Assembly: GCA_015501605.1 (NCBI GenBank) | Contig: JADNRZ010000017.1 | Coordinates: forward strand, 496,001 to 560,000 | DNA from: Panaeolus papilionaceus | Taxonomy: Eukaryota > Basidiomycota > Agaricomycetes > Agaricales | DNA length: 64,000 bases | Direction: 5' to 3' | Shown: positions 1 to 64,000 of the stretch, in pieces | Layout: every line of letters starts with the position of its first letter | Numbering within the stretch: position 1 is the first letter of the stretch | Program-made: the position numbers and the translations under genes | Notes under the pieces: model-generated | The model's input: the letters and a program-made list of their open reading frames with translations, nothing else | What the model was told of the DNA's origin: nothing | The model's database searches: none

Positions 1-2335
1 CATATCGACCAATGTTATTGGGTGTCTTCCAATCGTTCATGGTACCATTCCAGTAGTAGGTGGATAGTCGATCGCCCTGTCCACAGATATGGATAGGATC
101 TCCGGGGCATGGAGTATTGCACTCTGATTCGTCGCCAAAGACACCGTTGTTATTGGTGACATCTGTGATATCACCGCAGTCTAGAGCGCATCGTTAAGTT
201 CACAGAAGACCTCTTCATGTTGTCGACTTACAGCATTCTTGACCAAACTGTCACGACAAAGAGAAAATCAGGGTCGGCTTCTCACTACAAAACGAAGTTG
301 ACTCACCTCGACACCAGAAGCGGGGTAACCGAAGGCGGCACATTGATTCATACAAGCCGTCGCGGAGTTATTACCTATCCATATAATTTGATTTGGGAAC
401 ATCTTGCCTTGAGCGGGTTCCCTACTTAGATGTCAGAAACAGAGTGAAGCAGAGCCACGATAACCACCATACCGCAAGCAGCCTTGGTAAACCCATTGAC
501 CCGGAAGGCCTGTAGTTTGAGTTGTTGGGACAGGGAGCGCCACGATTGCCGTCGAAGAGTAGACAGACATCCTGTTGGGTCCACCACAAGCCTCGCTAGA
601 GGAACTGTCAATATAAGTAAAGCTTTTGATGCGGTGTGTTTCCTACGTCGTGTTTCCAGCACACCCCATGCTACAGTCGTTTTGATTTGTGGCAAGAGCT
701 GCACCATTGACGAGGGAGTTACCGCAGTCTAAATGAAAATATAAGTCGAAGCGTTAATAACAAGTCGTAAAGCTGCTTACAGCATTCGTCTGCGAATTCA
801 CTGCCTGCAACAGTAAAGTTCTGGGCGGCGCAAGCACCGACACAGGACTCAATAGTGTTCGATTGAGAACCGGGGAGTTGAAGAGTGAAGATACGGCCAT
901 GGGCGTTATCACTATCACCTAGTTTAGTGAAACGAGATAATGAACAATGGATGACGCGACTCACACCCAGCATGCGTTGTATGCCCAGCCAGTTGGAAGA
1001 CGATTTGGTTCAAGAACAGGGAAGACGCTGCTGGGGCCACCTCCGCCACCACCACCTCCGCCTCCTCCACCATTCTGAGATGGGAGATTGGTACCAGTGT
1101 AATGATAAGCATTGAGCCTGTTTGGACCACCGCAGAACTCCTGGGGGTTACCCTCACAGACCATGTTGCAATCGCCATCTGGGGTTGATGCACCTCCGTT
1201 AATGATCGCATTACCGCAGACTAAACAGAAAAGGTTTAATAAAACAATAAAGCTGGCTCATGTTATGAAATAACTGACAGCATTGACTAGAAGCGAGAAG
1301 AGCAGAATTTAATATTAGCCAATATGATCAATAACACGACAGGACTCACTCTGTAAACTCGGCACCAGCAAAGGGGAAGCCTAAGTTGAAACAGGCTGTC
1401 GTACATGATTCGATGGTGACAGGTCCGTCAGTGTCGACACCTACGGGGATTGTTCGACCTCCACCGTTGACATTATCGCTGTTTATAGGGTAAAAGGATT
1501 AAAAAAACATGAGGATTAGGGAAAACCATATTAGATGGTGGTACGAAATCAAACTTCGACAGTGACTTGTCACGAACCTAATGCAACCGAGCGACTGCCA
1601 ATCACCGACACTGGGAACGATGGTGGGTGGGGCTGGTGGGGTTTCACCATTCCAGAACAAATTCAGACGGTTGCCAGCACCACATGGTTCAGTGCTGGCA
1701 CCTGCACAGGCCATGTTGCAGTCCGTCGAAGGTGCATTACTCCAACCATTATCGAGGTTATTTCCACAAACTATCGACGAAAATAGCAAGATTCGAGAAC
1801 GAGGAAAAAAGAGGGACTTGTAAGCGGCGTTTAGGCTCAACAAACAGAAGTTGGGAACTTACAGCATTCAGCCTAAATAGAGAATAATCGTGATGGAGAA
1901 GGCGGGCCGAGGACACGGTCAACGATGTCAAGCAGCACAAAAAAATCAACCAAGACTCACGCCAAATTCGACACCTGCGTAGATGAAGTCCCTCGCGTCA
2001 CAGAAGGAAATGCAATTTTCGATTGACATTTGGTTGTTGGCCGTGTTGGCACCATTCAAAGTACGACCACCAACATTATCACTACACGTTGCAACCAACA
2101 AGATGGTTCAAGTGAGTAAGGATCCGAGGTAGAGAGATGATTCGAAGCATACGTTATACATCCTTGAGATGTCCAGGGGCTAGGAAGGGTGCTCGGGATT
2201 GTCAGTTGTGCGCGAGAAGCCTGGTGTAAGATGTGTGATCAGCAATGTGTTTGTCTTGGACGACGCGTTCTCGACGCGACTAACCTGAAGCAGCGACAGA
2301 GCTACCGCCACCGAGAGTGTGTTGAGGACTCTCAT
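1..2335 (-). CDS. Multi-WSC-domain secreted protein (3' end beyond window)
   Basis: Fourteen exons give one open frame of about 497 residues that continues off the left edge: 2285-2335, 2153-2220, 1961-2081, 1863-1872, 1578-1770, 1350-1478, 1279-1286, 965-1220, 781-911, 647-728, 473-604, 307-421, 232-247 and 1-180. Residues 1-17 look like a signal peptide. Four WSC domains follow, each with the usual GC(x)n...C...C...EC(F/Y)CG...C...C.G...CGG.NRL cysteine pattern. A glycine-rich linker of 12 glycines lies between WSC2 and WSC3. WSC domains are known as carbohydrate-binding or wall-sensor modules; an enzymatic or transmembrane C-terminus, if present, lies outside the window. All splice phases agree, including three micro-exons of 10, 8 and 16 nt. 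The start was chosen because it directly precedes the hydrophobic leader, 64 nt downstream of a TATATAAA. Confidence 0.86.
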
Positions 2336-2398
2336 TCCGAAATCCAAATGAAGACAAAGGAAGAGGGGTTGAAGAGCATTACAAGGGGGATAAAAGAG

Positions 2399-2406
2399 TT
2401 TATATA
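2399..2406 (-). promoter_or_regulatory. TATA box of the WSC gene
   Basis: TATATAAA read on the minus strand, 64 nt upstream of the chosen ATG at 2335. Confidence 0.5.
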
Positions 2407-2409
2407 CCA

Positions 2410-5400
2410 AGCGCTGGATCGCGTTCCGAGATCTGGACCGGAAGGTTAGTGCCTGGATAACCTCTTCTTTCCTTGACGGGATGAGGGTAAGGACCCGTCC
2501 GCAGACGACCACACATTGACACACTTACACACCTCATACAGTAATTTACACACTATTTTTGCCAAGATACATCATAAGGGTGCCTTCGTTTGGGCACAGA
2601 TTACGTCGTACCCCCTGGTTTATTTTACCAGCCATCGGAAACTAGATAAAATCTGCGGCAGACCACCGGTGTTCACGCAGACATTCATATTTCACCATGA
2701 CAAAAATCCACAAATGGGGGAAAATCCTATTCCGAAGAAGAAATAACAGAAACTGATGAATCTGTCTTCAAGTCATCCTTGTCCATTTATGTCGACACTC
2801 CAACCGAGGGCTTCGAAGGAAGATGATCCATATATCCGTCTTGAACACCTGAACCGCGCGCTCTCCTCTCCCAAGATAGTCTTCGCGTGGTATGCGAATC
2901 ATAATTATTGTGGGCCCTCATCCAACTATGCGCTGTCAACTGATGGCTGTTCGTCACCATTATTATATTCTCAGTTCGAACAGGCAACGAGGTACCTAAT
3001 GTAGAGGTCATCAAGCTTTACCTTTTTGGTCCTCTGAAATTTTGGTATTATGATCAACTAAACTGTTTGTAGCTTCAATCAACACATCAAGCAGCCTGAC
3101 TTGAACACTTCTCTGGGAATGTCCACCGACAGGGGGGACAACAGAGGGACGCTGTTCCATCTGCAACTGATCAAGGAGGACAAATCATATTGATTGATCT
3201 ACGTACGGAGCGTTCAAAGAGAGCATGTTCCTTGGCCCCTTCAACGGCGCCAGCCCCAGAGCTCAAAGGTTCTATACCCAAATGGTCAATCCGTCCAGGA
3301 TATTTTCATAACATCGCGACCCGTGCCCGGAAATCCATCGAAATCCCTAGTTCGGATGCTTTGTCGTGTTGGTTTACCCAAAGGGTGGTCAAAGGGGAAC
3401 TTTAATTCGTCAAGACGTCCACTCGTCTCCCATCCAAGAGCATCCAAGACGTCCTCCAAGAAACGTGAAATGAATGTTCTGGAGTTGACCCTTGCTGGGC
3501 CTTGTGCGTCGGGACCATATGTGATTATGGGACGCATTACGAGCGTATTGTTTGGCAAATGTTGAATAGAAATCAATGACACCGGCAAGGATCTTGATAG
3601 CAAATGAAACGACATTCTGGCAGTTCTTCTGTCGGTAACCTTTGTGTGAGACATGAGGGGGTTCGACAGATCAATTGAAAAGATAAACTGAATAATATCG
3701 ACCCTGACGATTACCACTTTTGGTGAAAAGAGAAAAAACACTTCCTCCTCAAATAAGCATGCCGACCGTTTTTATTCACGAACCTGTCACGATATGTTGC
3801 TCGGGATATCGGCAAGCAAGTAATAAATTCCCAGGCATTCGAAAGTGCGGAGGTCTTGGTTGTGGTTGGAGGGTATTCATGTGACGACCATCATTGTCCT
3901 GATGTCAAGGGAAGACATACAGTGCGAGACATGGAAGACGGGCATGGGCACATCCGCCTGTAGCGGTCTCGTCACTGAGAAGATGTTCGAGGCCACCATG
4001 ACGAGTCTTTATGATGTAACCTGGAGAAAATCCGGGTTATCGTTGTTCTTCTATCATGAAGACGGGTTGGACGTATGAAGTTCTCAATTTCAAATTGCTC
4101 TTCATTAAACGGCACAGTAAAATCCAGCGTTCCGGTTCTCAAAACCTCGGAATAAACTGTTCTATTTCACTTTCGATGCGAAAGAAAGAGCGATTTCTTG
4201 AAGAAATCGGACACACTGGTCATGCGCAGCTAGAAAAACTGAATGTGCTATAGATAAAGTGTGCCAACTTGGTCGATAAAGGCAACTCAAAGGAGCTGAA
4301 GACCTCAAATCCAGGGCAGAACCATTCATTATTGTACCTTCCTTTACCCAGAATCCAAAGCAAGTCGGGCAAATATAGAGCAGTCACCGACACCCTCGGG
4401 ATGGGAGCAGGACAATTGAGCCGACAAGCCGCCTAAAATCCATTATTCCATCCCATCTTATCAGCCTCTATCAAGCCTTAGCTCCGCCATTGCTCTTCGC
4501 AAGGTTTTCACCCCATTATTTCGACGTCTGTGAGGACAAGTGGCTGAGGCGGTGCGAGATAATTGATTCCGCCACCACGCATTTCAATGTCTTTCACTTG
4601 CCGCTTTGGCAACAACTTCCTCAAGCAGAACAGAGTTTTGCTTTCATGGGAAGTCAATCTCAATCTCGGGGTTAAACGTTATCGAGCGAACGCACGTTCC
4701 GATAGCTTGTACGTACCACTTTGTCGCCCCCACCAGCATCAAGCATCACGGGGTCCGAAGACAAACGCCAGGACGAGATATTAATAACATCTGAGCTCAT
4801 CCCATCTGATCCTCAAGCGAAAAACCCTTGAGGCGGCTATGGGCATTGGCGATCCGAGTCGTCTTTGTCGAGTTCCTCCTTCCGAAAGGTAAAACAGCTT
4901 TTAATTTCGTACGCTGTATGTAATGTATCCGGCTTATACAAATACGCTCCTCACGGCCGAGCCTTCAGTGTGGCTTCTTCGACTCGCTTTGCTGGCAGCT
5001 TAAGCTTGGAAAACGGGCCATCGATTAAAGAAAGTGAAGATGGAGTCAAAAGTATGTACTAGTGATCCTTCGCATGTCCGATGTCGGCACAGAACGTCGC
5101 CGTATGCTTCTATAAAAATCTCTTTGTGATAGATGGCCCTTTGTCTTGAGTCGAAAACAGCTCTTTTGAAAGGGGCAGGTGATGGTCGGAATCACAAACC
5201 GGGGTTAACAATAATCCAAGATGTATCTTCATGCAATTGAATCCGCGCCATGTCGAAAGGGATCATGATTCACTCGTGAAAATGAAATCGATGGGTCATC
5301 CAAATTTACCTGGCGTTTGCTGGGGGGTACGCAGCAGTCCTTGGTTGAGTATGTGCCATGTCCGTTCCGAAAGATGATCTGACGTATCTATCAATCCATC

Positions 5401-7860
5401 AAGAACATTCTCTGAAGACGATAAGTAATCTTCCACTGACCCCCTTCATCATGAAGATGGGTTGTTCCGTTTTCTCAGTCTCCTTGTCCGAAGGGAAGAA
5501 AAAGACAAACAGGCTGACCAGGTCGAGATATGGCCATTGGCAGTGAGAACAGCAGGTTGTCAAGGGTTGAAAAAAAAGCCAGACGATGATCAGTTAAACT
5601 TGGAAGAAGTTTGACTGTTCATTGAAATCGCTGGGAGCGCCGGCACGCAAGACGAAAATGGACCTCGCGGTAACTTCTTTCTGTGTATTTTCTGTGCATT
5701 TTGGACAGCGAGAAGCGTTCTCTGAGCAATTTTTGAAACGCACGTCCCACCCCAAAATTTCCATAATAGTGGGTTCGAGATACTGGTCATAATGAACTGA
5801 ATAACTATCGGGTTGAGCCTGAGGTGCTTGTGCGGAGGTTTTCTCGTCCTGATATGCGCCCTTGTAAATTTGTTGATACCTACATGAAGAAATGCACAGA
5901 GAACGGCGATAGCAAGGATATAATCTGAGAGACCTTCAAGTTCGTAATGATGAGCAGAGGCGAATATCGGGTAAAGCAAGGCGCATGGGGGGGTCGTTGT
6001 CGGTGGAAACCTTGGGATGAAGCACGCATGTCCACGCCGACTCGAGAGTAGAATTTCATTACACGGTTCTCACGCCGTTTTCAATTTTAGCACTCGAATG
6101 GTTTGCCCCCTCTGCTCTCTGTCTGGAGATATCTAGAAATATCCTTGATAAATGGTAGAGGTCTTGACTGATAAGAGGAACAGTATTCCATAATAAGTCG
6201 CTTTGCATAAAATTATCATAGCTTTAAAAATAGTCATTTCTGGTCAATTATGGACTGCACCCATATGTGTCACTTGGCTTTACCTACCTGAACACCGGTC
6301 GAGGTCTGTGTGAACGTCTGTACAGGCGTGAATGTCTAATTAACCCAGATCCCATGTGAACAGGATGATCAAGAGATGACTGTGGGATTCAAGATTTTAA
6401 GCACCCATGGAGAGACCTCGGTTAGATGGTGGAGGTTTTCAATTGATAACATCGAGGCTGTACCGTCCTCTAAAATCAGAGCCTGACCCAGTCCTGGATT
6501 AAAATAATTCATTTAAGGTTCTCGTGAGCGCTTGCGGAGTCAAAATTACGGCTCGAGCTGCAGAATCAAGCCGGCTAGGCATGGTCAATTTATGAACTTT
6601 ATTTTGTCGCATTTTGATGGTCAGTTTCGAAACGCCAGATTTTGGTTCGAAATTCCCTATGTACGATTAAAATGCACCTCATCAGTGAAGATCGTCGTTT
6701 GTGCAATTCTGTTCAACTTTTTGTACCTCACCCCGGAACCGTGGTGCGAAGGGCACAACTTGACCAGCTTATTCACGACGTACATCATCCGGAAATTATA
6801 TACCTTTATGTTTGTAGTAATTCATAGATACACGATGAGGGGTAGGTTAATGCATTCAATTACGTTGGACGGGGGCCGAGACATTCATTCTGGACAACGG
6901 AGGTTCATTGAATTGCAACGAACCGCTCATGTCATTTGACCTTTTCCCCACGGAAGATATTCGAACATCGCCTATAAGGAGACGCAGAATTGGGAACATC
7001 GAAAGACAAAGCGGTTGTACTGTTGAGTGTCAGAGTCCGTAATTGCAGGGTTATGATATATGAAAGAAAAAATTGACGTATCTATCGCGGGATGTGTTGA
7101 TTCAAAGCATTGTTTTCTAGAACACCAATTCAAATGGCACACCTGACCCCCCTGCACGAGGCTCACACCCACAAATAGGATGAGGGACTTATTTTTGTTT
7201 GGAAGATTCTGAGGCACAAACTGACCCCCCAAAGCACAGACAAAGATGACTTTGTACCTGCTTCAGCTTGACGGCAGATTAAAAAGTTTCATCGAATGGA
7301 ATGGTAGGTAAACACAATGAACTATCTTATCCTTGACCCTGCAAATGTTCAAAAACTCTAAAAGAAAGCAAAGTTCGGGAGGGAAGACGACAAGACCCCT
7401 GGTGCGGGGTGTCAGGGGATGCTTTCGGTAACTCCCGCAAAGTTTGGCTCTGACACAGAAATTGTCGGAGAACGATAAGTGATAAAATGAAGATTTAATG
7501 AGAATAAAATCACTAATTGACAAGTTTAAAATCAAGGCATGATTTTATATTATATTAGTTAGAGTCTCGTAATTTTTTCATAATTTCTTACAATTTTTTA
7601 AATGATAAATGTTCAAGTGGTGGTTGCGGCATGCCAAACAAAGACAGAGTGAGTTCGCGGTCGGGGTCCAAATCAAACACACTGCGCTCTCACAAATTTC
7701 TCCTCCGCACGATTTACACTGCAAGGTAAGCCAACTTTAAATGCATCAAAAACTCTAATAACCTTCTCCATCATAACCTTCTTTTTCACTCCCCTGTTGC
7801 CTCGTCGTCGTCGCCAACGATGATCTCCCTTCTTTTTGTTCATCTTATCCATCAGTCGTC
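2410..7860. other. Gene-poor stretch, no supportable gene
   Basis: About 5.4 kb between the WSC gene and the WOPR regulator. Short ORFs occur (for example 3286-3741 minus, 5590-5979 minus, 6532-6939 plus). None shows a recognisable motif, a signal peptide with splice continuity, or a neighbour that would extend it. The part from about 6.1 to 7.6 kb is AT-rich. I see no terminal repeats or transposase motif. Decayed coding DNA is possible but not demonstrated. Confidence 0.4.
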
Positions 7861-9668
7861 ATGTCTGCCGGCCAGCAGTCTTCATCCCAGCAGGCAGCAA
7901 GTTGGACGGAGCCCCCATGGTCGGGATGGATAGAGACAACCGGCGACGCTCTGCTTATCCTTGAGGCTGCGAAGCGTGGTATCATTCCCAGAGTCACTCG
8001 ACGACTCGTAGATTCAGAGAGGAAAATGATAATGTCTGGATCAGTGTTTGTTTTTGAGGAGGAAGAAAGCGGCATCAGGCGTTGGACCGATGGTTTCTAT
8101 TGGAGTCCAAGCAGAATATTGGGCAACTTTCTGCTTTATCGTGAGACGGACAAGCGTAGTGCTGCTCATAGAGGTGGCCGAGCAGACATTGACATGTCCG
8201 ATGTCAATGAAGCCACAAGAGTCGAAGGTCATTCACTCAGTCGCCCAAGGGCCGATAGCTCTGCAATGGGTGTAGATAGACATCGCGAAAGGAATCTGGT
8301 AGGCAGTCTTACCAATACCTACAAGTTCAAGCCCGATGGTCTCATGAAGAAGGTTTGTTGTATGTTGTTCCCACCGTGCACACCCGACTCACCCATTTAT
8401 ATTCTCCATAGACCTTTTCTCTTACCATCAACGGTGTTGCTCAGCATCTTATATCATATTACAAGGTTGAAGATGTTGAGAGTGGTCGTCTACGCTCACC
8501 ATCGTCTCTACCAGAGCTTTCGTCACTTGATATCAGTCCAGAATATCTCGATAAAACTCACTTCAGAAATCCACCCAAAGTCGAGATAGGCGTCGATGGT
8601 ATCCCTCGCTATCGTGGTGAGGCAGATGATATTGATACATCGCCCAACCCAACATCGCCCTTTTCTCCTAGTGCATGCACCATTCTCAGTCCACCAGAGC
8701 CAAAGCGTGGTAACACCAGGAACAGATTCGAGCCGTATAGGCCGAAACGTCCAAGGAAAAATACCCAAGACTCTCAGCCTGACAGCAACACCCCCCCTGC
8801 AGAATCTCCCATCGCAACAAACTCAACAATTCCTACTCAAACAAACGTCCAATACCCAAATCCCAGTGGTTCCAGTTCAGTTGTCCCAACCCCGCCTCCG
8901 CAAACCCCAACACCTCAACATTACCCGCCTTACGGTATTCCAGCATACTACCCTCCTTATGGCCATCCTCCACCCCCCGGAGCTGTATATGGACATCTTC
9001 CACCGAGTAACGGAGTTGGGGTGACCTATCTTCCACCACCCGTGCCCGGATCGACTGCTTCACCTCCATTGGTGCAACACCCTCAAGGATCAATGCAGCA
9101 GCATCAACCTATGTACACCGCTGCACAACCACCACCAGGCCCAGGCAGTGTCCCTGTTCCTTATACTTATCCGGGGTACCCCCCACCTCCCCATCCACAA
9201 TCGTCAGGCGTAGCGGTCGCTACGTCCGCACCAGAGGTGCATGGCAGTAATCCATCGCAAATATCCGGCCTCGCAGCAGCAGCGCCGCCACAACCCCAAG
9301 CAGTCACTGCTCAACAACCACAATCTGGTGCAGTGATGCCTTTGGGTCCCCCGCAACACCCGCTTCATCATGGGCAACCTGGTCAACCTTCACCGTATTA
9401 TCATCCATATTACGCTGCACCACCGCCCACGCATCCTTATCCCGCTCCGTATCAATGGCCTGCTCCATTCTACGCTCATATGCACCAGCCCCCACCTGGT
9501 GTGATGCCTCCTACCCATCCAACCCAGTCTCCTTACCTGATGGTCGGTGCAGTGAGTGCGTCTCCCATCTCACCAGCAGCCCTACCATCTCCAGTGGGCG
9601 GGCTTGATATGAGTAATCAAAGAAAGGAGAATTCTAGAGCGACCGAGTCCCCAGGCGATGTTACTTGA
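7861..9668 (+). CDS. Gti1/Pac2 (WOPR-domain) transcription factor
   Basis: Two exons, 7861-8352 and 8412-9668, split by a 59-nt intron, give 582 residues. Residues about 20-100 match the first WOPR half: GWIETTGDALLILEA, then a basic VTRRLVDSERK stretch, then RRWTDG..WSPSRILGNFL.YRE. Residues about 151-188 match the second half (TYKFKPDGLMKK, FSLTINGVAQHLISYYKVEDV). The intron falls inside the second half. Known family members (Wor1, Ryp1, Sge1, Gti1, Pac2) are DNA-binding regulators of morphological switching, nutrient response and effector expression. The C-terminal 350 residues are low-complexity and rich in Pro, Gln, Tyr and His, as is common for these regulators. It probably acts in the nucleus. 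The ATG opens the family-typical short N-terminus. Which WOPR subfamily it belongs to is not resolved. Confidence 0.95.
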
Positions 9669-10720
9669 TCTTTTAATCCTCTGCCTTCTGCCTCTTTCCC
9701 TTCTCGGTGTATTTCTGTCTCAACGCTCCATTCCTTTGCAAGAGCATTTTTGCTTGGTATTTTTCGGTCTGTTGTCCCACTAATCTTGATATTCTTTCTT
9801 TGCTCCTCAACCCTATGTAGCTTTCCCCTTTGCTGTCTCGTTGATATCCCTTCCCTTTTGTTTTCTATACTCTGGCTGTTTTCTGTATATATGTCGATCC
9901 TCCTTGTCTTCCAATGCACACACGCACATCACTATGCCCCTATTTCTTGTTCCTTCTTAGTTCCCTCCCCTTCCGTTGTCTCGCCTGCATCAGTTGCTAC
10001 CACTCGTCTTCAATTCCCATTACCATGCATCGTTCATGGTCGTTCTGTAATTATTCGTGCATGGCACTTGTGTCTGCATCATTCTCGCACCAGCGTGTTT
10101 TTGTCTATTTAATCTTCTCTTCGCCTGTACCATATTATGTTTTCACCCTCCAATAGCTCGTGTTTCGCAATACGCTAGCTTTTTCCACTTTTTTCTTTTT
10201 TGGGATTTACAGCCCCACTCCTCCCCCCTTTTCAGCCTTTCCATTCTATATTTAGCCGCCTCCTTGGGCAGAAACATCCTTCGCCTCTGGACTTCCTCGT
10301 TACCTTCTCAAACTAGCAACTATTGGTTGACTCTTATCGGTCTACCTCCACGCCAAACCTTTTTGAATCAGAATTCAAAGAGAATCAAAGACAACAAAGA
10401 TACCAAGATAATTGAATTAATGAAGCCAACTCCAAGCGCAATGTTGCTTCGTGAAAGCCGAATCAAATTCATTCAAATACCCCCACAAAGTTCCAAGCAC
10501 AACCACAAGCACCAACTAGCCTTATCTGCTATCTGCTATCTGCTATATCACAACGCCACTCTCTCATCGACTCTTCAACCCGTCATCTCTTCAAGCAATC
10601 CATTTACTCTAAGTTGAATTCAATGCCATCCCTTCTCCATCCTATCCCACCCCCGCTATCCAAACATCATACCGGCTCATTCTTCCGCGGAGACAATGTC
10701 CGCCTTACACTTTCCCCTAT
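9669..10720 (+). other. Pyrimidine-rich tract downstream of the WOPR gene
   Basis: Roughly 1 kb with strong C+T bias on the plus strand, following the stop codon. The open frames in it (such as 10057-10617) are Phe/Leu/Ser/Cys-rich products of the base bias and show no family motif. It could be a long 3' UTR or a CT-rich promoter/leader of an unrecognised transcript. Confidence 0.4.
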
Positions 10721-13474
10721 CTTTTGACTTCATGTGCGCCATTTTCCAGGACTAATGGCCATTGTACACTCTTAGACCCGTGTTTTACTATCCCCCAGTT
10801 CATCGAGGATGGAAAAAGACGCATATATTTACAAATTGTCTCTATTGTTACGTGCGTTTTGTTCAAGAGCCTATACTTGAATAGAAACTTGCACCCTTTT
10901 TTTCTTAACTCTTGCGCATTCTAAGGGTTTCTGCACCGGCCTCCCTCTTTTTTTTCGATGACCATCGTGACAGGTTCAGACACGTCAAATCTCACTATCG
11001 GCGCCCAAGGGAGTCTTACAAGATTCAACGCTAGCTTCGAAGTTATTTCAAGCCACTGGGTCCCTCAGTGTTATCTTGTGGTTTAATATGCACTCTGGGA
11101 ACCGGGACATGTGGTCAGGTCATAACTTATCCTGCCGCTGAGCCATTTCGATAATTCGTGCTTGTGGCTGCTGCTTCAAGTTCAAGCGAATTAGTTCCAT
11201 TATTGTGTCGCAGTATAATTGAGCACTTGCATTTAAACGACCGGGGACACCCCTCCTCGAAAGTATTACTTACCATTCTCTACCCAGATTATGTCTGCCA
11301 TTCACATGAAACCTTCAACCAACGTCGTCCTATCAGTCATTCCTGATGTTTCAATCCGGCCTAGATGGACGTGCCAGCCAGTGTTTTGACATGGACGTGT
11401 ACCTAGATGGTCGCGATGGAGTGCAGAAGGACTGGAAATGTTTTTCGCGTCTGTCAGACTAGCTATCTTTAGACTCGACAAAATGGTGTGTGCCTCGCTA
11501 ATTTTAAATCCACCCGCCGTACTTCTGATTCCAGCAGATGAGGAAACCACAAGCGCAATAACCGGGGAACGCTGCATGATACACTCGGGTGTTCCTGAGC
11601 TTGTTTTAGAGCTCCAAAAGGAGATTTCGCGCCTATCTGCAGCTTTCATTAAAGTCGCCCATCCGTTGCGGTTACAAAGCGACGCTCCCTTGTGTCCTAC
11701 CAAACCATTATCTGAATCTCAAAAAATCGACGATCCCGAAAACTTTGTGCGTGACTTGAAAATATATTCCTGGGTGGCTAATCGCCGCAAATAGTCATGA
11801 CCTAGCCTTACAGTATGCTGCCAGGTCAGTTGTGGCCAACCAACTTGACCTCAAACTTGCTCAGCATGTTGTTCGTGCTCACGCCGCTCCGCCAAACCAT
11901 GCATTAACAATATCTGCAATTATTTAAAGTGTGTTGTGGCCCGTCAAAGTATCCTGTTAGATCGACACCCTTCGAACAAGCAGGATCATGATCAACAGGC
12001 CCCCTTATACTTCGAGATATCATTTGAACTTATACATCGATATCACGCACAAGCTTGGACAGTGCCACCTCGTCCCTTTTTTATTCTCTCGAGCATCTCA
12101 CTTTGGATCAACCCATTGAACAGATGATTGGTGAATCATTCCACAAGACGACAGCCGTGTTGGACCCACCGCTGTTTAGACACCCCTAGCACCTTGTAGC
12201 TTCTTCGCAAGCTTACTACATCGCCCAAGACGCCCTCTACCACAGACTAGATCAATCCCTCCCACAGAGTCACCGTCATGTCCACTTACCAGCGTTTCAG
12301 TATCCAAGTGACAGTCCATTTATCCTCCCCTTCAACCTCCCCTTTGCGCTCTTCTGATGGGCATTCAATTCTTCAAGCCCCAGATTCAATCAGACTTGAC
12401 GTTGAACAGCTCTATATGCGGCTGTTAAACAATTCTCGACAAGTACGATGTGTTGTCACATCAAAGGCCTGAACGTCGAGAACATGGCTCTTGACTTGCA
12501 TAAGCATTGGCGGCTTTCTTCCATTACTTCTAAGATGCAGAATGCCGAAGCAATGTCGATTTATCCGTAGCACGACGCGGTGGTCGTAGTATCTTCGCTT
12601 TGTGGCGCTCTCATGTCTTCATTCTGAACACTGTCGAAGGCTTCTTGAGGCTCCGGCGTGAGATACAGGTTCGTCTGCGCATCCTAAGCCTCCTCGTGTG
12701 ACTTCCATGTGGCAGGGGGTTAACCATTTGAATTATTCTAATGTGATTTCCTTCTACTAAAGTGGTTTTCAACTATCTTCATGTCACGGAACACGGAACC
12801 GTAGGCTGGATATTTTGTTGATGACGGTCTTAGACTTTCAACCTCCTTTATCGATTATCCTTCAAGTTGATGATACTTACGAATTCTATCCAACGGTAGA
12901 AAACAGGTCTAGGTCACCCCTCGCTAAACCGGGCATCTGTATTACTGGGCATCACGCTTTCGGAAACTGGCGTTGAAGAAGTCCGGGTAAATTATGGTAA
13001 ACTAGCCTGCAGCAGCCACGAAACGCAATAGCATAGATTCCATTGACTCATGACGCATGGCTATCGAAGCCCTCGTCCACTTCTTTTGCCGCAATATCGA
13101 CTTGGCCAGCTATCTAAGGGTGTTGTATTCATCTGTAGCTACTATCTACAGCCCCTTTATAACTCGTGCTTTCTCTACGAACATTCGAATCACAGTTACG
13201 AGTCAAAGATAGATCGAAGAGGCACAAGCCGTTCTGCAATTGTTTTATTGAATAGACCGTAAATCACATTGCACATATCAATCGTCAGCAAGACTCGAGC
13301 ATATCCCCGCAGCGTAACGAGATACATAAAGTGCGTGTGCACCACTGTACATAATACCTCCAGATTTCTGCATCCAAACCTTTCTCCAGTTGGCCCTTCA
13401 AGTTCTTAATCTCGCAAGCCGATTAGCGCTTTGTATGTTTTGGAGCTTAGACCCTTGAAATAGAGACCCCGGCA
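10721..13474. other. No gene supported
   Basis: Only short ORFs (for example 11438-11794 plus, 12278-12472 plus) with no recognised motif, signal peptide or splice-linked extension. Confidence 0.35.
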
Positions 13475-13827
13475 ATGCGTTTCATCAACACTGTATTTTT
13501 GGCACTCTCCCTCCTTCTCGTCGGTGTATCAGCTATGTCTCTTCCTAAGGGTATGTATCTGCAAATTTCCATTATCCGATAGTATCACTCATATCACTCC
13601 AGAAGTAGACGCATACAGACAGGATGCCGACTTCCTTCAAGCTGCGAATAGAGGTTAATAGTTAGTTCCTTTCGTAGGGTGTGTCAAATCTCACATGGTT
13701 TGCAGAACTCCATGATTCCCCAGCTCAAAGCCGCAAGGATGCAGACTTCCTTGCACCAGTATCAGTGAGTGCAGCGGAATGTCCTCTTCACTGCGCCGAC
13801 TTATACAATATTTAATAGGAAAACTAA
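13475..13827 (+). CDS. Small secreted peptide, two-motif member (family member A)
   Basis: Four exons (13475-13550, 13603-13653, 13706-13764, 13819-13827) with introns of 52, 52 and 54 nt give 64 residues. Residues 1-20 form a strong signal peptide (basic start, then a Leu/Val-rich core ending VSA). The mature part contains the family motif twice: RQDADFL encoded by exon 2 and RKDADFLAP encoded by exon 3. It ends in VSEN. There are no cysteines and no CaaX box. The first intron sits just after the signal peptide in phase 1, as in members B, C and D, which supports common ancestry. The donor after exon 2 (GTTAAT) is weak; without splicing there the protein would stop after NRG. Function unknown; a processed signalling or effector-like peptide is inference. 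Confidence 0.66.
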
Positions 13828-14771
13828 CCGTCTCATTTATGTATGACTTTTGGCGCAGTGACAACTAGCCGAATTGCTGTATACCATGGAATGTGTCTGG
13901 GTGGGTTCCAGGGGACAAGATTGTCATATAAGCCCATCCGGATCCAAGCTCAAGGTAAATCCTTGTCGAATATTTTTGTATTACTTAGCGGAAACCGACA
14001 ATGTACATATAGTAGCCGATACCATGCAGATATCATTTGGCCTTGATTATGGATAGCTTGTAAGTGTGTGATTCAAACTTCGGAGCAGCGCTAGGGTAAA
14101 TGCCGAATCCAGCTTCTAGAATATATCCACTGCACTTTATATCCTAAGTCATTTGCCTCAACTTTCTAACTGGCATTGAATGCCGCGTACTATAGGCAGA
14201 AGTTTAGCCGGATAAGCCGACTAAGAGCTCGAACGACGCGTAGTGAGTGAACTTCGAATGAATTAATTGCCAGTGTGCGAATATGAGACACATGGGGCAT
14301 CGAAGGAGGGCAAACTTCTATCGGCATCAATATGATAGCAAGGAGCTCGGCCATCTACCACTGCTTTATCGACCACCTAGATGCATAGAACCTCAAGATG
14401 CACAAGGATATTTCCTAGTGTTATACTTCTTTGAGCACTTCAATATCAGCTTAGTTCGCGCAATAGCAGGTCACAAGAGCAGAGACATGATCACCTTCTG
14501 GGCATTTATCTGCCATAAAAGCAATCATAACATACATCGAAGTTATGTCGTTTGCTACATCATAGCGTTCTGATAGTACTACACAAGCCTTGTCACAACA
14601 CGGAGAATTTTGGGTATGAATAAGGGGAGAAAGCATTCGAAGGATAGTACGAAGGATCCCCCACCCTACCGTCCGGTTCCACATCCTGCCAATCTTTCCC
14701 CGTCGATCAACGTTCTCGAGCGTCTTCTCTCACCCTCACTCATAGCTCACTTGCCGTTAACGCCTCAAGTC

Positions 14772-15011
14772 ATGCATGTCATCAGAAAGATCTCTTTATT
14801 GTTATCCCTGTTGGCGATAGGCGTGGTAGCAAACCCACTCCCTGAAGGTAATTAACGTATTTTTAAGTTCGATGCTCTAGATCAGTTCCTTTGACAATAT
14901 CAAATTTCTATAGCCAAAGACACCCTACGTAGACAGGATACAGAGTTCCTCATAGTCGATCCTCAGAGGTCTGCACCGTCGTTTGCTGCAAGTGGCCTTG
15001 ACTCATTCTAA
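14772..15011 (+). CDS. Small secreted peptide (family member B)
   Basis: Two exons, 14772-14847 and 14914-15011, give 57 residues. Exon 1 is 76 nt, exactly as in member A, and ends in phase 1 after a signal peptide with a Leu-rich core and an Ala-Asn-Pro-Leu-Pro junction. Exon 2 carries the dibasic motif RRQDTEFL, followed by a divergent tail ending DSF. An alternative donor within exon 2 (GTCTGC, joined to an acceptor near 15026) would give a slightly shorter tail. Cysteine-free and secreted by prediction. Function unknown. Confidence 0.62.
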
Positions 15012-16688
15012 CTTCCTCGCCTACAGACGTTCGTGGTGAAAGCACCCGAGAACATCCGTGAGACGGGCATTCTTGCCTCTATCTGTGTAAGAAGATAGCG
15101 CGGCACCCTACTTTGTGGTATTTCTCACTCTTCTTCACTGTTCAGGGTCTAGATTAAGAATAATAATTCAATCGCCCAGGTAATTAGATGGGGGTTGGTA
15201 GACTGGTGACGCAGTCCCTCACCCGGGGGGTTTGTGGGTTTGTGTTGCCCGACGTCACCATTCGGCTTTGAGACTGTTTAAAATTCTACTTAATAAGCAG
15301 TAGTATGGGGTTGTTAGTCTTTTCGCATCTATGTTATTTATTTGGGAGCAGAATGCGCCGCGAAAGCTGAGAGTTGCAACCGTCGATTATTTAGAGTTTT
15401 ACTGGTGTTTTATTCACAGAGTAAAAGAGAACGTGCCGAGTCTCCCTAGTCGAGCACCCGCATTTTTCGATGCCATCTTTCAGGAATTCACCGCTGCTCT
15501 TCTTGTCCGCAGCATAGTCTTTAATAACTATGACTAAGCTTCGATTTGGTACGAGTAGATCCTTGGCATATCTTGGCGACCAAAGCCGAAGCGCTCAGCG
15601 CTCTGCAGGGTCCTCTGGACTGTCACGAATGCAGCTAGCAGCATGGAACTAATTTAGCAGCCCACCCATCGCCATCATAATCCTACAACCGCTTTACACC
15701 AGTCCTAGGATAACAGAGTGGAAGTTCATTATGAAAATTCCTTGCACCTAGACTCTATAGTAAATGGGTCTCAAAATACATACTCTCACTCACTAAGGTG
15801 CACTTGCGACTCGTAATTTGAAACTTGAGTGCTGATGGTCGAGGAAATTTGGAGCAAATTTAATTTGCGCTGAAATTCCCTTCGGCTCTCTCCGGTGGCT
15901 GTGTAAATGCGCATCTGTCTTCTTCTCTTGCTTGCTGTTTCTTTTCCGGATTTTACGACCTGCCCACGATGCTTATGTAGTATTGTAAGTTCACCGTACC
16001 ATGAATCCTTAATAAAACTGAAATTTCTCTCTTGAACAAGGCATCGTTGCTTGAAGATGTACTGAATACCTTTGAACACCCATAAATCTACCAATTGCCA
16101 CAAGCTAGTGCGGGCAAAATATGCTGCATGTGCTTGAAATCATCGATTGGAACAAGTCACATTCGAGAGAAAACGATTGAAGCTATCTGAAATCTGTCTA
16201 TGGCGATTAAAGATCAATATCTCATTTCAAGCGCTGCGTCGCTCGACTCGGGTCAGTCATGAGCAATGTTCTAGCGTTTAATATTCACATCTGCCTTTAT
16301 TTGCGAATAGCGGCCGAAGCATGAAAAGATGTCTGGAAAGGGAACTATGAGATCGAACTCATCGAATGTTCCTCGGTTTGAAATATTTCAGGTGTTCTTG
16401 CGAGCTCAGGCCTGTTAGGCTTGTTGTCAGTGAGGTGCCCGTTTCGCATCCATGGGTTCCAAGATCTACGCGATCAAGGCTATTTTCACCGTTTCAGTAC
16501 TATCACTGACAACATCGATCTATTTACGGCTGATGAAGAGAGTGTTCTAGTAGAAACAACCACCAGAATATGCGACCAACGAAGGCACATTCTCCCCTAT
16601 CCCTGGAAAACTCCTGACAAATTTAAATTAGAGCCAATGCACCTTCTTCCATTCCTGTGGCTCTCGAAGTTCAACGTGGTCTGCTCAG

Positions 16689-16695
16689 TATAAAT
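16689..16695 (+). promoter_or_regulatory. TATA box of peptide gene C
   Basis: TATAAAT, 68 nt upstream of the ATG of the secreted-peptide gene at 16763. Confidence 0.45.
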
Positions 16696-16762
16696 GGCTA
16701 CTCATATTTCATCCTTTGAGGTATAGTATTGCCCCACGACCCACTGCATTTCTACCAACACA

Positions 16763-17012
16763 ATGGATTTCAAAAGCGTCGTCTTTACCTTCATCCTCAT
16801 CGCCATCCCTGTTCTGTCTACACCACTGGCACCAAGTGAGTCTCATATAACCAAGCTTCACCTCTTTACGTTGCTGAAAATTTCTTTTCAGGAGAAGCCG
16901 CTCCTGAACCTATAGTCATCGCGCCTCAAGACACTAAATTCTTGGCTCCAGGTATGTTCACCATCTTCCTCAACATACACACTTGCTCATGGTTATCACA
17001 GTAAACAACTAA
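16763..17012 (+). CDS. Small secreted peptide (family member C)
   Basis: Three exons (16763-16835, 16892-16951, 17002-17012) give 47 residues. Signal peptide about 1-20, then a TPLAP junction, REAAPEP, and the motif APQDTKFLAP, ending VNN. The first intron is phase 1 straight after the leader. The last coding exon is only 11 nt, as in member D. The region following the leader (REAAPEP) aligns with RREAANPE of member D. No cysteine, no CaaX. Transcription is plausible because a TATA box lies 68 nt upstream. Function unknown. Confidence 0.72.
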
Positions 17013-17671
17013 AGGCACACAACTTTGTCATAGATATGGGTTGATGAAGAGCATGCGATGTATAGGATTATGAGTCTGACCAGAGACTTCTCTGAATTTC
17101 TACTCGAATTCGCGCCTCGAAATCGTTCTCCCTTATTTCTCAAGCCCGCACACATGTAAAGGCAGTTATATTGTGATTTATTTTGTTTCACGCTATCATC
17201 TGAACATCCAGTATTGGCACCTTTATTGTCTGTACCGCCTCGCTGATTACGCGGTGCAGGTGATACTTTTGCACAAGGTAGCTTTTCCCGTTGCGTTATT
17301 ATTAGATCGACGCTGGCTATTCCCGTGAGCAAAGAAGGCGTCTAAATTTACAACACTCGCGATCGATGGAACGTATGCCAATTTCCCTCCTATTAGCCAT
17401 TCAAGTTTAACTTTTCAAGATGGAAGACGTGCAATTGCAAGTAGTACCGGCCCTTCTCCTCTTCCAGTTACCTCTCTGGAACTTGAAGGGACTTACCTGG
17501 GGTTTATATCGGCCATTCGGGCTAGTTTTCATAAGTAACGGGCGGTTCTAGTGCTCAAATCATTCTCGTCACCGATCCACTCATACTTTTAACTTAGGAG
17601 AGCAATGTGGGATCGAGTGCTCATGACGTGTCTTATTGGGTGTTTGACTAGGCTGATATCGTGCCATTGGG

Positions 17672-17679
17672 TATAAAAG
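17672..17679 (+). promoter_or_regulatory. TATA box of peptide gene D
   Basis: TATAAAAG, 113 nt before the ATG at 17792. Confidence 0.45.
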
Positions 17680-17791
17680 GAACCCCCTCATCCAACTCAA
17701 GCATCCCCGCCTCATCCTTGAAGATTTCCCGACGCATACTGCAACACTCGTACTGTGAACTCTGCAATCCACCAAGTCTATAGCCATCCAA

Positions 17792-18084
17792 ATGCATCTC
17801 ACGAGCCTGCTGATTGTCCCCCTGATTTCCCTCACCACTCTGGCAGCACCTCTGTCCCCTGGTGAGACTCTATAGGTCAAGATATCTCTACCATTCATGT
17901 CACTGATCCCTCCAATCTAATCGACGATCATGCTTCTTCAGAAATCAGAAGAGAGGCTGCCAACCCTGAAGTCTTTCCTGTTCGCCAAGACACTCAGTTC
18001 CTGGCACCTTGTAAGTAGAGGTGTCTTCACTGTCGTGTTACAGTCATAAATAACGTCGAGCCGCTTTTTGTAGCTAATCAATGA
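17792..18084 (+). CDS. Small secreted peptide (family member D)
   Basis: Three exons (17792-17861, 17942-18010, 18074-18084) give 49 residues. Signal peptide about 1-18 ending LAAP, then EIRREAANPE, a short spacer, RQDTQFLAP and the tail SNQ. The dibasic IRREAA resembles a Kex2-type cleavage site followed by a dipeptidyl-aminopeptidase substrate. If cut there, it would release a peptide of about 21 residues (inference). A nearer acceptor at about 18052 would instead give a longer tail ending FVANQ; the 18074 acceptor was chosen because it reproduces the 11-nt last exon of member C. Confidence 0.72.
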
Positions 18085-18393
18085 AAACGTGGCAGCGCTG
18101 TCTTCAGATCACCTCCACTCGTCATTTTTGTAGCACCAGAGTTCAGGACTATTCGTGTACTAATTGTAACAAAAAGGAATAAATTACAGGCCGCAGGCCA
18201 CAGATACGCACATGTTGCGATGTTGGGCACACACAAATTATCTATGCACAATCAAAATCTTCGAAGCGTATCCTCTTGGGTACAAGTGAAGTTCTAAGTA
18301 CATGAAATTCTACAAAAGAAGAGACATAAAATCAGAGCACATAAATTTAACAGTAAATGGGACCTATGGTCACGAAAAGCGGCCAGTTAATAA

Positions 18394-20588
18394 CTAGATG
18401 ACACCTTCGTTTACCTGTGCAACATCAACATTCTCCTTGATCCAGTTCCAGGATTCCACGTTCTGCGAGAAATGCCGGTCCAAGTACAACTTCTCTAGAG
18501 GTCTTCTGAGCTCCATGCGAACCGTGATGACTCTGTGAAGAAGAGCCTTGCCCACGTTCGGATCCCCACAAACGGCAAGGAAACGTAGATCGGGCCATGG
18601 TACAGTATCTGTGGTGCTTTCGGTATTCAGGAGTGACTCGCAGGAGGATGATGAGAGAGGCATGATGACGTCGTCTCGGTCTGCGCTCCTGAGGTCGTCT
18701 AAATATATAGAGCCTGTCGACGCAGATGTATTCCTCCTTGGATGCGCGTTCGGGCTGGTGTCTGATCTGTGTATATCCGGGACGGGGTCTAAGTGGGTCT
18801 GTAACAAGTGGTACAAGAATGTGTTGGAGTGGACACGGTTCAATGCGAGGCGTTGAAGGAGGGGGAATGCTCGAGGGGGACTAGCATAAGGGCTGGATTC
18901 AAAGGCGGCGGGTATAATTTCCGTCATGTCGACAAGAGTGAGCGATGTTAGCAGAGGATACTCGACAGCACGGCGGGTGAAGCATTCCAAGATGCTTGTC
19001 CAGCGTGAAAGGTTAAGGTTTTTGAAGAGGAGGCTGGAGAGTGATGACATAGTGAAGAGGGATAGGAAAGCGTCTGTTCGTTCCTTGGCTATATATCCTG
19101 CACGGTTCGAAGAGAAGTTAATCATTAGTGTTTGGAGTGTGGGAATGGGAATGCTCGATTCAAGTAGAGAGAGGGAGATGCCGAGTGGGTCGTCGTCCAT
19201 GATTTGAAGCAGGGATTCGTTTGGATCAAAGTCAAGAAGGAAGAGAACCCGGAGATTCTGAAGACTTGCGAATATCTGCTTCAAGAGAAGATGGCATGGG
19301 AGGACGACTTGGCGAAGCTCGAGTGTGTTGAGCTGAGAGAAGGTATTCGGGGAAAGGCCACGATAGGCATGCGTCAATTGTGCGGCACGCAGATAGAGAA
19401 CTTGTGGCGAGGAGGAACACCATATTTCGTTCAAGGAGCTCGACGGCTTAGAAACGGGTGAAGTAGGCTCCCTGATGTATTTGCAAATCGTGGCAGGATC
19501 CTGCGTCGGAGTTGACACGCTTTCCTGAAGCGTAAACTCACAGAGCTTTGGACACGAAAAGACCCGAACAAAGGATGCAAGCTCGGATGTAAACCATTCC
19601 GATGTGTGAACCTGCAATGTCTTCAGTTCGGGAAGAGTGAGAACCATATCTCGGTGATGGATGTTGTTTGTGCCAGAGAGTTGTGTTAGAACGGTAGCTG
19701 GCTTCACATGCAGGACGAGATTTTGTAGTCGAGTGGAGCCCGAAATCATCGCACTCAACTTGGCAAAGTTGGGCCAAATGCCGTAACCTCGGATTTGGAG
19801 GGATTGCAAGTCTTGCAGCGGAAGACCGAGGTTGTCGATGTCCACGTTGTGGAGGGATAAACTAGTTAAGCGAGGCTGTTCATCTCCCAGCATGGGTGTG
19901 GGTAAAGCAACGCGACGTTCATTCGAGAAGTGTGAAAGGCTCAGATGTTCGAGGATGGGGACCGGGACATCTTGAACGAAAGAGAAGATCCGATCGTTCA
20001 TGCTTGTAATATGAAGTCGGCGCCAGCGCTTGCTATGGGGAATGAGCTTTTCCATGAGTATGTCCGTCGCGTCTTGCGACCAGAACGAGTCCAATTGGAT
20101 GTCAAGTGGGTATTCCCTTGACCGTTCAAGGTAGAGAGGCAAGAGTTCCATAGCGTCGGCTATATTTGAAGGAGATACTTGAATAACGCTCCACAAAGAA
20201 GGTGTGCTGAGGGCAATGTCCCGGAGCCAACGGGTGATCTTGCAGACCCTGGACCTGAACTCGGTGTTTGGACGACGTCCTAAGCCATCGAAGTAGCCAA
20301 GCTCAAAGATGTGAGAGACGAGCTCGGGCGGAATGGTTCCTATTGGCGAGATATTGGAGGCGGGCTGGTCATCTTCAACTTTCATGGTCTCGTCAACAAC
20401 TGTAAAAAAGGTAGAGGGGTGCGCGCCGTCCTCGAAGTAATCATGACCCGCCCTGCTGTCAGTCAATTACTATGACTTGGGATATATTGTGTGCTAGAAT
20501 CTTACAAAGACTCGTTGGTTGAAATTCTGGCATTTGCGAGGGTGAAAGGAGTCGCTACAGGTGACGCTGTTCCCTCCTTGATGACCAT
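18394..20588 (-). CDS. F-box protein
   Basis: Exons 20506-20588 and 18394-20455, separated by a 50-nt intron, give 714 residues. The F-box lies at about residues 66-115 (IGTIPPELVSHIFELGYFD ... VCKITRWLRDIALSTPSLWSVI), the pattern usual in Agaricomycete F-box proteins, which serve as substrate adaptors of SCF ubiquitin ligases. The rest is leucine-rich with irregular LRR-like segments. The start is uncertain: an upstream in-frame Met exists, and starting inside exon 2 at 20385 would still keep the F-box. The substrate is not predictable. Confidence 0.85.
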
Positions 20589-20841
20589 GGTGGTTGTTGG
20601 GGAAGAAAGAGAGGTCCAGCAATTTGCAACCGAAGATAAAGGTCGACCCTGCATCACGATCACGTGAAGCAACATTCTCTCATTCCCCCGGATCCGGGGA
20701 AGTGCTTCGATGCCGATCTCCAAAAAAGGGGATGGAGACAATAAAAACATGATATTACTAATAATATCAATGATAATGAGGAACGCAAGAATGAAGCTCT
20801 CGAAAAAGAGTAATATGAATTTGGAATTAAAGTCGTAAATG

Positions 20842-23003
20842 TCATGCCAGGAAGGTAAATTGCAATCCTTCTTCGTCAATCTCCATCCCACCTCCAGCAT
20901 CGGCACTGGAACCCTGGCCGCGCTGTCGATTAGCCTTTCTTGCCCTTTTCGCCTCCTTTTTCAGAGACTTTCGGCTCAAAGGGTTGCTCTTGTCCATACT
21001 ATGCAGCGCATGCGCATCAACGGTCCCCTCAAGATCCCTATTTTTCCTCTGTCGCTTGGGCTGGCGAGTAAATCGAGAGGCTTCACTATCTAGTACCATA
21101 CCATTTGTTGTTGGGGGCGCTTCTGAAGGGGAACGCTCTCGTTTTCTGGGAACAACGGGATCGAGGAAACTGCCTCCCATTTGAACGCTGCTCAGGAAGT
21201 CAGCAATTGCAATGCAACTTTCAATTGAATAGAACCCACTCATTTTGTTCCGTTTCCATGGGTTCCTCATCACCTTCAACAGCATCCCAAAACACATCAC
21301 CATCTTCATCCGCCATTGCAGCATCTCCATCACCTTGTCTGCCTCCAAAGGCTCCTGCGTCTGCGGCGCCAAAAAATCCCTCGAGCTCAAATGGTTTGCT
21401 AAACTCGGTTAGGATCTGTGCTTGGCCGACGTTCTCTGCACCAGGAGCAATCATGGGTCCGTCTGGACCATCTCTTGTTGCAGCAACTGTTGATTTTAAA
21501 TAAGAGATGGGGTCTAAAAATTGATCATGTTTACTCACCAGTAGAGGGGATAAGCGAAGGGTGGATTGTCGGTGGTTCTGAGAAATAAGGAATTTTCTGT
21601 TGATTCCAATCCACCAATACTGCACGAGCAGCTGTATTTAGGTCAGGAGTGCCGCCCTTCAAACAAGAAATGTGAGTCACCATCTCACACCAATGAGCTG
21701 TGCCCACCTTCAAAAGCTTGCCAGTCACCATTGCCAGCATCGTCAGGAATTCAATGGTCGAGTTAAACTGAGGAAGATTATAGATTTTTTGGAGGGTTTC
21801 CTGTGGTGTTCGTGCCATAATTTCTTCCACTTAAACCAACAGGGTTAACAAACGTTTATTAGGTCTCAAAGTGCTCAGGAACTCACCAACGGCTATGGGA
21901 TCTTCGATATCTTCGACTTTGACGACGTTGCGAAGAAGGACGCTTCCCTTTTTACTCCCTTTTCCGTCATCATATTGATCATCATCAAAGACGACACCAG
22001 GAGAGTCGATGATCCGCATCCCTCTCTCGAGTTGAACTGACTGAAGATCTTTTGTATGACCAGCCTGGGCAGCGACAGCGCAAACTTTGCTGCGTTTTAG
22101 ACAGTTGATAAGACTACTTTTGCCGACGTTGGGATATCCAACGACTCCAATAGTGACGCTTCCTGCCTTAGGCTTGTAAGCTTTGAGAAGTTTGATCAGG
22201 GCAGGAGCGGTTGAAGACGAAATGTTGTTGCGTTGGTTGGAGGCTGCAGATGAAAGGAAGGGTAAAGTGGGAGTAGAATGCCGTAGATATTTGAGCCAGG
22301 CTTGTGCGTTGGCCTTAGGAATAAGGTCTTTAGAGTGTGATGATCAGATAAAAAGCAAGCTAGACGCTGAATGATATCATACCAATTTTATTCAAAACAA
22401 ATACTAGTTTCTTTCCTTCTGACTCTCGTCGTCTGACTTCCTCTTCTACCAATCGACTACGACATCCTTCAGGGTCCCGTGCATCCAGAACGAGAATCAC
22501 AATATCGCTTTCGTCCACAACTTTATGCAGCGCTTTTAAGTAGTACTTCCTCATCTGTTCCATCGTCCTCACTGGGCCAGAAGTCGAAGACGAAGGATCC
22601 AAAATGTTATTATGTAGGGCCTCAGCTTCAGAAGCCATCATAGCAAGCGTCGACAGTGTAGGTTCAGAAGCCATTGTGGCGTCTGGATCCATCCTACGTT
22701 CTGGAGGGACCTAAGGACATATTTAAGGATCGTATCAACAAGTAAGGTCGTAAAACAAACCATTGGCTTTTTTTGTGAGTTTCTAACTCTGGCCTTCAAA
22801 TCAGGCAGTCTAGGTACTCCAGGGTCCTTTTTGAGCTCTAGATATGTGGCTCATTCAGTGGCTATTTACTTCGAGCAAAAAAAAATGTATCACTCACTGG
22901 ACTTCTGAGGTATTTCAAGCTTTTTGGACTCTGTAATAGACAAGTGACACATGAGGTATTAACCAGTCCATTATACTACGGATTACGCACTTTGTCGACC
23001 CAT
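20842..23003 (-). CDS. NUG1: Nucleolar circularly permuted GTPase, NUG1/GNL3 family
   Basis: Nine exons (22991-23003, 22898-22930, 22761-22837, 22383-22710, 21887-22327, 21708-21829, 21539-21656, 21240-21486, 20842-21187) give 574 residues. The G motifs come in permuted order: DARDP at 117-121, NKID at 148-151 (G4), GYPNVGKSS at 214-222 (G1), DSPG at 258-261 (G3). This order and spacing mark the YlqF/GNL family, which works in 60S pre-ribosome maturation and export in the nucleolus and nucleoplasm. The segment KKDPGVPRLPDLK is the family's N-terminal signature. The long basic domain that normally precedes it is nearly absent here. The C-terminus is acidic, then Lys/Arg-rich, as expected for nucleolar retention. 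The assignment to NUG1/Grn1 rather than GNL3L is tentative. Confidence 0.88.
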
Positions 23004-23318
23004 CGTCGTAAATTCAAGTCGTTAGATTGTCGTAGAGAAAGTTAAAGAAGTGCAAAGAGATCTGCTCTGAATAATTGATGGTGACTACAAATAGAAGTAC
23101 GTTCCCACGGATGATACAATGGCTGGAGCCGTTTTGGCCGCACACCTTAATCTTTCACAACGCCGTCGACGTCGGATGCCATCTGTCATACACTGACTAA
23201 CTCTATAGAGTCCCTTTGTCATTTTAGTAATCTAATTACACAACGAGCCTGAGGGATAGCCGTTATATACCATGAAGCACAATAGCTAACCTGGTGTTTT
23301 TGACAGCGACTTGCTGAA

Positions 23319-24680
23319 ATGCGTGCCCTTATCACATCTTCAGGAAATACAGCTGTTACATCAGACATACCTTTACCAGAACCAGCGAGCCATGAAATCA
23401 GGCTAGTTATTCCTGAATGCACCTCTTACACTGGCTGATCTTCGTCCAACAGAGTGAGGGTGGAAGCCGTTGCACTTAACCCAGTGGATGCACTTTATAC
23501 CGCTCTCCTGGACGCGTCGTTGGTAGTGACATCGCCGGGATCGTTGATAAGGTTGGAAATGATGTTACCAACTGGCGTGTCGGGGACCGCGTCGCTGGAT
23601 TACTTCAAGGAGGTGTGCTTGTCGATGGTATCTACGTTTCATTGAGCAGCTCATATTGATTTTTGTAGCGACATCAGGGAACTATAGACCTGGAGGGTTT
23701 GCTGAATATGTCATATTGGAAGAGGACCTTGCCATAAGGGTACCTGAAGGAGTGTCATTTGAGGATGCTGCAACCTACCCTCTCTGTTCTCTGACAGCGG
23801 CTCAGGTCAGTGCCGATCTTTACCCGATATCCAAGATACTTATGAAGCATGGCATATGTAGGCCCTGTTCATTCGTTTGGAAATAAACGCTGCATTTGAG
23901 AGTCCATTTCAGTTCGACCCCTTGGGCATTGCACAACCTTCCGTTTTGATTTATTCTGCGGCCACCTCCGTTGGATTATTCACTTTGGAGCTCCTGAAAC
24001 TTCTTCTGGCACCTTCGGGGAAACCGTTCAAAGTTTTTGCGACTGCGAGCCCGAAGCATCATGATGTTCTTCTTGCCAAAGGTGTCGACGCTGTCTTCGA
24101 TTATAGGTCACCAACGTGGGTTGATGAAGTGAAGAAGGTAGCAGGGGAGGGCATTCACTACGCCATCGACTGCATTTCCGAAGACGAGAGCACAGCAATG
24201 ATATCTCACACATTTAATCCAACTGGCGGGAAGATAGCTGTCCTCCGGAAGTTTGCATGGAATTCCAAAACAGTCAGAAAGGGCGTAAAACCCCTTTATG
24301 GCGCAGCTTGGGCGGGATTGGGCCATGAAATCATTTATAACAGTATGTTCATAACTTATCCGTCTCTTATGGCACCAAAATCTTAGGTGCTTCTTTTAGA
24401 CGAAATTTTACCTGCTTCACCATCTTGGAGGGCATTTACAGTCGCCTTTTATAAATTCCTGTCTAGCGGATCGACCAAAGACCCCTCCCTGTTTCCCATT
24501 GCTCCCAATCCAGTACGGCTAATGCCCGGAGGACTTGATAGCATTGTATCGGATGGATTCAGCCTTCTTGGGTCTGGCAAGGTAGCAGATCGCGAAGTAG
24601 GGCGCGATACTACTGATGAGCCATGGATGAAACCAATAGCTAGAGAAAAGCTGGTATACAAAATTGTCGAGACAAATTAA
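23319..24680 (+). CDS. Zinc-type alcohol dehydrogenase / trans-enoyl-reductase-like protein, frameshifted
   Basis: Exons 23319-23401, 23453-23612, 23669-23805, 23862-24342 and 24400-24680 reconstruct a medium-chain dehydrogenase/reductase of the toxD-like enoyl-reductase type. It has the N-terminal GroES-like fold (EAVALNPVDALYT, GSDIAGIVDKVGNDVTNWRVGDRVAGLLQG), RPGGFAEYVI, and a nucleotide-binding region (PSVLIYSAATSVGLFTLELLKLL). No structural zinc cysteines are seen, as in the enoyl-reductase branch. Two oddities: intron 1 needs a GC donor, and near 23503-23509 the frame shifts between ALYT and PGRVVG, equivalent to a net loss of one base (modulo 3). This is either a young pseudogene or a sequence error; the rest is undamaged. 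Confidence 0.75.
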
Positions 24681-24966
24681 CACTTGTATATGACCTATAT
24701 CTACGAATTAAAAAATGCAGGAAACCAGTGTATATTTGTATCTGCTACTCTGCTTCTGTATAATAGTCCTCTGATAATTCTCCCTCTTCATTAGTCTATA
24801 CCATCAACGGAGTAGCTTAAGCGCCTTCAAGATCATAGGATTATTGATTACTCACCTGCACGTGGATAAACGGGGGAATCGCTTCTATCTCCATCGAAAT
24901 CACGGAAAAGACCTCCTCAAAAGACTGCAGTCCGATCATGCATCGACAGCGCGAATCATGATTCGC

Positions 24967-25916
24967 TCATCTGGCCAACTCAATTGTCAGGGCATCACTT
25001 AGCTCCTCCTGAAGCTCTCTGAACTCCTCGAGGCCTTCAAGACGGGATATTTCCAGACTGAGCGCGGAATACCACTCTGCGCATATCACCCGTCGCAGCT
25101 TCCGACTCGTCTTAAGATCTTCCTTGGGCATAACACCAAGCCCAAAGGTGTGTACGACCGCCGGACGGAACGAAAGATCTCCCTGAATCTTTCATGATAC
25201 AATGCCTATCGTTGTCGGTCACAAAGGTGTACGAAGTAAAAAGCTCATGACTCACCCATTGTGCGGCATCTTGGGGATGTATGCGGCGTATAACCTTCTT
25301 CAGTGGGTGGCACGAAGCACACTTCGCTGCGATATTGGCGATCGTCTTGTAGCCATGCTTCAAGGCATAGACGAGGACATCAATGGGGTAATCCTCGGCG
25401 AAGCCCCTATCATGATATCGATATCAGCTCGTTTGCTAGACGGACTAAGAGGATCACGATGACATGTACTCACAACATTCGAATCGAGCATACGTTCATC
25501 GCTGCAAAAATCAAGTACTTCTCAGCAGCTTCTGCCGCATCTGCCAATAAATTAAAAGGCAAGTCTGCGAGATCGGGAAACTTCTGCGGGACAAGGAACT
25601 GGAAGAGGACTTCCAGAGTGGCACCCGTCTCTGATAACTCGACTGGCTCTTCAACGTCGACCTGTAGCCCGTCTACTGCGAAGCCTTCGGCTAATGAACC
25701 TAAATACTTCTGGTACAAGCGGAATTTGATATCGTCGGAGGATATGAAAACAATGTCCGCGTCTAACTTATCAACTGATGCAGAAAAAGGACAGTCGATT
25801 AGTTTTTTTTGCAGAAGACACGCAGGCATTGGTAGAGGGAGATCACATTGGGAATGGTAACCCTCATCGATATCGACACCAACGTCAAATAATGATCCAA
25901 AGTCTGAGAAAGGCAT
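24967..25916 (-). CDS. BTB/POZ domain protein
   Basis: Exons 25474-25916, 25256-25406 and 24967-25188 give 271 residues. The core from about residue 45 reads DKLDADIVFISSDDIKF, then VELSETGATLEVLFQFLVP, PDLADLPFNLL and AEAAEKYLIFAAMNVC, the pattern of the BTB proteins expanded in Agaricomycetes. Exon 2 continues with FAEDYPIDVLVYALKHGY. BTB domains mediate dimerisation and can recruit cullin-3; the target is unknown. Codon phases agree across both introns. The first 40 residues are less typical, so the true start may lie a little downstream. Confidence 0.82.
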
Positions 25917-26405
25917 TGCTTAGTGTAGTGGCAGGATCAGTCTTCGATAGATGCAGTGTTCTGAATCGAGGCAAGCTTAAGGAGGGTTAGAAGTGTTGGC
26001 AGAGGATGGACACGTTGGCCTGATGGTATTTGTATTCATTGCTCTCCTTCAGTCGATTCAGGTCATGAAAGGATCGTTTAAGCTGCATGCCCATGGTTCT
26101 AACAAAATATTCTTTATAAATCTAGTGAGTAGCCATTCTTTGCACGAAAAAACAATGGAAAGATTGGATATGATAATGAGAGGGCCACAGCTTGAAAATA
26201 TCTGGGAAGTGAATCATATCACTGGCTATTAACTGACTTTGTCATTGACGCTCAAAGTTAAGTTGAGCACAAAGAAGAGAACGCACAAGGTCATTTTCAG
26301 GGTCTTGAAAGGCTACGCGACGCCCTCCAATTAACCTCGTGTATTCATTCCCGAACGGAGACATCCCGGGATCAAAGTGGTATTGGCGAGGGGTCATTTG
26401 CCTAA

Positions 26406-27837
26406 TTAACCGGTAGCAGTCGCATCATTGAGGAGCAACCGTTGACTAGCTTGGCGCCCGGTATTTATTTGATCTACCCATTGACGCACCTGTCCGACTC
26501 TGACACAAACTATCTGCTGAGGTACCTCAGTTGCCGACGCTCCATATATCAAGAAGGTTGTATGGGCGGGTCGATAGAATGGACGCAGGTTGATAACCTT
26601 GAGTGAGTCTAACTTCAATAACTCTGTAATTTCCTGGGAAGAGGCTATTCGTTAGCGCTCGATAGAGACTAGGTCAGGATGTGATATACCTCTGGGAAGA
26701 AGAACCCTTCCAGGTCGATATCAAGGGACACCTCTTGAAGCTGTGGGAAGGCTTTAACCACCTCTGACGTTCATAGAAGTGGTCAATTTGGCTCTCTGCG
26801 CATCGCGTGAATGGCTTACTTAGTATGGCCCCTTTCTGATGGGGTATGCCGTCCAACACTTGGAGCCTCTTGCAATGTTCTGTTACAACTTCAAGGAATG
26901 GCGATATCTCGGACAGACAAGGGTGATTGCACAAAGCGACAGCTGTACGGACGTTCGGAAAACACTTGAAGATTTCTACACCTCGGAAAGATATGAACGC
27001 GTGTTCGATTTGTGGGTAGACATTACCCTCGAAATGTTGGAGTATCTGGCTCGAGACAAGATTACGGGCATCGAAAACGAGCTGGAGTGTACGTAGATAC
27101 GGGAGATATCGTTCTAAAAGAATAATCGAGAGGACTTTGATGCGGCCCGCTTCTTGATCGAAGTCCGTTATCCAGAGGTTCATGGTCCTATTTGTAAATT
27201 ATAAAGATAAGCTCGAGCCAACAGCCACCTCTTAAAGTGAGAAGAAAGTCGCGCACGTTATGAGAGGACGAAGGTGAGAGCCTCCGTTCAGCAACCACCT
27301 GAAGCGTGAACTGATTGCCTCTGATGTTCGCTGCTTTTCCTTGAAAGTGGTGTCATGGACGACCAGAGGTAGCTTGAGTATTACACCATCCTTGCTCAAT
27401 ATCATATCTTTGGGGATATAGCGCTCCTGAGATACCGACAAAACTTCAAGCCGTGACCATAAGCGGGGCCAGAAGACTTCTCTAAGCTTCCGACAGGTGC
27501 GAGATAGAGACCACAAGGCTTTACGATGCTCATTGAAGGGGTAAGGATAAGGAACCTCGAGTATTGCTGGAATAAGTGGCTGAAGAAATTGTGATGAGAT
27601 TTCCCAGAGAATCTCTGGTGGGAGTGCTGGCAAACCAGTAGTATTCAATTTGTCGCGCTGGGCAGGGTACTTTAGTGCGCAAAGATCACGAATCCGTCTG
27701 CTTGCACGCTTGGGTGCACTCGAGGCTCGATTTTGGGCTGTAGCCGTACTGGAACACATAGGTGAAGTAGTCGAAACTCGTACAACGGGAAATTCCCAAG
27801 TTGAAGTTACGTTGCAGTTATCTGTCATCATTGACAT
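26406..27837 (-). CDS. F-box protein
   Basis: Exons 27257-27837, 26820-27187, 26690-26763 and 26406-26633 give 416 residues. The F-box at about residues 65-125 reads LPALPPEILWEISSQFL ... LWSLSRTCRKLREVFWPRLWSRLE. Downstream segments (YLPYLRTLQLVF, AFPQLQEVSLDIDLEGFFF, LDSLKVINLRPF) are leucine-rich repeat-like, as in other fungal F-box adaptors. The start is the first ATG after an upstream in-frame TTG. The donor at 27256 is GTGCGC, unusual but in perfect phase. Confidence 0.8.
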
Positions 27838-27859
27838 CCACAGATTCAGGGATCCCAAC

Positions 27860-28277
27860 TAAGTATAAACAAACGATGTTGAACAAATCGAAGTGATTTC
27901 GACTTAGAAGAGGGAGCGAAGATTGGCGTTAGCTGTTCCTTCGCTCAGTATAATTGGGTGTATTCAATCATATATACATGGGTTGTACAAGTGTAATAAC
28001 GGAGCTCAACAACAAATTTAGTGGGATAGTATTGATCCAATAAAGTTACGTAGATCTGTAAGTGGGTATTCCTTGGCTGTATGGTAAATAGACTGGCTAT
28101 TCAACCACGTCAATGGTGCGACAGAGAATAAAATTTAGGATAAAAAAGTGATACTTAATCTGTTGTATACTTAGGATTTGAGATCAGGTCAAAATGATAT
28201 TAGATAGTAGGGTCCTGATTTTTTTTTAATTTGTGCTGACGACCCAGGCGTTCTATAATCAAGGAGGTAGAGGTTGC
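27860..28277. other. AT-rich intergenic spacer
   Basis: No coding signal; separates two F-box genes on the same strand. Confidence 0.4.
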
Positions 28278-30373
28278 TCAATGAACGAAATGTTCCAATA
28301 GTGAAACGACTGACCTGCGATGGAATACCCAATATCCAGCCCCAGAGGGGTTGAGCAACACAGTCGAGTTCTTGAGACTGGCAGAGAGCTGTTCTCTGAT
28401 GCCTGTCCCACCTGACCCGGAGACGGACTCGTTGGACCTTCGAGCCTTAGTGTTTGAACGTGGATGACGACTTGTATTTTGGTCGCCTCTGACGTTTTTG
28501 CTCGACGGGAGTGGGAGAGCAGGGATGATTACACATCTCAACGCTGGGCATTGCACCATATATTGGTTTACCAGTGAGGCAAATGGGTTTGCCGGGCAAG
28601 CGTTCAAGCAGTGAGTCAAGTCCAGCTCGACGAGATTTGGTGTGCCATGCGGCGTTGGTAGACCCCAGCCATCCCAATCCCAATGGTCGTGTTGGGTTTC
28701 CACAGAATTCACTTGAGTCGATTGAAACATATTCGACAGACCATGCTTAATGATTAGTTTGGGTGATGCGCAGGCATTACTGCCAAGGATACTGAGCTTT
28801 TGGAGATGATTGAAGAGGGGCAACGATGTGTGAACATGGTGCAGAAAGTCCTGAAATCAATCTCTCAGGGTCTGTCATGCCGGAAAAGAGAGACTTTACA
28901 TACCTCGTCCATGCTCTCGATACGGATGACGAGTGTGCGAAGAGAGGGGAGTGTCCCTGCGATTGCGCTCAGCTGCGTCGATCCTACAAATAACCCCGAG
29001 GTAAACGCTGGAGAGCTAAATCCACGAGCTGATCCGCCATGGGATCGCTGGAAGGCGCATTGGACATGCTTCACCTTCTTGGGATCATCGGTGATGTTCA
29101 GAAGACGAGTGATCGAATTGGGATTTATGGTTCCGGCCGCTAGATGAATCGCAGGAGCCATCTGATTGACATAGGCAGGCGCTGTTGTTGGTATTTGAGG
29201 AGAGTGTGTTTGCGGATGTGGGGGAGGGGGGGTAACATGGTTGTTGGGCGATGAAACGTCGGTCCATGAAACCTTAAGCTTCTCGATAGGTCTCCCTTTG
29301 GCAAGATATTGGACCAGCTCAATAGGAGTCCTATCGGAATAAGATAGAGAAGTTAATTCTGGGAGTGCTTTCTTGAAGCTCGGATCGTTGCCTTCCAGTT
29401 GTTTACGAAGCATATCCTCCTTCCAGAACGCCTGGCTCGACTTTCGAACGTGCATGACGGTAAGTTCCTTCAACTTTCGCTGAGTTTGAAGGAACGAAGC
29501 CATACACTCCCCAAACTCGAGAGTTGTGCTGAAGGAAGTCAGCTGAAACGGCATCGGGGTCGGGGGGTGCTGCGACGCAGTGCTACCTGCTGCTCCTCCT
29601 GACACAGGTGAATGAGACAGCAACTTTCCTAAATGACGGTCGGAGCCTTCGGGGAATTGGAGCTTCAGCTCAAGGTGATCGAGATTGGAAAGGATCGAGA
29701 GTGCTGCCGCCACGATCGATATATATGACGTTGTCAACGCCGCGAGAGAGTTCGTAAGCGCAGCTGGAATCAAAGACAGTGTGATTGACTTGGGTGGTGT
29801 GAGCCTGTAAGTGCCAGAATTGACAGTGCCGGACTTGCCGGACATTGGAAAGGACAGAGATATGGATTTTGCGTGTCGCAACTGTCGATCGCGATGAATT
29901 TTATTGAGTTGCGCAAGTCGTGTGGAGTGTCGTTTGGACAGAGGTTGGCACATCCGCTGGTCTGTAAACACGAGGGACAGCGAATGAATATAGGACGGTA
30001 TGTCGCTTCCATCTAGGAAGCTGTGCGTTGGATTTGTCTGTTCTCCAAGCTTCGGCCTAGTATTATAGCTCTGCGACGTCGCATAGGCGCAAAGTGTAAG
30101 GAGCATATCGATTGTCGTATCTGCGTCCATGCGCGGAATATTGTGATAAAGAACACGTATTGCAGAGTGAGAGAGGTGACGTGAGGTATGTGTGAGATGA
30201 AAGAGGTCCGAGGAAGAACAGAAATTGAATATCTTCTCGAGGATTTCATTTGGGAGATGTTCAATTGAGGATGTCGTTGTGTCTGTCACATCGTGGGGAG
30301 CTTGATACGAAACGTTCTTCGACCTCTGTTTGCGCGAAAGGAGTGATGAGAGCTTGCTCAAGAGTGGATGCAT
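28278..30373 (-). CDS. F-box protein
   Basis: Exons 28904-30373 and 28278-28850 give 680 residues. The F-box lies at about residues 37-80 (IEHLPNEILEKIFNFCSSS ... HTSRHLSHSAIRVLYHNI). The middle contains leucine-rich strands and a Pro/His-rich low-complexity linker (about residues 370-400). The second exon continues LRR-like (FNHLQKLSILGSN, TPNLVELDLTHC). It differs from the other F-box genes in the window in lacking the WRNIALSTPELW motif, so it belongs to another subfamily. Substrate unknown. Confidence 0.85.
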
Positions 30374-30970
30374 AGTTGGAAGAGGAGGTGAAAGATGCCA
30401 TGCCAGAAAATTCCAGGAGGGCTGCCTTTGGAATACATAAAGTGGTTGTTGACTGCGTCCCTGCAGGCAAGTGTTGTCAAGTGTTTGTGGGACTCAACCA
30501 TTTCGATTACAAATGAACTGGGTGTGAAAACCAAGGCCTGTTGTGATGCTTGGCAAGTCGCCGCAGTGCTTCGAAGGGAAGCGCCCGTTTTGAGATTAAA
30601 ATGAATCCAAATTTGACAAATGGTAACATTTTTCAAATTTAAGGAGAGACCACGAGATTATAAGGAGCTAAATCCTGCACAAGATCTCCAGCGAGGCATG
30701 AAACTTCATTGATGATCCTTTGTTATTTCAGGACTCAATTTATATACTAGTACTGCCGAGATTAAGGTATGTCAAGGACAATATACAAGAGCTCGTAGCA
30801 CATAAGAGGTATGCAGCAGCCGCGAAGTGACTAGTCAGAATATACAACAAAGGCCGTATTAATAGGACCACTTCTGTGAATCGTGCCAACGGTCGCAAGA
30901 TCTTGATGTCCACATATCATAGCATGAGGCAAGGAGAGACTGATGGAAGAGTCCTTGATACGCCTAAGAG

Positions 30971-32272
30971 TTATCGCCTTATGCGAAAGATACTTTCGAT
31001 CTCTGCCTTTGCGGAGGCAAGAGGTGAGCGAGGTTTAGGTCGTCTCGGTGGCGTCTGCGATGCAGGTTGTGCTCTTGAAGTTAGGTTGGATAGGGGTGTT
31101 GCTGGTCGAACCACATCAAGAGGCCCGAACTCGGTCTCCATTTCTCTCAACATGACGTTAAGGTCGAGTTCGGCCTCGGCTTTCTCCCTAAGAAGTGTAT
31201 CCCTAAGTACTGGATCTTCCGATGTTGAGGGCATACTGAGCTCATCGTCGAGTGAGTAGCACTTCTGCTGTAGCTGATCGATCCTCTGCACAAGATTTTG
31301 ATGGAGTAGCTGGCAGAATGGAGAGTTTTTAATGCCCCCTTTTATGGTCTCGCTCTTCTCAAACTCGAACCACCTTGCAGTTACTGGGTCAATTCCGCAC
31401 ACGAAGCCGAGCAGGTGTAGGGCAGACTCTTGGTTATTCTCGAATTTGTAGACATGACAACCTGCACCAACGAAGTCCTTTCATCTCGTTTAAGCACAGA
31501 TAGAGTCAAAAAATATGGAACTCGTACATGCCAATAACCCGCCTTAAGCGCGTCATATCGCACATTAGCACGTTTCACGGATTCTTCGTTTGCTAGTTGA
31601 TCCCACATAGTGGTGACTATTGTTATGATCAAGCTTGTATTCTGGCCAGTGATCGCTTTGAAAATATCCATGCTGCGTTTCTTGCTTCCTGCAGTCCTTA
31701 TGTCCGTAATTCTGTCAAAAAATAGGATGCGTTGAATGGACGACTGTCCGCTGTCGATTGGAGTGGGAATTGCTTTTGAATGGTGAGGTATGAAGTGAAG
31801 ATGTGAAGGCTAACCTCGTCTTCATCCATTCTTCGACCATCTTTACGACCCTCATTTCAGACATTTTTCGATCACAGAAACCTGGAGTATCGATGAGATA
31901 AAGGCTCTGTCCTGAAATGTTACGTGCGTTGACGACTCGATATGCGACGATTTCATGTGTGACGCTCTCCAGTTGGTTGCCAGCAATTCCCAAGCGAGCA
32001 TGAGGTGCAAGCGACTCGATAAACTAAATGGAAATGGCTGGATGACAAGTCCACATATTACAGATCAACACTTACATGACTCTTTCCTGCCCCGGTCAGA
32101 CCCATGAGACTGCAATGTGCATGGACGGTCGATCAGAATGAGCGAAATACCGGGCAAAGGGTGAAAACGACATATACAGGAATATCCACCCGTTCGTAGC
32201 AATCATTTTGGGACCTTCCACCCTTTCTACTGTTACTTCACCTTCGATCTGTAAACTCGTGTAAGAGGCCAT
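30971..32272 (-). CDS. AIG1-like P-loop GTPase, copy 1
   Basis: Exons 32190-32272, 32076-32109, 31815-32023, 31528-31711 and 30971-31477 give 338 residues. The P-loop GLTGAGKS is at 31-38, DTPG at 84-87 (G3), and TTMWD stands in the place of a G4 motif. The C-terminus is helical (QKCYSLDDEL..., MLREMETEFG) and then basic/proline-rich. The family resembles AIG1/GIMAP-type septin-like GTPases, whose animal and plant members act in immunity or membrane traffic; the role in mushrooms is unknown. Exon phases (2, 0, 2, 0) are identical to those of copy 2 at 37811-39068, showing that the two genes are duplicates. Confidence 0.82.
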
Positions 32273-32673
32273 GATGGTTGTTGAGTTTGAAATTCTTGTC
32301 GAGCTCGACAACGAGGTGGAGTGAATTCAATAGCAACCTCCTCATTCGGAGATTATCAACCCCTGTCGCCGAGCTGCGGATATGACGGCCGGAGAGGTTT
32401 CCATATTCTTGACCAAACTTCAGTGTCGATAGAACAGCGAGCTTGACTGGATGAAATATGACTGACTGTATATATACTTAATAAATATGCATTTCCGAGT
32501 GTTCGGTCAGTTTAAAGTTATCATCAGGAATGCCTTATTGGACCCAACGACGCCATTCCGGTTCCTCGGCACTAACGCCCTCCTTAATTACTAAAGGGTG
32601 TCGAGAAATTGTTCGAATGACAAACTGTTATATGTACAAATTAAATGTCCAGATGTAAGTATTAGCGAAAATT

Positions 32674-34161
32674 TTAATTCGAGACTTCCGACGCCTTCTG
32701 TACCCTCGGCTTCGCAGGCTGGGGTCTCGAAACTCGTTCCAGAACATTGTTCCCCATAATGTCCAACATCCCGAACGCATCATCGCCCTGTTCATGATAT
32801 TGTTAGTGAATTCTCCATCAATATCGATCGAGTGAAATCGGCTTACGGCAAAGTTTGCTGGGAATCCAAGGTCGAACGGCACAACGCTTTCGAGATACTT
32901 CATCTGTTCATCCGAAAGGGTGATTTCCAATGCTTCGAGATTGGCGTTGAGGTGTTCGACCTTACGGCCGCCAACGATCGGAAATACATAGGTCGTCTTG
33001 TGGAGAAGGTATGCTATCGCGACTGTAAATAGAGTAAATGAGTTTCAGTTGATTAATACCTGCCAGACGATGCACTGGAGTGCGTCAACTGACCAGACGT
33101 GATATGTTTCGCTCCGACCTCGTCCGCAACCTTTTCTAAAGCGGCACAAACCAATTTCTCCTTATCGTTGCGAACCCATGCATCATCGAAGACCGTTCGA
33201 CCCTTCTCACCAGACTGGAGGCGACGTTCTTCTTCAGCGTCCGTGCGGATCTTTCCGCCAGCCAAAACATTCCAAGGCGCAAGGGCCATCCCTACGGGAA
33301 AAGCAAGTAAGAACTCACCTTGACACGCTGATTTAGACTGTACAAGCCACTCACCATTTGCGCGAGCCATCGGAATAATATCCCGTTCGAAATCGCGTGT
33401 CATAACGTTCCACATGCCCTGGTACACGACGAAAGGGGTCAAGTTGTGGTCCCGGGCATACTGATTTGCTTGTGCAACGGCCCAGGCAGGAGAGTCGGAT
33501 ACTCCCAGATATAAAACCTTTCCTTGAGTAACGAGGTTGTGGAGAGAGTTCATCATCTCTTCAATACTCGTGTTGAAATCCCACCAGTGCACATAAAGCA
33601 GGTCGATGTAGTCAGTGCGAAGGTTTTTGAGCGATTGTTCGACGGAAAGCTTGAGAGACTTCGAGTGATTCCCGAGGTATAGGATTTGATGAGTTTTCAA
33701 AGTATCTTCGCGAATCCTCCAATTATTCGAATACTAAAATAAAGCGAAAGTTAAATGGAATCATTTTGTTTCGCTGAGATGCACCCACCTTGGTTGCAAT
33801 AAACAACCTGTCACGGATCCCGCGTTGTTCGGCCCATTCTCCAATAAAGCGCTCGGACGACCCATCTTGACTGCACAAAAATGCATTAGCCTGACTGAAC
33901 CCAATGTTAGAGTATCATATATGGACCCTACTAGTTATTTGCTGTGTCAATAAAGTTTCCCCCTTTCTCAAAGTAAGCATCAAGGAGCTCGAAGCTAGCC
34001 TTCTTGTCCATGACTCCAAGGCCAGTATCGTGCCATTGGTCACCGATACTCATAGCACCGAGTTGGATGGGCGACAGATGCACTCCAGCACGTGGTGAGA
34101 GAAGGCGGTAGCGACCGAGTCCTGAAACAGGCGGTGGGCGTGAAGGGAAGACTTTATGCAT
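32674..34161 (-). CDS. Aldo-keto reductase (aryl-alcohol / norsolorinic-acid dehydrogenase-like)
   Basis: Exons 33932-34161, 33789-33870, 33355-33733, 33094-33291, 32847-33022 and 32674-32787 give 392 residues. The AKR catalytic tetrad is visible: Asp72 and Tyr77 (FIDTANNYQDGSSE), Lys104 (LFIATK) and His153 (LLYVHWWDF). Other AKR signatures include [18 protein letters not shown] and PIVGGRK near the C-terminus (NADP binding). Family members reduce aromatic aldehydes or polyketide ketones with NADPH in the cytosol. A decayed copy lies at 35530-36983, so this is the functional member of a duplicated pair. Confidence 0.9.
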
Positions 34162-34344
34162 AATAAGTAGTAGATTTGGCTAGTGGGTTGTGTGGTAGTG
34201 GAAGGTACTTTTGAGGGTATCTTGAGGTTTTATAACCACTCGCTTCATCTATAACTCAAGCATCGACGCGTCGCAGCGGCTTCCAAGGGTCGGCACATTC
34301 TCTAGACCACCACTGGCCGGAATTCTTTGGGCGATTCATTCGGA

Positions 34345-34640
34345 GCATTGGCGCTATGTACGGAAGTGATGAGTAAGGATTTGTGCCATGCGCGTGGATT
34401 TGACCTGCTGCCGGAAGGTCAACGTCAGCCTCAGGCCGCAACCCGTGGATCAAGTGCACTGAATTGGCTTCCAAACCATTTTAATGGCAAAGAAGCCATA
34501 CTCCTGAAGCTACATAAGCAGCTATTTACGGAAAATGATGGGGATGAGTAAGAAAGAAAATATGATACCTCATATGCATGTAAAGCTTCATGGGAGAGTT
34601 ACGATGGGGTTGGGGACTGAATACGAGTATTGCTGACTCT
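34345..34640. repeat. Diverged noncoding repeat R1
   Basis: Shares with segments near 35078-35345 and 37105-37385 an ordered series of short matches (gatgagtaaggat, ctgccgg-aaggtcaacgtcagc, gatggggatgagtaa). It lies upstream of the intact aldo-keto reductase gene. Confidence 0.5.
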
Positions 34641-34829
34641 TGACTGCTTAAATGACATCACGATACCACCTTTCTATTGCTCCCAGCCTTGCATATTTAT
34701 GTGACCGAGGCAAAGTAGAGGGTGCAATTGGCGCCGAGTGGCTATCCGCATATCGAGTGTATTAGCTTTATCGCACGACGATGAAAGCCAAAGAACTGGA
34801 ACAATCACACTCTAACAACAGTCAATCCT

Positions 34830-35070
34830 GTGCAATCTTGACAATCTGCTTCTATGATATTTTCGTATCAGCAAACCCGGGAGTATTGCTGAGATAGACG
34901 AGCCGGTTGGGGTCGGATTTATCCACGACGCTGTCCAGTTTTTACGATACTAGGTCTTGCGTAACCTCTTCTAAAAAGCTTTTTAACTATCTTTTCGTTG
35001 TCGTTGGTGAAGGACTCGTTGAACTGATGAACAGTGTCAATGCGAGAAACTTGAGATAAGGGATTGCAAT
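34830..35070 (-). pseudogene. AIG1-like GTPase fragment
   Basis: Reads as a broken piece of GTPase exon 3. NPNRLVYL, an altered G3 motif (NTPG instead of DTPG), FADTKIS, then a TAG stop and KQIVKIAQ. It aligns with the corresponding part of the intact copy at 37811-39068, and its upstream side resembles that gene's second intron and the start of its exon 3. The remainder of the gene is missing. Confidence 0.78.
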
Positions 35071-35077
35071 GAGAGTT

Positions 35078-35345
35078 GACAGTGTGCGGGAAAGTGATGA
35101 GTAAGGACATCCTCCTGCTGGAGTGTAAACGTCAACCTGCAAACTGTGGATAAAGTGGCTTCGACGCAATGTTATGAAGAGCAAATACGCCATGCTTACT
35201 CACCAGACCACATAAGCAACGCGTTCATCAGAAAATGACGGCAATGAGAAAAACGAGAACTTATCTCGACAATACTATCTTTATGCATAACAAGCATTAT
35301 GGGCGAGTAGGCTGAGGATACGGGGTCCTGAGCAACAATTCTTGA
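35078..35345. repeat. Diverged noncoding repeat R2
   Basis: Second copy of the spacer repeat, abutting the GTPase fragment. Recognised by aagtgatgagtaaggac and gtcaacctgcaaactgtggat, which match R1 and R3 with substitutions and gaps. Confidence 0.5.
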
Positions 35346-35529
35346 CTCTTAACTCGCCTCACAACGATATCACACAGAAAAATAACAGCAAGGAGACACG
35401 AATGGTGTTCTCATATCTCTGTCATAAAGCCCAAGTGAAGCCCTTGGCCTACTTCTGATAAGAGATGATCAAAAGGAATGCAAATCCAAGCAAGGTATTA
35501 CTTACCTAAAGTATGCATATTCTCAGTTC

Positions 35530-36983
35530 AAAGGTTCCGGCGCTTTCTGTACCCTCGGTTTAGCGGGTTGAGGTCTCGAAACTCGTTCCAGAACATTGTT
35601 CTCCATTATGTCCGAATTTCCGAACGCATCATCTCCCGTTAGTAGGTAGCGTTATGAATGAACAGTTGTCATCATCAGTCGATGAAATTAGACTCACAGT
35701 AAAGTTGGCTGAGGGTCCAAGGTCAAATGGCAAAATGCCTTCGAGGTACTTCACCTGATCGTCCAAAAGGGTGAATTCCGATGGTTTGAGATTGGTATAA
35801 AAGCTGTTCCACCTTGCGGCCCCGACAATCGGGAATACATAGGGCGTTTTATGAAGTATGCAATTGCGACTGAGAAATAGGATTTGAGTAATTTTTTTAA
35901 AATGTTAAAGTGCAATCGACGAACCAGATGTGATATGCTTTGCTCCGAACTCGCGCGCAACTTTCTCCAAAGCAGCACAGACCATCCTTTCTTGATCGTT
36001 GCGAAGCCATGCATCGCTGAAAGCTGTTCTACCCTGCCCACCAGACTTGAGACGATGTTCTTCATCCGCATCTAAACAAATTTTACCACCAGCAAGAACA
36101 GCCCAAGGGGCAAGGGCAAGCCCTACAAACACAATCTCAGCTTAAACGTCCGGAACCTGACCTGCAGCACACCACTCTGAACTCACCATTCGCACGAGCT
36201 ATAGGGATAACCTCCTGTTCGAAATCACGTTGCATAACGTTCCACCTTCCCTGGTACACGACAAAGGGAGTCAAGTTATGATCCAGGGGGTACTGGTTTG
36301 CCTGAGCAACAGCCCACGCAGGAGAATCTGACACCCCCAAATATAAAACCTTCCCTTGAGCAACGAGGTGGTGGACGGCGTTCATCATTTCTTCGATACT
36401 AGTTTGGAAATCCCACCATGAGCATAAAGAGGGTCAAGATAATGGGTGCGAAGATTCTTGAGTGATTTTTAACAGAAATCTTGAGCGACTTGGAGTGATT
36501 CCCAAGGTACGGGGTTTGATGAGCCGCCAGATGATCGCTGCGAATTTTCCAGTTGCAGGAATACTGAAATATGAGTGAGGTTAATGTGTACCAACATTCG
36601 GGTTCGTCGATATGCTCACCTTGCTTGCTATGAATAATCGGTGTCTGATGCGTTTTTGCTCGGCCCATTCTCCAATAAACCGCTCGGATGATCCATCTTG
36701 ACTGCATGAAATATCCATTAATATCACTCAATCCAATAATAAAATGGTGCTCACTAGTTGTTCGCTGTATTAATGAAGTTGCCCCCTTTCCGGCAGTACA
36801 CGTCAAGGAGCTCAAAGCTGGACTTCTTCTCCATGGCTCCTAGTCAGGTATCACTTCATTGGTCACCCATGATCATTACGCCAAGTTAAATGGAGGAGAG
36901 GTGCACCACCGCTCGTGATGGAAGCAGACGGTAGCGACCAAGCCCTGAAACGGGTGCTGGACGTGAAGGAAAAATTTCTGCAT
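35530..36983 (-). pseudogene. Decayed aldo-keto reductase copy
   Basis: Collinear with the intact gene at 32674-34161 over its whole length. It carries a one-base loss near the start (TTCCTTCACG for TTCCCTTCACG), in-frame stops where the intact gene reads IQLGAMS and DQWHD, and a frameshift after LKISVK. Later exons remain readable: [54 protein letters not shown]. It cannot make a full enzyme. Confidence 0.85.
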
Positions 36984-37104
36984 TGTAAGGGTGGATTAGA
37001 TGACGAACAGGTGTAGTTGTGATTTTTCGGGCCTTTAAAACTCACTGGCACCATTATTCGAGCATTGACGCGTCGCACCGGCTCCAAACTGTTTAAACAC
37101 TGCG

Positions 37105-37385
37105 AGACGCTGATGAGTGAGAGTAAATTCCATCCAGGAGGGGTCTTGTGAGTTCTGCCTGCTGCCGGGAGGTCAATGTCAGCTTGCAGACTGCGGGTGG
37201 ATCGACTAGCATGTCGTTCCAGCGGTTGAGGAGCCATATTATGCAGGCTAGGGAAGAAACCTATTCAATGTGGATGATGGGGATGAGTAAAGTGAGAAGA
37301 TAAATATATCTCAATGGTAGCATCATATGCGCGATAGGCTTCATGTGCGGTATGACTGCCAGTGAGTACTGAGGTTTGCAACGAG
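37105..37385. repeat. Diverged noncoding repeat R3
   Basis: Third copy of the spacer repeat, upstream of the decayed aldo-keto reductase (ctgctgccgggaggtcaatgtcagc, gatggggatgagtaa). Confidence 0.5.
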
Positions 37386-37810
37386 TCGGACGGCATACTG
37401 AGTAACCAGGCGCACTATGACCAGGCACACCTCTGAAGCGCTGTGATAAACGCTGGCAGTGACATGCTATCAAGACGATGCCCCACTTAAAAAAGAAGCA
37501 AAACCATTGTATCATTGCTAGAGATCGTGGACAATAAAACGTTGGTGATTTAATAACGACGATTTGACAAAGTTCAAAAGCGACCATTGGCATCTGCCGA
37601 ATGGCCGGACATTCAAATATCTGGACGGCATTTCAAACAGCCCGGCTAGTTCCGGATGAGATCTCCAGTTAAGAGCACCCTCTCAAACGGTTTAGAACGG
37701 TCTAATTACTGTTGCGACTCCTTATCCCGCTTTGGCGAGTTCTGCTTTCATTCTGTCCTAAACTCTAATCATACGAATTGTCGAATGATAATTGAATTCA
37801 GGAGGTCATC

Positions 37811-39068
37811 CTACTTTTTCTGTGTATCATCAGTTGTCAGGCCATTGACATAGTGATTCCACTCTTTCTCCCATTCCTGGCTTATTTGTCCAAAGTCCTT
37901 GAGCTCTTTTTCCATGCCCTTGAGAGTGAGCTCCAGTGAAATCTTTTGAACCCTCAACTTTGTCCTCCATAAAAACGTGACACTCTCATCTTGAATGTCC
38001 CCCTCGATGCACGCAAGCTGCATGTAAAGGTTGTTCCTCCGATCCAGAAGGCTGAAAAACATGAGTTTTCCAAAGATGGTGTTCTTGATGTCCTTCCTCT
38101 GCCGTAGCATCTCCTCGAATTCAAACCATTTGAGGCCAGAGACGCGAATGTTGCATATCTGATCTAGGATTGCAAGCGATGACTTCTGGTTGTTTTCGAA
38201 TTTGACAACCTTGGCACCTTTCTTGATATACACCTGAAAAAAAAGTGAGCATCGAGTTATGTATGATTTAATTTTGAGCCATGATTTACGTTCCAATGCT
38301 TTGCTTGAAGTTCTTTGAAGCGATCATCTGCAAAATCGGCCATTCTTGATGTACAGATGTTGTCCCACATAGTGGTTACGAAGACGACGACTTCTGCTGC
38401 CTTCTCTCCCGCAATGGCTTTGAAAAATTCCAAGGTACGTTTCTTGCTCCCTGCCATTCGGATATCCGTGACTGCGGCGAAATAAAGAATGCGATTGACG
38501 CCGAGTAGATTCCTGGATCGTGATATGATTCACATTAGCCCTTTGCTATGACGAAAGATAAGGTGGGGGAATAATACTCTGACAAAAGCCAATCCTGGGC
38601 CATCTTCACGATCTGCTTTTCTGATATTTTTGTATCAGCAAACCCGGGGGTATCGACGAGGTAGACAAGCCGGTTGGGATCCAATTTGTCAACGACGTTG
38701 ACTAGCTTGTACGAAACTACATCTTGCGTAACTCCTTCCAGAGTGGCACCAGAGATTTGCACGGTCTTTGTCTTGTCATCGGCGAAAGACTCAATGAACT
38801 GATGAACAGCATTAGCGTCAATTAAATGCGGGAAACTTGAGAGTCAAGATAAGGACTGGATGCGTACTGTGCTTTTCCCGGTTCCGGTTGAGCCCATCAC
38901 CCTGAATGTTTAAACAATCAACTCATTGGGGTTATGGGTGAGTAAGCTTGATCTAGGTGCTACATACATGATTCTCCAAGAAGGGGTCGTCGTTCGCTCA
39001 ACACGCTCCACTGATATCGGCCCAATGACCTTCAATCTCTCGAACGACTGGAGCACGGCGGACGCCAT
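37811..39068 (-). CDS. AIG1-like P-loop GTPase, copy 2
   Basis: Exons 38968-39068, 38868-38901, 38578-38798, 38290-38512 and 37811-38233 give 333 residues. P-loop GSTGTGKS at 37-44, DTPG at 94-97, VTDIRMAGSKKRTLEFFK, then VVVFVTTMWD in place of G4. The C-terminal 140 residues are rich in heptad-like charged helices (KGMEKELKDFGQISQEWEKEW), a likely coiled coil. Five exons with the same phases as copy 1. No membrane anchor or prenylation motif is seen at the C-terminus. Function unknown; nucleotide-dependent assembly is inferred from the family. Confidence 0.83.
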
Positions 39069-40035
39069 GAGTGAGAAAAGCTAGTGGTATCAAACTGCGG
39101 TAGCAAGTCAAATGGATGGTAGGCAAAAACCGTGCTATGGCTGTGCCAGTTGGACGTTAGTGTTGAAGAGATGGAGCGACCAGAATACACGCAGCAATTT
39201 AGATCCGATTACGCAATGATTGGAATGTCAATGTCAATGGCCATGAGGCGACCACGAAGCATTTGTTTGACCCTTATTCATCATCAATTGGATTACGAGC
39301 GCTAACCTAAGCCAGGAAGCATAGCAAACATAACGCCTGCTAACCGTACTGCTATGTCCCCACAACTAGTAATTTCCAATCCCATGACATCTTTTTATTC
39401 AAGCTGTAATGGGAGAACACAATGATTGGATACGTTGTTAATGTCGATTAAAAAGCTCGAGACAGCAGGCATTACAGTATAGACATATAAATTTGCATCG
39501 GAGAGCAGTAGCAGCAGTTTGATAGACCCAGACTCCGAAGCCTCCTCCTTTAGAGCGCCCATTGCGCTGGGCCGTTTGAAAGCGAACTCAGGTACTTAGT
39601 ATGCATATCTGCAAATTACTCAATAGTAATTATCATTAATTACCGATCGACTGTAAGTTAACCTGAATTATGCACTACATTATCGTCGCAATGTCCTTGT
39701 CACGGTATCGATTAGAATCAGGATCAATGACGAAGACCACATGTCTCAATGCGTAAGAGACGCAGTGCATCGCAACCCGAATATAATGTATCACATCGAT
39801 GAATTGTCGCGTGAGGAGTTTAAGCTAGGAAATATAGGCTCCTAGAACATCAGCAAAACGGAATTTAAATGATGGCAATTCGATTGAGCGAGTGCAAGCC
39901 AATTAATGCGTTACATGAAATTTGGAGCAAAACAACAATCAAGTCGTCCACATTCGATGAGTACCCTAAAATCAAATAGAGATACCTCAGTCACCGCCTG
40001 GGCTTTATAGTTAGTCACCCAATCGAGAAATTATT
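39069..40035. other. Intergenic, nothing recognised
   Basis: AT-rich spacer between GTPase copies 2 and 3, without usable ORFs. Confidence 0.4.
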
Positions 40036-41285
40036 CTAACATGGAGGCTGAGTCTCAGCGCCTATTGTACGAGTCGACTCATCAATACCCCACTCAGGAT
40101 TCGGCGAGCCAAAGGCGCGCAGCTCCCATTCGATGATACCCCTCCCCCATTCAATGTCTTCCTTCTGCTTTAGCAACAGCCCCATCAGCTCATCACGAAG
40201 CTCCAAGTCCTCCACCTCTTTCTGGGTCGGACCACTACCCTCAGTCAGGTTTTCCTCATCACCACCACCTTTGCTATCATCCAGCCCACCCAACCCCTCA
40301 ATTTCCTCCACCACTACCCTTTCCCTCATCACCAATCTCTCCAACCTCCCCAACAGCCCCACATACAAAATCTTCCCAAACCCCGCCACGGCACCCCGTG
40401 CCCTGGCGACTTTGCCGACCTCTCCCCTTCGAAAAAGTGTCGGCGGTGTATTGCGACACGGCAGTGTTGAGGATTGAGAGCGAGGACTCGAGGGTGTTGT
40501 GTGATTTGGTGAGCGTGGAACCGGTGGAGGTGAAGTGCTGTTGAGGCGGATACGCGGGGAGAATTAAGGGAGGTTCGAAGAAGATAAGCGCCCGATCATA
40601 TCGAGTCCGAGTGATACCTTGTGCACATACCTCCCAATACCCACTCCTCAACTCCTCAAACCTCTGTTCGGCCCTTTCCCTGCGCTCCTCGCCCTCCCGA
40701 CCTTGCAAACCGATCTGATCCCACATCGTCGTTGCAATCGTCACATTCCGCGCCGTGTCGATCCCCGACACAACTTTGAAAAGGTCCATACTCCGTTTCC
40801 TGCTCCCAGCCATTCGAATATCGGTGATGCGGTCAAACTAGATGATATGGTTTATAAAATGAGTTCTGTGGAGTTCTTGATGTAATAAAAAGTCAACCTG
40901 TAAGTAATGCCCGTCATGATTGCAATTGAAGCATCGGATTTATGTGCATATGCCTACCTCTCCTTCAACCACGTCACAATCTCACCTACAACTCTATACT
41001 CCGAGATCTTATCATCTGCCATACCAGGCGTGTCGATGAGGACAATACTATGTGCCGGATTTGATTTGTCCGGGTGGGGGCACACCCCGGTGAGGAGGCA
41101 GGGTTGGAGGGTCTGGGTGACGCTTTCGAGGGTGTTGCCGGAGATTTTGAGTGGGCGCGAGGGGGAGAGGGATTCAATGAACTATGCGGTTGGTTGGATT
41201 CAGAGGAGAGAGGGGGAAGGGGGAAACGTACGGTGATTTTCCCTGACCCAGTTGTGCCCATTAACCTTCATAATTTAATTTAAAA
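40036..41285 (-). pseudogene. AIG1-like P-loop GTPase, copy 3, probably decaying
   Basis: The family order is readable: LMGTTGSGKIT, FIESLSPSRPLKISGNTLESVTQTL, IVLIDTPGMADDKIS, ITDIRMAGSRKRSMDLFK, ATTMWDQIG, then NTLESSLSILN and a charged C-terminus. Defects: no counterpart of exon 1 upstream; the P-loop reads GKI instead of GKS/T, removing the Mg-binding hydroxyl; the exon before ITDIR ends in phase 2 but its only good acceptor requires phase 0; and a one-base shift occurs near 40425 between TFSKG and EVGKVARARG. Together these suggest a pseudogene, although single-base sequence errors could mimic the last two. Confidence 0.68.
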
Positions 41286-41289
41286 GGTG

Positions 41290-43430
41290 GTTGTTAGTCG
41301 CATTGCATGACTAGCGCGCTGGTCGTAGATTGGCAAATCCGACCATTCGAATGGAAGGTCCCATTTTACTATCCCCGGTCTACCTCTGACTCTGAAACTA
41401 CCATAACCAATGAATGCCCGAGATTGGGACTTATAGGATCTTATAACACCCCCTCATGCTCTCTCTTTCTCCTAGAGGTCTAGCAGAGATAGGCCCCGTA
41501 ATCGTAAGGTTGTCGAACTCCAATTCATCCTGCAGGGTTGTGGGGTTTAGCGTGACGGGAGATGCCATAGGTCCGTCCAGTCCGTGTTGGATGTTAATCA
41601 AGACCTGTGGTACCAGTGATAACTTGAATCAGGAGAGTTCAAGTTGGGCTCAGTGTTCGATGCTCCAGAGTCCAGAGAAGGGAGCACGCAGCTGATGGTA
41701 CGGCTTAAGCCTTGTCGGCGATATAGCCTATTCAGTAATGCTCGCGGGCACTCGGGGTCAACCCCACGGGACATGGTCATGATGTCAGATAGCGGGAATA
41801 TACATAAGTAGTACATATGCCAATGAGCGTGGCACGGGATGTCGTGAGTCTGATCTTGCAACTCAGGTTGGGATGCGGTCATGAGAGTCAGCCTCCTCAT
41901 GCGGAAATCAGTCAATCACGATCATGGGGCGATTCGTGTAAGTATACCGACGATCAATGTTCCTGCTTGAAGGCCACGGTATATGAGTATGAACTCGAGG
42001 CCGTTTAATTAACCCCACCTCGTTCGAAATTCGAATCTATCTCATCCTCCGCAGCACCTCCTCTCCGCATGGGGGTGCATAATCTATATGCACACTTATC
42101 AAGTCATCCATCGCACCTCTAGCCTCTCCACACCCTCCGAGTCCAATTACTTAACTTAACCCAAGTGTGAGATTCATCATGCAAAGCACCAATCATCACG
42201 TACCTCATGCTGTATTAACACGGTATATCGGAGCATCGTACCCACACTTTGCAGGATGGGTGTTGAAGAAGCATCGAGTTGCGACACATGCTGATACTGA
42301 TGTCAATGCTGCCTGGACACAGAGGCTTGAAGTGCTGAGAACCCTTCTCCCGAGATAAGATGGGGGCTATAATCTATTTATATGTATCCTATCTCTCAGC
42401 CTGACTGTCGCCCAATTCATTTCATTTCATGCCGAAGAAGCAATATGATGACATTATAATTTCTGACACACTGAGAGATATGTCAGAGTCCGTGAACTGT
42501 GCGTCCCGTCCGACTTCGAAAAGAAAGGTGCATACCTCAAGACCCAGACTGAAAGCCCCTTTCCCCTGAATTATCACATGATAGCACACTCACAGCCACT
42601 GTCACATCCTGCATAACAGTCACAGACCACGACCACGACTGCAGTGAAATCCTGACCTCAGGAGCTCGCTTCACGTTTGACGTTGCGTTGAGACTTCCTG
42701 TCGACTCTCTTTGTCTCTTTTTTTTTTGTTTTGCCGAATCTACCCGACGCAGCTTTTTTGGAGGGGCGGTTCTGGGTATAGAGCCTAGACGATATTACTA
42801 GTACTAGTACCCCAGCGGCGTCGACAAACAAAGCCATTAGGCAAGGAAGGCGTTACTTTAGTTTGGCCGGTTACTTCCATTCCATTCCACTCGAATCGTT
42901 ATCCCTACGATTGGCAGTGCGGGCACGCGGAATATCTTTGACTCTTGAAAGAAAAGCGGCATCAAGTACCGACCGACGGACCGACGCTGCACAACGAATT
43001 AAAAAAAACAAAGGAATTTTTTCCTTCGTCGGGATTACTTATCACGATCTCCTTTCATTTCATTTCATTCCCTCGCCTCACCTCGCTATCGGGATAACCT
43101 TGACCTTGACCTTTGCTCGACGAAATCCTTCGGACACTTGGACACCATCCCCAAGACTTGAGCTTTTGATCACCCATCTACCTCGTTCTTGGTTTTCCTC
43201 ATTTCAATTCAATTGGATATTTGACTCATTCCCGGGATCCTTGGGCATTTTCTCTCTTTCATACCCCTCCTGTCCACCAGCACAAAACGACATTCATACC
43301 TTACCTTTCCACATCCATCCATCCATCCGCCCAATCTCAACGCTCTAAACCCCTGATCAAAAACCCAAATCACCGACTCGCATCCGAAAATTGTCCATCA
43401 CGCGGCCGTATATCATCCAAGACTTTGCGC
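41290..43430. other. Intergenic region and 5' leader of the AT-hook gene
   Basis: Only short unconvincing ORFs (for example 42167-42358). The part from about 42860 is CT-rich and probably promoter/leader of the gene that starts at 43440. Confidence 0.35.
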
Positions 43431-43439
43431 ATACCTACA

Positions 43440-44771
43440 ATGGCGACATCAGGATCGTCCCATCATCACCCCCACCCCGCATCGCAGTTGCACCCCCACC
43501 CGAACTCGCAGCAGCAGCACCACTCAATCCCACCTTCAAACGCCAACGCCCACCCGCAGCCCTCGCAGTTCCCGTGGACGGTGCTCAAAGCTGAATGCCT
43601 ACGCCTCGTCGTATCGCAGTTATTAGATTCCCTGCCTGGTGAATTTTCAGGAATGAATAGCAAGGCGCGATATGGGATGAACAAGAAGGAGGAGATGATT
43701 GAGTTTTTGGGAGAGGTCGAGAGAGGGGGAGGTGGGTTTTTTCTTTTTTCTTTTTCTCTTTTCTTTCTCAGTTTCTTATTCTCATTTTTTTTTGCAGTTC
43801 AACACGCTTTTCAGAAATTATCACATTCTCAGAATAGCAATATGACAACGACGACTAATGGGAATGCGACGGCGTCTGGCTCGTCGCCGTCAAAAACGAA
43901 CACGGGGGGTGTCAAATCAAACAAACGAAAAAGCCCTGAGCCGTCTGTGTCGGAGGGTGAAGGGGACGAGGATGCAGAGGGCGAGACGGACGCGGATGAG
44001 GAGGGTTATAATACGAGATTCAAGGGTGTGAAGAGGGTGAGAGTGGGAGAGGCGCCTCATGGAAAAGAAGATGGGGAAGAAGGAGGATCAGGAACGGCGA
44101 CCGTGAATCAGGATGGGGGAGCGACTACGACAACAGCGACGGCAGCAGGGCAGACGCCGCAGAAAAAACGGGGAAGGCCAAGGAAGAACCCTGTGGATGG
44201 ACCACCGAAGCCACGGGGGAGGCCGAGGAAGAGTGTTGGTGAGGCGAATGAGGGTGGTGAGGCTGCGACGGCGCCGCCTTCTCCGAAGAAGAGGGGCAGG
44301 CCGAGGAAAAGTGAGGAGGTGAAGGAGAAGAGACCCCGAGGGAGGCCGAGGAAGAGCGCGAGTACGGCTGTTGTTGCGGGAGGGGATGGTGCTGCTGGTG
44401 CGAGTGGGTCAGGGGGACAGGGAGAGGGAGGAGCGAAGCAGGTGTTTGATGGAGTCGTGTTGAAGGCAAGGGGTGTTATTACAGCGAGCAATGGACAGGA
44501 TGATGTTGGAGAGGGAGATGTCGATGCTGAGGGAGAAGAGGATGAGGGAGACGTTAGTATGAATATTCTGACAGAGGAAGGAGTTATCAATGATTTGTCG
44601 AGTTTGGGTGATTCTAATAAAGGTATTTCTTATTTTTGAAAAATAATATAAAATGGGATTTTAAAAACGCGATTATTTTATCCAGAGAATGAGCCTACTG
44701 TTGGTACCATGGTTTATACCCCTGACGAGAGTGAACCACTTGCTGCTGTGGAGAATAATAATTCAGATTAA
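43440..44771 (+). CDS. AT-hook DNA-binding protein with four hooks
   Basis: Exons 43440-43731, 43798-44622 and 44686-44771 give 400 residues. The N-terminus is His/Pro/Gln-rich; residues about 46-100 form a conserved-looking helical segment (FPWTVLKAECLRLVVSQLLDS, KKEEMIEFLGEVERG). The middle holds an acidic patch and four AT-hooks with the core RGRPRK (KKRGRPRKN, KPRGRPRKS, KKRGRPRKS, RPRGRPRKS). The C-terminus is acidic. AT-hooks bind the minor groove of AT-rich DNA, so a nuclear chromatin role is likely. The first intron (66 nt, multiple of three, no stop) could be retained. No other domain recognised. Confidence 0.86.
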
Positions 44772-44906
44772 TTTCTTTTCTTTCTTTTTTTGACTTTGTT
44801 GTACATACAGTAAATTAAATAAATTCCCTAAAAGGGAGTTGAATAATTTCTCAATTGATTCTCACGGCTGGTTGACCGCAACTTCTCCCTTAGTCTCTCT
44901 GTCCCG

Positions 44907-46355
44907 ATGAGTTCAAACCAGCGAAATGTGTTTTCACGCTATTTCATTATCCTCAGCTCTGCACTAGTCGCTGGTTATGAACGTATGGACAAATCATTCT
45001 CACCTTCTGTGTCGATACAGAGACTACGTGCTCATAAATTCACGTTGTCTGATACCATTTACATTTATCACTTTGCATCAGCTACTCTATGGCTAACTCT
45101 TATGCAATCCCCTCCTTTCCCTACTAAACTCCTCATTCCAATCCTACTCGCTATCGGTCTCATTCTCCCAGTGTCAAATCAAATCCTCATTCCTGGCATT
45201 CCAGCTCTCACCTGGGTTCTTATGTGGTACTCGTCACGCTTCATGCCCTCATCATGGCGTCCTTCCATCTCAGTATCCCTCCTCCCAACCCTTGAATCCG
45301 TCCTCTACGGTGCCAACATCTCTGACATCCTCACCCGCTTTACCCACCCCGTCCTAGACGTCATCGCATGGCTCCCCTACGGTGTCATCCACTTTATCCT
45401 CCCCTTTGCAGGCGCCGTCTTCGTGTACCTCTTCCGTTCAAAACCCGTCCTCAAAATGTGGGCCAGAACCTTCGGGTACATGAACATCCTCGGCGTCCTC
45501 ATTCAAATCGTCCTTCCCTGTGCCCCACCCTGGTATGAGCTCATTCACGGCTTGACACCTGCCAATTACGCCATGAAGGGTTCTCCGGGGGGCTTGATGC
45601 GCATCGATCAGCTCTTTGGGGGAAACGGATACACGACGGGGTTCACCAACTCCCCACTCGTATTCGGCGCATTCCCTTCTCTGCACGCAGGGAACGCGAC
45701 ACTCGAAGCCCTCTTCTTCTCCCATTTCTTCCCACAGACGACGCGTTATGTCTGGGCATACGCTGGCATCCTGTACTGGAGCACCATGTACCTCACCCAT
45801 CACTACCTCATCGACGTCGTTGGCGGCGCGTGCCTCGCCATAGCCTCGTTCTACTTTTTCCTCCCCGACAACCTCAAGTCGACACAGGGTGCAACGGCAC
45901 CGCCTGCCAACTTTTCCGTGGCAGGCGCGTTGAGGGGCCACAGCAAGTACGAGCTGTATGACCTGGAAGACCCGCGTGCGGGGAGGGCTAATGGTGTTGG
46001 ATTGGGGCTGGGTGGTGCGGTCCCGGGGAGTGCGGGTGCGATGTTGGGTGCGAGGGAGTTTGATGTGGGGAGTGAGCCTGATTCGGAGGATGAGGAGATG
46101 GGGGATATTGCGTATAGGAGTCCGCAGCCTGCTGCTGCTGGATTCTCCCAAACTGGCACTGGCGGGGGTGCTGCGGTGAATGGCAATGGGAACGCAGCGA
46201 AGAAGGTCCCTGCGAATATCAATACGAGCGCGGGCAAGCCCAAGGGACATAGGCATACTGCGTCTATTGCGAGTTTGATTAGGGGTGATGAGAGGGGACC
46301 TGAGGATGGGTGGAGTCCGGTTGCTGGGAGCTTTGGAGTGACGAGGGGGGAGTGA
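44907..46355 (+). CDS. AUR1: Inositol phosphorylceramide synthase, AUR1 type
   Basis: Single exon, 482 residues. Several hydrophobic segments (about 50-110, 145-175, 185-205, 280-320) fit the polytopic Golgi enzyme that transfers phosphoinositol from phosphatidylinositol to ceramide, an essential fungal sphingolipid step. The PAP2-like catalytic motifs are GAFPSLHAG (254-262) and THHYLIDVVGG (297-307), carrying the His/His/Asp residues of the active site. The last 160 residues are a low-complexity Gly/Ala/Ser tail. The first 40 residues are atypical, so a later start or a hidden 5' intron is possible. It is the known target of aureobasidin-type inhibitors. Confidence 0.93.
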   Translation: MSSNQRNVFSRYFIILSSALVAGYERMDKSFSPSVSIQRLRAHKFTLSDTIYIYHFASATLWLTLMQSPPFPTKLLIPILLAIGLILPVSNQILIPGIPALTWVLMWYSSRFMPSSWRPSISVSLLPTLESVLYGANISDILTRFTHPVLDVIAWLPYGVIHFILPFAGAVFVYLFRSKPVLKMWARTFGYMNILGVLIQIVLPCAPPWYELIHGLTPANYAMKGSPGGLMRIDQLFGGNGYTTGFTNSPLVFGAFPSLHAGNATLEALFFSHFFPQTTRYVWAYAGILYWSTMYLTHHYLIDVVGGACLAIASFYFFLPDNLKSTQGATAPPANFSVAGALRGHSKYELYDLEDPRAGRANGVGLGLGGAVPGSAGAMLGAREFDVGSEPDSEDEEMGDIAYRSPQPAAAGFSQTGTGGGAAVNGNGNAAKKVPANINTSAGKPKGHRHTASIASLIRGDERGPEDGWSPVAGSFGVTRGE

Positions 46356-47116
46356 GTGAGGGTGTTTGAACCTTTACGTATCTTTCTTTGCTTTTGGAAC
46401 GAGTAGACAAACCCCTGATGCACATACCCCCCATATACATACCCGTCTTATTTGGGTCCTGCGTAGATACAGGAAGGCTTGGATCGTTGCCATCTTGTTC
46501 TGACTATTATATCATTATTTCTTGACTGACACATCTATAACTACATACACTCATCCATACCCATATTCTACTAGTGGTCTTTACATACGCACATGTCCGT
46601 TTGCTTTACTTAGATGTGGCTAATGGGATTCACTGCCAGTATCGATCGAGTTCAGATTCAACTTCATGGTTCATACTTAAGTTTTTTTGGGTAGTCGTTT
46701 GGGTTAAAAACGGGAGACTGGGTTCTCTTGCTTACACGGATTCAGAGACTATTCAGACTCCTTGTCGATGAAAGAAGAGAAATGCCTGAGGATCCTGGAC
46801 TTGGAAGGTGTTGACAAATAGAACCAACCCGAGGCGCGTCTTCAAGTTGATTTGATTTCTCTGGCTTTTCTCTTGCTTCTCTTTTTGCTTTTACATCAAC
46901 GTACTATTTGTATCATCCCTCGTATCAAGTCGTGAGGTTCTCCGGCTCTTACTGGCCACATCTAAGGCCTCACACAACTTGCGATTTTTTCCTTGATCGC
47001 ATCAGATTATTTTAATTCTAATTTACCAAGCAAGCGCTAACCTAGGGACATACTGAAGTCAACTGTAATAGGTACACCGAATGTACATAGATTATGAATG
47101 AAAACACTGCATGGAA

Positions 47117-49797
47117 CTATGTTTGTGAAGCACAGGTACCCCGAAGCGTAAAAGTCAATGGTATCCGTTTAGGTCTGTCATTAACGCCATTACAACAACC
47201 CTCAGTCAACCATCCCTATTGAAGGAAATGGAGAAACAAACTCACGTCAATGTCAAGATATTAACCGTACTCAACACCCGGGCTTTCCGCTGCTCAAACG
47301 ACTCGTTGGCGAATTGTGGTTCTTCCGTGATGCTGACTCGGTATCGGGAGATGATCATAGTGAGAGCGGCGATGACTTCGGTTTCGGTGAATCTAATAAG
47401 AATAGAACAAATTAAGGTGTAAGGGGAACAATATAAGTCAGCTGTATTGCATTAATTGAACACAGGAAATCTAAAGCTTACTTGCGTCCGAGACATGCAC
47501 GCGGGCCTATGCGTAATTGGTAAGTGTCTGTGAGGCGTTTATGCAGGGAAGGTACTAACCAGCACTAAAAGGAATAAACGCATTGCGGTTATACTCTTTG
47601 AGGAATCTCGAAGGCTTAAAAGCCATCGGATCGTCCCAATAGCGCGCTAATTACCAATCAATCAAAACTCAGCATTGGTCAAGGTTCAAAACGTTCAACA
47701 AGAGAGTCTTACGATTATAATGCAACGCAGGCGTGTTCAATGCCACTTTTGTCCCTTTTGGAACTGGGATAATGAGCTTTTCGCCATTCATGTTTCCAAC
47801 GGTGAGTGTTGTGTCTTCTGCTGCGACCTTGGGGATGTTGACGACCTGAAAGAAACGCATTAGTTAGTGAACACTTGTGGTCGGAGGTGGTGAAATAAAT
47901 GCCGGTGAGCGTACGGGAGGGCACATCCGGAGGGTCTCGTTTAATACTCTGTTTGGAAAACGATAAATACATAAGCTGGTTGTAGAGCAGAATGCTAGCT
48001 TACGCCAATGAATAAGTGAGTTGTGGCATTTGCTCGTATGTCTGTTGACACCCGTGTTAGATTGATGTTTTAGAATTCGAAATTACGGGAGTTGTATCAT
48101 ACCAGAGGTCGACCATCTGGTGAGACGGATTTGATATGCTCAAACATGGCCTCTTGTTCTTCGGGATAGAGAGAAAGTAGGGCAAGCGCAAAGGCCAGTG
48201 TATGGGCGGATGTCTATGGAGTATGTTGAGGATAGATCCCATTTCAGTCAGGTTAGGTACTTGCCTCGTGCCCCGCCAGTAAAAAGATATAGATATTTCC
48301 TGTCAGTTTGAAAATATATCAGTACGGCCTGTGATAATAGAGCAGGTCTCTCACCAATGAGCTCGTCATCCACCAGTTTAGAAAACTGCCCATCATCTCG
48401 GTTCGCCTCGAGCAAATTGCTAAAGATATCATGCCTCTCGATGTTATCCGACATCTTTGAACGCTCTTCGATCAGTTCGACCATGTATTGCTGTTCATGG
48501 CACACGCTCAGTGGCTCGGGTTACATGCGACAAATTAGAGAGGGGACAATACCCTTAACTCTTCAAAAGCCATTTTGACCGTCCGTAGTTTCTCTGTCCA
48601 AGTCATGGCCCATTCAGGGGCCAAAAACTTGTAGGCAATATCGCGCGCGCTGATATGGAGGGCATTCTTAAACGTCATCTTGTGCCCCTTTGGCAACGCC
48701 CCGTCGTCCCATGAAATGGCATACCCGAACCCTGTATGAAGTCAGATATATACGTAATTTCACATTTGCGAGACAACAAGCGAATATTATACCTGCGATA
48801 CTGATGACAAAGAGCGCTAACTGTAAAGCGGTGGAGACTTCAGAGTGTGCAAATGGGAGTTCCATGATCCTGACATTGACGTACAGGTAATGTAACCTCC
48901 TCAACCGCGTTCTCGACGGAAATCACGGTTTTGCCTTTCCATGCTCCTTCAAACAAGTCGTTCACGACTTTAATGGTCTCGTCCCATACGAGCACGTTAT
49001 TACGCTGGAGGATTATGCATAACCATGATGTTATCGTCACATTCGAAGGGAAGGGCAGGGCAGGAGTGTGGTAATGCACGTACGTCGGAGAAAGCCGATG
49101 CAGATATCTTGCGGTATTTCTTCCATTCTTCGCCCTCAGAGGCTACAATGTTGCGTCCGAAAAACGTAAGGACTTCGTATTGGTCGAGGGGCTTTGGGAA
49201 CCTCGCTCGCGTTGAGTTGACTTCCTATACGTATGGGTTCGTGATTATTATCCTCACGATGAGTTTTTCAAGCTGGAGGATGCACGTACCCTGATGGCAT
49301 CTGCGTCGGCTAGTTCTATGGTTGTGGTGACCTCGGGGGATACGAATATCTGATGGTGTGAACCGTATAATTCAGCCTGAGTTTAGTGTCTTTCTGTGAT
49401 TTGAGGAGAGGGGGGGCGTTACACTAGAAATAGCGTCCCAACCGACACGTTGGAAGGCTATGAATGACAGGGTTAGTGGAATACACGCGCCATACGTGTA
49501 CAAGTTGGAACGTACCTTCGTGCTTATTGGTGAAGGAGTGATTGGTTCCTAGGCAAATCCAACGTATAGGGGGCAAAAGGAAAGCCACTAGTCCAAACTG
49601 CGAGTAGAGTGTGCGGTATCCGGGTAGATTACTGGGTTATAAATAGAGTAGACGGATCAGGACATAAATAGGTCCTCTTGGTTATAAGAGAAGTCAGCCC
49701 CTTACTTGATAGACCGCGTAGCATGCCAAAAAGTCATAAGCCTGCGACATAGCCAGGCAGCTAGAGCCGTCCAGAGTACGAGCTTGACGCTGTTCAT
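47117..49797 (-). CDS. Cytochrome P450 monooxygenase
   Basis: Eighteen exons reconstruct 533 residues with all phases matching: 49706-49797, 49516-49631, 49423-49457, 49290-49376, 49084-49224, 48885-49004, 48793-48820, 48553-48731, 48355-48490, 48265-48299, 48103-48213, 48004-48041, 47915-47948, 47713-47845, 47560-47646, 47482-47506, 47246-47392, 47117-47174. An N-terminal membrane anchor (residues 5-17) is followed by INNLPGYR. I-helix AGHETSAHT (320-328), ExxR as ETLR (377-380), NPRYW, and the heme loop FSAGPRACLG (455-464, Cys462) are intact. The C-terminus reads TLTPKRIPLTF, as in fungal P450s. The intron after AGHE uses a GC donor (gcaagt). Substrate unknown; no biosynthetic partners are adjacent. 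Confidence 0.93.
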
Positions 49798-51070
49798 AGT
49801 GGGGAATTGAAGGAAGGAAGGGACAATATTGCCTACAAAATTGAGGGTTCGTGATAACAACTCGGAACGCAATGTGGGCTTTTATTCTCTGCATTGACAT
49901 CGATCGTGGGGTCCATGTCCTCGACGACGTCGCGGCCCTGGGCAGTCAAGTAGCTCTGAAACCACGATTGTGTGTGCATCTTCTGGTGTTTCCCTGACAG
50001 CGCGAACGGCCCACGGAAGAAGTCTATCCGCGTGTTTGAAGCAGTTGCACCTTCGTTTGGTATCGGAGGTTCATGGCCGCTCACTACCTTCGAATTCTTG
50101 ACGTGTGTATAATGCAATAGTAAGCTTTGTTCTGTTGGTATTTAATTATCGTGAGTAGCATTATCTGAGCGCTCCTGGATGACCGGTTTCACTCACAATC
50201 GGTGTATTCGGACACCATGCTCGTCTTTATGGCCGTCTCGAGATCATTATTCGATGTTATGCCAACGCTGGTACGTGTACCGAGTCGTCCCAAATGTGTT
50301 CTCGAGGGACTGATTGGGGACTCCAAAGGTTCACTCAGTGTTAAAGATCACTCAGGCTCGATAGGATCTCGAATGTCAGTTTGCGGTTGCAATATTGATC
50401 CTGTTGTGATCGCCCCTGCAATAATAATCTCGAGGTTTAAAGTATCCAAGAAAAATACTAACAGATGGACGGTACCACTGGAGTCGTTCAATTCCGAGTC
50501 AGAGCGACGATACACATCACTTTATTAATTTACCTATCACTTCTCGTCGCCGGCCATGTTCGTATCGGTTTGAGCGTCCTTATCTTGGCATTAGGCGAAT
50601 CATTCGGCGAACTCTGTCGCTTTGAAGGCCTTTTATTCAAAGTCAGCGGTCTTGTGCACTCTTCAGTGGGTCCCTCTGTTTTCTCACCTGCCCGGTCGGT
50701 AATGATGACGATCAAATTACAGTGCCCCTGAGTTTACTGAGGTTTGCTTCCTCCCACCATGATGACATCACACGATCATGCCATTTCGCCACTGCCAATG
50801 ACACCATCAGAGACCATCCCATGACGCAGTTCCGAGGATACTTCGCCATACTGGCAATTACTACTCTGTGTTATTTTAGACACAAGGATGTGTTTTCTTG
50901 CATTCTCTGATTCATCTTCTCACCAGCAGCAGAATCTGTTATTACTAACTAGAAGGTGACTAGCTCTAGTCTAGCCATTGGATTCGATGAGTCGAGGCTG
51001 ATTCTTTTCTGCTAGCCAAACTTGATGCCGGGATTGTTGAATTTGGAGACTCTATCAAAACATTTGAGAT
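49798..51070. other. Divergent intergenic region
   Basis: Lies between the divergently transcribed P450 and F-box genes. ORFs at 49833-50117 (minus) and 50202-50731 (plus) show no family motif. Probably promoter sequence of both genes. Confidence 0.35.
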
Positions 51071-53593
51071 ATGAGTGCATGGTGTGTGGATGGTATCCGA
51101 TCTACTTCAACAATGAAACTGGACTCTAACAGGCCATGGACGCAGGTTGTAGACGAATGGGCGAGGATATACGGCTCTTCTTGGTGGAAGAAGGGAACAC
51201 AGAGACTCTCGTTATCTAGAAGGGCACTTCAGCATCTGCAAAGAACCATGGCAAGACGAAATACGACGTCTCCAAAGCCCGATCCCCGTGATTCAGACGA
51301 TCCGTCATCACAGTCCATCTGTCGTCTCTGCTCCTCTAATGACCCACCCAACGAAGGAGAGGAAACAGACTGGATTCTAGCAGCGATCCAAGAACGAGAG
51401 TCAGAGCTCAGCATTCATACGCAATACCTGCAGCAAAGGCGTGTACTATCTGATGTCGTCGGCAATCGTCGCAGCCGTATCCCAGAAATAGCCCAACTGG
51501 AGCAGCAGATATCAAACCTCAAATCCCTGGTATCTCCCCTCCGTCGCCTACCGCCCGAGCTCCTGCAGGAAATATTCCTGATTGGAGCTGCGCAGCAAAA
51601 CATAAACAAGTTCATCTTTTTCGATGTCGTGCATGGCGAGCCTGTGTCGTCCTGGGCCGTAGCCGGGGTGTGTCGCAAGTGGCGGAACGTGGCGTTATCT
51701 ACCCCGGAATTGTGGAACGTTTTGCCACATCTCACATTTGAACGCGTGAATTTCCATGCCCATAAACTCCAGTATTCAAAATTCGAGTTCCTCCTTCGCT
51801 ATTCAGGGAACCTCCCCCTTCACCTCTATATTGAGGCGCGTACACCATGGCTGCCTGAAACGTGTCCAGTCCTGGATCTTTTGATTCAGCATTCGGAGCG
51901 CTGGGAGACGGTGGTCGTCAAAATGACAAGTTCGACGTTTGCTCGTCTTAATGGTGTCAGAAACCGAATACCTCGGTTACAGCGTCTGTCCCTGACACTC
52001 TGGCATTCATGGGCACATAATTCAGACGTTGACTGGGACATGTTTGCCATCGCCCCTCGCCTCACTGATGTTTCGTTCAAATGCCGCAGTGAAGTGGCTT
52101 TAAGGCTCCCAGAGTCGCAGCTTACACGATACTCACTCGAGTCCATGCATGTTGACGGTATTGGTCATGCGCTACAATCATCCTCGACTATTCAGGCACT
52201 CTACATCCGAAATGAACGCATGGATCCTCTGCACGATACGATTACTCTTCCCAACCTAACGAAACTATTCTTCCAATTCCGTCACTACCATAGCTCACCG
52301 AGTCTACTCGACAGCCTCTCCCTTCCGGCCTTACAAGAACTCGTGGTGTGTGGAGATCATCCCAATATCCTTGCCACTTCTCTTTCCCTGTTGAGAAGAG
52401 CGGGTGAAGCGTCGCCTTCAAGGAAATCGGCTCTGAAGAGCCTGCGTATCTCGGCCAGCACTGCCAATCTCGTTATGTCGAACTCTACCACACTTTTGTC
52501 GATCCTCGAGCTGGTTACTGAGCTTCAATTCCTGGATATACCACTCCCTTCAATCGACGTTCTGTCGCGTCTGTCTAAACTCGACCAGGAGCAGGTTATT
52601 GTTCCACTGCTAGGATGCTGCAAATTTCAAGTCGTTTCGCCAATTTCATCAGAGATCTGTTCAGCTCTGAACGAGCTCGGTGCAACGCGATGCAAACCAC
52701 TCCCCAGCATTGTATCGGACGAGGTAGAATCTACACCTGTGCAGCCTCTATCGTGTTTGGTGCTGGAGCATTGGAGCACCCATGATTCGCAGGAGTTTCT
52801 TGAACAGACGCATTACGATTTGGAGGTTTCTGGTGTTGATGGATCTTCCCAGTTACCACCTAGCTCAGCGCCAGTGCAAGCACCCTCGACCTCGACGTCC
52901 CCGTTTAACTTCCGAGGCCGGCGATCATCTCATACCAAGCTAAACCGGGCTGCGACCTCGAATGAACTGTGGACCTTGATTACCGAGGTGTTGCCGGAGA
53001 GGGAGAGGGGGGACGTCCCTGTTTGTGATCAGAGTGGGCATAGGCTTCATATTTCGAGAAGACAGGCGATGATGCTTGGTGAGAGACTTGGAGAGTATAG
53101 GTTGGATGGAGGAGTTGAGGTGCAGGATGTCATGGTGCGTTATTGGAGTTTTGATGAGTTGGTATGAGGACATGCTAACGCAAATGGTTTTTGGGTACAG
53201 ATGATGAAGAGGTTGTATTCGAAGTTGAAGTTGTTGAATGGGAGACTGCAGTGTACGCCGGCGAAATTCAAGTCAAGGTATCCTTATCTTGGAGAATTGG
53301 AGGGTGTTATCCGAGGGACGCTACATGCGTGGCAAGGAATCGTGGACCAGCATGCGTCGATGCTTCGGTGGGTTCATGATTCGACTGCTCTGTTTTATAG
53401 GTCCCAAGTAGACTGTATGTGTGCATCCTTCGTTGTGTTTTTCTGTTGCTAATGTTTTGTTTTTCTGATCGTGGTACGGATAGGCCCGAGTCGGCGTTTA
53501 TCCATCGATTCATGCTCGTCGTTCGAAGGCTCGCTGGCTCAGGAGTATAGAGCGAAGCTCGAGGAGATGTGCAACAAGATAGGAAGTATGTAA
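51071..53593 (+). CDS. Large F-box protein, paralogue 1
   Basis: Exons 51071-53161, 53201-53414 and 53484-53593 give 804 residues. An N-terminal SSNDPPNEGEE motif (88-98) and a predicted helix precede the F-box at about 157-225 (LRRLPPELLQEIFLIG ... VCRKWRNVALSTPELWNVLP). Irregular LRR-like strands follow. The last two exons encode a helical tail (LYSKLKLLNGRLQ, GTLHAWQGIVDQHASMLRWVHD). The layout, including the intron before that tail, matches the F-box genes at 56815-59237 and 59913-62556. Predicted SCF substrate adaptor; target unknown. Confidence 0.88.
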
Positions 53594-53599
53594 TCCCCG

Positions 53600-54539
53600 C
53601 TGCCAATGCCAGGGTATCCTGAGGTTCGTGGATCAGAAGGCCCTGTGTTTTCTGGTTATTCAGTTCAGCTGAATGCGTTGTAGCAACGAAATCAGATAGT
53701 GAACAATTGTATTCGTATTCTGTTGTATTTGTATTGAATGTAGCATACGTAGCTGTACGATAACAGACTCACAATAATTATGTACTGATATACTCAGAAT
53801 TAGGAATTCAAAAGCCGAAGGATGGGAGGTCCGACAAAGACCGAGGCACAAGTAAGGAAATTAAATGTGCATCAGAGAAATGTCTGTGAACCCTGCTTGC
53901 TATTACGGTTTACCTGTTTCCGATAATGACCCTGGGTCGACGCTTGGACTTGTGCTCGGTCATTTGCCGAGGTTCAGTCTACCTTCAGCTTCAGAGGCCA
54001 AGCTTTGGTTAATTTGAAATTGCTGCAGCAGATAATTGACTATGACGTCGTAGGGAGAGGGTATCGAGGTTGCCGCGGCGATTTCAGTAGGCACTCGTCA
54101 CTCCACTACCAAATGGTGCAAGTCAGTTCGTAGGCGAAATTCTATTCGACGGCATTTTAAGCTCGTGAATGACACTGATTACTTGTCTGATTCTTTCTGG
54201 AAATTCCTGTAGGTTCTGTTCAGTTCTAAACATGCCACCAAACCAATGTCACGGCTGGGTAGCCGAGAGGCATTTTTAAATAAACATTTTCATTTCTTAT
54301 TGAGCCGTGACTAACACTACACAGGGCTTCCAGACAGGAACAGCGTGGTTAGCGCTTGTCTTGTCTTCCCCCCACCATCTCTGTTAGAGTCAATTTTCAC
54401 GTCGAAGTCTGGCCTGGAAATTGAAGCCGCTGAACGTGATATCTAATTTGGCTCATCGAGAGCGCACGGCCCTATACGCGCTCTGAGGCTTGCTTTATTC
54501 AATTTATCTCATTGGACGACCGTCTCTCTCAAAAGTGCT
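53600..54539. other. Intergenic, nothing recognised
   Basis: Spacer between an F-box gene and the transporter gene; no ORF with a recognisable motif. The CT-rich end likely belongs to the transporter promoter. Confidence 0.35.
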
Positions 54540-56630
54540 ATGACTTCGAGAACCCCATACCCATCCACTGTTGCACAGACACCAGAGTATGCATCGTTCA
54601 CTAATATTCCACAACCTCAAACCGGCCCCACACTTCCGGTCCATGTTATTCCCCGTGCCGGCCAACCATCTTCCTCTGCTGAACCTCCATCAAATCACAA
54701 CCACCTAGCGTCAAGCACCATCCACGCCAGTGCCAATGAAATACTTACAAACAGCACCACGCCCTCGAGAAAATCGTCCAAATCATTTGTGTCGAACCAG
54801 AAAGACGAGACGGGTCGAAAACCCACCTTGAAGGCGTATCATGTCCACGAGTCGGACGAAGAAACCCATTCTGCTATCGCCGACGATGACAGCTTAATCC
54901 TAACCGACACAGACAGCGAAGACGATGATGACGACCACGACCCCCTTCGCCATCATAGCGCGTCAAGGAGGCGAACGCGGACGGGTCGTGTGCTCAGGAT
55001 AGTGCGAAAGCGGGTGCGTCGCGGGGTAGAGTGGACGAAAGAGATAACGAGGGCGAATGCGGGGTTGTTGTTGATCACAGCGTCGCAGGCGTTTTTTTCG
55101 ATTATGAATACGGCGGTGAAGGTGCTTAATGGGATTGATCCCCCGATGGGGACGTTGCAGGTATGGTGCCTTTGTGTTGGAATGTGTAACTGGTGGGGAA
55201 ATGCTCATTCATCTCTGCCTTTTCTCTTTTCCTTTTTTTGTCGAATGTAGCTCGTTTGGGTTCGCATGGTAAGCCCCTTTAAAATCCTCTGTTGTGCAAT
55301 GCCTAACAATATCTATGTTTATGTTTAGTTTATCACTTACGTTTGCTGCATCACCTATATGTACGTCGTGCTCTCATCAATCCGCACCTCTACTCTCTCT
55401 GATAGGCTGATATTACAAGGCTTGCAGTAGGCGTTCCTGATCCTTTCTTGGGACCAAAAGGCGTCCGCCTTCTTCTCGTTTTTCGAGGGCTTGTCGGGTT
55501 AGTTCGTAAATTCACTTACTTACTTCTCCCCGACCCATTCCATTCTCCATTCACTGACGTGCTCTCAACTTGAAAATTGAAATGACAGATATTTCGGCCT
55601 ATTCGGAATCTACTATTCCCTGCAATTCCTGACATTGTCCGATGCGACTGTTTTGACCTTCTTGACCCCTATAATGACGGGTATTGCAGGTGCATTGTTG
55701 CTCGGCGAGAATTTTACGAAACGTCAAGCCTTTGCGGGACGTAAGTACTTTATCAGCGGATATGAAATATTAATCTGATGTTGGCGATTTAGTCATTAGT
55801 TTGGCTGGAGTCGTTCTTATCGCCCGCCCTGCTGCTTTGTTCGGAAACTCAGGCCAACCAGATCCTGGAGAGAAAGGCACGTCATCAGAACGACTCGTCG
55901 CTGTTGGGTATGCCTTTTCTCCTAGATTTTATATCGCGTTGGTGAAATTAACCATAACTGTGAATTGTGTTTATCAGCGTTGCCCTGCTCGGCGTCCTTG
56001 GCGCAACCGGCGCTTGTGAGTAGTTCTTTCGTCCTTGAATTCAAAATCTCATTCGAGCCTAACACCACCCTTCGTCTAGATACATCCATCCGCGCCATCG
56101 GCACGCGAGCACACCCCATGCACTCAATGACATTCTTCAGTCTCTCCTGCGTCATCGTCTCAACCATCTCAATGATCTTCGCGCCTTCCGTCGCACCCAT
56201 CGTGATCCCTACCCGTCTCCTATGGATCGGCCTGCTTCTCATGATCGGTTTAGTCGGCTTTGTGGCGCAACTACTTTTGACAATGGGATTGCAGAAAGAA
56301 ACAGTGGGTAGAGGCGCCCTAGCCATATATTCGCAGATTGTGTTTGCGAGTATCCTCCAGATGGTGTTTTTCGACGAGATTATGGGGGCGTGGTCTATTG
56401 TTGGGACGGTTATGATTGTGGGTGCTGCGGCATGGGTAGCTGTGAGTTTATGTCCTTATAATCTCCTGATGGATATACGTGTATTGATATATTCACCCAT
56501 GCAGATCACGAAAGAAACTACCAAAAAGATGACGAAAAAGTCCTCACGGACACCTCTTCATACATTCCCGGATGAAGAAGAAGGATTGTTGCATCAAGAG
56601 GCACACAGTGATCATGACGAGCGTCGATAG
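54540..56630 (+). CDS. DMT-superfamily (EamA/SLC35-like) membrane transporter
   Basis: Nine exons (54540-55160, 55251-55268, 55329-55360, 55420-55497, 55589-55740, 55793-55907, 55978-56015, 56080-56441, 56505-56630) give 513 residues. A soluble, Ser/Asp-rich N-terminus of about 170 residues with an acidic run (DTDSEDDDDDHD) precedes about ten hydrophobic segments in the EamA pattern. The end of the first repeat reads YFGLFGIYYSLQFLTLSDATVLTFLTPIMTGI (shown discontinuously as YFGLFGIYYSLQF, DATVLTFLTP). The second contains ALAIYSQIVFASILQMVFFDE. The C-terminus is short and charged. Relatives move small metabolites or nucleotide sugars; the substrate cannot be told. Exon 2 is only 18 nt. Confidence 0.9.
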
Positions 56631-56814
56631 CTCAATGTTCCTTACGAAGGGGAGTTGTCGGATCGTAAATTGGACTTGTGATACACGGGTTAAGGTATCT
56701 GATATTGGATAGCAGATCTGTATATACGTATGTATGTTACTATGTATGTAGAAATGTTAGTAGGGGACTTTATTTGTTATGAACGCATTTGTACTGACCA
56801 ACTACGCCATAATA

Positions 56815-59237
56815 CTACATATAACCTAGTATTTGAAGCCAACATTCCTGTGAGAAGTAAATATAGAGTAGTTAGGAAAATAGAAAAAGTGAATTTGGAA
56901 GGTAGCTTACCGGTTTGAGGTCTAACATGATATCGTGGTACTTCGCCAAAAGATCAGCCCTCTTATAGTTCACGTCGAATCCTAAGGCGGTACCCTCGCT
57001 AGTGAGGCGGATAGCTGTAAAGAAATAAGCTAAATGCTGTCGAGGAGAAATATGCAATTCTTACGGTCATGCTGAGGAATGTAAACAAGCTCCAGCCTCG
57101 ATACATTCTGCACCCAATGGACAGATTGTATGTTTGCATCCGTAGAAAAGAGCCAGGCATCGATGGCCTTGTTCAGGGCCTCCTCAAGGTGATTAAGATA
57201 TGGTCGGTCGTTTTTATAGTCCTTTGAGAGAGCTTGCATGTCTTGTAGTAAGGATAGTGCGCAGTAGTCAATTTGTGCAGACTGTATCATAGTTCTGACC
57301 GTTAAAATGATTTCTAAGAGCAATGAAGGAAAAAAGAGTACACTGATATTCCGGATGTCGATCCAATCCTGTTGACACAGCTCCAGCTGCGCCAGCAACG
57401 CATGCACCTCCTTTCGTGACATATTCCGACTTCGGCTGTCCGGGAATAGCAACGAGCATGCCCTTTCTTTTCCCCATCGTGAAAAGAGAAGAAGATCTTG
57501 CAGCGTATTGACCGCTTCCCAGGAATTCGTGGACTCCTGGCGTTCCTCTGAATTTGCGCTCCCAGTTGGTATGGGCACTGGTACCACCGAAGGACTTTCG
57601 AGCATGGAATGAAGCTGTTGCAGATTCAGTTCATCCTGCTTATACCCCGCCGGGTCTCCGTGGGATTTAACCATCAAACACTTTAAGCCCTGAACCGGTT
57701 TTGTATCCGGTGAATTGAGTGACGGTTCACAGCGCAAGGTGGCGAAAGTATTCAAGGCCGATGATACCGAGGATGAGGAAGACATAACAAACTGGCACAC
57801 GATAAGTGATGGCAAAAGTCTAGACTCCTGCCGTAGGTCACTCAGGCGAAGGAGGGTTTGTGCAGGAAGTAAAGGACAATCCAGAAGCTGAAGGCAGGGA
57901 GTGAGAGCAAGCATGGCAATGAATGTGTCTTGGTGTCGAACAATGGCGAATGCGAGCAAATATGAAAGGGCCAGCTTCATGAGAGGAAATACTTGGGATG
58001 ATGCACTGGATGCGCGTTGTAGCAACGCAAGAGACGCGGAAAGTGCGTGCTCATCGTCTCCAGAAATTGCAAACTCCTCGAGCGCGGGACAAACGAGAGG
58101 ATTGATGCTTTGAGCCCCTCCATGGGAGGCAAAAACACAAGTCAAGGATGTAAGGCTGGGGAGCATTATCGTATCGGGTGTGACAGGTAAAACTACCCTT
58201 CTCAAGTTCAAACTTCGTAAAATAGACGTAGACGACCATAAATGATGGCTTTGAATATTGTCCAAGTTAAACACCCAAGACCAGTATGTGAAATGGGTGA
58301 TTTGGTCAGGAGGTAGTTGCATCTGGTGGTTCATGGCCGAGTAATGAGAGACTTGTTGGAGGTTGGGAGCTTCGGCAAACATGTGCCAATCTACAGGTAA
58401 ATCATCGTTGAACGGCCCCCATAACCTCAGTGTCAGGTATCGGAGACGGTGAAGTCGACCTTTCACGACGTTGAAGGTAGGTAACAGGCTGGCATGGAGG
58501 TTTATGTTAGCCGAAACCCACGTCTCTGCATTTTCAAGAAGCAGATCAACAACGAGGTGAGTCTTCACGTCGGGGTCCTTGCACTCGAGATAGAACTGAA
58601 GAGGCATTGCGCGCGACAGCCCAATCGTGTGCTTGAATAGTTCGTGTTGACGACTCTGCTTCTCAAAGCTCTCCTGGTCTTCGATGTAAAACGGCGGGAG
58701 GATATTCCAGAGCTCTGGAGTAGACAGTGCAATGTTTCTCCAGCTGTGACAGATCTGAGAAACGACCCAAGGCCGATCCCTTGCTTCGACATGCGGAAGC
58801 TCATCCAAAGAATCGCCTAGCTTGTGTTTTGAAGGTGATCCAAGTATGAAAACATGTTGCAGAATTTCGGGTGGCAGACGACGGATGGGGGAGACCACGA
58901 ACTTCATTTGCGCAATGCGACCCTCCACCTGAGTCTGTGCGTGTCGCATGATATCCAGAGAACCTGGAGGGTAGTCGAATCCTGTTGATATTTGGGCGTT
59001 AAGGAGCTTTAGCTGAGCACTATCATGTGCGATCATTTGCTGGAGTATGTCGCATTCATCGTCTTTGGGAGGTTCATTGCACTGATAGAGATGTGAAAAC
59101 TGGAGAGCGAGATCATTGTCGTGATGAAGGGGTTTTGGCTGCAGTCCTAATGCTTTCACTATCTTGACGGTTGCCGAATCCAAGTGTATCTTGAAAGGAT
59201 GTATACCCTGACCTCCGGAGCCACTGAAGGCCTCCAT
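56815..59237 (-). CDS. Large F-box protein, paralogue 2
   Basis: Exons 57342-59237, 57065-57281, 56911-57014 and 56815-56847 give 749 residues. It has CNEPPKDDE (53-61), a helical spacer, and the F-box from about 116 (VSPIRRLPPEILQHVFILG ... ICHSWRNIALSTPELWNILP), followed by leucine-rich segments. The tail LEEALNKAIDAWLFSTDANIQSVHWV parallels paralogue 3 (LEELETVLKDLLDTWIFAVDENLPSVHWV). The first intron (57282-57341) is 60 nt without a stop, so retention would keep the frame. The last exon is 33 nt. Predicted SCF adaptor. Confidence 0.86.
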
Positions 59238-59912
59238 ACCAAGTATGTCGAGCCTATAAACTTGGGAGTTGGTTTCAGTGATTCATCATGATCGTATAAA
59301 GGGGTATTGGACTTACTGGTACTCCTGGGTAGTATGAAAGGCGTCACGTCTGTAATTCTGGTTGGCTTGTGTTCCGAAATAGTAAGATGTATATAATCAG
59401 CAGGTTGCGGACATGCAGCTGGAACAATGCAGGCCCCAGGGACGCGCAGGGACGTGACGGTGCTTCTGTTCTGAGAAAAGATAAAAACGCGTCATTTTCA
59501 CCTCATCCGAGTGAACGAGTCCCCCATAAAGTTTGAAAAGCTTATTGCAATCTGCAGTAGATACAGGTGCTGCTGCGTGCATAAGCCAAAGTCCAAGATC
59601 GACAGTTGTGGTTGAGCGGAGTGCTAAAAGATCTGCGTGCATTGTGCAACCTGGGTGTGACTAAAAATCACATTGTGGGGTAATGCGAATAAATTGGGAC
59701 GAATACAAATAATTCGAAATAAATTTCAACAAAGAAGGGCATCCTAAGGCATCCTTCGCAATAGATTCCAGTTTGGTGATTTCAGCGTATACTTCTCGGA
59801 AACCAACATATAAAAGATACGACTATCAGTTGCATACTTATTCTATTATGCATACCAACATGCGATCCTATCTACACTGACTCTGACACAATTAGTTTTA
59901 CACGTCTGTTTT
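59238..59912. other. Intergenic, nothing recognised
   Basis: Short spacer between two F-box genes on the same strand; ORF 59397-59642 (minus) has no recognisable features. Confidence 0.35.
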
Positions 59913-62556
59913 TTAGTCTTTCAAGTTGCAAGTCGTCAACGTCAACGCTACAGGGGACGCGAAAGACTCAGAGCACTCACATATATTATCTGCGCAGATC
60001 GATAGTTCTTCAAAAAGGTTCTTGTACTCCTCGAAGTATTCGTACAATATGTGATCAAGATCTAGGACCAAAGCCATCGAAGTGCTCGTCGACCGAAGTG
60101 CTGAAGGCAAAAGAAAAAAAAAAGTTTGTCAGCCATTTTTATCAGAGTAGGAATGCAACGCACGATCTGTTTGAGGAATGTAAAATAAACCGACGTGCGG
60201 ATAGCGATCATAGTAAACCCAGTGCACAGAGGGGAGATTTTCATCAACGGCAAATATCCAGGTATCCAAGAGGTCTTTCAACACCGTTTCTAGCTCCTCA
60301 AGGTAGGGGTTCATTTTCTTGACTCTCGCAGGTGTATCCACAAGGCACCGTCGTAAGGAGTCAAATTCATATCCTTGGATTCTTGCAGTCTGTTGCAATG
60401 TTAATGTACACCTTATCCACACAAAAAAAGGCAGCGTGTCACATACCGCTATACAATGAATATCAATCTGCTCTGTTTTGCACAGCGCCAAGTGTGAAAC
60501 CAAAGTTTTGGCTTGTTGTCTTGAGATGTACATCTTGGAAAATGGATTTTGTGACACTGTGTTCCCATACCTCCTCTTGCCTCGTAAAATATTTTTTAGC
60601 AGCTTTTGAAGCGTCTTGGTCATCGCAACGCCTGGTATTCGAGTCTCATCCTCATTCTCGTCTGAAGTCGTTGAGTTGTGTTCAGCATCGTCACCTGTCG
60701 GTGCAGCAGTTTCCGATTGTCCCGTCCAAGAATATTCCAAAGTACGTTGGCACCGCGTCAATCTATCATCATATGCCGACCCTCCATAATAGGTCCCAAT
60801 TACAAAGCACTGCAACCTTTTAACGAATGCCATGTCAAGAGAATCATCGGAGACTTCCGCTGGAAGCTCGCACCGTGAACGACAGATGTTGTTCAAAGCA
60901 CGAGCGCACGAAGCTGATATCTGTGAGGACGTAGAAAACTTGCAATATTCCATCAATGGAACCAAGGCGCTTTCCGGGTCTGTTTGCGCCAAGCACTTGA
61001 GAACGCTGAGACCTGGTAAAGGGCAATCCAGGAACTGGATGCCAGCGGCCAGAGTGAGTATTGAAACGAATGATTCGGAATCTAAAGAAATGACAGGGAG
61101 GCATTTAGAGCCAAAAGATAGCTTCTTGAGGGGAAAAGCGTTGATAGTGGCTCGAGACGAACGTTGCAACAGGGCCAATAAGTCACTAAGAATAGTGGTA
61201 TGGCTCGCTGAGATATGTAGTTCCTCCAATGCCGGAAGAACGAGTTCGCCTAAGCCGCCGATGTCATCATAGGAATTTGAAATCATGTAAAATTGTGTGA
61301 GGTTGGGTAAAGTAAGGGATCCTCCCATGAGAGGCAAGAGACCCGATCCCAAGGATAACATTTGAAGGAAGGCTGCGTTGGATGAAATGATCTGTTGAAC
61401 TTGGGTTACTGACGAATGTGATCGGAGGGAACAACGCAGGAGCTGTGCTTGCGGGAATTGTAGTTCGACGTCGCTTGAGTAGCATGTAATGTCACTCAGT
61501 TGAGGGGCAATGGCAAAGATATCGCCGTCTACCGTATCATCCATTGATGCATACCACAGGGAAATTTGTAGACGCTTAAGCCTTGGTAAGCGTCCTTTGA
61601 TGTTCCCGAAAACAATGAGTTGCGAAGGACTCATGTTCATAGTAGCTGACTCCCATCTCTCCGAATGATGAACCAGAAAGTCAATGGTCGGGTCACGAGG
61701 CGTTCGTTTGGCTGTATCACTGTTGATGATAACATGCAAACCCATATCTTTCGAGCGCTCGACCATGGTTTTAAACATTGCATGGCGAAGCCGCATTTCA
61801 CCAGATAGCTGGACACGGCTCATCATGAGAGGCGGAAGATACGACCATAATTCCGGCATCGCAAGAGCAGTATTCCTCCAATGGCGGCAAACTTGCGAAA
61901 TAGCCCAAGGCCACTCTAGTGCGTCTTGTGGATAGTGTATTTCTGGATTCCGAGGACGAGGGAAGAGTCCAATGGTGAAAATGACCTGTAATAGCTCTGA
62001 CGGAAAACGACGAATCGCAGACGATAATGACTTCAGGTCTGAGATGTGGGCTTCCAGGCGGATCATTGGTGGGGGAGAACCCGACTTCGGTGCATTGGCA
62101 GGATCCCAAAAGAGTTTATCCCTCATTTCGTCTGTATACACCTTAAGTTGAGCTTCAGCTCCTTCAAGGGCATTGCGAAGCAGCACAGTTTCTTCTTCGT
62201 CTGGTGGGTCGTTAGAGGTGAGGAGGCGGGGAACTGGTGCACACATTCCGGATTTACTTCGCTTGACTGCTGCTTGGAAAGCTTTCCTCCTTCTCTTACC
62301 CCAGGAGGTAATAGATCGCGTCTTCCTCCTGCGAACTAGACTGAGCGCATGGCGATATGCCTTTGCCGTGCTCTTTACACTCTAAACATCGACAAGGGGT
62401 TGTAAGTAACCTGACCTGTGCTGGGATTGATGCTGGGCTCACATCGTACTTGACCCTCATTTTCCATAGGAGATGCACAAGGGAAAAACGGGTTTGGTAG
62501 TAAGTGTCGCGCAGAGCTGCACGAGCTCGTCTTGCGTATGTCCCTAGACTCTGCAT
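59913..62556 (-). CDS. Large F-box protein, paralogue 3
   Basis: Exons 62455-62556, 60447-62381, 60164-60389, 59981-60100 and a 5-nt terminal exon at 59913-59917 give about 795 residues. A basic N-terminus (KAYRHALSLVRRRKTRS) leads to SNDPPDEEE and the F-box from about 158 (AIRRFPSELLQVIFTIG ... VCRHWRNTALAMPELWSYLP). The tail contains NPYLEELETVLKDLLDTWIF. The intron at 60390-60446 is 57 nt and stop-free. The first exon was added because it continues the frame in phase 0 and makes the length agree with paralogues 1 and 2; a start at 62246 is the fallback. The final 5-nt exon is the least certain part. Confidence 0.82.
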
Positions 62557-63196
62557 AGCCTGAGCTTTGATAACACGTTCAGCTTAAGCTTTTTTCAAAT
62601 CTATGCAAAGGAGAACATACCCAAGAACAGAGTTAGTGATGTGCCAGCGTAGTTTATAACTAATGGGTGTGGTGAGGTGAGAAGATAATCTCAGTATCAA
62701 TGTTATGATGAGCGCGCACAATCCTGTGCAGCTTCAACCATGGGAAATGGCCGAGCCACAGGTTGCCGATAATAGGGTTCAGCCATAATGCCTCTCAATG
62801 GATATTCCCCCTTGCAATCGAGGCAAAACGTAAATACCGCATGTCAGAGTTGGTGTAGCTCAGAAATAGTAAGAGGCAGAAAAGCAAGATCATAACGTTT
62901 CGTAATTCATTGGTGTGTATTGTGCACGCGAGGCTTGCCAGACCTTCAAGTGCTACATATTGACCTCAGCGACGGTTCTAATTATCAAAGCGAATCATGC
63001 ATGAAACCCTATTTACATACCTATATACATAAAGCCCAAATCCAAATTATACTTGGGAACTGAGAAGGAAAAATGCTGCGTAGAGACAATAAACGAGCAT
63101 AAAAGCAAAAAAAGGCAAAAGAGCAGAGTCCATGACAGAGGAACAGCATTCCTGTGTCGTACAACATTAACCTATACTATAGGCCACCACTCGCAT
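62557..63196. other. Intergenic, nothing recognised
   Basis: No coding signal between the third large F-box gene and the gene cut by the right edge. Confidence 0.35.
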
Positions 63197-64000
63197 CTAC
63201 ACACCTCCCTTACGAACAGCTATCCCATTCGGTGTAAGGGCAGGCCGAAACCTGTACGTCTCTTCCAAACCACCTCGCGAGCTCATTCTGCCACCACTAC
63301 CATGTCGACCATGTCCACGACCAGAAGTGGGAGGAGGTGCCATACTCCCTGGTACAGGTGGTGCAGTAACGTTGTTGAACGTATACGGACTCGCGGGTTC
63401 CAGTGAAACAACGGCATGTGGATGTGGACCTCCTCCCCGATGGTCTCTTTCCCTTTGGGACGACATGGGATAGGCTGGGTGTCCGGTAGAATTATTCGGG
63501 GGTGGTACGCTGTCACATTCAAGGGGGATGTTCTCCTCCAGTTCAGCGAGGGTAGGGTCGAGTGCTACGAAATCTTGTGGAGGGAACATCATCATAATTG
63601 GTTCCGCTTCAGACCTGATAAGGTAGATGAGCATCTGGGTAAAAATAGAACAGGGGCGAAGAACGAGGAGGAGAGGTTCGCCATCCCATCTGACAAGAAG
63701 TGAAGTTGAAGATCACACCTGCTTCCTCTCACAAAGATTCCGAAAAACCGATACAAATAGGCAACAAAAAAACTCACCCAAGCATTTGCTTCAATAGGTC
63801 ATTCAAAACATACTCCTTTGCCTCCTTGTGTCTTTTCAACTCCCTCACCTGCATCCTCAACTCCTCAGCAAGTATTCGCTGCTGCTGCAGAGCATACTCA
63901 TATTTAGCTTTGGTCACAAGATACATAGCCTTTGCTGGCGTCTTCCCAAACACGAGGCCGGTCGCGGGGTCCAAATTTGCTTGCAGGTGCGGCGTAAGCA
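63197..64000 (-). CDS. Coiled-coil, proline-rich protein of unknown function (5' end beyond window)
   Basis: Two visible exons, 63778-64000 (open at the right edge) and 63197-63614, joined in phase 2. The upstream part reads QANLDPATGLVFGKTPAKAMYLV, then a long charged helix rich in Gln, Glu, Leu and Arg (YEYALQQQRILAEELRMQVRELKRHKEAKEYVL; shown as YEYALQQQRILAEELR and MQVRELKRHKEAKEYVL). The C-terminal 140 residues are Pro/Gly/Ser-rich with a GRGHGRHGSGGR stretch. It vaguely recalls chromatin-complex subunits with an N-terminal helical domain, but I do not recognise it. Confidence 0.7.

Follow-up and report, generated by a model that had tools for sequence, protein, structure and literature searches.

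A family of small, apparently secreted peptides ending in FL in the mushroom Panaeolus papilionaceus

Four mini-genes (g1 to g4) lie on the plus strand at positions 13475-18084 of the window, the whole 64,000-nt stretch of Panaeolus papilionaceus DNA analysed here. In our preferred reading, to which we would give a probability of about 0.45, they belong to a family of at least nine genes for short, cysteine-free secreted pro-peptides that resemble the KEX2-processed repeat proteins (KEPs) of Agaricomycetes (Le Marquer 2019, PMC6339444; Umemura 2020, PMC7329392; Vogt 2022, PMC9769878), and that would release short xDxxFL peptides. That the genes are real is well supported; how they are spliced, cleaved and used is what we infer from their anatomy. 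The products may be small signalling or defence peptides, and the family is apparently unannotated.

Gene models in the window

A sequence-only reading of this DNA had proposed four plus-strand mini-genes, each with a leader, a phase-1 intron and the motif [RP][QK]D[TA]xFL. All models were rebuilt from sequence, and these models, together with the simulations below, bear the proposal out. g1 occupies 13475-13827 (64 aa, four exons, two motif copies), g3 16763-17012 (47 aa) and g4 17792-18084 (49 aa); g2 begins at 14772 and has 47 aa in the earlier model. In all four, the first intron is in phase 1 and comes just after the leader, and the post-leader parts are free of cysteine, as had been claimed. 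The predicted features are as follows.

13475..13550, plus strand: g1 exon 1, signal-peptide-like leader MRFINTVFLALSLLLVGVSAMSLPK, followed by phase-1 intron 13551-13602
13603..13653, plus strand: g1 exon 2, EVDAYRQDADFLQAANR, motif copy 1 at 13617-13637
13654-13705, plus strand: g1 intron with the weak donor GTTAAT
13706..13764, plus strand: g1 exon 3, ELHDSPAQSRKDADFLAPVS, motif copy 2 at 13732-13752
13819..13827, plus strand: g1 last exon, EN and stop, preceded by last intron 13765-13818
14772..14847, plus strand: g2 exon 1, leader MHVIRKISLLLSLLAIGVVANPLPE, followed by phase-1 intron 14848-14913
14914..14968, plus strand: g2 exon 2, AKDTLRRQDTEFLIVDPQ..., motif at 14931-14951; the donor that follows, GTCTGC at 14969, is poor and leaves the C-terminus uncertain
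15027..15039, plus strand: possible g2 last exon of the earlier model, ...RSW and stop; doubtful
16689..16694, plus strand: TATAAA, 74 nt before the start codon of g3
16763..16835, plus strand: g3 exon 1, leader MDFKSVVFTFILIAIPVLSTPLAP, followed by phase-1 intron 16836-16891
16892..16951, plus strand: g3 exon 2, REAAPEPIVIAPQDTKFLAP, motif at 16924-16944
17002..17012, plus strand: g3 final exon, encoding VNN, of which the first codon is split, then stop; preceded by last intron 16952-17001
17672..17677, plus strand: TATAAA, 120 nt before the start codon of g4
17792..17861, plus strand: g4 exon 1, leader MHLTSLLIVPLISLTTLAAPLSP, followed by phase-1 intron 17862-17941
17942..18010, plus strand: g4 exon 2, EIRREAANPEVFPVRQDTQFLAP, motif at 17983-18003
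18074..18084, plus strand: g4 final exon, encoding SNQ, of which the first codon is split, then stop; preceded by last intron 18011-18073

The least secure model is that of g2. Its second intron has the poor donor GTCTGC, yet CTAAC and CTACAG stand at the 3' end, and without this splice the protein would end ...IVDPQRSAPSFAASGLDSF*; hence its C-terminus is uncertain. More generally, the splice sites are predictions, and in some genes several acceptors are possible. The window holds no tRNA and no Rfam match at the gathering score.

Might the genes be an artefact, chance open frames linked by imagined introns? The introns are predicted and alternative splices exist, and a YTRAY branch-like site is found in just three of the nine window introns. 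Against this, the strict motif [RP][QK]D[TA].FL occurs five times in the six frames of the window, every time inside g1-g4, and only 0.017 times per window on average (maximum 1) in 60 Markov-1 simulated windows. A scanner asking for a hydrophobic leader, an intron of any phase and a relaxed motif returned exactly g1-g4 in the window and nothing in four simulated windows; with a wider motif, its first solution for g1 and g2 was a different, phase-0 splice. Chance ORFs are thus disfavoured by the simulations of both motif and anatomy and, since the same anatomy recurs at independent loci, we regard an artefact as very unlikely.

A family at three loci

Nine family genes, a lower bound, were identified in the 50.9-Mb genome: the four of the window, a solitary gene on contig C5 and, in the region 1.0715-1.0770 Mb of C67, four more in tandem. 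The sequence-only reading had taken the window genes for a multigene family of small, apparently secreted peptides, and the predicted architecture of leader, intron and motif does recur at these two further loci. The proteins are 45-91 aa long; each has a hydrophobic leader with a plausible cleavage site, as judged by hydropathy and by eye. Invariance is confined to M1, a single leader Leu and the terminal FL, so that [RP][QK]D[TA]xFL, offered as the common motif, describes g1-g4 and is too narrow for the nine. A D stands three residues before the F in eight of nine genes, and position 1 of the motif is Arg in six (C5 and C67c having been found with a pattern that required Arg or Ser there), P in g3, G in C67a and E in C67b. 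The core is present once in seven genes, twice in g1 and four times in C67b, where the four cores end in FL and are separated by Arg-containing spacers. Similarly, the claim that AP and a tail follow the motif suits g1, g3 and g4 and fails for g2 (IVDPQ...), C5 (SPPH) and the C67 genes, which end at FL or one residue beyond it.

In seven of the nine genes, a last intron leaves a final exon that holds the stop alone or up to three residues and the stop. When these introns are read through, the resulting tails look unrelated between genes by eye, and thus there is no sign of a conserved alternative C-terminus through intron retention. The full anatomy (leader, phase-1 intron, terminal FL, last intron, stop) is present in g3, g4 and the four C67 genes; a scan for it found none in 191,589 bp of other loci of the same genome, some of them overlapping, and one in 10 simulated windows. 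Elsewhere in the genome, by contrast, the motif alone is no commoner than expected by chance (18 places versus 18 in the reversed control). TATA[AT][AG], a pattern picked after looking, lies 40-140 nt upstream of five of nine genes versus 7.9% of random stretches; for TATA alone the contrast is weaker, five of nine versus 24% (p about 0.04). Pfam matches around the three loci differ, with no shared neighbour among the 10 window ORFs and five flanking ORFs scanned.

Five pattern searches yielded no new member among the places read; the counts below, and those of their controls, combine forward and reverse hits. Search A gave 10 places (4 known, 6 others; reversed-pattern control 7), B gave 32 (4 known, 26 others read, 2 unread; control 27), C gave 25 (4 known, 21 others; control 17), D gave seven (the C67a, b and c cores and 4 others read; control 11) and E gave 28 (4 known, 3 identified before, 6 read, 15 unread; control 16), with FF instead of FL at 6 of the 15 unread places in E. 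Protein searches of the genome are weak for genes of this kind: the second part of g4 and the C67b repeats each retrieved only themselves, and g1 retrieved its own exons and missed C5. In the protein database, an alignment of the four window proteins gave 50 candidates and C67b gave 130, none of either set at E<=10. As a positive control, the PAP2/AUR1-like gene of the window retrieved an 84%-identical Panaeolus cyanescens protein and many others from Agaricales, which shows that Agaricales proteomes are in the database and is not proof that genes this small are annotated there. No Pfam match exceeded its curated cut-off in the eight proteins scanned (all but C67d), the best being UBM in C67b at 16.7 bits versus 23.3; NCBIfam, a prokaryote library, gave 0 matches at E<=0.1 for five of the nine proteins; and PDB sequences gave nothing at E<=1 for the four-protein alignment. 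With no annotated relative found in these searches, and no description of such a peptide family seen in searches of the open-licence literature by peptide strings and topics, the earlier statement that no named family is known to have this pattern is supported.

Processing, and what else the genes might encode

In the processing that we favour, signal-peptide removal in the ER would give eight of nine proteins an xP[LV] N-terminus, and a kexin-type protease of the Golgi would then cut at a basic residue before the core: the Arg at motif position 1 where there is one or, in C67b, the Arg between repeats. The predicted product is the C-terminal core, sometimes with a short tail; in the window genes this core reads (Q/K)D(T/A)xFL. 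Each precursor would yield as many peptides as it has cores. A core that starts with Gln could cyclise to pyroglutamate at its N-terminus, and the peptide would presumably act extracellularly, as a signal or towards other organisms. In favour of such processing, Vogt et al. 2022 (PMC9769878) report agaricomycete secreted peptides that start with pyro-Gln, and products apparently cut after a single Arg in P. pastoris. We counted against processing the lack of Arg at position 1 in g3, C67a and C67b; a canonical Kex2 site is absent in most genes, a dibasic pair standing directly before the core only in g2. Also counted against it were the single core of 7/9 genes, the chance-level frequency of the motif alone, and the origin of all the evidence in one species.

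The three full repeats of C67b differ pairwise at 19 sites, all third codon positions and 17 of them synonymous (pN 0.022, pS 0.63), and are thus conserved at the protein level; selection may act on a released mature peptide. The sequence-only reading had held that the leader diverges while the motif is kept; this is not cleanly shown, because the leader exon is itself conserved between g1 and C5 (pS 0.75, pN 0.23). In addition, as the strict motif served to choose the genes, its low pN is to some extent a circular finding. The same figures bear on the possibility that the genes are decaying remnants, in part or altogether pseudogenes, of a secreted protein or peptide family that was formerly larger. 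Their great shortness and their divergence favour this, as do the unconvincing C-terminus of g2 and, in C5, a first intron of greater length (95 nt) and the lack of a last one; against decay, an intact start-to-stop frame can be modelled in all nine (with reservations for g2 and C5), the differences among the full repeats of C67b are confined to third positions, and pN is well below pS in the g1/C5 leader exon. We think it improbable that this is a family of remnants.

A rival with a substantial chance of being right, if below even, is that nothing is cut beyond the signal peptide, and that the active form is the entire remaining chain, some 20-40 residues or, in C67b, more, with the C-terminal xxFL box as a binding or sorting end. 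The layout would then be comparable to that of the RSIDELD of Piriformospora indica DELD proteins, a lineage-specific secreted multigene family sharing only a C-terminal heptamer (PMC3192844). The single core of most genes, the three without Arg at position 1, and the position of FL, which lies at the C-terminus or close to it except in the uncertain model of g2, suit such a chain. On the other hand, the stretch from leader to core is not alignable across genes, and in g1 and C67b there are internal copies of the core with Arg between them, which fits the release of several peptides better. The DELD proteins are 101-135 aa, His/Ala-rich and with two predicted helices, a different size from the present family, and the nine genes have no C-terminal RSIDELD: their ends are FL, FLAPxxN-like or SPPH.

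Precursors of dikaritin-type RiPPs, whose cores UstYa (DUF3328) enzymes cyclise, also combine a leader with repeated cores, as do C67b and g1, and UstYa genes are present in this genome. However, of the 13 UstYa (PF11807) matches listed, from the best candidates scored, none lies on contigs C5, C9 or C67, and the cores contain no Tyr; this origin is barely credible.

Likeness to known peptide systems

Under the processing that we prefer, the closest comparison is with KEPs. The family shares with them short, apparently secretory precursors, cores beginning with Gln and, in C67b and g1, repeated cores; for some KEPs, PMC9769878 suggests cleavage after a single Arg. By definition, though, the genes are not KEPs, because in most of them the core is single and lacks a dibasic site: multiple repeated cores are found in two of nine, and KR, RR or KK do not flank the cores, apart from the pair before the core of g2 (none in C67b). 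The common FL end also differs from the Trp ends quoted for KEPs in the papers cited (APSW, AADW), as does the last intron just before the stop. Precursors of ascomycete alpha-type pheromones, a KEP type, likewise have a leader, a spacer and a short C-terminal or repeated peptide, and EA/XP dipeptides follow Arg in g3 and g4; unlike them, the family has no dibasic-flanked repeated pheromone cores, and its XP/XA runs form, by eye, no regular dipeptide ladder into the core. For MiSSP8 of Laccaria bicolor, likewise a mushroom precursor described as secreted, PMC7329392 reports cutting at Kex2 sites; it differs by that description, being repetitive with Kex2 recognition sites.

The a-type mating pheromone genes of basidiomycetes are very short and easily missed, in this respect like the family. 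According to PMC9769878, the pheromones themselves are cytoplasmic and prenylated, and ABC transporters export them, whereas the present genes have a putative secretion leader and, as the sequence-only reading had said, no CaaX box; no Cys lies near any C-terminus among the nine, and CaaX pheromones are ruled out.

Possibly, though this is less likely than not, the genes stand for a class of peptide signals new to mushrooms, FL-terminal and monobasic and for the most part with a single core, that has radiated into tandem clusters at several loci. The published KEP screens consulted start from predicted proteins and seek repeats and KEX2 sites (PMC9769878; PMC7329392); such screens would pass over a family whose exons are tiny, whose sites are monobasic and whose members mostly have a single core, and gene finders may miss such genes systematically, the last intron leaving the stop, with 0-3 codons, alone in the final exon. 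If expressed and processed, the family would be a further class of candidate peptides for signalling or interaction in mushrooms. For most KEP peptides, we know of no function. The anatomy of leader, phase-1 intron, xxFL, last intron and stop is directly searchable in the DNA of other Agaricales; the last intron just before the stop, in 7/9 genes, had not figured in the sequence-only reading.

A cluster of four mini-genes

The sequence-only reading proposed four plus-strand mini-genes (g1-g4) at 13475-18084, encoding putative short secreted peptides that share the strict motif [RP][QK]D[TA]xFL near the C-terminus. All four models can be reconstructed, and both motif and anatomy stand above simulation. 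The models, reassembled by hand from the window sequence, carry predicted splicing (slash, intron):

g1: MRFINTVFLALSLLLVGVSAMSLPK/EVDAYRQDADFLQAANR/ELHDSPAQSRKDADFLAPVS/EN, stop
g2: MHVIRKISLLLSLLAIGVVANPLPE/AKDTLRRQDTEFLIVDPQ..., C-terminus uncertain
g3: MDFKSVVFTFILIAIPVLSTPLAP/REAAPEPIVIAPQDTKFLAP/VNN, stop
g4: MHLTSLLIVPLISLTTLAAPLSP/EIRREAANPEVFPVRQDTQFLAP/SNQ, stop

Each of the nine modelled introns runs from GT to AG over 50-80 nt; three contain a YTRAY branch-like site, and two donors are weak (GTTAAT in the second intron of g1, GTCTGC in that of g2). Across six frames the strict motif occurs five times in the window, always within g1-g4, as against a mean of 0.017 and a maximum of 1 in 60 Markov-1 simulations. 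Scanning for a hydrophobic leader, an any-phase intron and a relaxed motif returned exactly g1-g4, and nothing in 4 simulated windows. A still wider motif added one unrelated-looking place at 50373, and the first-printed splice for g1 and g2 was then an alternative, phase-0 one.

Upstream of the cluster, on the same strand, lies a Gti1/Pac2 (WOPR) domain gene at 7861-8589 (+), E 5.4e-50; WOPR proteins are regulators of morphology and of secreted-protein genes. Five long intronless ORFs look F-box/LRR-like by eye: 18394-20466 (-), 28865-30373 (-), 51071-53167 (+), 57030-59237 (-) and 60129-62246 (-). Pfam, run on the first three, matched an F-box in 28865-30373 only.

Further members in the same genome

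In the 50.9-Mb genome (71 contigs), a degenerate nucleotide pattern encoding R[QK]D[TA]xFL matches at 18 places, as often as its reversed control (18), and thus the motif alone is no commoner beyond the cluster than chance predicts. Four of these places belong to the window. Among the 14 others, two are preceded within 400 nt by a hydrophobic leader and also pass a scan for leader, phase-1 intron and motif, namely C5, a single gene, and C67c, one of a tandem cluster of four (C67a-d) on one strand, with starts spanning less than 4.5 kb:

C5: start 187341, minus strand, MPFISTIFLAGSLFLVNLAAMPVAK/EPAIHSGEMRKDADFLSPPH, stop (pattern and scan)
C67a: start 1071820, strand as C67c, ends ...IAPIAPPGKDPVFL/stop (flank reading)
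C67b: start 1073370, strand as C67c, MNTRTLLFTLCLLVLGAVATPVP/HTGNVAARKFEEIEPVFLAREPTSRTGEEIDPVFLAREPTRTGEEIDPVFLAREPTSRTGEEIDPIFL/stop (flank reading)
C67d: start 1075143, strand as C67c, MFFNAKNLLLVISLLAVTALSTPVATP/VELPKPGNAGAGSESHANSGVRAGSAFL/stop (flank reading)
C67c: start 1076307, MQLKCLVLILNLMAATLASPLLT/SERRTTDVDVSVLGRQSESRQDTEFL/N, stop, or FL/ and stop at once (pattern and scan)

The proposed motif is too narrow for the wider family: C67a, C67b and C67d lack it and were recognised by position and anatomy. A full-anatomy scan, which asks for a leader, a phase-1 intron, an exon closing with F[LIV] and no more than 3 further residues, another intron, and a stop after no more than 4 codons, recovers g3, g4 and C67a-d with 1-4 splice solutions per gene; by design, requiring phase 1 and three exons, it does not reach g1, g2 and C5. 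Elsewhere in the same genome it found none across 191,589 bp of loci, some of them overlapping, and in 10 simulated 64-kb windows it found one. Five further genome-wide patterns added no member among the places read; nine genes is a lower bound, because 2 of 32 places of one pattern and 15 of 28 of another were unread. The multigene family is real.

Directly downstream of the C67 cluster are urease gene pieces (Urease_beta, Urease_alpha, Amidohydro_1; G000:C67:1078000-1082000, local 76-546 and 728-1285). About 3 kb from the C5 gene, near 184.2 kb (local 2446-2685), an ORF with a hydrophobic leader and CNTGQINCC is class I hydrophobin-like by eye, a 79-aa piece with no Pfam match.

Beyond this genome, a search of about 5.8 billion proteins turned up no homologue at E<=10, whether with the g1-g4 alignment (50 candidates) or with C67b (130 candidates). 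A control query, the PAP2/AUR1-like gene at 44907-46355, was most similar to a protein of Panaeolus cyanescens (84% identical across 87% of the query), with Psilocybe cubensis (64%) and Gymnopilus dilepis (63%) next, which puts the genome in the Agaricales, probably close to Panaeolus; hence annotated Agaricales proteomes, including P. cyanescens, are covered, and missing homologues can mean that the genes are absent from those species or unannotated there. As the sequence-only reading held, no named family fits: Pfam, NCBIfam and PDB sequences gave nothing above cut-off for the proteins scanned. With no description of such a family or its peptide strings found in the open-licence papers covered, it is apparently undescribed. 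Its kind, short secreted fungal peptides, is ordinary; its anatomy is unusual.

Conservation and selection

No position of the nine-gene alignment is invariant except M1, one leader Leu and the terminal FL. Eight genes have D three residues before F (C67d has G) and eight have xP[LV] after the presumed leader cut (g1 has MSL); the region between xP[LV] and the core, the peptide carrying FL, is unalignable. In seven genes (g1, g3, g4, C67a-d) the last intron falls 0-4 codons past FL, leaving a final exon of a stop alone or at most 3 residues and a stop; C5 lacks this intron and g2 is ambiguous.

Since its repeats were not motif-selected, C67b gives the cleanest sign in the family of coding and apparent purifying selection. 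Its three full repeats (13 codons compared; the partial fourth, with a V-to-I change, excluded) show 19 pairwise differences, all at third positions, 17 synonymous and 2 E/D changes (pS 0.63, pN 0.022). A motif dN/dS near 1 had been named as a refuting sign; at strict-motif codons pN (0.18) is below pS (0.82; 21 pairs, seven copies), a comparison biased because the copies were selected by that protein motif. The leader exons of g1 and C5, which had no part in the search, give pS 0.75 and pN 0.23. Upstream, with the pattern picked post hoc, TATA[AT][AG] lies at 40-140 nt in 5/9 genes vs 7.9% of random stretches (binomial 3e-4), and plain TATA in 5/9 vs 24% (0.04).

Predicted processing

According to Vogt et al. 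2022 (PMC9769878), agaricomycete KEX2-processed repeat proteins (KEPs) have a signal peptide and a series of repeated cores flanked by dibasic sites; Gln at the N-terminus was detected as pyroglutamate, products were apparently cleaved after a single Arg when expressed in P. pastoris, and knock-outs of six kep genes had no visible phenotype. Our family would function likewise provided that the chain is cut between Arg and QDTxFL. Arg occupies motif position 1 in six of nine genes (g1, g2, g4, C5, C67c, C67d), although the search pattern that led to C5 and C67c already called for Arg or Ser at this position; the other three have P (g3), G (C67a) and E (C67b). Unlike KEPs, seven of nine members have a single core, and a dibasic pair stands immediately before the core in g2 alone, which places the family outside the KEP definition. 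The chief rival, that the entire short chain is the active form, is a realistic if less favoured prospect; KEP-like release of core peptides, at somewhat under even odds (about 0.45), is the reading we prefer.

Cyclised dikaritins are disfavoured: among the 13 matches listed in the genome to UstYa (DUF3328) enzymes of dikaritin RiPP pathways, none is on C5, C67 or the window's contig, C9. UstYa matches lie at C2:705021-711392, C12:356955-382859, C50:39704-41330, C70:424211-424831 and C27:330782-331015, and the groups on C2, C12 and C50 are possible dikaritin-like RiPP clusters elsewhere in the genome.
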